Source: an uncultured Opitutaceae bacterium | Lineage (GTDB): Bacteria > Verrucomicrobiota > Verrucomicrobiia > Opitutales > Opitutaceae | Reading direction: 5' to 3' | DNA length: 33,176 bases | Assembly (NCBI GenBank): GCA_903929355.1 | Contig: CAIYUN010000056.1 | Location: 1 to 33,176, forward strand | Part shown: positions 1 to 33,176 of the stretch, piece by piece | How the letters are laid out: each line of letters starts with the position of its first letter | Position numbering within the stretch: the stretch's first letter is position 1 | Notes under the pieces: model-generated | Database searches by the model: none | The model's input: only the letters and a program-made list of their open reading frames with translations | What the model was told of the DNA's origin: nothing | Position numbers and translations under genes: made by a program

Positions 1-55
1 ATCAGCGGTGGGTCTGCGCTACCTTCCCGCATCAGAACTTGCCTTTCGCGGCGTC
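1..55. repeat. 55-bp direct repeat, left copy
   Basis: Positions 1-55 are identical to 258-312. The two copies sit 257 bp apart and bracket the dispersed repeat at 58-267. Since the window starts inside this copy, the repeat may continue to the left as a tandem array with a 257-bp period. No coding content is recognised. Confidence 0.9.
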
Positions 56-57
56 TA

Positions 58-267
58 AGAGACCAAATACCATTTGGAAGCTCGGGGTGAAAACTTTCAG
101 AACGATCGAGTTTGAACCACTGATGGACACTGATGAACACTGATTCCGAGGATCGGATAAGTGCAGATTAGTGTGCATAAGTGGTTAAAGGTTTTTGTTT
201 GGCGAGGTCAAAGGCGAACACCAAGCCCTTGTGGCCTCTAAATACTTCCCTTCGTGAATCAGCGGTG
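58..267 (+). repeat. Dispersed intergenic repeat, copy 1
   Basis: This non-coding block of about 210 bp matches 13941-14140 in the same orientation with few substitutions. The main difference is about 12 extra bases here, in a short internal repeat built on CACTGATGAACACTGAT (around 117-145). Both copies end in TTCGTGAATCAGCGGTG. The block has no terminal inverted repeat or transposase that I can see, so I call it an intergenic repeat and not an insertion sequence. Confidence 0.85.
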
Positions 268-312
268 GGTCTGCGCTACCTTCCCGCATCAGAACTTGCC
301 TTTCGCGGCGTC
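258..312. repeat. 55-bp direct repeat, right copy
   Basis: This is identical to positions 1-55. Its first ten bases are shared with the end of the dispersed repeat (258-267), so the 55-bp unit and the dispersed repeat overlap. It ends 35 bp before the start codon of the lipoprotein gene at 348, so the repeat may form part of that gene's leader. Confidence 0.9.
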
Positions 313-347
313 CACCGGAAAATGCGCGCACTTACGACGACGCTCCC

Positions 348-848
348 ATGACAATTTTTCCCCGCCCCCTTTCCCTCTTGCTGGGCGCCCTGGCCGGGCT
401 GGCCCTCACCGGCTGCAACAGCTCCACGGCGTTTCCCAGGGATTTCAAGCCCGTGATTGTCCAGTTTAACCTGGAGACGCCGAATGCCGAAGTCGGCACG
501 GCGGCACCGCTGCCCCTGAGCCGCCAGCGGATCGCCTTCGACCCGACGCCGGTGTTGAACGAGACTGAAATCATCGGGGTCAAGATTGAGCAGACGCAGA
601 TGGGGAGCTGCACGATCTTCACGCTCACGCCCGAAGCCGGCCGCGGGCTCTACCGCATCAGCGCCACCCATCAGGGCTATCGACTGGTGGTCACCATCAA
701 CGGCGCCCCGACCGGGGTGATCAAGCTCGGTCAGGCGATCTCCACCGGCACGCTGCCGGTGTATTTGGAGATCCCGGACACCGACCTGCCCGAATTGGTC
801 AAGGGCATGAACGCCACCTGTGTGGAGATTCAAAAGCGGCTGCGCTGA
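348..848 (+). CDS. Small lipoprotein of unknown function
   Basis: The product is 166 aa. It opens with a lipoprotein signal peptide: a short basic start, a hydrophobic run (residues about 8-20) and the lipobox LTGC with Cys23 as the predicted lipidated residue. It should therefore be exported and membrane anchored. The mature part is mixed alpha/beta in composition, and I recognise no catalytic motif or domain. The gene ends 7 bp before the likely start of the M23 peptidase, so the two probably form one transcription unit and may act together at the cell envelope. The start at 348 is chosen because it gives a normal signal peptide. Confidence 0.75.
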   Translation: MTIFPRPLSLLLGALAGLALTGCNSSTAFPRDFKPVIVQFNLETPNAEVGTAAPLPLSRQRIAFDPTPVLNETEIIGVKIEQTQMGSCTIFTLTPEAGRGLYRISATHQGYRLVVTINGAPTGVIKLGQAISTGTLPVYLEIPDTDLPELVKGMNATCVEIQKRLR

Positions 849-855
849 CCGGGCA

Positions 856-1908
856 ATGGGACGTTCAATCTGCCAGCGCCTCTGCCTCGCCGCCCTGGGC
901 TGTCTCGGCTTCGGGCGGGCGGCCCTGCTCGCCACGGGTCCCCGCCTCGAGATGGACTGGCCCACCCCGAACCCGGCCTGGGTCGAGGGCCGGCCGCGCG
1001 CCGACTTCCTGCAGGCCACCGTCTCCGGTGAACCGGAATCTGGCGGCTTTGGCTGCGTGCGCAGCAGCGGCGCGCAGTTTCACGAGGGCATTGACCTCAA
1101 GCCCGTCGCCCACGACGCCAAGGGCGAGCCGGCCGACAAGGTCTTCGCCTTCCTGCCCGGGGTGGTGCGCTTCATCAACGACCGGCCCGGCACCAGCAAC
1201 TACGGCCGCTACCTCGTGCTGGAGCACCCCGGCGTGGAGCCGGCCATCTATACCCTCTATGCGCACCTGCACTCCGTCGCGCCCGTCCTCGCGCCCGGCT
1301 CGAACGTGAACCGCGGGCAGTTTATCGCGATGATGGGCCGCACCGAGGGCGCGACCACGATCCCCAAGGACCGCGCCCACCTGCATTTCGAGATGGGCCT
1401 GCGGGTGAGCGACTCGTTCCAGCCGTGGTATGACCGGCAGAAATTTGGCAGCCCCAACGAGCACGGCCTTTGGAATGGCATGAACCTGATGGGCTTCGAC
1501 CCCCTCGATTTCCTCGACAAATTCCGTGCCCACCAGGTGGACAACTTTACGGACTACTTCGCGCAGCTCAAGCCGGTCGTCCGCGTGCGGGTGGCCGTAC
1601 GCTCGACCCCCGATTTTGCCCGGCGGTATCCGGCGCTCGTCGCGCCGGCCCCGGAGGGGTCTCGGTTTATGGCCGCTTCGTCGGCGGGCTGGGAGGTCGC
1701 GTGCAATGGGACCGCCCTGCCGATCAAGCTGACTCCGCTCTCCGCCACCGATGTGGCCGGTTACAAGACCAACGAGGTGCGCATCGTCGAGACCGACGAC
1801 GCCGTGCTCGCGGCGTGCCATTGCAAGTCGCTCGTCGTCACCCGGGCGGGCGGCAGGCGGCCCGGCAAGGATCTGGAGGAGATGCTGCAGCAGCTCTTTG
1901 GGCTGTAG
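856..1908 (+). CDS. Exported M23 (LytM-type) metallopeptidase
   Basis: This is a 350-aa predicted peptidoglycan endopeptidase or LytM-like regulator. An N-terminal hydrophobic segment (residues about 8-26) acts as signal peptide or anchor. The M23 zinc signature is visible as HEGID (His76 and Asp80) and, later, HLHFE (His175 and His177), with YAHLH around 135-139. All expected zinc ligands and the second catalytic His are present, so it should be active rather than a degenerate LytM protein. The C-terminal third (after about 215) has no recognised domain. An upstream start at 820 is open, but it would overlap the lipoprotein gene and spoil the signal peptide, so I chose 856. Confidence 0.85.
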   Translation: MGRSICQRLCLAALGCLGFGRAALLATGPRLEMDWPTPNPAWVEGRPRADFLQATVSGEPESGGFGCVRSSGAQFHEGIDLKPVAHDAKGEPADKVFAFLPGVVRFINDRPGTSNYGRYLVLEHPGVEPAIYTLYAHLHSVAPVLAPGSNVNRGQFIAMMGRTEGATTIPKDRAHLHFEMGLRVSDSFQPWYDRQKFGSPNEHGLWNGMNLMGFDPLDFLDKFRAHQVDNFTDYFAQLKPVVRVRVAVRSTPDFARRYPALVAPAPEGSRFMAASSAGWEVACNGTALPIKLTPLSATDVAGYKTNEVRIVETDDAVLAACHCKSLVVTRAGGRRPGKDLEEMLQQLFGL

Positions 1909-2004
1909 TTTGCCTGGTGGGGCGCGCCCCGTCCTGGGTCTCCCGAACTTTTCCCTGTTGCGAGTTTGTCCCCGCCGCCTTCCCTTAAACCCTTCAACCT
2001 TCTT

Positions 2005-2031
2005 GTCGCGCCATAGCCTGGCGACGGCGGA
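2005..2031. repeat. Short palindromic intergenic element
   Basis: In the 149-bp gap between the peptidase and ybaB, GTCGCGCCA at 2005-2013 can pair with TGGCGAC at 2019-2025 and is followed by GGCGGA. Short CTTCAACCTT-like runs flank it. From memory, GCC-ATAGCCTGGCGA-GGCGGA motifs recur in intergenic DNA of related bacteria, but only one copy is evident in this window. It could be a short repeat or a weak transcriptional structure. Confidence 0.35.
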
Positions 2032-2057
2032 TCAACCTTTAAACCTTCCTCCTCCCC

Positions 2058-2366
2058 ATGGCCGGCCTCGGTAAACTTCTCAAACAGACCCAGAAAATGC
2101 AGCGCGGTATTGAGGCGCTCCAAGCCCAGCTCGAGGCCAAGGAAATCGAGATCACCAGCGGCGGCGGCGCCGTGCGCGTGAAAGTCAACGGCGGGGGCAA
2201 GTTCCTCGCGCTCACGCTTGACCCCGAGTTTCTGAAGGAGGACACCAAGCTCGTGGCCGACACCCTCCTCGCCGCGATCCAGGACGCCGCCGCCCAGGCC
2301 AAGGCCTACCACGACACCGAGATGCAGAAAATCACCAGCCAGTTCCAGATGCCGGGCATGTTCTGA
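2058..2366 (+). CDS. ybaB: YbaB/EbfC family nucleoid-associated protein
   Basis: The 102-aa product has the YbaB layout: an N-terminal amphipathic helix (MAGLGKLLKQTQKMQ), a central beta region with GGGAVRVKVNGGGK, and a C-terminal helix ending in a Met/Gln-rich tail. The family forms dimers that bind DNA and commonly sits next to recR, as here. The length is typical. The dnaX gene that often precedes this pair elsewhere is absent; an M23 peptidase gene is upstream instead. Confidence 0.9.
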   Translation: MAGLGKLLKQTQKMQRGIEALQAQLEAKEIEITSGGGAVRVKVNGGGKFLALTLDPEFLKEDTKLVADTLLAAIQDAAAQAKAYHDTEMQKITSQFQMPGMF

Positions 2367-2637
2367 ATTGCGGAATGCGGAGTGCGGAGTGCGGAATTCA
2401 GACCACCCCTAGTTCTTCGCCCCCTTGGTAATTTGCCCGACCCACTCCGCAGTCCGCAGTCCGCACTCCGCATTTCCCATCCGTCCGTTCCGTCCATTCC
2501 GCACTCCGCAATCCGCACTCCGCATTTCCCATCCGTCCATTCCGCACTCCGCACTCCGCATTCCGCAATCCGCATTTCCCATCCGTCCATTCCGCACTCC
2601 GCACTCCGCATTCCGCAATCCAATATCCGCATTTCCC
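2367..2637. repeat. Heptamer tandem repeat between ybaB and recR, with foldback
   Basis: Almost the whole 271-bp spacer is built from 7-bp units of the type CCGCACT, CCGCATT and CCGCAAT, grouped into larger units. A 50-bp unit is repeated at 2531-2580 and 2581-2622, and a related unit begins near 2471. The first 31 bp (2367-2397) are in the opposite orientation and are an exact reverse complement of both 2539-2569 and 2589-2619. The array runs directly into the recR start codon. All six frames are open across much of it, but they encode only low-complexity peptides, so I treat it as non-coding. Confidence 0.95.
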
Positions 2638-3231
2638 ATGAGTGCCTTCGAGCAGCTCCAGCAACAACTCAAGCAACTGCCCGGCCTTGGGTTCCGCTCG
2701 GCGGAACGGCTGGCGCTGCACCTGTTGGTGGAGCAGCCCGAGTCGCTCGTCGCGCTCATGGCGGCGTTGCAGGCGGCGGCGGCCAGCGTCCGGCGCTGCT
2801 CGCGTTGCGGTCATCTGGCCGAGGGTGACCTGTGCCCCATCTGTGCCAACCCGAAGCGGGACGCGGGGGTGGTCTGCGTGGTCGAGCACGTGCCCGACCT
2901 GGTCGCGCTGGAGCGTGCGGGCACCTATCACGGGGTCTATCACGTCCTGCACGGGAAGCTCTCGCCGATGCACGGGGTCGGCCCGGAGCACCTGAACCTG
3001 GCGACGCTTTTCACCCGGGTGACAGAGGGTGGGGTGCGCGAGCTGATCCTCGCGCTGGCCAACGATGTCGAGGGCGAGGCGACCTGCCACTACGTGACGC
3101 AGCACCTGCCGGCGGGCAGCGGGGTGAAGGTGACGCGCATCGGCTTCGGCCTGCCGAGCGGCGGCGGTGTGCTCTACGCGGATCCCGTGACGCTGAAAAG
3201 CGCCCTGGACGGCCGCCGCGACTACGTGTGA
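2638..3231 (+). CDS. recR: Recombination protein RecR
   Basis: The 197-aa product is full length for RecR, which works with RecF and RecO to load RecA at gaps in DNA. An N-terminal helix-hairpin-helix region includes LPGLGFRSAERLALHLL (residues 14-30). A C4 zinc finger follows with Cys54, Cys57, Cys66 and Cys69. The TOPRIM domain then has VVE at 81-83 and the conserved ANDVEGEAT at 141-149. The frame is open further upstream, but that part is heptamer repeat, so the start at 2638 (MSAFEQLQQQL) is chosen. No Shine-Dalgarno sequence precedes it; the repeat abuts the ATG. Confidence 0.95.
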   Translation: MSAFEQLQQQLKQLPGLGFRSAERLALHLLVEQPESLVALMAALQAAAASVRRCSRCGHLAEGDLCPICANPKRDAGVVCVVEHVPDLVALERAGTYHGVYHVLHGKLSPMHGVGPEHLNLATLFTRVTEGGVRELILALANDVEGEATCHYVTQHLPAGSGVKVTRIGFGLPSGGGVLYADPVTLKSALDGRRDYV

Positions 3232-3348
3232 GTCAGGCTTGGTTTTTCGCCCCTGGAGCTGTGGCGACCCCGCCGCAGGGTTTGGAAGTCCCGCATTTTC
3301 AGTGTTGCCGCCGTGCCCGCGACCCCTTTGATCGGCCCGGCTGCCCTT

Positions 3349-3423
3349 GCGGGTGTAGTATAACGGCTATCACGTGAGCTTCCCAAGCTTGAAACCGGGG
3401 TTCGACTCCCCGCACCCGCACCA
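3349..3423 (+). tRNA. tRNA-Gly (anticodon CCC)
   Basis: A complete cloverleaf can be drawn. The acceptor stem is GCGGGTG (3349-3355) with CACCCGC (3413-3419), the discriminator base is A3420, and CCA is encoded at 3421-3423. The anticodon loop TTCCCAA (3380-3386) gives anticodon CCC at 3382-3384, and the T arm contains GGTTCGACTCC. The anticodon stem has two G-T pairs. I looked for a second copy of the 3' end as an integration mark and found none in the window. Confidence 0.93.
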
Positions 3424-3574
3424 GTTTTTACCTCTGAAGAGCCGAAAAACCAGATCAGGTACCCGACTGTACACCGGCATGCCGTCCCGATGATACGGGG
3501 TGTCCACCGTATTGGAGCGGGTAGCGGGTGAAGGCCCCATGGGGCGGAGGTCCGGCGTCCGCTATGCTGACGTG

Positions 3575-4051
3575 ATGACCTCTACTTCTGCCAGTGCCTT
3601 CGGTACTGCGGCGAACCGAAATACCGACCTGATCCTGCCCCTGAACGCCGTCGTAGTCTACGGTGACGTGCCGGCTGGGAAGCACGCGGTCGGCGTGTTG
3701 CAGCAAATGGGCGCGCACCTGCAGGATGAATTCAAACTGGTCCTTTGGCGGTTGAACCTGATGGCGGTTCCCCGCTGGCGGGCCATCGCGACCGACGACG
3801 TCGCCGCCGCCGGGCTCATCGTGGTTGCCACGAGCGAGGGCGGCCAGTTGCGGGATTTCATCAATGATTGGATGCAGGAATGCATGGCCCGGTCACAGGG
3901 CAAGCTGGTGGCGATGCTGACGCCCGTCGGGCCACACGAAGCGTGGGTCACCTGGCTGCGTGATCTGCGGCAAATCTACACGATACGCCCGGGCGGGTCC
4001 GCCGGGCTGGTGCTGGCGCCGAGCCGATTCAGGTCCAACACCTTCGCCTGA
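3575..4051 (+). CDS. Hypothetical protein, 158 aa
   Basis: I do not recognise a named domain. The sequence alternates short hydrophobic strands and helices: LNAVVVYGDVPAGKHAVGVL near the N-terminus, AAAGLIVVATSEGG in the middle and GKLVAMLTPVG later. This suggests a small alpha/beta fold, perhaps receiver-like, but the usual receiver acidic pair is absent. The frame is open from 3500; ATG 3575 is preferred because the extra N-terminus is basic and unlike the rest. It lies between the tRNA and a receiver/CheX module and may be linked to signalling by position only. Confidence 0.6.
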   Translation: MTSTSASAFGTAANRNTDLILPLNAVVVYGDVPAGKHAVGVLQQMGAHLQDEFKLVLWRLNLMAVPRWRAIATDDVAAAGLIVVATSEGGQLRDFINDWMQECMARSQGKLVAMLTPVGPHEAWVTWLRDLRQIYTIRPGGSAGLVLAPSRFRSNTFA

Positions 4052-4157
4052 GAGGACTCAGGCGGTCGAGGCGGGAAGGTTGGGAGCAGCGGCGCCTTGA
4101 CAGGAATCGCGGTCCCTCGTCCGTTCATCCCCCGTCCCACCTGTTGGCTTTCCCCCT

Positions 4158-4559
4158 GTGGCCAAAATTCTCCTGATCGACGACGATGAGTCCATTCGTA
4201 AGTTGCTCCGCACGGTGCTGCGGTCGATGGGCCATGCCGTGATCGAAGCCTCCAACGGCCGGGACGGGTTGAAGCTGTGTTCCGAGGTCGATCTGGTGAT
4301 CCTGGACATTTTCATGCGGAAGATGAACGGGATCGAGGTCTTGCTGGATCTCCGTCGCCGGCACTCGTTGGTCAAAGTTATCGTTATCTCGGGGGCAGTG
4401 GGTCCGGGGGCGGGGGGCGATCTGAATACCGCCGCGCTCCTCGGTGCGGTGAAGACGCTCCAGAAACCGTTCATCCTCCAGGAGCTTATGGCCGCGGTCA
4501 ACGAGGTGCTGCCGGTAGATGACGAACGTCTGCCCGCCGCTACACCCGGCGTCAATTAG
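4158..4559 (+). CDS. Receiver-only response regulator (CheY-like)
   Basis: This is a 133-aa single REC domain with a GTG start. The acidic pair Asp8/Asp9, phosphoacceptor Asp50 (VILDIF), Ser78 at the switch position and Lys103 in LQKPF are all present, so it should be phosphorylated. There is no output domain. The spacing from Ser78 to Lys103 is 25 residues, against 22 in the canonical receiver encoded at 25670, and the segment contains ALLGAVKTL. The gene precedes a CheX-like phosphatase, which may act on it. The histidine kinase partner is not apparent nearby. Confidence 0.88.
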   Translation: MAKILLIDDDESIRKLLRTVLRSMGHAVIEASNGRDGLKLCSEVDLVILDIFMRKMNGIEVLLDLRRRHSLVKVIVISGAVGPGAGGDLNTAALLGAVKTLQKPFILQELMAAVNEVLPVDDERLPAATPGVN

Positions 4560-4640
4560 TACGGGAGACTGAGTTTCTTTCCGTTGCGGCGCTTCACTTT
4601 GTCCAACTTTGCGCCGATGGAGAAGGTTTCTCCCCGGCCC

Positions 4641-5153
4641 ATGGCGACCATCCACGAACTCGATACCACCGTCATCGACCTGTCCATCGATCGCGCCGTC
4701 CAGACAGTATTCAGGACCATGGTCGGTAAACCGGCCCGGCTCGTCCCCCATGCGATGGACTCGAGCAATTGGACGGTCACGCTCAACTCGGTTCATGTGG
4801 TCGGCACCGTCGGGGTCGAGGGCCAGATCAATGGTCAGATCCACCTTCACTTCAGCCTGCCGCTGGCCGAGCTGAGTGCGTCCCGGGTGCTAAGCCGGCC
4901 TCTCCAGTCGATCAACAACGCGGGCGAGAAGCTGGTCAACGATGTGGTGGCGGAGCTGACCAACATGACCTGCGGTGTCTTCAAGAACCAGCTAGTCGAG
5001 CTGGGCCTCCCGTGCCGGCTGACGCTGCCGACAGTCCGCCGGGGAAAAGAATTTGCGTACGACCCGGTGCCCGATGCGCTCCGTCGCCTCTATTCCTTTG
5101 ACGTTGCGGGCCACCGGTTGATCGCCGACGTGATCCTAGGGGCCGGGGCCTGA
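4641..5153 (+). CDS. CheX-like phosphatase
   Basis: The 170-aa product resembles CheX/CheC-class phosphatases that remove phosphate from CheY-like receivers. The signature D-x3-E-x2-N is visible as Asp101, Glu105 and Asn108 (DVVAELTN), followed by the typical glycine-containing turn and helix. The N-terminal half contains the beta strands around GTVGVEGQINGQIHLHF. ATG 4641 is chosen; the frame is open from 4584, but the added residues are basic and not family-like. It is flanked on both sides by receiver-only genes, which makes them its likely substrates. A second paralogue is at 25100-25648. Confidence 0.82.
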   Translation: MATIHELDTTVIDLSIDRAVQTVFRTMVGKPARLVPHAMDSSNWTVTLNSVHVVGTVGVEGQINGQIHLHFSLPLAELSASRVLSRPLQSINNAGEKLVNDVVAELTNMTCGVFKNQLVELGLPCRLTLPTVRRGKEFAYDPVPDALRRLYSFDVAGHRLIADVILGAGA

Positions 5154-5172
5154 ATTGGGAGCTCATCATCTT

Positions 5173-5574
5173 ATGCCCAACCCGACCGTCACCTCCCGCG
5201 CCATTCTTGTCATTGACGACAATGAAGGCCTGCTCGAAATCCTGAACGCGAAGCTGACGGCCGACGGTTATCGGGTCACGACCGCCGCCAACGGCCAGGA
5301 CGCGGCCGAGGAACTGGTCCGGGAAAGATTCGATTTTGTGCTCACCGATTGGTTCATGCCCGGCAAAGACGGCCTTGAGCTGTTGCGTGAAATCTACAAG
5401 TCATACCCCACACTGCCCGTCGTGGTCATGTCCGGGGGTGGATCAAAAGTGAGCGCCGCCCAAAGCATGGGGGCCGCCCGGCTCTTGGGCGCGGTTGCGG
5501 TCCTGGTAAAGCCGTTCTCGGACGAACAGCTGCGTCTGGCCATCGCCAGCGCGCTCCCTCAACTGCCGTCCTGA
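5173..5574 (+). CDS. Receiver-only response regulator
   Basis: This is a 133-aa single REC domain. Key residues are Asp15/Asp16, phosphoacceptor Asp59 (VLTDWFMPG), Ser87 and Lys113 in LVKPF. No DNA-binding or enzymatic output is attached. As in the other two receiver-only proteins of this window, the loop between Ser and Lys is long (26 residues) and contains ARLLGA. ATG 5173 gives a short lead-in before the first beta strand; an in-frame ATG at 5155 is possible but lies 1 bp after the CheX stop. It probably belongs to one operon with 4158 and 4641. Confidence 0.88.
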   Translation: MPNPTVTSRAILVIDDNEGLLEILNAKLTADGYRVTTAANGQDAAEELVRERFDFVLTDWFMPGKDGLELLREIYKSYPTLPVVVMSGGGSKVSAAQSMGAARLLGAVAVLVKPFSDEQLRLAIASALPQLPS

Positions 5575-5680
5575 CGCGGGGCGGCCAGCTCACGGACCGT
5601 AGGTGACGGTCCTGGCCCCGGCGACGCCGGCGGCGCTGACGCCCTGAGCTGAATTTGACCGACGCCGGTGGGAAGGGAAA

Positions 5681-5720
5681 GGCCCCATGGCCGCAGTTAT
5701 GGAAGAAGGCCATATTGGCC
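5681..5720 (+). promoter_or_regulatory. Conserved hairpin at the start codon of the repeat gene, copy A
   Basis: ATGGCC (5687-5692) pairs with GGCCAT (5708-5713), and outside it GGCC (5681-5684) pairs with GGCC (5717-5720) across a small internal loop. The structure ends one base before ATG 5722, and the loop side holds the only purine-rich ribosome-binding candidate (GGAAGAAGG, 5701-5709). The same stem is present in copy B. It could control translation, mark the element end or both. Confidence 0.5.
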
Positions 5721-5721
5721 C

Positions 5722-6093
5722 ATGAGTAGGTCGGATTTCACCGAGGTCTTCTGCGCACGTCACTCAGTACCGCGGGCGAATTTTGAGCGGTCGGTGCTGC
5801 GCCGGGCATTGTATCCGCATGCGCGGCTGCTCGCCCCCCTGTGCCATCTTTTCAAAAGGAATTATTTCGCGGCTGACCTCGACTTCATCCGTGCCGTTGT
5901 CGGCTATCACCCAGGGCACAACTTCTCGACCGACGCCATGGATTTCAGCGACCACCCGTCCAACCAGGGATTCTGGCGGCGGACGTTGCGCGTGCGGGTG
6001 TCCGCACGGCGATTGTTCAAGTTGGTCCGCAAGACCATGCCGTTGCCACTGGAGGCTCATCTCATTGCGCCGGAATCATACGGGGAAATTTGA
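5722..6093 (+). CDS. Duplicated 123-aa protein of unknown function, copy A
   Basis: The protein is basic and rich in Arg and His, with no signal peptide or membrane segment. Recognisable blocks are FCARHSVP, RALYPHARLLAPLCHLF, AADLDFIRAV, DFSDHPSNQGFWRR and a C-terminal RVSARRLFKLVRKTMPL. I know of no function. Copy B (13130-13501) differs at 12 nucleotides; 7 are silent and 5 change residues, which fits a translated gene. The frame extends upstream to GTG 5668 in both copies, so a longer start is possible, but ATG 5722 lies just after the conserved hairpin. From memory, related small proteins occur many times in Opitutaceae genomes. Confidence 0.65.
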   Translation: MSRSDFTEVFCARHSVPRANFERSVLRRALYPHARLLAPLCHLFKRNYFAADLDFIRAVVGYHPGHNFSTDAMDFSDHPSNQGFWRRTLRVRVSARRLFKLVRKTMPLPLEAHLIAPESYGEI

Positions 6094-6196
6094 GCGATGG
6101 CCGCCTGAGCCGATGACGCGGGGCGGGGCGAGCCTCCATGTGTTCCGGCAGAATTTTCAGGTGGCGGCGCTTCCGGTTGCCGCGTACATCCCTGCC

Positions 6197-7051
6197 ATGC
6201 CCGACGCGACCGCCCCCTCGCCAAGCGACGACATGCTGGCCGCCCTGCTCGCCGCGCCGGTCCCGCGCAAAGTGCCGGCTGAATTGCTACGTACAGCAAA
6301 CCGACAACCCTTGATGCTGATCCTGGTGATTCTCGGGCTCGGTCCCACCTTCCTGGGACTCCTGGCGGTCTGGCTGTTTTTCCCATGGGGCTATCAGCAC
6401 GACCAGCAATTGAACCTCGGACCCACCCAGCACGGATCCGGCCGCGTCACGGCCCAGACCCAAACCAATCTGTCCGAAGGCAGCTCCCGCAGCACCGAGG
6501 TCCCGGTTTACGCCTACGAGTTTGTCTTTTCCCCACGCGGAGGGGCCGAGAGCAAGGGCATTTGTTACACCACGGGTCAGAAATGGGCTTCGGGTTCGCC
6601 GGTGGACGTCGAGTATCTCGCCGCCGATCCCACGGTCGCCCGAATTACCGGGAGCCGCACCAGTGAGGTGAGCATGGACATACTTGTATTTCTCCCGCCG
6701 CTGTTCTTGGCGACAGGGCTGACGCTGGTCATTACTGGTCTGGGCCTGCGGAGGCGTAGGCGCTGGCTGCTCAAGAATGGCGTCGTTGGCGAGGGGCGAG
6801 TCCAGTCCGTCGGGCCATTGACCGGCCGCGTCAACCGCCAGCCGTCTCCCGTGCCGATTTTTCGGATCACGCTGCTGCAGACCAATCCCACGGTCGCCCA
6901 ACTTCATAAGGTGTGGGCGCTCCCTCTGATTCAACGCCAAGAGATTGAGTTCTTCCAGGCCCGGCTCGCCTCGCAGCAGCCGGTCTTCATGCTCTACGAT
7001 CCGGCCCGGCCGAAGCGCGTGATTTTCCCGGAAACCCTGCTGCTGAAGTGA
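6197..7051 (+). CDS. Membrane protein with two TM segments, DUF3592-like
   Basis: The 284-aa product has TM segments at about 39-63 and 161-184. An extracytoplasmic domain lies between them and a second soluble domain follows a basic stretch (RRRRRW, 185-190). The two soluble parts look alike in design: the first has the phrase VDVEYLAADPTVARI and the second VFMLYDPARPKRVIF. This matches the DUF3592 pattern, a membrane family of unknown function. The reading frame continues far upstream through the repeat element, but ATG 6197 gives a normal N-terminus. The gene directly follows copy A, and its start lies in the diverged edge of the repeat. Confidence 0.65.
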   Translation: MPDATAPSPSDDMLAALLAAPVPRKVPAELLRTANRQPLMLILVILGLGPTFLGLLAVWLFFPWGYQHDQQLNLGPTQHGSGRVTAQTQTNLSEGSSRSTEVPVYAYEFVFSPRGGAESKGICYTTGQKWASGSPVDVEYLAADPTVARITGSRTSEVSMDILVFLPPLFLATGLTLVITGLGLRRRRRWLLKNGVVGEGRVQSVGPLTGRVNRQPSPVPIFRITLLQTNPTVAQLHKVWALPLIQRQEIEFFQARLASQQPVFMLYDPARPKRVIFPETLLLK

Positions 7052-7077
7052 GCTGGCCAGATTTTGCCCATCATCCC

Positions 7078-8613
7078 ATGAAAACCACGCTGCGGCTGAC
7101 CTGTGCCTTGCTGCTCGCCGCCTCGGCGTTGCCGGGCCAGCAGTCAGGTGGGCCGACTGCGTCTCCTCCACCAGCCACCGGACCGGTCGTGCGGGCGACA
7201 GGAGTGCCAACCATCACGCTGCCCGCACGGCCACCTCCAACGGCAGAGGAGATCGCTCAGATCAAGCAGCACATTGCGAACCTCGCGCTCATTGACACCC
7301 CCGACATGGGCCTGTCCTCCACCTATGGCGGGTCAGCCTTCGCGCCGGTCCCGCAATCGGCCCAGGTCGGCGCCTTGATCTTCGGTGCGACCAGCCACAA
7401 GACTCCGGACGACTTCCTTCAGCTCGTAAAACTTGGCCCGAAAGCGTTGCCCTACCTGCTGGCGGCCTTGGATGACCAAACCCCGACCAAGCTCGTGCTC
7501 GGTGCGCCCATCCCAGGGAGCAACGGCTTCCGTATGGGCGGCGTCTACGAAGCCAATGAGATTGTGGGCAATCCTGCCAACCCCGCCGAGGAGGCCGCCC
7601 TTGGCCCACGCCCGGCGAAGGACCCGGCTCATTTCGATTTGGGTAAAGGCATTGACCAACACACCGTCACCGTGGGAGACGTGTGCTTTGTCATCATCGG
7701 TCAGATTACCGGGCGTCCCTCGTATCACGCCTCACGCTACCAGATGACTGCTATCACCATCATCACGAGTCCGACGGACGACCCGGCGTTGGTGAAGCAA
7801 GTCCGGGCGGTCTGGACGGCCGCCGACCCGGCCCAACACCTGCTCGATTCATTGCTGATTGATTTCTTCACCACAGTTGAGTCCACGTCCAAGACGCCGA
7901 TTGCTATGCTGGGCGATGTCTCCGCGGCCATGGGGTACCCCGACCTGGCCGCGATGCGGCTCCTCTATTATTTTCCGTCGGAGACGTCCGGGCTGATCAT
8001 GAAGCGCCTGGCTGAACGCCCCGGGGATCAGCGGCTGCTGCAGGCGATCGCATGGAGCGACCAGCCGGATGTCCGGCAGTATCTCCTGAAGCTTTTCCGC
8101 GAGACCACCGATCCGGCGGTGTTCCTCACCTGTCTTCCACAGGTGGAGGCGAAGGATGACGACTTGGTGCTTCGGCGGATATTTGCGCTTCTGGACTCCT
8201 ATGAACCGCTGGACGGCGGCGGCCCTTACGACGACGGCGCGCACCTGGTCTTCGTGGCAGGCCGGCGGTTCGGCGCTGCCTCAAAGCCGGTTTATGTCCA
8301 CTACTTGGAAAAACCGACGGTCAACCGGGTCGTCGCAATCTGCGACGCCGTCAGCTTGCATCCTGAGTGGACGGTGGAACTCCTCGCCCCGTATCTGGAG
8401 GACCAGCGGATGACAAAGCTCTGGTATGGTCGACAGAACGACCGGATAGCCTTCCGCCTCTGCGACTGGGTCGCCCAGGCCATCAGCAAGTACCGGCCCG
8501 ACCTGCCCTTTGTCGCGGAGGGCACTTATGATGATCTGGACCGCCAGATCACCGCGATGAAGGAGCTGATCGCCAAGGGCTCGTTGGCTGCACCGGTGCC
8601 AGCGGCAAAATGA
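7078..8613 (+). CDS. Secreted protein of unknown function, 511 aa
   Basis: The N-terminus (MKTTLRLTCALLLAASALPG) is a signal peptide, followed by a Pro-rich linker. The mature protein contains helical stretches such as LVKLGPKALPYLLAALDD and PAVFLTCLPQVEAKDDDLVLRRIFALLDSYE that resemble HEAT-like repeats, suggesting a periplasmic scaffold. I see no catalytic motif. ATG 7078 is chosen over the in-frame 7048 because it begins the signal peptide. The stop overlaps a possible upstream start (8610) of the next gene, which suggests co-transcription with the CPBP protease. Confidence 0.7.
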   Translation: MKTTLRLTCALLLAASALPGQQSGGPTASPPPATGPVVRATGVPTITLPARPPPTAEEIAQIKQHIANLALIDTPDMGLSSTYGGSAFAPVPQSAQVGALIFGATSHKTPDDFLQLVKLGPKALPYLLAALDDQTPTKLVLGAPIPGSNGFRMGGVYEANEIVGNPANPAEEAALGPRPAKDPAHFDLGKGIDQHTVTVGDVCFVIIGQITGRPSYHASRYQMTAITIITSPTDDPALVKQVRAVWTAADPAQHLLDSLLIDFFTTVESTSKTPIAMLGDVSAAMGYPDLAAMRLLYYFPSETSGLIMKRLAERPGDQRLLQAIAWSDQPDVRQYLLKLFRETTDPAVFLTCLPQVEAKDDDLVLRRIFALLDSYEPLDGGGPYDDGAHLVFVAGRRFGAASKPVYVHYLEKPTVNRVVAICDAVSLHPEWTVELLAPYLEDQRMTKLWYGRQNDRIAFRLCDWVAQAISKYRPDLPFVAEGTYDDLDRQITAMKELIAKGSLAAPVPAAK

Positions 8614-8684
8614 CAGCCCGGCATGAAGATTTGCCACAGTACTTCGCCTTGACCTGTCCGGCGAGGGGGCGAAGGTCGGGACCG

Positions 8685-9491
8685 ATGTTTGGGCAACTCA
8701 CCTTTTCCGATCTGGCCCCAGATGCGGTCGACATGGCGCTGGAGCTGGCGGGGCTTTGGCTGCTGTGGCGGCTCGTCCTCAGCCCGGCGGCGCGCGCCAA
8801 GGGGGCGCCATCGCGGTTGGCGGAGTGGCCGATCGGTTGGATCGGTTTCGGCGTATTCGTCGGGGGCGCCATCTTGGTGGGCGTGATTGTGATTTTTGTG
8901 CTGGGCTGGTTCCTACCCAGAAGTGACGAGGGGGAATACTTGGTGTTGCTGGCATCCTATCTGGCGATGGTCGCGTGGTGCCTGGGTTTCCGGGAGCTGG
9001 TGCGGGAGGGGAGGGGCTTTGCGCCGACGATCCGCCCGCAGACGGCGCTGGTCGGGGGCGCAGCCACGTTCCTGATCGCGTTTGCCACGATCCAGGCGGT
9101 GTTCACGGTCTGGACAGCCGTCATGCAGTTGGTGGGGCTGCAGCCCGAAGCCCAGGACGTGGTGGAGATATTCAAGGCGATTCAGTCACCGGTGGCGCGG
9201 GTCCTTTTCGTCCTGTTCGCGTCTGTGGGTGCGCCGGTGGTGGAGGAACTGGTATTCCGGGGTGGCCTTTACCCTTTCGCCCTGGCCCGGCTACCACGAT
9301 GGGGGGCGCTGCTGGTGTCGGCGTGCCTTTTCGCGGCGGCGCACGGCAGTCTCACCACCTACGCGCCGCTGGTGGCGGCAGGTGTGATATTGTCGCTGGC
9401 CTACGAGCGCACGGGCAACCTGGCGGTCCCGATAGTAGCGCATTGCTTGATCAACCTGCACGCGGTGGCATGGGACTGGTTTTTCGGGTGA
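8685..9491 (+). CDS. CPBP-family intramembrane metalloprotease
   Basis: The 268-aa product is a polytopic membrane protein with the three CPBP (Rce1/Abi-like) motifs: EELVFR with Glu187, Glu188 and Arg192; FAAAH with His220; and HCLIN with His253 and Asn257. These residues bind zinc and catalyse proteolysis or prenyl-protein processing in the family. The substrate is unknown. ATG 8610 would create a 4-bp overlap with the previous stop but adds 25 hydrophilic residues; ATG 8685 places the first membrane helix normally and is preferred with modest confidence. Confidence 0.85.
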   Translation: MFGQLTFSDLAPDAVDMALELAGLWLLWRLVLSPAARAKGAPSRLAEWPIGWIGFGVFVGGAILVGVIVIFVLGWFLPRSDEGEYLVLLASYLAMVAWCLGFRELVREGRGFAPTIRPQTALVGGAATFLIAFATIQAVFTVWTAVMQLVGLQPEAQDVVEIFKAIQSPVARVLFVLFASVGAPVVEELVFRGGLYPFALARLPRWGALLVSACLFAAAHGSLTTYAPLVAAGVILSLAYERTGNLAVPIVAHCLINLHAVAWDWFFG

Positions 9492-9551
9492 ATCCATAGG
9501 CGCAACATATCAATGCCTCGCGGTAGGGACGAAGCACGTGACGGGTTCCCT

Positions 9552-9782
9552 CAAACCGTGAGTGCGGTGCGATCGGGGAATTTCGCGGCGATTCTGCCGA
9601 TGCTGGCCTTGGACGACTTGTCTCCCGGTTCTTGCCTGATCGTCCAAACGGTCGGATTGAAGCCGCTGACTCGTAAGCTCGCACTGGTGTGGAACCCTCG
9701 CGTAGCCCATGTCCGTCATGGGGCGAGCAAGCTGATCCAGCAACTGAGAACTGAACTTAAAACTTCAACCGCCCTCAGCTAG
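9552..9782 (+). pseudogene. Probable C-terminal remnant of a LysR-type regulator
   Basis: The frame (open from ATG 9513) encodes AVRSGNFAAILPMLALDDL, then LIVQTVGLKPLTRKLALVW and HGASKLIQQLRTEL. In order and spacing this resembles the end of the LysR substrate-binding domain: the strand with V-x-SG-x-x-A-I-LP, then PL-R-x-LALVW and the last helix. The N-terminal winged helix and most of the effector domain are missing, and no matching sequence lies just upstream. I read it as a truncated remnant. The assignment rests on remembered family pattern, not on a search. Confidence 0.45.
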
Positions 9783-9831
9783 TTGATGATGGCGTGTGAA
9801 AGAGTCGCAGCTCTTCCCCGGCTGCGGCGCA

Positions 9832-11478
9832 ATGACGTCGACGCACCGCACTACCGAGAGGATTACAGCTTGCTTTGACTACTGCCACGAGGGCTCTAAT
9901 CCGCTTGCCCTGGAAGCGGCACGGCCCGACGATTCCGCTAAACCATCCCCACCCACCTTGAAAGGATCTTTTCTGTCTCTCCTTCGCGGTCTTGCGTTGG
10001 CCGTCCTTGCCTTGGCGATCTCATTTTTATTTGGCCTGCTTGTGCTCTCCTTGCCGGGGTTGGGACCGGCGACACATGCTTTGTTCGCACTCGATAACCG
10101 GCCGCAAACTCCGGACTTCGCCGAGGGCCTGACGGTGGCACTGGCACTTGCGACTTTAGCTGCGGCGATGCTTTTCGCGGGACGAAGGCGGTTTTGCTCT
10201 TGGCGTTGGCTCGGCGGTGCTCTCGCCTTGATCGTGTTCGGGTTCAGCCTCCTGATTTTGACCCGGCCCGCGATGGCCGCGACGGCGGCCTCCATCATGG
10301 GGGCAAGGATTATCCCACGGATTTGGCCGAGCTTTAGCGCCGGGGCGGTCGCCGTGTTGCTGGCGTTGATCCTTCCCTCCCTCTTGTATGCCGCGTGGCG
10401 GTTTCGACGATGCCCGTGGTGGGGGATTGGCTCCGGCTATTTGTTGGTCGCACTGACTTTCACCTACCTCGCCAGCGATGACCCGGCGCTCCGCCGCCCG
10501 CTAACCATTGAAGAAATCGCCCCGGCCTTTCCTGGAGACGAAGCCAGTTTTGCGGTGCTGATGCGCTACGGGCAAACGGAGCCGCTCAATCAAAATCTCA
10601 AAGTGCCGGTTCAGTTGGGCCAATCCCCCAACTTCACCCAAACCGCCGCCACGCGGGCGTGGCTCACCGCCAACCGGGAAAAGATCACCACCAATTGGGC
10701 GGCGCTCGCACCGGTGCGGGCTTGGTGGGCGGAACTCAACGCCTTCAGCCGCATTGGCGACCTCACTCCGTTGCGGGCGGATGCTCAGATGTTCGGGTTT
10801 CACACCCTGCGCGAGATTTCACTGCAATCCTCGGAAACTGCGGGCCTTCAGGCGCTCGACGGCCAGGGTGACGCCGCCATGGCCACGCTGCTGCCGTTGG
10901 TTGAGGTCGCCGGCAAACTTGAAGCCTCGGGGCGCACCTCGGCGCGCCTGTTCATGGCGCGCACGGTGCGACGCCTCGCCCTCGACAGCGCCGGGTTTGT
11001 GCTCGATCTCACTCCCGTCTCGCCGGTGGCACGAGCCCGGTTCGCGGCCGCCCTCGCGGGCGGCGTTGGCGGGGAGGCCGGAGTGCGCCGGATTTTTGAT
11101 TTGGATTACGTTTGGGGTCTGAGCTGCGTGCTCAACCGGCCGCTTGGCGACATGGTGGCGTTTTATGATCCGGTTCCCCTGTGGTTCCGTGGACCACTGA
11201 ATCTTGCGGGCGCGGTGGTCTATAATCCCCGGCATACGGCCAATCTGCAGGGCGAGATTCTCGCGGAAATGCGGGAAATGGCGGCGCACCGTCAATTGGA
11301 CCAATTATATGCCTGCGATGAGTCCTTTCCCGATCAGCAGGGTCGCCCCCACTTTAAAAATCTGGTCGGTTCGCTGCTACTATTGGAAGCTCATCCCACC
11401 GCTGTCGTCGTGGTGCGCAGCTTTTGGAAAGAGGAGGATCAGCGCGCCGCACTCCTCGCCCGTCTGGTCCAACCCTGA
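9832..11478 (+). CDS. Five-TM membrane protein of unknown function
   Basis: From ATG 9832 the product is 548 aa; GTG 9796 would give 560 aa. A third option is TTG 9959, which would remove a cysteine-containing N-terminus that looks unlike coding sequence. The N-terminal half has about five hydrophobic helices, beginning with LRGLALAVLALAISFLFGLL. The C-terminal half is soluble, has no recognised catalytic motif, and includes phrases such as ADAQMFGFHTLREISLQSSE and FSRIGDLTP. It may be a membrane-anchored enzyme or structural protein; I make no functional call. It follows the LysR remnant and precedes a 446-bp gap. Confidence 0.65.
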   Translation: MTSTHRTTERITACFDYCHEGSNPLALEAARPDDSAKPSPPTLKGSFLSLLRGLALAVLALAISFLFGLLVLSLPGLGPATHALFALDNRPQTPDFAEGLTVALALATLAAAMLFAGRRRFCSWRWLGGALALIVFGFSLLILTRPAMAATAASIMGARIIPRIWPSFSAGAVAVLLALILPSLLYAAWRFRRCPWWGIGSGYLLVALTFTYLASDDPALRRPLTIEEIAPAFPGDEASFAVLMRYGQTEPLNQNLKVPVQLGQSPNFTQTAATRAWLTANREKITTNWAALAPVRAWWAELNAFSRIGDLTPLRADAQMFGFHTLREISLQSSETAGLQALDGQGDAAMATLLPLVEVAGKLEASGRTSARLFMARTVRRLALDSAGFVLDLTPVSPVARARFAAALAGGVGGEAGVRRIFDLDYVWGLSCVLNRPLGDMVAFYDPVPLWFRGPLNLAGAVVYNPRHTANLQGEILAEMREMAAHRQLDQLYACDESFPDQQGRPHFKNLVGSLLLLEAHPTAVVVVRSFWKEEDQRAALLARLVQP

Positions 11479-11572
11479 TAGCGTGTGATTGATCTTGGCT
11501 TGCGGCTCTGTCGCTCGCCTAAACTATACCCTGGATCATAAACTCGGTGAGATGGGCCGGGCGCCCTTGCCC

Positions 11573-11791
11573 TTATTTTCCAACCACTGGAAAAGCTCTG
11601 CGCCCAATGACAATATTATCCGCCGTAAGGTCGTCCGGATTGATCTGTTCCACCAACCTCCGCAGCGCCGCCGCCTGGCGCGCCGGGATTGTCATCCACC
11701 GCATTTGCGCCATCAGGTTTGGCTCCCCCCACGTTTCCTTCCGCGTCGAGACCGCTATTGGGCCCGCATCTGACTTCACTTCCAATGGCAC
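11573..11791 (-). CDS. Possible small ORF or gene remnant, 72 aa
   Basis: The 446-bp gap between 11478 and 11925 holds no clear + strand gene. On the minus strand a GTG-started frame encodes protein-like sequence: KSDAGPIAVSTRKETWGEPN, MRWMTIPARQAAALRRLVEQ, INPDDLTADNIVIGRRAF. Most third codon positions are G or C, as expected for coding DNA here. No family is recognised and no membrane or signal segment is present. It may be a small gene on the opposite strand or the 3' part of a decayed gene. The rest of the gap shows nothing I can name. Confidence 0.35.
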   Translation of the reverse strand: MPLEVKSDAGPIAVSTRKETWGEPNLMAQMRWMTIPARQAAALRRLVEQINPDDLTADNIVIGRRAFPVVGK

Positions 11792-11924
11792 CCGTTTGGA
11801 TCTGGATCTTGCCGTGAAGGCTCGCGTCGCGCGGGGATTTCCTTTTCATCTCGCCAGGCCCGTCTTCGCCGGTGTTGCATTCGGAAAACAGTCACCCGTT
11901 GGTGGTCGCCAATCCCAAATCCCC

Positions 11925-13037
11925 ATGAAAACACAGTTCTACGTCTCCGCCGCGGTCCTCTCAATTGGTCTCAGCCTGGCCTCGGCCCAGACCGCCGTCG
12001 CTCCGCCCCCGGCGGCGGCTCCCGCTCCTGCCACGACGGCGACTCCGGCCCCGGCCCGCGCCGGGGGGGCGGCACGTCCGGCGATACCATTGCGCGACCC
12101 GCTCGCCGCCGGCTACGTCAAGGCCACCGAAATGCCCGACGGCCAGGTGCCACCGATGGAGGCCGATGGCAATTTCATCATCGGGCGGACCCACCCCCAG
12201 GCGCCGGAAATGAGCCCCGTCGCGGCCGGCCAGCCCAAGGGCAAAGTCCTCAAATTCACGCTCAATTCCACCGAGAGCAAATTTTACCCGGGCATCGCTC
12301 CGGGCGGACCCCAGCCTTACAAGCGCTCCGTTTCAGTTTATGTGCCAGCGCAATATGTGCCCGGCACCGTTGCGCCGGTCATGATCACCTCCGACGGCGA
12401 CGGCCGGGCCTTCAATGTGCTCGACCATCTGATCCCGTTGAAGCAGCTGCCGGTGATGATCGTGGTCGCCATTCCCCCCGGCGGCCCCGACGGGCGCGGC
12501 GGCGAGCGCAATCTGGAATACGACACCATGTCCGGCAAATACAGCGACTTCGTCGAGACCGAGGTCCTGCCGATGGCCGAGAAAGTTGCCAACGTGAAGC
12601 TGACGAAAGATCCGGACGGGCGCGCCGTGATGGGTACCAGTTCCGGCGCGGCGGCGGGCATGATCATGGCGTGGTTTCACCCGGAGCGCTACCATCGCGT
12701 GCTCACGTTCTCCGGCACGTTCACCAACAATCAATACCCGACCGATCCGGCCTACCCGCACGGCGCCTGGGGACTCCACGAAACGCTGATCCCGAACAGC
12801 CCCGTCCAACCGCTCCGCATCTACTTCGAGTGCGGCGACCACGACAACTTCGGCGGGGCAACGCGCGATTGGGTGGAGGCCAACGAAAACATGGCGAAGG
12901 TGCTGACCGCAAAAGGTTATCACTATAAATTCGTCTTCGCCCGCAACGCCGGCCACACCGACCGGCCGACGATCTCCGAGCTCTATCCCACCGCGCTGCA
13001 GTGGATCTGGCAGGGCTATCCGATCGAGGGAAAATAG
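11925..13037 (+). CDS. Secreted alpha/beta-hydrolase, esterase D-like
   Basis: The 370-aa product begins with a signal peptide (residues 1-22) and an Ala/Pro-rich linker to about 55. The body matches the Esterase D/enterochelin-esterase-like fold: strands around RSVSVYVPAQY (134-144) and VMITSDGDGRAF, the nucleophile elbow GTSSG with Ser239, an acidic candidate in FECGDHDNF, and a His candidate in NAGHTDRP near the C-terminus. Such enzymes hydrolyse carbohydrate or siderophore esters; the substrate here is unknown. The frame is open upstream to 11547, but ATG 11925 starts the signal peptide. Copy B of the 492-bp element begins 7 bp after its stop. Confidence 0.85.
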   Translation: MKTQFYVSAAVLSIGLSLASAQTAVAPPPAAAPAPATTATPAPARAGGAARPAIPLRDPLAAGYVKATEMPDGQVPPMEADGNFIIGRTHPQAPEMSPVAAGQPKGKVLKFTLNSTESKFYPGIAPGGPQPYKRSVSVYVPAQYVPGTVAPVMITSDGDGRAFNVLDHLIPLKQLPVMIVVAIPPGGPDGRGGERNLEYDTMSGKYSDFVETEVLPMAEKVANVKLTKDPDGRAVMGTSSGAAAGMIMAWFHPERYHRVLTFSGTFTNNQYPTDPAYPHGAWGLHETLIPNSPVQPLRIYFECGDHDNFGGATRDWVEANENMAKVLTAKGYHYKFVFARNAGHTDRPTISELYPTALQWIWQGYPIEGK

Positions 13038-13088
13038 CCGGGGCTGGCGCCCTGAGCTGAATTTGACCGGCGCCGGTGGGAAGGGAAA

Positions 13089-13128
13089 GGCCCCATGGCC
13101 GCTGTTATGGAAGAAGGCCATATTGGCC
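13089..13128 (+). promoter_or_regulatory. Conserved hairpin at the start codon of the repeat gene, copy B
   Basis: The two-part GGCC/ATGGCC stem seen in copy A is fully conserved here; the one nearby substitution falls in the loop (GCAG in copy A, GCTG here). The structure again ends one base before the ATG at 13130. Confidence 0.5.
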
Positions 13129-13129
13129 C

Positions 13130-13501
13130 ATGAGCAAGTCGGATTTCACCGAGGTCTTCTGCGCACGTCACTCAGTGCCGCGGGCGAATTTTGAGCGGTC
13201 GGTGCTGCGCCGGGCATTGTATCCGCATGCGCGGCTGCTCGCCCCCCTGTGCCATCTTTTCAAGAGCAATTATTTTGCGGCGGACCTCGACTTCATCCGT
13301 GCCGTTGCCGGCTTTCGCCCGGGGCACAACTTCTCGACCGACGCCATGGATTTCAGCGACCACCCGTCCAACCAGGGATTCTGGCGGCGGACGTTGCGCG
13401 TGCGGGTGTCCGCACGGCGGTTGTTCAAGTTGGTCCGCAAGACCATGCCGTTGCCACTGGAGGCTCATCTCATTGCGCCGGAATCATACGGGGAAATTTG
13501 A
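13130..13501 (+). CDS. Duplicated 123-aa protein of unknown function, copy B
   Basis: This paralogue of 5722-6093 differs at five residues: Arg3 to Lys, an Arg to Ser after CHLFK, Val to Ala in DFIRAV, and Tyr-His to Phe-Arg in the following turn. The C-terminal half, including DFSDHPSNQGFWRR and RVSARRLFKLVRKTM, is identical. The gene is intact. As in copy A, a GTG (13076) offers a longer in-frame start. Confidence 0.65.
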   Translation: MSKSDFTEVFCARHSVPRANFERSVLRRALYPHARLLAPLCHLFKSNYFAADLDFIRAVAGFRPGHNFSTDAMDFSDHPSNQGFWRRTLRVRVSARRLFKLVRKTMPLPLEAHLIAPESYGEI

Positions 13502-13645
13502 GCGATGGCCGCCTGAGCCGATGACGCGGGGCGGGTCTGGTTTCCGGTGCCCGGCGGAATTTTCAGGTGGTGGCGCATCCGTCGGCCCCCTCCATCCCTG
13601 CCCTGCCCGATGCGATTGCCCCGCCTCCGGACCCAAAGGGTTGAA

Positions 13646-13795
13646 ATGAGCCTCTTGTCCTGCAGGCTGACGGCGCCCGAACACCCCAGGCGAAAAATCC
13701 CGTTCATGCTGCTGGCCGCGCTGCAACCGTTGTTGGCCGACCCGCTCCCGGCGGTGGTGCGGTCCGAGTTCATCTACGATACCGGTGGACCATGA
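13646..13795 (+). pseudogene. Possible N-terminal remnant of an exo-sialidase-like gene
   Basis: A 49-codon frame reads MSLLSCRLTAPEHPRRKIPF, then a hydrophobic export-like stretch MLLAALQPLLADP, then AVVRSEFIYDTGGP and stop. The segment VRSEFIYDT resembles the start of the mature part of bacterial exo-alpha-sialidase/BNR-repeat proteins, which usually continues with a PSCHAST-like motif that is missing here. The rest of the gene is absent and the dispersed repeat follows 145 bp later. The match is only about ten residues, so this remains tentative. Confidence 0.3.
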
Positions 13796-13864
13796 AAGCG
13801 GGCTGCGATGCAGTTGAACCATTTGGTTTCGGCACCGCCGAATGAATCTCGCTTTCAACTGCAT
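13794..13864. repeat. Inverted repeat in the gap before the dispersed repeat
   Basis: ATGCAGTTGAA at 13808-13818 is the exact reverse complement of 13854-13864, and GAAAGCG at 13794-13800 is the reverse complement of 13850-13856. The two pairings overlap at the right arm, so they are alternatives. This lies at the break point of the putative sialidase remnant and may be an insertion scar or a hairpin. The rest of 13796-13940 holds nothing else I can identify. Confidence 0.5.
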
Positions 13865-13940
13865 GCGACCGGCTGGGAGGCGCGTGCGCCCGACCTTTGG
13901 GCAGCGCCGATTCATGTGGGGAGACAAGACAATGATTATC

Positions 13941-14140
13941 AGAGACCAAATACCATTGGGAAACTCGGGGTGAAAACTTTCAGAACGATCGAGTTTGAAC
14001 CACTGATGAACACTGATTCTGAGGATCGGATAAGTGCTGATTAGTGTGCATAAGTGGTTGAAGGTTTTTGTTTGGCGAGGTCAAAGGCGAACACCAAGCC
14101 CTTGTGTCCTCTATCTTCTTCCCTTCGTGAATCAGCGGTG
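13941..14140 (+). repeat. Dispersed intergenic repeat, copy 2
   Basis: This matches 58-267 in the same orientation, lacking about 12 bp of the internal short repeat. It ends 55 bp before the chosen start of the binding-protein gene, so it probably supplies part of that operon's leader or promoter region. The 55-bp direct repeat found beside copy 1 is not present here. Confidence 0.85.
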
Positions 14141-14194
14141 ACCTTCGGGCGCTTTGCGGATTGCAGCCTTGCAATAAAACTTCACGTTTTCGCC

Positions 14195-15205
14195 ATGGCG
14201 CACGATCTCGGAATCAGGCGACGCATCCATGGACCTGGGTTCGGCAATGGTCGCGTCGTCGTGGCGGCAAATGCCGGCCGTTTGGTGGGCGGCGTGGCCG
14301 CGAGGCTTTCCCGGCTGGCGTGGCTGCTGACGGCAGGGCTGGGCCTGTTTGGCCCGGGGCGGGGGTGGGCCGTGGAGCCGATGCGGTACATTTACGACGC
14401 CCCTGAATCCGCCACGGACCAGCGCTACCTGTATCAATGGACCATCTTGAAAACCGCCTTGGACAAGACCGTCCCCCAGCACGGGCCTTTTGCACTGCAA
14501 CCGTCCGAGCCCATGACCGAGAAACGCCAGAAGTCCGAGCTCATGGATGCCACGGGGAAGCTCACCGTCATGTATCTGGGCACAACCCCCGATATGGAAA
14601 AGGGGCTGATCCCCATCCGGATTCCCGTGGACAAGAACCTGGGCGGCTACTGCGTCCTCCTGATCCGTCAGGAGAATCAAAAGCGGTTTGACGCCGTGAG
14701 CTCGCTGGAGGATCTGCGCCAGTTTAAATACGGGCTGGGGCAGGGGTGGATCGACGTGGACATCCTCCACGCCAACCAGTTTCAGGTCGTCACCGCCTCC
14801 TGCTACGACTGCCTGTTTGAGATGATGGAGAACCGGCGGTCCGACGCGGCCCTGCGCGCGGCGGTTGAAGTGATTGACGAATTCGAACTGCGCAAGGCGG
14901 CGATGCCCGACATCAGCATCGAGACCGGCCTCATCGTGTATTACCCCATGCCCATGTATTTCTGGTTTTCCAAAAGCGACGAGGGCCGGCGGCTGGCGGC
15001 GCGGGCGGAGGCGGGCATGCGGCTGATGATCGCCGACGGAACCTACGACAAGATCTTCACCCAGTTCCAGGACGCGAAAATTCAACGGCTCAGGCTGAAG
15101 GAAAGGAGGATCTTCCGCCTCAACAATCCGCTCCTGGGGCCCGAGACCCCGTTGGCGGACAAGCAACTCTGGTTTGACCCGGCCACTTACCGGGCGAGCC
15201 CATGA
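14195..15205 (+). CDS. Periplasmic solute-binding-like protein paired with a sensor kinase
   Basis: The 336-aa product resembles small-ligand periplasmic binding proteins (transporter substrate-binding fold). Its features include VDKNLGGYCVLLIRQENQKR, SSLEDLRQFKYGLGQGWIDV, a hinge-like return in PMPMYFWFSKSDEGRRLAAR and the terminal phrase DGTYDKIFTQFQD. Export is suggested by the hydrophobic LAWLLTAGLGLF segment (residues about 42-53), but it is preceded by an unusually long basic N-terminus, so a later start is possible. The gene overlaps the next (kinase) start by 4 bp, so the protein probably detects a ligand and signals to that kinase rather than serving a transporter; no permease gene is nearby. 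Confidence 0.75.
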   Translation: MAHDLGIRRRIHGPGFGNGRVVVAANAGRLVGGVAARLSRLAWLLTAGLGLFGPGRGWAVEPMRYIYDAPESATDQRYLYQWTILKTALDKTVPQHGPFALQPSEPMTEKRQKSELMDATGKLTVMYLGTTPDMEKGLIPIRIPVDKNLGGYCVLLIRQENQKRFDAVSSLEDLRQFKYGLGQGWIDVDILHANQFQVVTASCYDCLFEMMENRRSDAALRAAVEVIDEFELRKAAMPDISIETGLIVYYPMPMYFWFSKSDEGRRLAARAEAGMRLMIADGTYDKIFTQFQDAKIQRLRLKERRIFRLNNPLLGPETPLADKQLWFDPATYRASP

Positions 15206-17316
15206 ATGCGCTCCCCCGTAAAACCTCCATCGCGGTGACCGTGGGTCTCGCCTTGGTGACGGTTACGACCTTGGTGCTGGTCACCCTGGGCGTGGTCAGC
15301 TACCGTCACACCAGCGATCAGGAGTTGGAAAAACTGCGGGTGGCGCTGGCGCTCGACGCCGACCAGCTCGCCCCCAACCTGGACCTGCCGGTCTGGAATT
15401 TCGACCATCCTGAAATCGACAAGGTGGTCGAGAGCATGATGGTGGATCCCGTGCTGCAGAGCATCGTGGTCAGTGCGACGGACGGCCAGAAGGTGCTCTG
15501 CGCGCGTGAACGCGACGCGCAGGGCAACATCCGACCACTGCAGGCCGCCTCGCCCGCCAGCGGGTTCCTGGTGGAAAAGAGGTCGATCATCTTCGCCGGC
15601 GAAACCTTGGCGACGGTGACCCTGGTGGGCACAACCAAATCCATTGAGGGAAGGCAGAAAAACCTCCTTGCCTGGGTCTTCTACAACATCTTGTGGGTTG
15701 ATTCGGCCTTGTTCCTCGGCGTCTTTCTGCTGCTCCACCGCTGGGTGTTTAAACCGCTGCAGGAAATCGAGGCCTACGCCGCCGCTGTCAGTGTCGGCGG
15801 CAGCGCGCGGCTGGTGCGGACGTTCCAGGGGGAGTTGGAAGGCCTCCGCGCCTCCATTGAGAAGATGTTTCGCCTGCTGAGCGCCCGCTACCTGGAGCTG
15901 CAGGAAAGCGGCGAGAAATTCTCCAAGGCCTTCCAGGCCAATCCGAGCGGCTTGGCCATCACCGAGCTGGAAACCGGGTGCTATCTGGAGGTGAATGAGA
16001 GTTTTTACCGGATGTACGGCTATTCGCGCGAGGAAATGATCGGGCGTACCTCCATGGAATTGGGGGTGTGGAAAGACGCGGAACACCGCGACTGGTTCAT
16101 CCGGCAATTGCGCATCGTCGGCACGGTGCGCGATTATGAGATGGAATCCCGGACCCGTGGGGGTGATACAAAGACCCTGTTGGTCAACGCGGAACGGATC
16201 GAACTCCGTGGCCGCCTTTGCGTCGTGTCCCTGCTGCAGGACATCACCGAGCGCAAACGGGCGGTGGTGGCCCTCATCCAGTCGGAGGAGCGATTCTCCC
16301 GGATCTTCCGGAGCAACCCGATGCCGATCACCCTCACCCGGTTGGCCGACGGTTTGTTCCTCGATGTGAATGAAGGTTTTCTGCGCTTCTCGGGCTACAC
16401 CCGCGATGAGGTGGTCGGCCGGACGGTTCTGGAGCTGAAGCTTTACGAGCACGATACCCAGCGGGCGCTGGTCCTCGGGCAGCTGCAGCAGCACGGGCAT
16501 CTGCACGATCATGAACAGCTCTTCCGGACCAAGTCCGGGCAGTTTCGCAACCAACTGCTGTGGTTTGAGCTGCTCACATTCAGCGGCGAACAGTGCATCC
16601 TTACGATCACCTGGGACATCACCGAACGCAAGCAGGCGGCCGCCCGCGAGCGCCAGGCGAAGGATGCTTTCACCCAAAAACTGATCGCCTCACAGGAGGC
16701 GGAGCGCAGCCGGATCGCTAGCGAACTGCACGACAGTCTCGGGCAAAACCTGATCCTGATCAAACACCGGGCCCAGATCGGGCTCGATCTGGCCGAAGCG
16801 TCGCCGACGGTGCGCGACCAGTTTCAGGGCCTGCAGGACATGGCCGCCCGGGCGATCGCCGAGGTCCGGCACATTTCCCACGATCTGCGGCCCTACCAGC
16901 TGGACCGGCTGGGTCTCGTCCGGGCCCTGGCCACCATGATCGACGGGGCGGCGGAGAACAGCCGGCTCCCCATCGCCCACAAATTGGACCCGGTGGACGA
17001 TCTTTTTTCGGCCGAGGCCGCCACGCATTTGTATCGCATTGCGCAGGAAAGCATCAGCAACATCCTCAAGCATGCGCAGGCCCGGAGCGCCAAGGTCGGG
17101 CTGGAGCGGGACGTGCACGACGTACGGTTGTGGATCGAGGATGACGGCCGGGGTTTTCCCATGGCCACCGGCCAATCCGGATTGCCGGGCGGGGGCCTTG
17201 GCCTGAGCAGCATGGCCGAGCGCGTCCAGATGCTCGGCGGCACCCTGCGAATTGAGTCCCGGCCCGGGCAGGGCACCCGGATTGAGGTGACCATCCCGCA
17301 TGCGGGAGGAACCTGA
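15202..17316 (+). CDS. Membrane sensor histidine kinase, PAS-PAS-HisKA_3
   Basis: This 704-aa NarX/DegS-class kinase has TM1 at about 9-33 and TM2 at about 157-180, enclosing a periplasmic domain of about 120 residues with DLPVWNFDHPEIDKVVESMM (61-80). Two PAS domains follow (about 240-350 and 364-475), each ending in DITERK. The HisKA_3 dimerisation helix contains the phospho-accepting His510 in SELHDSLGQ. The ATPase domain shows YRIAQESISNILKHA (N box) and EDDGRGF (G1). It overlaps the binding-protein gene by 4 bp and is followed by its probable partner, the NarL-type regulator at 17416. Confidence 0.92.
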   Translation: MNALPRKTSIAVTVGLALVTVTTLVLVTLGVVSYRHTSDQELEKLRVALALDADQLAPNLDLPVWNFDHPEIDKVVESMMVDPVLQSIVVSATDGQKVLCARERDAQGNIRPLQAASPASGFLVEKRSIIFAGETLATVTLVGTTKSIEGRQKNLLAWVFYNILWVDSALFLGVFLLLHRWVFKPLQEIEAYAAAVSVGGSARLVRTFQGELEGLRASIEKMFRLLSARYLELQESGEKFSKAFQANPSGLAITELETGCYLEVNESFYRMYGYSREEMIGRTSMELGVWKDAEHRDWFIRQLRIVGTVRDYEMESRTRGGDTKTLLVNAERIELRGRLCVVSLLQDITERKRAVVALIQSEERFSRIFRSNPMPITLTRLADGLFLDVNEGFLRFSGYTRDEVVGRTVLELKLYEHDTQRALVLGQLQQHGHLHDHEQLFRTKSGQFRNQLLWFELLTFSGEQCILTITWDITERKQAAARERQAKDAFTQKLIASQEAERSRIASELHDSLGQNLILIKHRAQIGLDLAEASPTVRDQFQGLQDMAARAIAEVRHISHDLRPYQLDRLGLVRALATMIDGAAENSRLPIAHKLDPVDDLFSAEAATHLYRIAQESISNILKHAQARSAKVGLERDVHDVRLWIEDDGRGFPMATGQSGLPGGGLGLSSMAERVQMLGGTLRIESRPGQGTRIEVTIPHAGGT

Positions 17317-17415
17317 GGCCGGGTCGGCTGTGTCTGTCGGTCCGCGACCATGGGGGATTGGTTCGCGCTGGTTTTACCCTCGCCAATTTGGCGCCCCCGG
17401 TCTTCCTTGCCGGGC

Positions 17416-18060
17416 GTGATCAAGGTCCTGATCGTCGACGACCACCCCCTCTTCCGCCAGGGGTTGCGCCAGTTGGTGGAATCCGACTCCCGCTTCGAAC
17501 TGGTGGGGGAGGCCGGCGACGGTCCCGCGGGGATGGCGTTGATCGGTCAGATCAAGCCGGATGTCGCCGTCCTCGATGTCGATCTGCCGGGCCTGTCCGG
17601 CCTGGAGGTGGCGCGCAAATTGCAGAGCCGGCGACACTCCACCCGTATTGTCATCCTCACCATGCACAATGATGAGCAGACGTTCAACCGGGCCATGGAT
17701 TTCGGGGTGCGCGGCTTTGTGCTGAAGGACAACGCGGTGCAGGACATCACGGACTGCCTGGCCGCGGTCGCCCGGGGTGAACATTATCTGAGCCCGTCCA
17801 TTTCCAGCTTTCTGGTCCACCGCCGCAACCGGGCCGAGGCGCTCGCGGCCCGCCAGCCCGGGCTCGAGGACCTGACCAAGGCGGAACTGCGGGTGCTGAA
17901 GCTGATTGCGGAGAAAAAAACCAGCCGGGAGATCGCGGCCGAACTCTTCGTGAGCCCCCGCACCATTGAGGCGCATCGCGCCAACATCTCGGCGAAGCTG
18001 GGTTTGCACGGGAGTCACAGCCTCCTGCAGTTTGCCCTCGAGAACCGTTCCTCGATCTGA
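17416..18060 (+). CDS. NarL/FixJ-type response regulator
   Basis: The 214-aa product has an N-terminal receiver with Asp8/Asp9, phosphoacceptor Asp54, Thr82 and Lys104, and a C-terminal LuxR-type helix-turn-helix (about 150-205) with LTKAELRVLKLIAEKKTSRE and FVSPRTIEAHRANI. It should bind DNA as a phosphorylated dimer. GTG 17416 is chosen because it starts the first receiver strand directly (VIKVLIVDDH); an in-frame ATG at 17350 would add 22 residues unlike a receiver. Its cognate kinase is almost certainly the one ending at 17316. Confidence 0.9.
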   Translation: MIKVLIVDDHPLFRQGLRQLVESDSRFELVGEAGDGPAGMALIGQIKPDVAVLDVDLPGLSGLEVARKLQSRRHSTRIVILTMHNDEQTFNRAMDFGVRGFVLKDNAVQDITDCLAAVARGEHYLSPSISSFLVHRRNRAEALAARQPGLEDLTKAELRVLKLIAEKKTSREIAAELFVSPRTIEAHRANISAKLGLHGSHSLLQFALENRSSI

Positions 18061-18106
18061 CGGGGTGGCCGGGCCGCGCGGCTGGCGGCGGGATACTGAG
18101 AAAAAT

Positions 18107-18123
18107 AGCGGGAACTACCTAGG
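18107..18123. promoter_or_regulatory. Putative regulator site upstream of the PAS kinase
   Basis: The sequence GGAACTACCT (18111-18120) shares 9 of 10 bases with the centre of the perfect palindrome at 30537-30553. It lies 84 bp before the kinase start at 18195. The palindrome itself is degraded here. A role as operator is an inference. Confidence 0.25.
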
Positions 18124-18194
18124 CCATTCTACGCGGTCCTGCGAATGGACGGTCGTCCGGGCATTCGGTAAAGTCATGCCCTCACCACCGCGCC

Positions 18195-19454
18195 ATGATC
18201 AACACCCTGACCGCCCCCCTGTCCTCATTCACCGACCGTCGCACCAGCCCGCGTGCGACGTCCGACCTGCCGGCCCTGCGCCACACGTCCGAACGGTACC
18301 GGCTGCTGCTGGAGAATTCCGTGGACTTGATTGTCGAGACCACCCGCCAGGGGGAAATCCTCTATGTCAGCCCCAATGTCGCCAACGTCCTGGGCTACTC
18401 GGCCGGTGAACTGCTCCACCAAAATATCTTCGCCCAGGTTCATCCCGAGGATTTGGACCAGACCGCGGCGCTGTTTGCGCTGCCCGAAGGCCGCGGCACC
18501 TGCCGCTACCGCCACAAAAACGGCGGCTGGCGCTGGCTCGAGACCACCGGCCGCGAATTCCTGGCCGCGCCGGACCAGGTGCGGAGCGTGCTCGTGGTGC
18601 GCGACATCACCGAACGCAAGGAGGCCGAGGCGGCCCGGCGTCACCTGATGGAAGAGCTCGAGAAGAAGGCCAAGCTCAGCGCCCTGGGCATGCTGGCGGG
18701 CGGCATCGCCCATGACTTCAACAACATGCTCACCGTCATTGGTCTTTACCTCGGCATGGCCCGGGCGGACTGCCAGGATCCCGATGTTCAGCCGTCGCTC
18801 GTCCAAATCGCCGAGGCGGTCACCCGGGCTAAGGGCATGGCCCAACAGATCCTGACATTCAGCCGGCATCAGGACCACGCCCACCGGCTGGTCCGGTTGC
18901 CGGATGTCATTGAGGAGGTGCTGCAATTCCTGCGGCCGAGCTGGCCGGCCGGCGTGCATATCGTCACCGACCTGCCGGCGGACGCGGGTTGGATCATGGC
19001 GAACCCCGGCCAAATCCACCAGGTGTTGTCCAATCTTTTTCTCAACGCCACCCAGGCCATGGAACCGTCCCCGGGCCGGCTCGAAGTGCGCGTGCGCTCG
19101 TTCGAGACCGACCGGCCGTTCAGCGAACCTCATCCCCATTTGGGGGTTGGCCGCTATGTCTGGCTGACCGTCAGCGACACCGGTCACGGCATGGACGCCG
19201 CCACCCAGCGCCAGATCTTCGAGCCGTTTTTCACGACCAAGCGCACCGGCCAGGGAACCGGTCTCGGCCTGGCGATTGTGCACCGCATCATCAAGGACCA
19301 TGGGGCCTGCATCCGCGTCTCGAGTGAGCCCGGCCGGGGCACCACGTTTCAGCTCTTCTTTACCGCCCAGCCCGCTCCGGCCTTGGCGGAGAGGGAAGAC
19401 CCGGACCGCGACACTCCGGTGGTCACGCCGGAAGCTCAATTGGCCTGCCGGTGA
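18195..19454 (+). CDS. Soluble PAS histidine kinase, NtrB-like
   Basis: The 419-aa product has no membrane segment. A PAS domain (about 33-145) contains VDLIVETTRQGEILYVSPNV and ends in VVRDITERKEAE. The HisKA region carries AGGIAHDFNNML with phospho-accepting His173. The ATPase domain shows QVLSNLFLNATQAM (N box), VSDTGHGM (G1) and GTGLGLAIV (G2). The stop overlaps a possible GTG start of the following regulator, so the pair should be co-transcribed. Pairing an NtrB-like kinase with a NarL-type regulator is less usual than pairing with an NtrC-type one. Confidence 0.92.
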   Translation: MINTLTAPLSSFTDRRTSPRATSDLPALRHTSERYRLLLENSVDLIVETTRQGEILYVSPNVANVLGYSAGELLHQNIFAQVHPEDLDQTAALFALPEGRGTCRYRHKNGGWRWLETTGREFLAAPDQVRSVLVVRDITERKEAEAARRHLMEELEKKAKLSALGMLAGGIAHDFNNMLTVIGLYLGMARADCQDPDVQPSLVQIAEAVTRAKGMAQQILTFSRHQDHAHRLVRLPDVIEEVLQFLRPSWPAGVHIVTDLPADAGWIMANPGQIHQVLSNLFLNATQAMEPSPGRLEVRVRSFETDRPFSEPHPHLGVGRYVWLTVSDTGHGMDAATQRQIFEPFFTTKRTGQGTGLGLAIVHRIIKDHGACIRVSSEPGRGTTFQLFFTAQPAPALAEREDPDRDTPVVTPEAQLACR

Positions 19455-19474
19455 ACAATTTTCCGCCACCTCCC

Positions 19475-20179
19475 ATGTCCACTTTTCCTCCGGTTGAGGC
19501 CAGCCCGACGCCCGTCAAAACCCGGCCGGTTCGGATCGTGGTCGTCGATGACCATCAGATGCTGCGCGACGGCCTGCGGTCGCTTTTGGCTCGCGAGGCG
19601 CCCGGCCTCGAGCTCGTGGGCGAGGCTGGCAGCGCCTACGCCGGCCATGCTTTGGTCTCCCGCCTGCGACCGGACTTGGTGGTGCTTGATCTTAATTTGC
19701 CCGATCAAAACGGGGCCAATTTGGCCACGGCCATCAGCACGACCTGGCCGGAGACCAAGGTCCTCGTCCTGTCCGGGAGCTGCACTCCCCCCGAAATTCG
19801 GAATGTGATGCGGTCCGGCGCCCATGGCTTTGTCCACAAGGAGGACGCGGCATCCGAACTCCTGCGCGCGATCCCTCTCGTCATGGCCGGGCAGCCCTGT
19901 TTCTCGCCCGGGGCCGCCAGCGCCATCGCCCAGGCGCTGTGGCGGGAATCCGAGCCCAAGCCCAGGTCGGAGACTCCGCCGCTGTCTGGCCGCGAACGGG
20001 AGTTTCTGCGCAGTCTCGCGGGCGGTCTCGGTTACAAGGAAATTGCTGATCAGATGTCGGTCAGCGTGCGGACCGTGGAGACCTATCGGGCGCGCCTCGT
20101 GCGCAAGCTTGGCTGTGCCACCCGGGCCGGGCTGATCCGCTATGCCGTGCGCAATGGCATGGCTGACACCCAGATATAA
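19475..20179 (+). CDS. NarL/FixJ-type response regulator
   Basis: This 234-aa regulator has a receiver with Asp25/Asp26, phosphoacceptor Asp72, Ser100 and Lys122, and a LuxR-type helix-turn-helix near the C-terminus (LSGREREFLRSLAGGLGYKE, VSVRTVETYRARLV). The start may be GTG 19451, which would overlap the kinase stop by 4 bp, or ATG 19475; the Pro-rich lead-in does not decide between them. It is most likely the partner of the PAS kinase upstream. Confidence 0.9.
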   Translation: MSTFPPVEASPTPVKTRPVRIVVVDDHQMLRDGLRSLLAREAPGLELVGEAGSAYAGHALVSRLRPDLVVLDLNLPDQNGANLATAISTTWPETKVLVLSGSCTPPEIRNVMRSGAHGFVHKEDAASELLRAIPLVMAGQPCFSPGAASAIAQALWRESEPKPRSETPPLSGREREFLRSLAGGLGYKEIADQMSVSVRTVETYRARLVRKLGCATRAGLIRYAVRNGMADTQI

Positions 20180-20226
20180 TCCACCTTCACCCTCGGTGTC
20201 AGCGAAATCACGGACCTGCCGGTCCG
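20162..20226 (+). terminator. Two adjacent hairpins at the end of the regulator gene
   Basis: GCTGACACC (20162-20170) pairs with GGTGTCAGC (20195-20203), spanning the stop codon. CGGACC (20211-20216) pairs with GGTCCG (20221-20226) around a 4-base loop. Neither is followed by a T run, so if they end transcription it may need Rho. They separate the two-component genes from the chemosensory cluster. Confidence 0.35.
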
Positions 20227-20393
20227 CGAATTCCCGGAGTGAACTGCGGATTTCCGGATTTTAGCGGGCCCGCTGGGAGCCGTTCCTGAAAGCCAGCCAC
20301 CAGATCCAACCTCCGCTCTGAACCAACCCATCCAACCAGTCCGGCCGGCCAGTGCGGTCCCGGCACCGTACCGTCCCCCCGAAATAGCAATCC

Positions 20394-22079
20394 ATGAAAA
20401 AGCATCCGACCACCCTCACCACCAAGCTGATCAGCGGCTTTCTCACCGTCTCCGTCCTCACCGCCCTGGTGGGTGCCGGCGGCTATTATGGCCTCAGCCA
20501 GGCCTTGACTGATGCCGGATCCATCATCCAGCAGACCCGGGATCGCGGCCAGTTTGTCACCAGCTCGGTGGACCTGGCTCGGTCGGCCCAGGTTAACTTC
20601 AAGAAGCAGGTTCAGGACTTCAAGGATGTCCTGTTGCGGGGCAAGAACGCGGATGACTACGCCAAATATTTCAAGGGTTTCGAGACGGACGAGGCGGCGA
20701 CCCGGCAGAACCTCACCACCCTCAAGGCTCAGCTGGAACAGGCGGGCATTGATTCAGCTCTCGTCGCCAAGACGTCCGCGGACCATGCCGACTTGAGTGG
20801 GAAATACCGGCAGGCGCTGAAGAGTTTCGATCCGACCCTGCCCAACCCTTCGGAGGTTGTGGACCGGCAGGTGCGCGGGATAGATCGCGCCACCACCGAC
20901 GAGATCGACGGCATCGTTGATCAAGTGGTGCATTTCGACCAGGCGACGACCAAGACCTTGGAGGCGGCCTTCGCGCTGCGCATCCAGCGGATCAAGCAGC
21001 TCACTCTGGCCGGCATGGTCTTCGGCATCGCCGCGGCCGCCGGGCTGGGCCTCTATCTCAGCTGGTCGCTTTCCCGGCAGCTTCGCCGCCTGGCGTCGGC
21101 GCTCGCCTTGAACAGCGACGAGGTGGCCTCGGCGTCCGAACAGATCGCCTCGACCAGCCAGCAGCTGGCCGAGGGCGCCAGTGAACAGGCCGCGGCCCTC
21201 GAGGAAACGGGTGCCTCCCTGGAGGAGATGTCGGCCATGACCCGGGCCAATGCCGAGCATGCCCAGACCGCCAAGGATCTCGCCACCCAGACCCGGGCCG
21301 CCGCAGAGGCGGGCGCGGCCGACATGGGGGCCATGTCCGAGGCCATGGACGCCATCAAGGCCTCCGGCGACAACATCGCGAAGATCATCAAGACGATCGA
21401 CGAGATCGCCTTTCAAACCAACATTCTCGCGCTCAACGCCGCCGTCGAGGCCGCCCGGGCCGGTGAGGCCGGGGCCGGCTTTGCGGTCGTCGCCGACGAG
21501 GTCCGGAACCTGGCCCAACGCAGCGCCCAGGCCGCCCACGAAACGGCCGAAAAGATCGAGGACTCCATTCACAAGAGCCAGCGGGGGGTGACCCTCAGCG
21601 GCCAGGTGGCGGTCCGGCTGCAGGAGATGGTGGAGAAGGTCCGCCAGATGGACCAACTGGTGGTGAACATCGCCAACGCCTCGAACGAGCAGAGCACCGG
21701 CATCGGCCAGATCACGACTGCGGTCAGCCAGATGGACAAGGTGACGCAGCAGAATGCCGCTGGGGCCGAGGAAAGCGCCAGCGCCTCCCAGGAACTCAAC
21801 GGCCAGACCATCATTCTGCGGAACTCGGTGCAGGAGCTGATGGCGCTGGCTGGCGGCAAAAGCGCCTCCTCCGTGCAGGTGGGGACCCGGCCGCAGCCGA
21901 CGGCCCCGGTCACGGCCGGACCGAAATCCTCCTTCAAACCATCCTCCTCCGCCCCGATCACCCCGAAGCTGCCCGGCCGGAAGTCTGCCTTCACCGCCCC
22001 TTCCCGCAGCCATGGTGAAATCGCATCCGTGAACGGCAATGGCCACGGCCCCGACGCCGCCGACGAATTCTTCAACTAA
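20394..22079 (+). CDS. Methyl-accepting chemotaxis protein (MCP 1)
   Basis: The 561-aa receptor has TM1 at about 11-33 and TM2 at about 203-224, with a helical periplasmic ligand-binding region between them. The cytoplasmic signalling domain includes the conserved tip [20 protein letters not shown] (337-356) and the following [18 protein letters not shown]. Only a few residues after TM2 resemble HAMP (SRQLRRLASAL); a full HAMP domain is missing. A Pro/Ser/Lys-rich linker leads to the C-terminal tail PDAADEFFN, closely similar to that of MCP 2. The gene is first in the chemosensory cluster, 9 bp before cheW. Confidence 0.93.
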   Translation: MKKHPTTLTTKLISGFLTVSVLTALVGAGGYYGLSQALTDAGSIIQQTRDRGQFVTSSVDLARSAQVNFKKQVQDFKDVLLRGKNADDYAKYFKGFETDEAATRQNLTTLKAQLEQAGIDSALVAKTSADHADLSGKYRQALKSFDPTLPNPSEVVDRQVRGIDRATTDEIDGIVDQVVHFDQATTKTLEAAFALRIQRIKQLTLAGMVFGIAAAAGLGLYLSWSLSRQLRRLASALALNSDEVASASEQIASTSQQLAEGASEQAAALEETGASLEEMSAMTRANAEHAQTAKDLATQTRAAAEAGAADMGAMSEAMDAIKASGDNIAKIIKTIDEIAFQTNILALNAAVEAARAGEAGAGFAVVADEVRNLAQRSAQAAHETAEKIEDSIHKSQRGVTLSGQVAVRLQEMVEKVRQMDQLVVNIANASNEQSTGIGQITTAVSQMDKVTQQNAAGAEESASASQELNGQTIILRNSVQELMALAGGKSASSVQVGTRPQPTAPVTAGPKSSFKPSSSAPITPKLPGRKSAFTAPSRSHGEIASVNGNGHGPDAADEFFN

Positions 22080-22088
22080 GGCCACTTC

Positions 22089-22589
22089 ATGAGCACCGCC
22101 ACACCCATTCCATCCAGTCACCCCGGCAAATACCTGACCGTGGTCGTCGGACACGAGGCCTTCGGCATCGGGGTCCTCCAGGTCCGGGAGATCATCCGCC
22201 TGCAGAATATCACCCCCGTCCCGCAGACGCCTGAATTCGTCAAGGGCGTGATCAACCTGCGCGGCCGCGTGATCCCCATCATCGACCTGCGGGTGAAATT
22301 CGGCCTCCCGGCCGAACTGGCCAGCCGAACCTGCATCGTGGTCGTCCAGGTTGGCCAGGCGGGGGAGCCGCCCATCCCCATGGGCCTGATCGTGGACAGC
22401 GTCGAGGAGGTGGTGAACCTGGGTCCGGACCAGATCGAGCCCGCGCCCGACTTCGGGGCGCGCATCGACACCGCCTATATTCTGGGCATGGCCAAGGTCG
22501 ACGGCAAGGTGAAGACTTTGCTGGACATCGACCGCGTGGTGGCGTCCGGAGTCGTGCAGGCCATCGCGGAACAGCACGCCTCACCATGA
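22089..22589 (+). CDS. cheW: Chemotaxis adaptor CheW
   Basis: The 166-aa single-domain CheW protein links receptors to CheA. Visible family features are YLTVVVGHEAFGIGVLQVRE (20-39), FVKGVINLRGRVIPIIDLRV (55-74) with the conserved NLRG, MGLIVDSVEEV and the terminal GMAKVDGKVKTLLDID. Its stop overlaps the cheR start by 4 bp, which suggests translational coupling. A purine-rich AAGG lies about 9 bp before its ATG. Confidence 0.94.
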   Translation: MSTATPIPSSHPGKYLTVVVGHEAFGIGVLQVREIIRLQNITPVPQTPEFVKGVINLRGRVIPIIDLRVKFGLPAELASRTCIVVVQVGQAGEPPIPMGLIVDSVEEVVNLGPDQIEPAPDFGARIDTAYILGMAKVDGKVKTLLDIDRVVASGVVQAIAEQHASP

Positions 22590-23413
22590 AAGACAGCGAA
22601 TTTGAGTTCATTCGCACACTGGTCTATGAGCGCAGCCGGATCCTGCTCGACGACCGGAAGCGGGAGTTGGTGACCGCGCGGCTCGGCAAACGCATGCGCG
22701 TGAACCAGGTGGACTCCATGGGTGACTACTGCCACCTGCTCCGCTCCCCGGAGCAGGAGGAGGAGCGGGTCCAGTTGATCGACGCCATCTCCACCAACCA
22801 CACGTTCTTCTTCCGCGAACTCGCCCATTTCGACCTGGTGCGCGACCACATCATCCCCGAGATGGCGGCGCGGGCGTCAGCCGAGGGCTGGACCCGCTTT
22901 GACGCCTGGAGCGCCGCCTGTTCGTCCGGCGAGGAGGCCTATTCGCTCGCGATGACCCTGGCCAGCCGGCTGGACGGCGGAGGTTGGCCCTGGCAGGTTG
23001 AGGCGACCGACATCTCGCACCGCGTGCTGGCGGCGGCCCAACGGGCGATCTACAAAGAGGGGGCCGTCACCCCGCACACGCCGGAATGGGCCATGACCGG
23101 CTTCCAGCGTGGTTTTGGACCGCAGCTGGGCCACTACCGGGTGAAGACCGCCATGCGCGACCGGGTGAATTTCCGCCAGTTGAACCTGCTCGAGGCCTCG
23201 CCGCCTTTTTCCTCCCCGTTGCAGCTCATTTTCTGCCGCAATGTCATGATCTACTTTGACCGGCAGACCCAGGAGGAACTCATTGCCAGACTCACCAGCC
23301 ACCTCGTCCCGGGAGGGTACCTGATTGTGGGGCATTCCGAAGGGCTCAGTGGCGTGCGCCATCAACTGCAGCTGGTCCAGCCATCCGTCTACCGGCTGCC
23401 CCCCGCCCGATGA
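22586..23413 (+). CDS. cheR: Chemoreceptor methyltransferase CheR
   Basis: This 275-aa enzyme methylates receptor glutamates using S-adenosylmethionine. Motifs in order are ISTNHTFFFRE near residue 70, the SAM-binding WSAACSSGEEAYSLAM, EATDIS, then IFCRNVMIYFD and PGGYLIVGHSEGL near the end. The length is typical and no TPR extension is present. It is overlapped by 4 bp at both ends, by cheW and cheB. Confidence 0.95.
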   Translation: MKDSEFEFIRTLVYERSRILLDDRKRELVTARLGKRMRVNQVDSMGDYCHLLRSPEQEEERVQLIDAISTNHTFFFRELAHFDLVRDHIIPEMAARASAEGWTRFDAWSAACSSGEEAYSLAMTLASRLDGGGWPWQVEATDISHRVLAAAQRAIYKEGAVTPHTPEWAMTGFQRGFGPQLGHYRVKTAMRDRVNFRQLNLLEASPPFSSPLQLIFCRNVMIYFDRQTQEELIARLTSHLVPGGYLIVGHSEGLSGVRHQLQLVQPSVYRLPPAR

Positions 23414-24498
23414 GCCTGTCCCCCAAAATCCGGGTCCTCGTGGTGGACGACTCCGCTGTGGTCCGCCGGCTGGCCTGCGAACTGCTGGGCGCCGACCGGG
23501 AGATCGAGGTCGTCGGCACCGCCGCCGATCCGTACGAAGCCCGCGACCAGATCGCGCGGCTGGCCCCCGACGTGCTGACTCTGGACCTGGAGATGCCGCG
23601 GATGGATGGTCTCACGTTTCTGAGTCTGCTCATGGAGCGCCGGCCCCTCCCGGTGGTCATCATGAGCACGCTCACCGCGCGCGGATCGGAGTTTGCCCTG
23701 GAAGCGCTGCGCTTGGGCGCCGTTGACGTCATCGGCAAACCGGTCGGCGGCCGGCGGCTGGACGACATCGGCGCGCAGCTGGTGGCCAAGGTCAAGGCCG
23801 CGGCCGGCGCACGCGTCCGGTCGGTGCCGCGCACGGCGGCGACGGCGGCGGTTGGCCCGACCGCCAGCGGCGGAGCCCCCCGGCGGCCGGATCCCCGGGC
23901 GACGATCCTGCTCGGTGCATCCACCGGGGGGGTCGAGGCCTTGCGCGAGGTGCTCACGGCGCTGCCGGCGGATCTTCCTGGCATCGCGATCGTGCAGCAT
24001 ATCCCGGCGCTGTTCTCGAAAACCTTTGCCGCCCGCCTCGACTCGCTCAGCGCGCTGGAGGTGCGCGAGGCGGCCGATGGTGACCACCTGCTTCCCGGCA
24101 CGGCGCTGGTGGCACCCGGCAATTTCCATCTGCTGCTGCACTGGACCGGGCGGCACCATCAGGTGCGCCTGGCCGGCGGCCCGGCCGTCTGGCACCAGCG
24201 GCCGGCCGTGGACCTGCTGTTCAAATCCGCCTCCGACGCGGGTCACGCCCGCCACTGCGTCGCCGGCGTGCTCACCGGCATGGGGCGGGATGGGGCGGAG
24301 GGGCTGCTGCGCCTGCGCGAACTCGGAGCGGCGACGTTCGCCCAGGACGAGGCGTCCAGCGTCGTTTACGGCATGCCCCGGGCCGCCCAGGAAATCGGTG
24401 CGGCCCAGACGGTGCTGCCGCTGACCGGCGTCTCCGCCTGGCTCAACCACCACCCGGTCTGCAATCCGCCGCCGGCCACGCCGGCCCTCCACCCATGA
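23410..24498 (+). CDS. cheB: Receptor methylesterase/deamidase CheB
   Basis: This 362-aa protein has an N-terminal receiver (Asp13/Asp14, phosphoacceptor Asp59, Lys110), an Ala/Arg-rich linker to about 163, and the C-terminal esterase. The catalytic triad is visible as Ser171 in GASTGG, His197 in VQHIP and Asp294 in GMGRDGA. Phosphorylation by CheA should activate removal of receptor methyl groups. The gene overlaps both cheR and cheD by 4 bp. Confidence 0.95.
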   Translation: MSLSPKIRVLVVDDSAVVRRLACELLGADREIEVVGTAADPYEARDQIARLAPDVLTLDLEMPRMDGLTFLSLLMERRPLPVVIMSTLTARGSEFALEALRLGAVDVIGKPVGGRRLDDIGAQLVAKVKAAAGARVRSVPRTAATAAVGPTASGGAPRRPDPRATILLGASTGGVEALREVLTALPADLPGIAIVQHIPALFSKTFAARLDSLSALEVREAADGDHLLPGTALVAPGNFHLLLHWTGRHHQVRLAGGPAVWHQRPAVDLLFKSASDAGHARHCVAGVLTGMGRDGAEGLLRLRELGAATFAQDEASSVVYGMPRAAQEIGAAQTVLPLTGVSAWLNHHPVCNPPPATPALHP

Positions 24499-25061
24499 AC
24501 GGCACCTGGTTTACCCAACGCGTCGTCGTCGGGGTCGGCGAGTTGGCCGTTTCCAACACGGCGCAGGCCATTCTGAGCACCTATGCGCTGGGCTCCTGCG
24601 TCGGCGTCGCCGCCTATGATGCGGCCCTGAAGGTTGGCGGCATCCTGCACTTCATGCTGCCGGACTCGCGGCTCTCCCCGGCCAAGGCGTCGGTCCAGCC
24701 GGCCATGTTTGCCGACACCGGCCTGCGGGAGTTCTTCGCCCAGCTCCGTGGCTTCGGGGCCCGGCCGGCCGGCCTGCAGCTGTTTGTGGCGGGCGGCGCC
24801 CGCGTGATCAGCGGGGAGGATCCATTTCGCATCGGGGCCCGCAATGCGGACGCCACGCTCGAGCTGCTCGTCGGCCACGGCTACACCGTCGATCCCGGTG
24901 AGCTCGGGGGCAATTTCAACCGCACCCTCCACCTCGCGCTCGACAGCGGCCAACTGACCCTGAAGACGCCGCACGCCGAGCACCAGGTTGATCTTTCTCC
25001 CCGGTCCCACCCGGGCTTGTCCGCCCTCTTCCGCCCGGCGCCCCCCCTCGCCGTCGGGTAG
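24495..25061 (+). CDS. cheD: Receptor glutamine deamidase CheD
   Basis: The 188-aa product has the CheD active site: Cys35 in ALGSCVGV, His52 in GGILHFMLPDSR and Thr29 six residues before the Cys, matching the known Cys-His-Thr spacing of Thermotoga CheD. It deamidates receptor glutamines and in several bacteria binds CheC or CheX-type phosphatases. A CheX-like gene follows 38 bp downstream, which fits such a partnership, though CheD normally pairs with CheC. Confidence 0.94.
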   Translation: MNGTWFTQRVVVGVGELAVSNTAQAILSTYALGSCVGVAAYDAALKVGGILHFMLPDSRLSPAKASVQPAMFADTGLREFFAQLRGFGARPAGLQLFVAGGARVISGEDPFRIGARNADATLELLVGHGYTVDPGELGGNFNRTLHLALDSGQLTLKTPHAEHQVDLSPRSHPGLSALFRPAPPLAVG

Positions 25062-25099
25062 CCACCCCATCGCCATCCCCTGACCGAACTCATTCTCCC

Positions 25100-25648
25100 A
25101 TGCCCACCACCACCGCTCCCACCGCCGCTCCCATTGCGGAAACCTTCGTCCGCGAGAACATCATCCGCGCCATCGGCGACGTCTTCCAGACCATGCTGGG
25201 CTATGGCGTGCAGCCGGCCGCCGCCGCCCCCCCGGACAGCGCCGTCGGCAGTTCGAGCCGTCCGTCCGTGCCCGCCATCCCGGCGCCATTGGTTGTCGGC
25301 ACCGTTGGTTTCATCGGGAAGCTAAATGGCCTGATCTACCTGTACTTTGATGAATCCTTGGCGCTCCGCTGCACCGGCGACATGCTCTGCATGGGCGAAC
25401 TGGAGCTGGCCGAGACCGGAGCCGAATCGGTCAATGATGCCATCGGGGAGCTCACCAACATGGTCGTGGGCAGCTTCAAGAACTGCCTCTGCGATGCCGG
25501 CTATCCGTGCAAATTGACCATCCCGTCGATTCTCCGGGGGAGCAATTTCTGCGTGGAACCCATCAGCCACGCCCAGCGCCACGTCTATTATTTTCAATGC
25601 CACGGCCACCAGATGGTCGCGGACATCCACCTGAAATCCGGGGAATGA
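25100..25648 (+). CDS. CheX-like phosphatase
   Basis: The 182-aa product carries one D-x3-E-x2-N phosphatase motif with Asp113, Glu117 and Asn120 (DAIGELTN). It aligns by eye with the protein at 4641: both share GxxNGxI-type strands, ELTNM, SFKN or VFKN, and a later P(C)(K/R)LT(I/L)P block. A short Ala/Pro/Ser insert lies at about 38-62. It probably dephosphorylates the receiver encoded just downstream. A single motif favours CheX over CheC, which usually has two. Confidence 0.85.
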   Translation: MPTTTAPTAAPIAETFVRENIIRAIGDVFQTMLGYGVQPAAAAPPDSAVGSSSRPSVPAIPAPLVVGTVGFIGKLNGLIYLYFDESLALRCTGDMLCMGELELAETGAESVNDAIGELTNMVVGSFKNCLCDAGYPCKLTIPSILRGSNFCVEPISHAQRHVYYFQCHGHQMVADIHLKSGE

Positions 25649-25669
25649 AACCAGCCCACCGACCTGACC

Positions 25670-26836
25670 ATGCACTATAAAATCCTAACCGTGGACGATT
25701 CCAAGGTCGTCCGTATCATCGTCCGCAAGACTTTCCGCTCCTTCGATTGTGAAATATTCGAAGCGGTGAATGGGGTCGAGGGGCTCGCCCTGGCGGCCAA
25801 AACCGTGCCCGATCTGATCCTGCTCGACATCACCATGCCGGTCATGGACGGGGTGGAAATGCTCACCCGGATCAAGGCGGACCCGCAGCTCAAGGGCATC
25901 CCGGTGATGATGCTCACCGCCGAGGGCGGGCGGGATAATGTGCTGAAGATCGCAAAACTCGGGGTGCGCGACTACATCGTCAAGCCGTTCACCGAGGCCA
26001 CGCTGGTCGAAAAAGCCAACCGCATCATCGACCTGAAGCCGGTGACCGAAAGCGTGGATCGGAAGAAGTCCACCCTGGATCGGGCCGACATCCTCGTCGT
26101 CGAGGACAAACCGGCGATCATTCAGCAGCTCACGGAGGGCCTGCGCCACACCCCTTGGAAAATACAAGGCGTGGCGAACCAGGCGGAGGCGATGGAGCAA
26201 TGCTCCCGGCTCACGCCCGACCTGATCATGATCAATCTGACGCTGCCGGATGAATCGGCCTTCACCTTGTTCCGCTATCTGCGGACCAACCCGCGGACGA
26301 TGTTCACCCCGGTGTTCGGATTGGTGGTCAAGACCGACACTGCGGTGCAAAATCACGCCCAGCAGATCGGCTTCAGTTCCATTGTGACCAAGCCGATCGA
26401 TGTCGTGGAGCTCGAGGCCCGGATGGCCAAGGCCATGAATCTCGACACTTCCATGCGCTACTTCCGGTTGGAGGCCGGGCACCTGATAATCAGTCTCCCG
26501 GAAATCTGCACCCCAGCGGTGCTGGGGGAGGTCGGGCAGTACCTTCAGCCGAAGCTGACCGAGGCGGTCAATGCGGGGTTGAACCGGGTGGTCATTGACA
26601 TCCATGCGGTCCGATGCCTGGAAATGAACACATTCAAGCTGCTGTTTCCGATGATGCAGGCCTGCCGGGACCTCGGAATGAATTATTCCCTGGTGGGCAA
26701 TCCGCAGGTGATCACCGAATGCCGGGGGGTGGAGGAAACCAAAACCTGGGTGTTCCACGCCACGCTCGACGAGGCCAAGGCCCATCTCGCCGGGGAGGGC
26801 GCCGCCACCGCGTTGCCCGAGCTGGTCGAGACCTGA
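25670..26836 (+). CDS. Receiver - pseudo-receiver - STAS-like fusion protein
   Basis: This 388-aa protein has three domains. REC1 (1-122) is complete: Asp9/Asp10, phosphoacceptor Asp53 in LILLDITMP, Thr83 and Lys105. REC2 (about 139-258) keeps Glu145/Asp146 and Lys241 but has Asn189 where the phosphorylated Asp should be (LIMINLTLP), so it should not be phosphorylated. The last 120 residues look like a STAS domain (LNRVVIDIHAVRCLEMNTFK, then MNYSLVGN and VEETKTW), without an obvious phosphorylatable Ser. It lies between the CheX-like gene and cheA, so CheA probably phosphorylates REC1. Confidence 0.85.
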   Translation: MHYKILTVDDSKVVRIIVRKTFRSFDCEIFEAVNGVEGLALAAKTVPDLILLDITMPVMDGVEMLTRIKADPQLKGIPVMMLTAEGGRDNVLKIAKLGVRDYIVKPFTEATLVEKANRIIDLKPVTESVDRKKSTLDRADILVVEDKPAIIQQLTEGLRHTPWKIQGVANQAEAMEQCSRLTPDLIMINLTLPDESAFTLFRYLRTNPRTMFTPVFGLVVKTDTAVQNHAQQIGFSSIVTKPIDVVELEARMAKAMNLDTSMRYFRLEAGHLIISLPEICTPAVLGEVGQYLQPKLTEAVNAGLNRVVIDIHAVRCLEMNTFKLLFPMMQACRDLGMNYSLVGNPQVITECRGVEETKTWVFHATLDEAKAHLAGEGAATALPELVET

Positions 26837-26886
26837 ATCCCTGCTCCCCCCGCACCTCGGCCACCCTCACCCCACCCGCCCTTCCC

Positions 26887-28944
26887 ATGCCCATTCCCGA
26901 AAACCTGCAAGGCACCGTCGATGTCGTGCTCAACCGCCTCGCCGGAGAATCGGTGCTGGCCGCACCGGGTCGTGACGACGGCCTGGTCCCGGCCTACAGC
27001 CTGCTTGGCCAACTGGCCGGGCATTGCGCGGACGCACCGGAGTTGCTCGAACCGGTCCGTGAAGTCGCCGGACAGATCGAACGCCTGCTCGATGCGGCCC
27101 GGCCGTTTGACGAGATCTCCCTCGGTGCGCTGCGGAAGCTGGTCGAATGGCTCCCGGATGCGATTGCCGCCCTCGGCGGTGGCGGGACATTGCCGCCCTG
27201 GAATTCACCCCCGCCGGCCACTCCGCCCATCGCGGACGGATTGCCCTCACCGGCAACTTCCGGGTCGGCCTCGGCGGACGTGCTGTTGCAGTTTGAACTC
27301 GGCGAGAACCAGGAGATGCTGAAGGAATTCCACGGCGAGGCCGTCGAGCACCTGCAGTTGATCGAGGCCGCGCTCCTGTCCTTGGAGCAACGGCCCGATG
27401 ATCCGGAGGCCTTGAACTCCATTTTCCGTTCGTTTCACACGATCAAGGGCAACGCCGGATTCCTCGGCCTGATCCCGATGCAGCGGCTCGCCCACGAGGT
27501 GGAGACCCTGCTCGACCTCGTTCGGGCCGGCCGGTTGCGGGTCAACGGCAACATCATCACGGGTGTCCTGCGCAGTCGCGACGCCCTGCTGGCCCTCAAC
27601 CAGCAGGTGGCGGCCGCCCTCGAGCACGGTTGCGCGCCGGACCGGATCGTCCCCGTCATGGACCTGATCGAGGCGGTCCGGCGTCTGGCCATGGGCCCTG
27701 AAGCTTCCGGCGTCACCTTGATGGCGGCGCCTCCTCCGGCGGCCGTCGTGGTGGCCGACCCCGGTCCGGCGTCGCCGGTCCAGGCGGCGAACCAGACGGT
27801 GCGGGTCAACATCGACAAGTTGGATTCACTGATGGATGTGGTGGGTGAGTTGGTGATCGTGCAGAGCCAGCTGAATGAAACCGCGCGCCGGTTCGGCGCC
27901 GTTGCGCCCACCTTGCCGGGCCATGTGGCCCTCCTCAGCCGCCTCACCAAGGAGCTGCAGCACAACGCCATGTCCCTGCGGATGATCCCCATCCAGCCCA
28001 CCTTTCAAAAGATGGAGCGATTGGCGCGCGATCTGGCCAGGGGTTGTGGCAAGAAGGCGGTCTTCACCACCACCGGTGGCGAAACGGAGCTCGATCGGAC
28101 CATGGTCGAGGAGATTGCCGATCCGCTGGTCCACATGGTCCGCAACGCGCTCGATCATGGCCTGGAGTCGGTCGAGGAGCGCCTCGCCCTGGGCAAGCCG
28201 GAAACCGGCACCGTTTCGCTCCGGGCTTTCCATCAGGGCGGCAAGGTGGTGATTGAACTGCGTGACGACGGGCGGGGTTTGAATCGGGAAAAGATCCTCG
28301 CCAAGGCCCGGCAGCAGGGCCTGGTCCCCCCCGAGGCGCAGCCGGCCCCCGATGAAATTCTCCAGATGATTTTCCTGCCGGGGTTCTCCACGGCGGACAA
28401 GGTGACCGCCGTCTCCGGTCGCGGTGTCGGCATGGATGTGGTCCGGCGCAATCTCGACCGCCTGCGGGGCGAGGTGGCCATTGCCACGGAAGCCGGACGC
28501 GGCACCGTCTTCACCATCCGGCTGCCTCTGACCATGGCCATCATCGACGGCCTGGTGGTGCGGGTCGGGGAACATCGGTTTGTCCTGCCGAGCACCTCCG
28601 TCCAGCGGGCGGTCAAGCCGGCCCCGGAGAACATTGTCACCATCCAGGGGTGCGGTGAAGTGTTGGACTTGCGCGGGCGGCTGATCCCCCTGCGCCGCCT
28701 GGAGCGGCTCTATGGCATCACCCCGGTAGTGGGCCGGCCCGGGGACGGCATCGTGGTCATCGTCGAGTCATCGGGCAAGTCTTGCGCCCTGGTGGTGGAT
28801 GAAATGGTGGGGAAGCAGGAGGTGGTGATCAAGAACCTCGGCGCCTATCTTCAGGGGCATTGTCACATGGCCGGAGCCGCGATCCTCGGGGACGGCACCA
28901 TCGCCCTGATTCTCGATCCGGGAGCACTGTTGCAGGCGGCCTAG
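26887..28944 (+). CDS. cheA: Chemotaxis histidine kinase CheA
   Basis: The 685-aa kinase has a helical N-terminal region (1-100) with no recognisable phospho-His, a Pro/Ser linker, and then the Hpt domain with His184 in FRSFHTIKGNAGF. A 40-residue Ala/Pro linker replaces the P2 receiver-binding domain. The dimerisation domain begins at VRVNIDKLDSLMDVVGELV (305-323). The ATPase domain shows HMVRNALDHG (416-425), RDDGRG (459-464) and GRGVGMDVV (511-519), and a CheW-like domain closes the protein. ATG 26887 is chosen; the frame is open to 26614 but overlaps the previous gene. Confidence 0.94.
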   Translation: MPIPENLQGTVDVVLNRLAGESVLAAPGRDDGLVPAYSLLGQLAGHCADAPELLEPVREVAGQIERLLDAARPFDEISLGALRKLVEWLPDAIAALGGGGTLPPWNSPPPATPPIADGLPSPATSGSASADVLLQFELGENQEMLKEFHGEAVEHLQLIEAALLSLEQRPDDPEALNSIFRSFHTIKGNAGFLGLIPMQRLAHEVETLLDLVRAGRLRVNGNIITGVLRSRDALLALNQQVAAALEHGCAPDRIVPVMDLIEAVRRLAMGPEASGVTLMAAPPPAAVVVADPGPASPVQAANQTVRVNIDKLDSLMDVVGELVIVQSQLNETARRFGAVAPTLPGHVALLSRLTKELQHNAMSLRMIPIQPTFQKMERLARDLARGCGKKAVFTTTGGETELDRTMVEEIADPLVHMVRNALDHGLESVEERLALGKPETGTVSLRAFHQGGKVVIELRDDGRGLNREKILAKARQQGLVPPEAQPAPDEILQMIFLPGFSTADKVTAVSGRGVGMDVVRRNLDRLRGEVAIATEAGRGTVFTIRLPLTMAIIDGLVVRVGEHRFVLPSTSVQRAVKPAPENIVTIQGCGEVLDLRGRLIPLRRLERLYGITPVVGRPGDGIVVIVESSGKSCALVVDEMVGKQEVVIKNLGAYLQGHCHMAGAAILGDGTIALILDPGALLQAA

Positions 28945-28951
28945 TCAACCC

Positions 28952-29839
28952 ATGATCTCCAACCTTGTGCCTCCACCCGACCTCGCCGAGGTCTGCCGCC
29001 GGGCCCTAAAGCTGCCGGCCTCGCCCGCCATTCTGCCCCAACTCATGGCGGCGCTCCACGAGGCGGAGGGCACCGCCGACGAGATCGGGCGCATCGTCCG
29101 TTTGGACAGCGCCCTTGCTGCGGCGACGCTCCGGCTCGCCAATTCAGCCGGCTTTGGCGCCCGTGAACCGGTGGACTCCATTGAGCAGGCCATCGTCATG
29201 CTGGGCCATCGTGAGATCTACCGGCTGGCTTCGCAATGCGTGGTCAGCCGATGGGAACAGGTGCATTATGCCCGGCTGCCCTGGGAACCAGGCGAGTGCT
29301 TTCGCCACTCGCTTTGCACGGCGCTGGCGGCCGAGATCCTCGCGGAGGCCAGCGGTGGCTGCGACCCGCAGGTCGCCTACATGGCCGGGTTGGTCTGTGA
29401 CTTGGGCAAGCTGGCGCTGGCCTACACCTGCGCCGAACATTATCCGCAGGTTTCCGCCTGGGCGGCGCGCCACGGCGGCACCTGGTCCGACGCCGAAACG
29501 GCGGTGTTTGGTTTTCACCAGACGGAGGTCGGCGCCCGGCTGCTCCGGGCCTGGCGCTTTTCGGAAAGTCTGGCCCGGGCCGTCGAACTGCAGTTGCATC
29601 CGGCCGGCGCGCCGGCCGAATTTGCGCCTCTGGCCGCCCACCTCCACGCCGCCCGGTATCTGGCTGTAACCCTCGGGCCGGGGGTCACGGAGGGGGGGTT
29701 CCTCTTCAACCTGGACGGCGACTTTTTGACCACCCAGGGATTCACCGACGAACTCATGGAACAGGCCTTGATCGAGGTGCGCGAACGCGCCCTGCGCCGG
29801 ATGGCCGAACGCCTGACCCATGGCATGTTCCAATCCTAG
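28952..29839 (+). CDS. HDOD-domain signalling protein
   Basis: The 295-aa product is a single HDOD domain. It contains LPASPAILPQLMAALHEAEG at the start, IVRLDSALAAATLRLANSAG (48-67), SIEQAIVMLGHREIYRLA and AGLVCDLGKL (145-154). In the last motif the usual HD His is Cys149 while Asp150 remains, so metal-dependent phosphodiesterase activity is not expected; HDOD proteins are generally regulatory. It lies 7 bp after cheA and overlaps the next regulator by 20 bp, so it is part of the chemosensory operon. Confidence 0.9.
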   Translation: MISNLVPPPDLAEVCRRALKLPASPAILPQLMAALHEAEGTADEIGRIVRLDSALAAATLRLANSAGFGAREPVDSIEQAIVMLGHREIYRLASQCVVSRWEQVHYARLPWEPGECFRHSLCTALAAEILAEASGGCDPQVAYMAGLVCDLGKLALAYTCAEHYPQVSAWAARHGGTWSDAETAVFGFHQTEVGARLLRAWRFSESLARAVELQLHPAGAPAEFAPLAAHLHAARYLAVTLGPGVTEGGFLFNLDGDFLTTQGFTDELMEQALIEVRERALRRMAERLTHGMFQS

Positions 29840-30494
29840 TCTTGCGGCCCCGCCGGCGGTGGTGCGTGGGGAACAGACGGTGTTCATCGCCGACGATCAC
29901 CAGATCGTGCGCGACGGATTGCGGGCGCTCGTTGAGCGCGCGCCCGGTCTGAGGGTGATCGGCGAGGCGGCGGACGGCCGCGCTCTCGTGGAGGGCGTGC
30001 GGGCCTTGCATCCTGCCATTGTCATCACGGATCTGGCCATGGGGGAGTTGAACGGGGTTGACGCAACGCGCCAGCTTCGCGCCGGGGGCTTTCGCGGCCC
30101 CATCATCATGCTCTCGATGCACGACGAGCGGCGCCACCTCGCGCAGGCCCTCGGGGCGGGCGTCAACGCCTACGTGCACAAGGCGCATGCGTTCGAGCAG
30201 CTGCTGGAGGCGATCGGGGCCGCGCAGCATGGGCGGATTTGGCTGAGTCCGCAGCTGGCCGCGCTGGCGGAGGAGGGCAGGGTGGCGACGCTGCTGGAGC
30301 TCCTGAGCATGCGCGAGCGCGAGGTCCTGCAACTGTTGGCCCAGGGTCGCGGGACGAAGGAAGTCGCGGCGCAACTGCTCCTCAGCCCCAAGACCATTGA
30401 GGTTCACCGGCTCAACCTGTACGCGAAGCTCAGGGTCAACAACGTGATTGAGCTCGCCCGGATCGCGTTCCGGGAGGGGTTGGTCCAGCTCTAA
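29820..30494 (+). CDS. NarL/FixJ-type response regulator in the chemosensory operon
   Basis: This 224-aa regulator has a receiver (Asp25/Asp26, phosphoacceptor Asp71, Ser99, Lys121) and a LuxR-type helix-turn-helix with LSMREREVLQLLAQGRGTKE and LLSPKTIEVHRLNLYAKL. It overlaps the HDOD gene by 20 bp and has no kinase gene of its own next to it, so CheA is a plausible phosphodonor. If so, the receptors could control gene expression. It closes the cheW-to-regulator operon. Confidence 0.9.
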   Translation: MACSNPSLAAPPAVVRGEQTVFIADDHQIVRDGLRALVERAPGLRVIGEAADGRALVEGVRALHPAIVITDLAMGELNGVDATRQLRAGGFRGPIIMLSMHDERRHLAQALGAGVNAYVHKAHAFEQLLEAIGAAQHGRIWLSPQLAALAEEGRVATLLELLSMREREVLQLLAQGRGTKEVAAQLLLSPKTIEVHRLNLYAKLRVNNVIELARIAFREGLVQL

Positions 30495-30502
30495 CTTCTC
30501 CG

Positions 30503-30520
30503 CCCCTGGGCCGCCAGGGG
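30503..30520 (+). terminator. Hairpin after the chemosensory operon
   Basis: CCCCTGG (30503-30509) pairs with CCAGGGG (30514-30520) around a GCCG loop, 8 bp after the regulator stop codon. No T run follows, so the call rests on position and GC-rich stem only. It would separate the operon from MCP 2. Confidence 0.45.
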
Positions 30521-30536
30521 AGACGACCGGCGCGTC

Positions 30537-30553
30537 CTAAGGAACTTCCTTAG
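30537..30553. promoter_or_regulatory. Perfect 17-bp palindrome, candidate operator of MCP 2
   Basis: CTAAGGAA and TTCCTTAG flank a single central C, giving a perfect 8-bp inverted repeat. It lies just after the terminator-like hairpin and 77 bp before the MCP 2 start, where an operator or activator site would be. Its core GGAACTTCCT resembles GGAACTACCT at 18111-18120. A dimeric NarL-type regulator from this cluster is a plausible binder; this is inference. Confidence 0.5.
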
Positions 30554-30630
30554 TCCCCGGCGTGAAGTTCCTCTTCACCCCCATCGCGTCCGACCGATTG
30601 CTGGGCTCTCCCACCCAACCTCTCTCCCTT

Positions 30631-32247
30631 ATGAAAAACTGGACTATCGGTAAACGCATCGCATTCGGCTCTGGACTCCTCTGTCTGCTGCTCGCAGGCC
30701 TTGGTCTGTTCGCCATCCTTCGGCTTCAAATCATCAACCGAATCAGCGATGGCGTGGCCTTCGATGCTTTGCCCGGGGTCGTTGACTCGGGCAAAGTCGG
30801 GGGCGACCAGGACGCCGTTCAACTTCGCGCCGTTTCCCTGCTGCTGGCGAAGACCGCCGATGAGCGCAAGGCGATCAACGAGGAGATACGACAACTCAAT
30901 CTCGGCATCGCCGAGGCGGTCAAGCGATACGAAAGCACCATTTTCGCAGCCGACGACCGTCAGAACTTCGAAAAGTTCAAGAAGCTCTACGACGAATACT
31001 TGGCCGTGAGCGCCAGATATTTTCCGATGGTTGAGTCCAACCCCGCGGCGGCCGCCGCCTTTCTGGCCAGTGATCTCACCCCCAGCTACCGGCGGTATGC
31101 CGATAGCACGGATGTCCTCGTGGACTACAATGCGAAAGATGGCGACGAGCGGGGCAGACTCCTCTCGGACACCGTCAAGGCGACGATTCGCATCCTGCTG
31201 ATCACCGTAATTGCCGGCATCCTGCTGGGCGTGGGCTTCTCCGCTTTCACCGTCCGGTCGATCAATCACGTCCTCGGCCGCGTCGCGACCGAGCTCAACG
31301 CCGGGGCCGACCATACGGCTGCCGCCGCCAGCCAGGTTTCCGCCTCCAGCCAGTCGCTGGCCGAAGGGGCCAGTGAGCAGGCGGCCTCGCTGGAGGAAAC
31401 GAGTGCCTCGCTGGAGGAAATCACCAGCATGACGAAGCGCAACGCCGAGTCGGCGGGCCAGGCCAAGCTGCTCTCCAATCAAACCCGCCAGGCCGCCGAG
31501 GCCGGGGCCGCCAGCATGGCGGAGATGAGGGAGGCGATGGGGGCGATCAAGGAATCGTCGTCCAGCATCGCCAAGATCGTGAAAACGATCGACGAGATCG
31601 CCTTCCAGACGAACATCCTCGCGTTAAACGCCGCCGTGGAGGCCGCCCGGGCCGGGGAAGCGGGGGCGGGCTTTGCCGTGGTGGCCGAGGAAGTTCGCTC
31701 ACTGGCCCAGCGCTCTGCGCAATCCGCCAAGGAGACCGCGACGAAAATTGAGGATTCCGTGAAGCGCAGCGAACATGGCGTGCAGATCAGCGCCAGGGTC
31801 GCGCAAAGCTTCGAGGAGATCGTCGTCAAGGCCAGGAAAGTCGACGAACTGGTGGCTGAGATCGCCACGGCTTCGCACGAGCAGAATCAGGGTGTCGGAC
31901 AGGTCAGCACGGCCGTGGCTCAAATGGATAAGGTCACGCAGTCCGGTGCGGCCAACGCGGAGGAAACCGCCAGCGCCTCGGAGGAGCTCAGCGCGCAGGC
32001 CCAGATGATGCGCGAGTCCGTCGGCCATCTTCGGCACCTCGTCGGCGGCGGTGCACGGAAAACCGCGGCCGCGGAGGAACCCCGCCCGGTTTCTTCGAAG
32101 GCATCACTGAAGTCGGGCCCGGCGCAAGCCCGTTGCGACGTCCCGCCGGGCAGGGTTTCCCGCCCAATGCGGGTGACGTCGCGCGCCAACGGCGTGGCTA
32201 CCCTGACTGGCGTCGGCCACGACCAGGCCGACGAGTTCTTCAACTGA
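30631..32247 (+). CDS. Methyl-accepting chemotaxis protein (MCP 2)
   Basis: The 538-aa receptor has TM1 at about 9-31 and TM2 at about 186-207. The periplasmic region between them is helical and of four-helix-bundle size. The signalling tip [20 protein letters not shown] is present and the cytoplasmic part closely resembles MCP 1. As in MCP 1, TM2 passes almost directly into the signalling helix and a full HAMP domain is missing. After a basic linker the protein ends [12 protein letters not shown] 30631 gives a normal receptor N-terminus; the open frame from 30562 includes promoter-region sequence. Confidence 0.93.
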
Positions 32248-32386
32248 GCGCCGACTTGAACCGCGCCACCGTTTCGACCGCCGTGGATCACCGTGACCGA
32301 TGGGTCCCCTTGCCACCCGGGTGGGATCCCCGCCCCGGTGCCTGTGCCAGTCCTTCTCCCTGACCAACCGTCTTGCAATCCCACCC

Positions 32387-32812
32387 ATGACTTCCGCCGA
32401 CCTCATCCCTTCAAACGAGATTCCAGGCGCCCGCGCGTGTTATGACATCCTGCTCATCGACGACGACGTCGACATCCGGGCCGTCCTGTCGGCCGTGTTG
32501 CAAGGGCGGGGCTACTCGGTGCTGGTGGCGCCCGAGGGGAAAACCGCGTTGCAATTCTTTTTGACCTGCACCTTCCGCCTCGTGATTACGGACATTTTCA
32601 TGCCGGTCATGGACGGACTCGAGGTCATCATGAAGCATGCGGCCGCGGGCCGCCAAATCCCCCTCCTCGCCATGTCCGGAGGGAGCGTCGTCGGCGCCCG
32701 GGCGTGTGTGCTCAAGCAGGCGAGCCTGCTCGGCTCCTGGAAAACCTTGTCCAAGCCATTCGAGATCCCGGAATTACTCTCTGCGGTTGAGGCGCTGATC
32801 GGCCGGAAATAG
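32387..32812 (+). CDS. Receiver-only response regulator
   Basis: The 141-aa product is a single REC domain after a lead of about 20 residues. Asp25/Asp26/Asp27, phosphoacceptor Asp69 (VITDIFMPVMDG), Ser97 and Lys123 (LSKPF) are present. The Ser-to-Lys segment is 26 residues long and includes ASLLGSWKTL, like the receiver-only proteins at 4158 and 5173. It may be a motility or phosphate-sink receiver for the nearby CheA. ATG 32387 is preferred over the upstream in-frame start at 32300, which runs through GC-rich palindromic DNA. Confidence 0.87.
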   Translation: MTSADLIPSNEIPGARACYDILLIDDDVDIRAVLSAVLQGRGYSVLVAPEGKTALQFFLTCTFRLVITDIFMPVMDGLEVIMKHAAAGRQIPLLAMSGGSVVGARACVLKQASLLGSWKTLSKPFEIPELLSAVEALIGRK

Positions 32813-32924
32813 TGACGCCAACCACCTTCGGAGCGGGCGGATCATGACGCCGACCCTATTTCCATGTCAACCGCAGGGACTTTGTTTGAAACCACACCCA
32901 ACCAACCCAAAAACCACACCAACC

Positions 32925-33176
32925 ATGACCAAGTTTAATTCCACCTGGCTCTCGCTGCTCTGCGGCCTGAGCCTCGGTGCCGCCACGATGGCACCTGCCC
33001 AAACCCAACCCAACCAAGACAGCGCTTTGCTTGACCTGCTGATCAAGAAGGGCGTGGTCACCGACCAGGAGGCGACGGCGCTGCGGGCTGATCTCGCGAA
33101 GCAGGCGGCCAGCGGGTCCAATGCCGGCGGGGCCACGAGCCTCGACGTCCTGAGCCCGGGCCTCACCAAGCTGCAC
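32925..33176 (+). CDS. Exported protein, probably porin-like (partial, 3' end beyond window)
   Basis: Eighty-four codons are visible and the frame is open to the window edge. The N-terminus (MTKFNSTWLSLLCGLSLGAA through PAQ) is a signal peptide. The following LLDLLIKKGVVTDQEATALRADLAKQ resembles the short helical segment that precedes the barrel in many verrucomicrobial phosphate-selective-porin-like proteins. The barrel itself is not in the window, so the call depends on this leader alone. The 112-bp gap upstream contains an A/C-rich leader and no ribosome-binding site that I can identify. Confidence 0.6.
   Translation, partial: MTKFNSTWLSLLCGLSLGAATMAPAQTQPNQDSALLDLLIKKGVVTDQEATALRADLAKQAASGSNAGGATSLDVLSPGLTKLH

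Follow-up and report, generated by a model that had tools for sequence, protein, structure and literature searches.

An apparent local duplication of a small, selected gene from an orphan protein family seen so far in a single bacterial order

Two kinds of described system come closest to the repeated small gene considered here. Non-autonomous elements of the MITE type are short and repeated, and the pair of repeats in our window (the whole stretch of 33,176 nucleotides analysed, from contig CAIYUN010000056.1 of an uncultured Opitutaceae bacterium) resembles them in both respects and in the conservation of its ends. The pair differs from them in that it codes for a conserved protein, is present in two copies, and shows neither inverted repeats nor target duplications on inspection. 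Lineage-specific families of paralogous orphan genes offer the second comparison. The family to which the repeated gene belongs shares with them its occurrence, so far, in one order, its patchy and multi-copy distribution, some closely spaced pairs, and purifying selection; a short C-terminal motif in 23 of 65 members sets it apart. The repeat in the window looks like an ordinary local duplication of a real, selected gene, in a family new to the libraries we searched.

A reading made from the sequence alone had described two gap-free copies of 492 bp, each with an intact gene for a 123-residue protein, and this description proved correct: positions 5636-6127 and 13044-13535 align without gaps and differ at 15 of 492 positions. 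As a core that length stands, but it is not the full size of what was duplicated. By blastn of the window on itself, 5631-6216 matches 13039-13622 over 586 alignment columns at 93.5% identity. Past the 3' 34 bp of the core comes a short, poorly similar stretch and then a 72-nt tail that is 82% alike (13 of 72 positions differ). The features of the two copies and of the unit adjoining the second are these:

5631..6216, forward strand: whole duplicated segment, copy 1, probably the source (blastn of the window on itself)
13039..13622, forward strand: whole duplicated segment, copy 2, probably derived (same blastn alignment)
5722..6093, forward strand: family gene, copy 1, 123 aa
13130..13501, forward strand: family gene, copy 2, 123 aa
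6145..6216, forward strand: diverged tail, copy 1, 82% identical to 13551-13622, overlapping the likely start of the next gene
13551..13622, forward strand: diverged tail, copy 2, 82% identical to 6145-6216
5687..5725, forward strand: possible 12-codon leader ORF, MAAVMEEGHIGP, whose TGA overlaps the ATG of the family gene, with a purine-rich stretch just upstream
13095..13133, forward strand: the same possible leader ORF, copy 2
11771..13046, forward strand: putative esterase unit adjoining copy 2 (Pfam PF00756)

Both genes are intact (372 bp, encoding 123 residues plus a stop), and their proteins are 96% identical, with five residues different. The 15 differences of the core split into three upstream of the ATG (86 bp), 12 inside the gene (372 bp), and none downstream of it (34 bp). 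Seven of the 12 within the gene are silent, as had been counted before, and the NG86 method gives a dN of 0.018 and a dS of 0.081, for a dN/dS of 0.22. The core differences are clustered, with eight of the 15 inside a 58-bp patch at 5856-5913 (p 0.0036, 20,000 permutations); the longest identical run between the copies, 115 bp, is ordinary by permutation (p 0.27). The leader and the 3' part together carry 3 differences in 120 positions against 13 in 72 for the tail (p 0.0003), and comparison of the tail with silent sites (7 in about 88, an estimated denominator) gives a p of 0.09 only. Such uneven divergence would fit partial gene conversion or uneven constraint, two readings that a single genome does not tell apart.

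The peptide of the possible leader ORF is identical in both window copies, its one nucleotide difference being silent. We considered the leader as a trait of the whole family and dropped the claim, since overlaps at other members were scattered and the survey had no control. A C-rich run ([AT]CCCC or CCCCT) occurs within 25 nt before the ATG in 19 of 56 ATG-start members (L061-L118) versus 26 of 248 controls; the starts of the controls were guessed, and we offer this as a lead only.

The surroundings of the two copies suggest a direction for the event. At copy 1, the tail extends into the probable beginning (a predicted ATG at 6197) of the next gene, which matches DUF3592 below that model's cut-off. 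In copy 2 the piece of this next gene is truncated and its candidate ATG reads CTG; by comparison of the two, the copy 2 tail resembles a degraded fragment from the beginning of that gene. Because the tail runs into a gene start in the one place and is truncated, with CTG, in the other, copy 1 is probably the source. Next to copy 2, the esterase stretch 11771-13046 is 95.9% identical to contig C114 of G028, a genome of another genus. The match ends where the repeat begins, and the flanks of the unit differ on both sides in G028. A GCTG occurs at the esterase unit's end as well as at the start of copy 1, and may represent microhomology at the junction, being also short enough to be shared by chance. 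In the course of events that we propose, a 586-bp piece holding one small gene and the DNA next to it would have been duplicated once, from 5631-6216 to 13039-13622, just downstream of the esterase gene, in an illegitimate and perhaps microhomology-mediated event. Both copies would have been retained under purifying selection, and may have been partly evened out by gene conversion.

The esterase unit in its own right suggests the recent horizontal transfer of a single gene, and its family has 12 matches in the same genome. We also asked whether window copy 1 is orthologous to the L063/L066 locus, which has the same upstream peptidase family, and rejected this: the tree separates them, and the gap in the window is 3.8 kb.

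Other features of the window include positions 58-267 and 13941-14140, which are 91% alike and belong to an intergenic repeat of about 200 bp with at least 48 matches in the same genome (40 of 94 candidates scored); a brief literature search on this repeat returned nothing relevant. Positions 1-55 recur exactly at 258-312, a 55-nt repeat at the contig start that probably reflects a k-mer loop made by the assembler within a tandem copy of the 200-bp repeat. Several short inverted repeats (31-34 nt) lie at 2364-2622, and resemble stretches found in further genomes of the genus. Downstream of the duplicated genes, 15202-20179 and 20394-28944 hold two sensor kinase/response regulator pairs and chemotaxis genes (an MCP and a CheA-like protein with a CheW domain).

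The sequence-only reading had also supposed several copies with conserved flanks, and had named a non-autonomous mobile unit as one explanation. A DNA search of the organism's own genome (a 3.80-Mb draft in 91 contigs, in which copies may have been collapsed) finds two copies only. A protein search adds one paralogue, C85:81671-82003, at 52% protein identity. The flanks conserved between the members of the window pair were not found on this third gene. The 72-nt tail, searched for in the same genome, gave weak matches only (E 0.008 and above) beyond its two known places.

A mobile unit here would be an element of 492-586 bp, mobilised in trans by a transposase and carrying the gene as a passenger or accessory. 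The near-identity of the flanks along with the gene would suit it, as would the varied contexts in multi-copy genomes and the position of copy 2 at the very point where similarity to another genome stops. Two of 26 family members even match DDE_Tnp_IS66_C in Pfam, at a best E of 0.091 that is near chance, yet leans toward a transposase. However, examination by eye found no terminal inverted repeats (30 nt per end, four boundary choices) and no target-site duplication (15 nt per side, boundaries tried), the true ends being uncertain in both cases, and two DNA copies in a 91-contig draft are few for such an element. Where other multi-copy genomes were compared, similarity of the DNA at the gene does not reach beyond the coding part, save for a repeat-rich duplicated segment in G138, and other DNA matches lay away from the gene. 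With copy 1 as query, neither the 50,697 phage records nor the 72,556 plasmids searched gave a match, and a pattern search of viral contigs gave none either; all these searches perform best for close relatives. Loci shared between genera, and the presence in G001 of a decayed remnant instead of a clean empty site, also speak against mobility. Integrase neighbours of three members were not counted as a sign of mobility, since all three come from a single group of shared loci (L067, L072, L078); that integrase is presumably a chromosomal Xer gene. We regard the mobile unit as very improbable.

The family was defined by an alignment of 26 rows (A1), and these rows were used in the profile searches. 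Copy 1 alone as query finds relatives at E 1.8e-43 and weaker. Against the profile, window copies 1 and 2 score E 8.5e-44 and 2.8e-44 over positions 1-103 of 103, partly by construction, both being rows of the profile. With up to 19 candidates scored per genome, at least 92 genomes out of the 252 in the taxonomic family have matches (68 of 165 high-quality genomes; 26 of 49 genera), at 1-8 copies each, as expected from the earlier suggestion of a lineage-specific multicopy family; many of the 160 genomes that gave no match are incomplete. In a sample of the phylum, scoring up to 12 candidates in each genome gave matches in 20 of 387 genomes, of which 17 belong to the same family and three to family f21 of the same order, which we take, from the labels of the named loci, to be the Opitutales. 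These 18 loci come from MAGs whose labels are Opitutaceae, Opitutae, Verrucomicrobia or related genera, and from the complete genome of the cultured strain IMCC26134, whose member (L066) carries the C-terminal motif. Removing one duplicate of L070 from 66 profile hits leaves 65 rows; alignment A3 contains 63 of these, two L094 rows having been omitted as near copies of L093. Some of the loci L061-L078 and some of the G-numbered entries share a genome of origin, and the rows are not independent. A literature search found nothing on the family or the repeat, which does not prove their absence from print.

In a FastTree tree of the 63 rows, many of whose nodes are weak, the window pair groups (support 0.98) with the gene on contig C92 of G028, its closest relative at 58-61% identity. 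That gene lacks synteny with either window copy over the 10.3 kb compared, and shared loci are therefore not shown for the subclade of the window. Across the family, neighbours are common to groups of loci from different genomes and genera, several of these links being one-sided and possibly reflecting common gene families. The family gene lies directly downstream of a phosphoesterase, which we take from its motifs to be LpxH-like, in G002, G003, G004 and G005 (same genus as the window) and in G009 (another genus). The phosphoesterase is present in 41 of 57 genomes searched (E 1e-40 or better) and absent from the window's own genome. Among the phosphoesterase loci read, the family gene directly adjoins in five genomes and is 3.6 kb away in G027, and most others have none. 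G001 has the phosphoesterase together with a remnant of the family gene, 25 residues and then a stop, apparently the one case of loss by decay. The second phosphoesterase of G004 (C224) has neither family gene nor visible remnant alongside.

Close pairs of family genes, which suggest local duplication, occur in at least five genomes, with spacings of 7.4 kb in G000, 3.7 and 4.4 kb in G138 (on two contigs), 0.45 kb in G197, 0.53 kb in G059, and 0.78 kb in G057. The G138 segment (L093, L094) is rich in repeats and has two family genes on each of two contigs, either strain variants or a real duplication. NG86 comparison of 11 pairs gives dN/dS values of 0.14-0.28 in ten (the window pair and nine others), ratios that are rough because dS is near or above 1 in eight of the 11. 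The second copies of L093/L094 are the one outlier, at 0.80. These values support the earlier proposal of a translated and constrained protein. The family appears to have been inherited at some shared loci, duplicated nearby now and then, and, in the one case seen, lost by decay.

The encoded proteins are small (a core of about 105 residues) and basic and, judging from predicted structures, probably all-helical. Nine short helical elements and a poorly ordered tail appear in both structure models, built from 26 and from 63 sequences with mean pLDDT of 80.9 and 77.7 respectively, so that the deeper alignment brought no gain. The full-length pI is 7.9-11.4 in all 65 rows (5.8-11.4 for the first 108 residues alone), in agreement with the earlier description of a basic protein. 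Across the 63 aligned rows, L30 and S94 are invariant, C11, D52 and R92 are found in 61, R86 in 60, and R97 in 56, and all seven residues are present in both window copies. A C-terminal [ST]x{1,2}PF motif occurs in 23 of 65 tails, against a mean of 1.5 (maximum 6) in 500 shuffles, a count inflated by related rows. The window copies do not have it; the motif is common in the family and not required.

That the protein has no recognised domain was likewise upheld, with no convincing match in Pfam-A, NCBIfam 20.0, PHROGs 4 or PADLOC 2.0. The best weak matches of the 26 members were Pfam Lin-8 (E 0.044), an NCBIfam cysteine--tRNA ligase model (0.022) and PADLOC SduA (0.014), and PHROGs gave none to E 0.1. 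Each of these weak matches concerns no more than two members, and the family matched is unrelated. Against PDB sequences the best profile match has an E of 1.9. Foldseek searches of PDB (two runs) and BFVD (one) gave nothing usable, with no PDB match below E 4.6, and a VIA fold search (two runs) reached a best Z of 3.8, also not usable; a fold missing from any of these results is not thereby excluded. For a helix-turn-helix there was neither a Pfam match nor a usable match in the fold searches. An internal repeat was suspected from the similar layout of helices 6-44 and 68-105, and rejected when profile-profile comparison of the halves gave no alignment.

Our favoured reading of function, held tentatively, is a small regulatory protein that probably binds nucleic acid. 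The conserved arginine-rich C-terminal helix region (R86, R92, S94, R97) would contact the nucleic acid in a presumably cytoplasmic protein, and the disordered tail that carries [ST]xxPF in roughly one member in three may recruit a partner protein. The compact basic core, the arginine-rich last long helix, the lack of a fixed partner gene and the patchy presence all fit a dispensable regulator of this sort. Against it, no fold match lends support, basic charge alone is weak evidence, and the tail motif is missing from the window copies. Nearly as likely, though still on the unlikely side, is a protein-protein adaptor or anti-factor that makes no contact with nucleic acid, its core binding a cytoplasmic enzyme or sigma factor while the PF tail docks a second partner. 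The tail motif in 23 of 65 members favours an adaptor, and so do some signalling neighbours, though kinase and receiver domains, the commonest found, appear in four each of 75 neighbours and sigma-70 regions in two. These 75 were chosen by hand among 125 gene models, longer models being favoured and some near-duplicates omitted, and neither their Pfam tally nor neighbour clustering revealed a recurrent partner gene. That absence, and the strong basic charge, weigh against an adaptor.

An accessory conflict gene, whether defence, toxin or antitoxin, would account for patchy presence and rapid divergence: 160 of the 252 family genomes, many incomplete, have no match, and copies are diverged. It is nonetheless improbable, since only one of 26 members has a PADLOC match, a weak one (SduA, E 0.014), and the window copy none, and since recurrent partners are missing and loci are shared. 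The more specific picture of a new fold confined to one order, in which paralogous DNA- or RNA-binding regulators dock a common cellular partner through the tail and the window pair is a recent duplicate that has lost it, we consider doubtful. The explanation as a whole, which joins local duplication, an order-restricted family of helical basic proteins and a nucleic-acid-binding regulator, we hold to be moderately probable.

In place of a possible mobile element, the analysis puts a case of local duplication within an orphan gene family. The family defined here lies outside the four profile libraries searched, and its conserved residues and tail motif are directly testable. Its one to eight paralogues per genome, under selection and with a motif in common, make it a tractable start among the unannotated small genes of the phylum.
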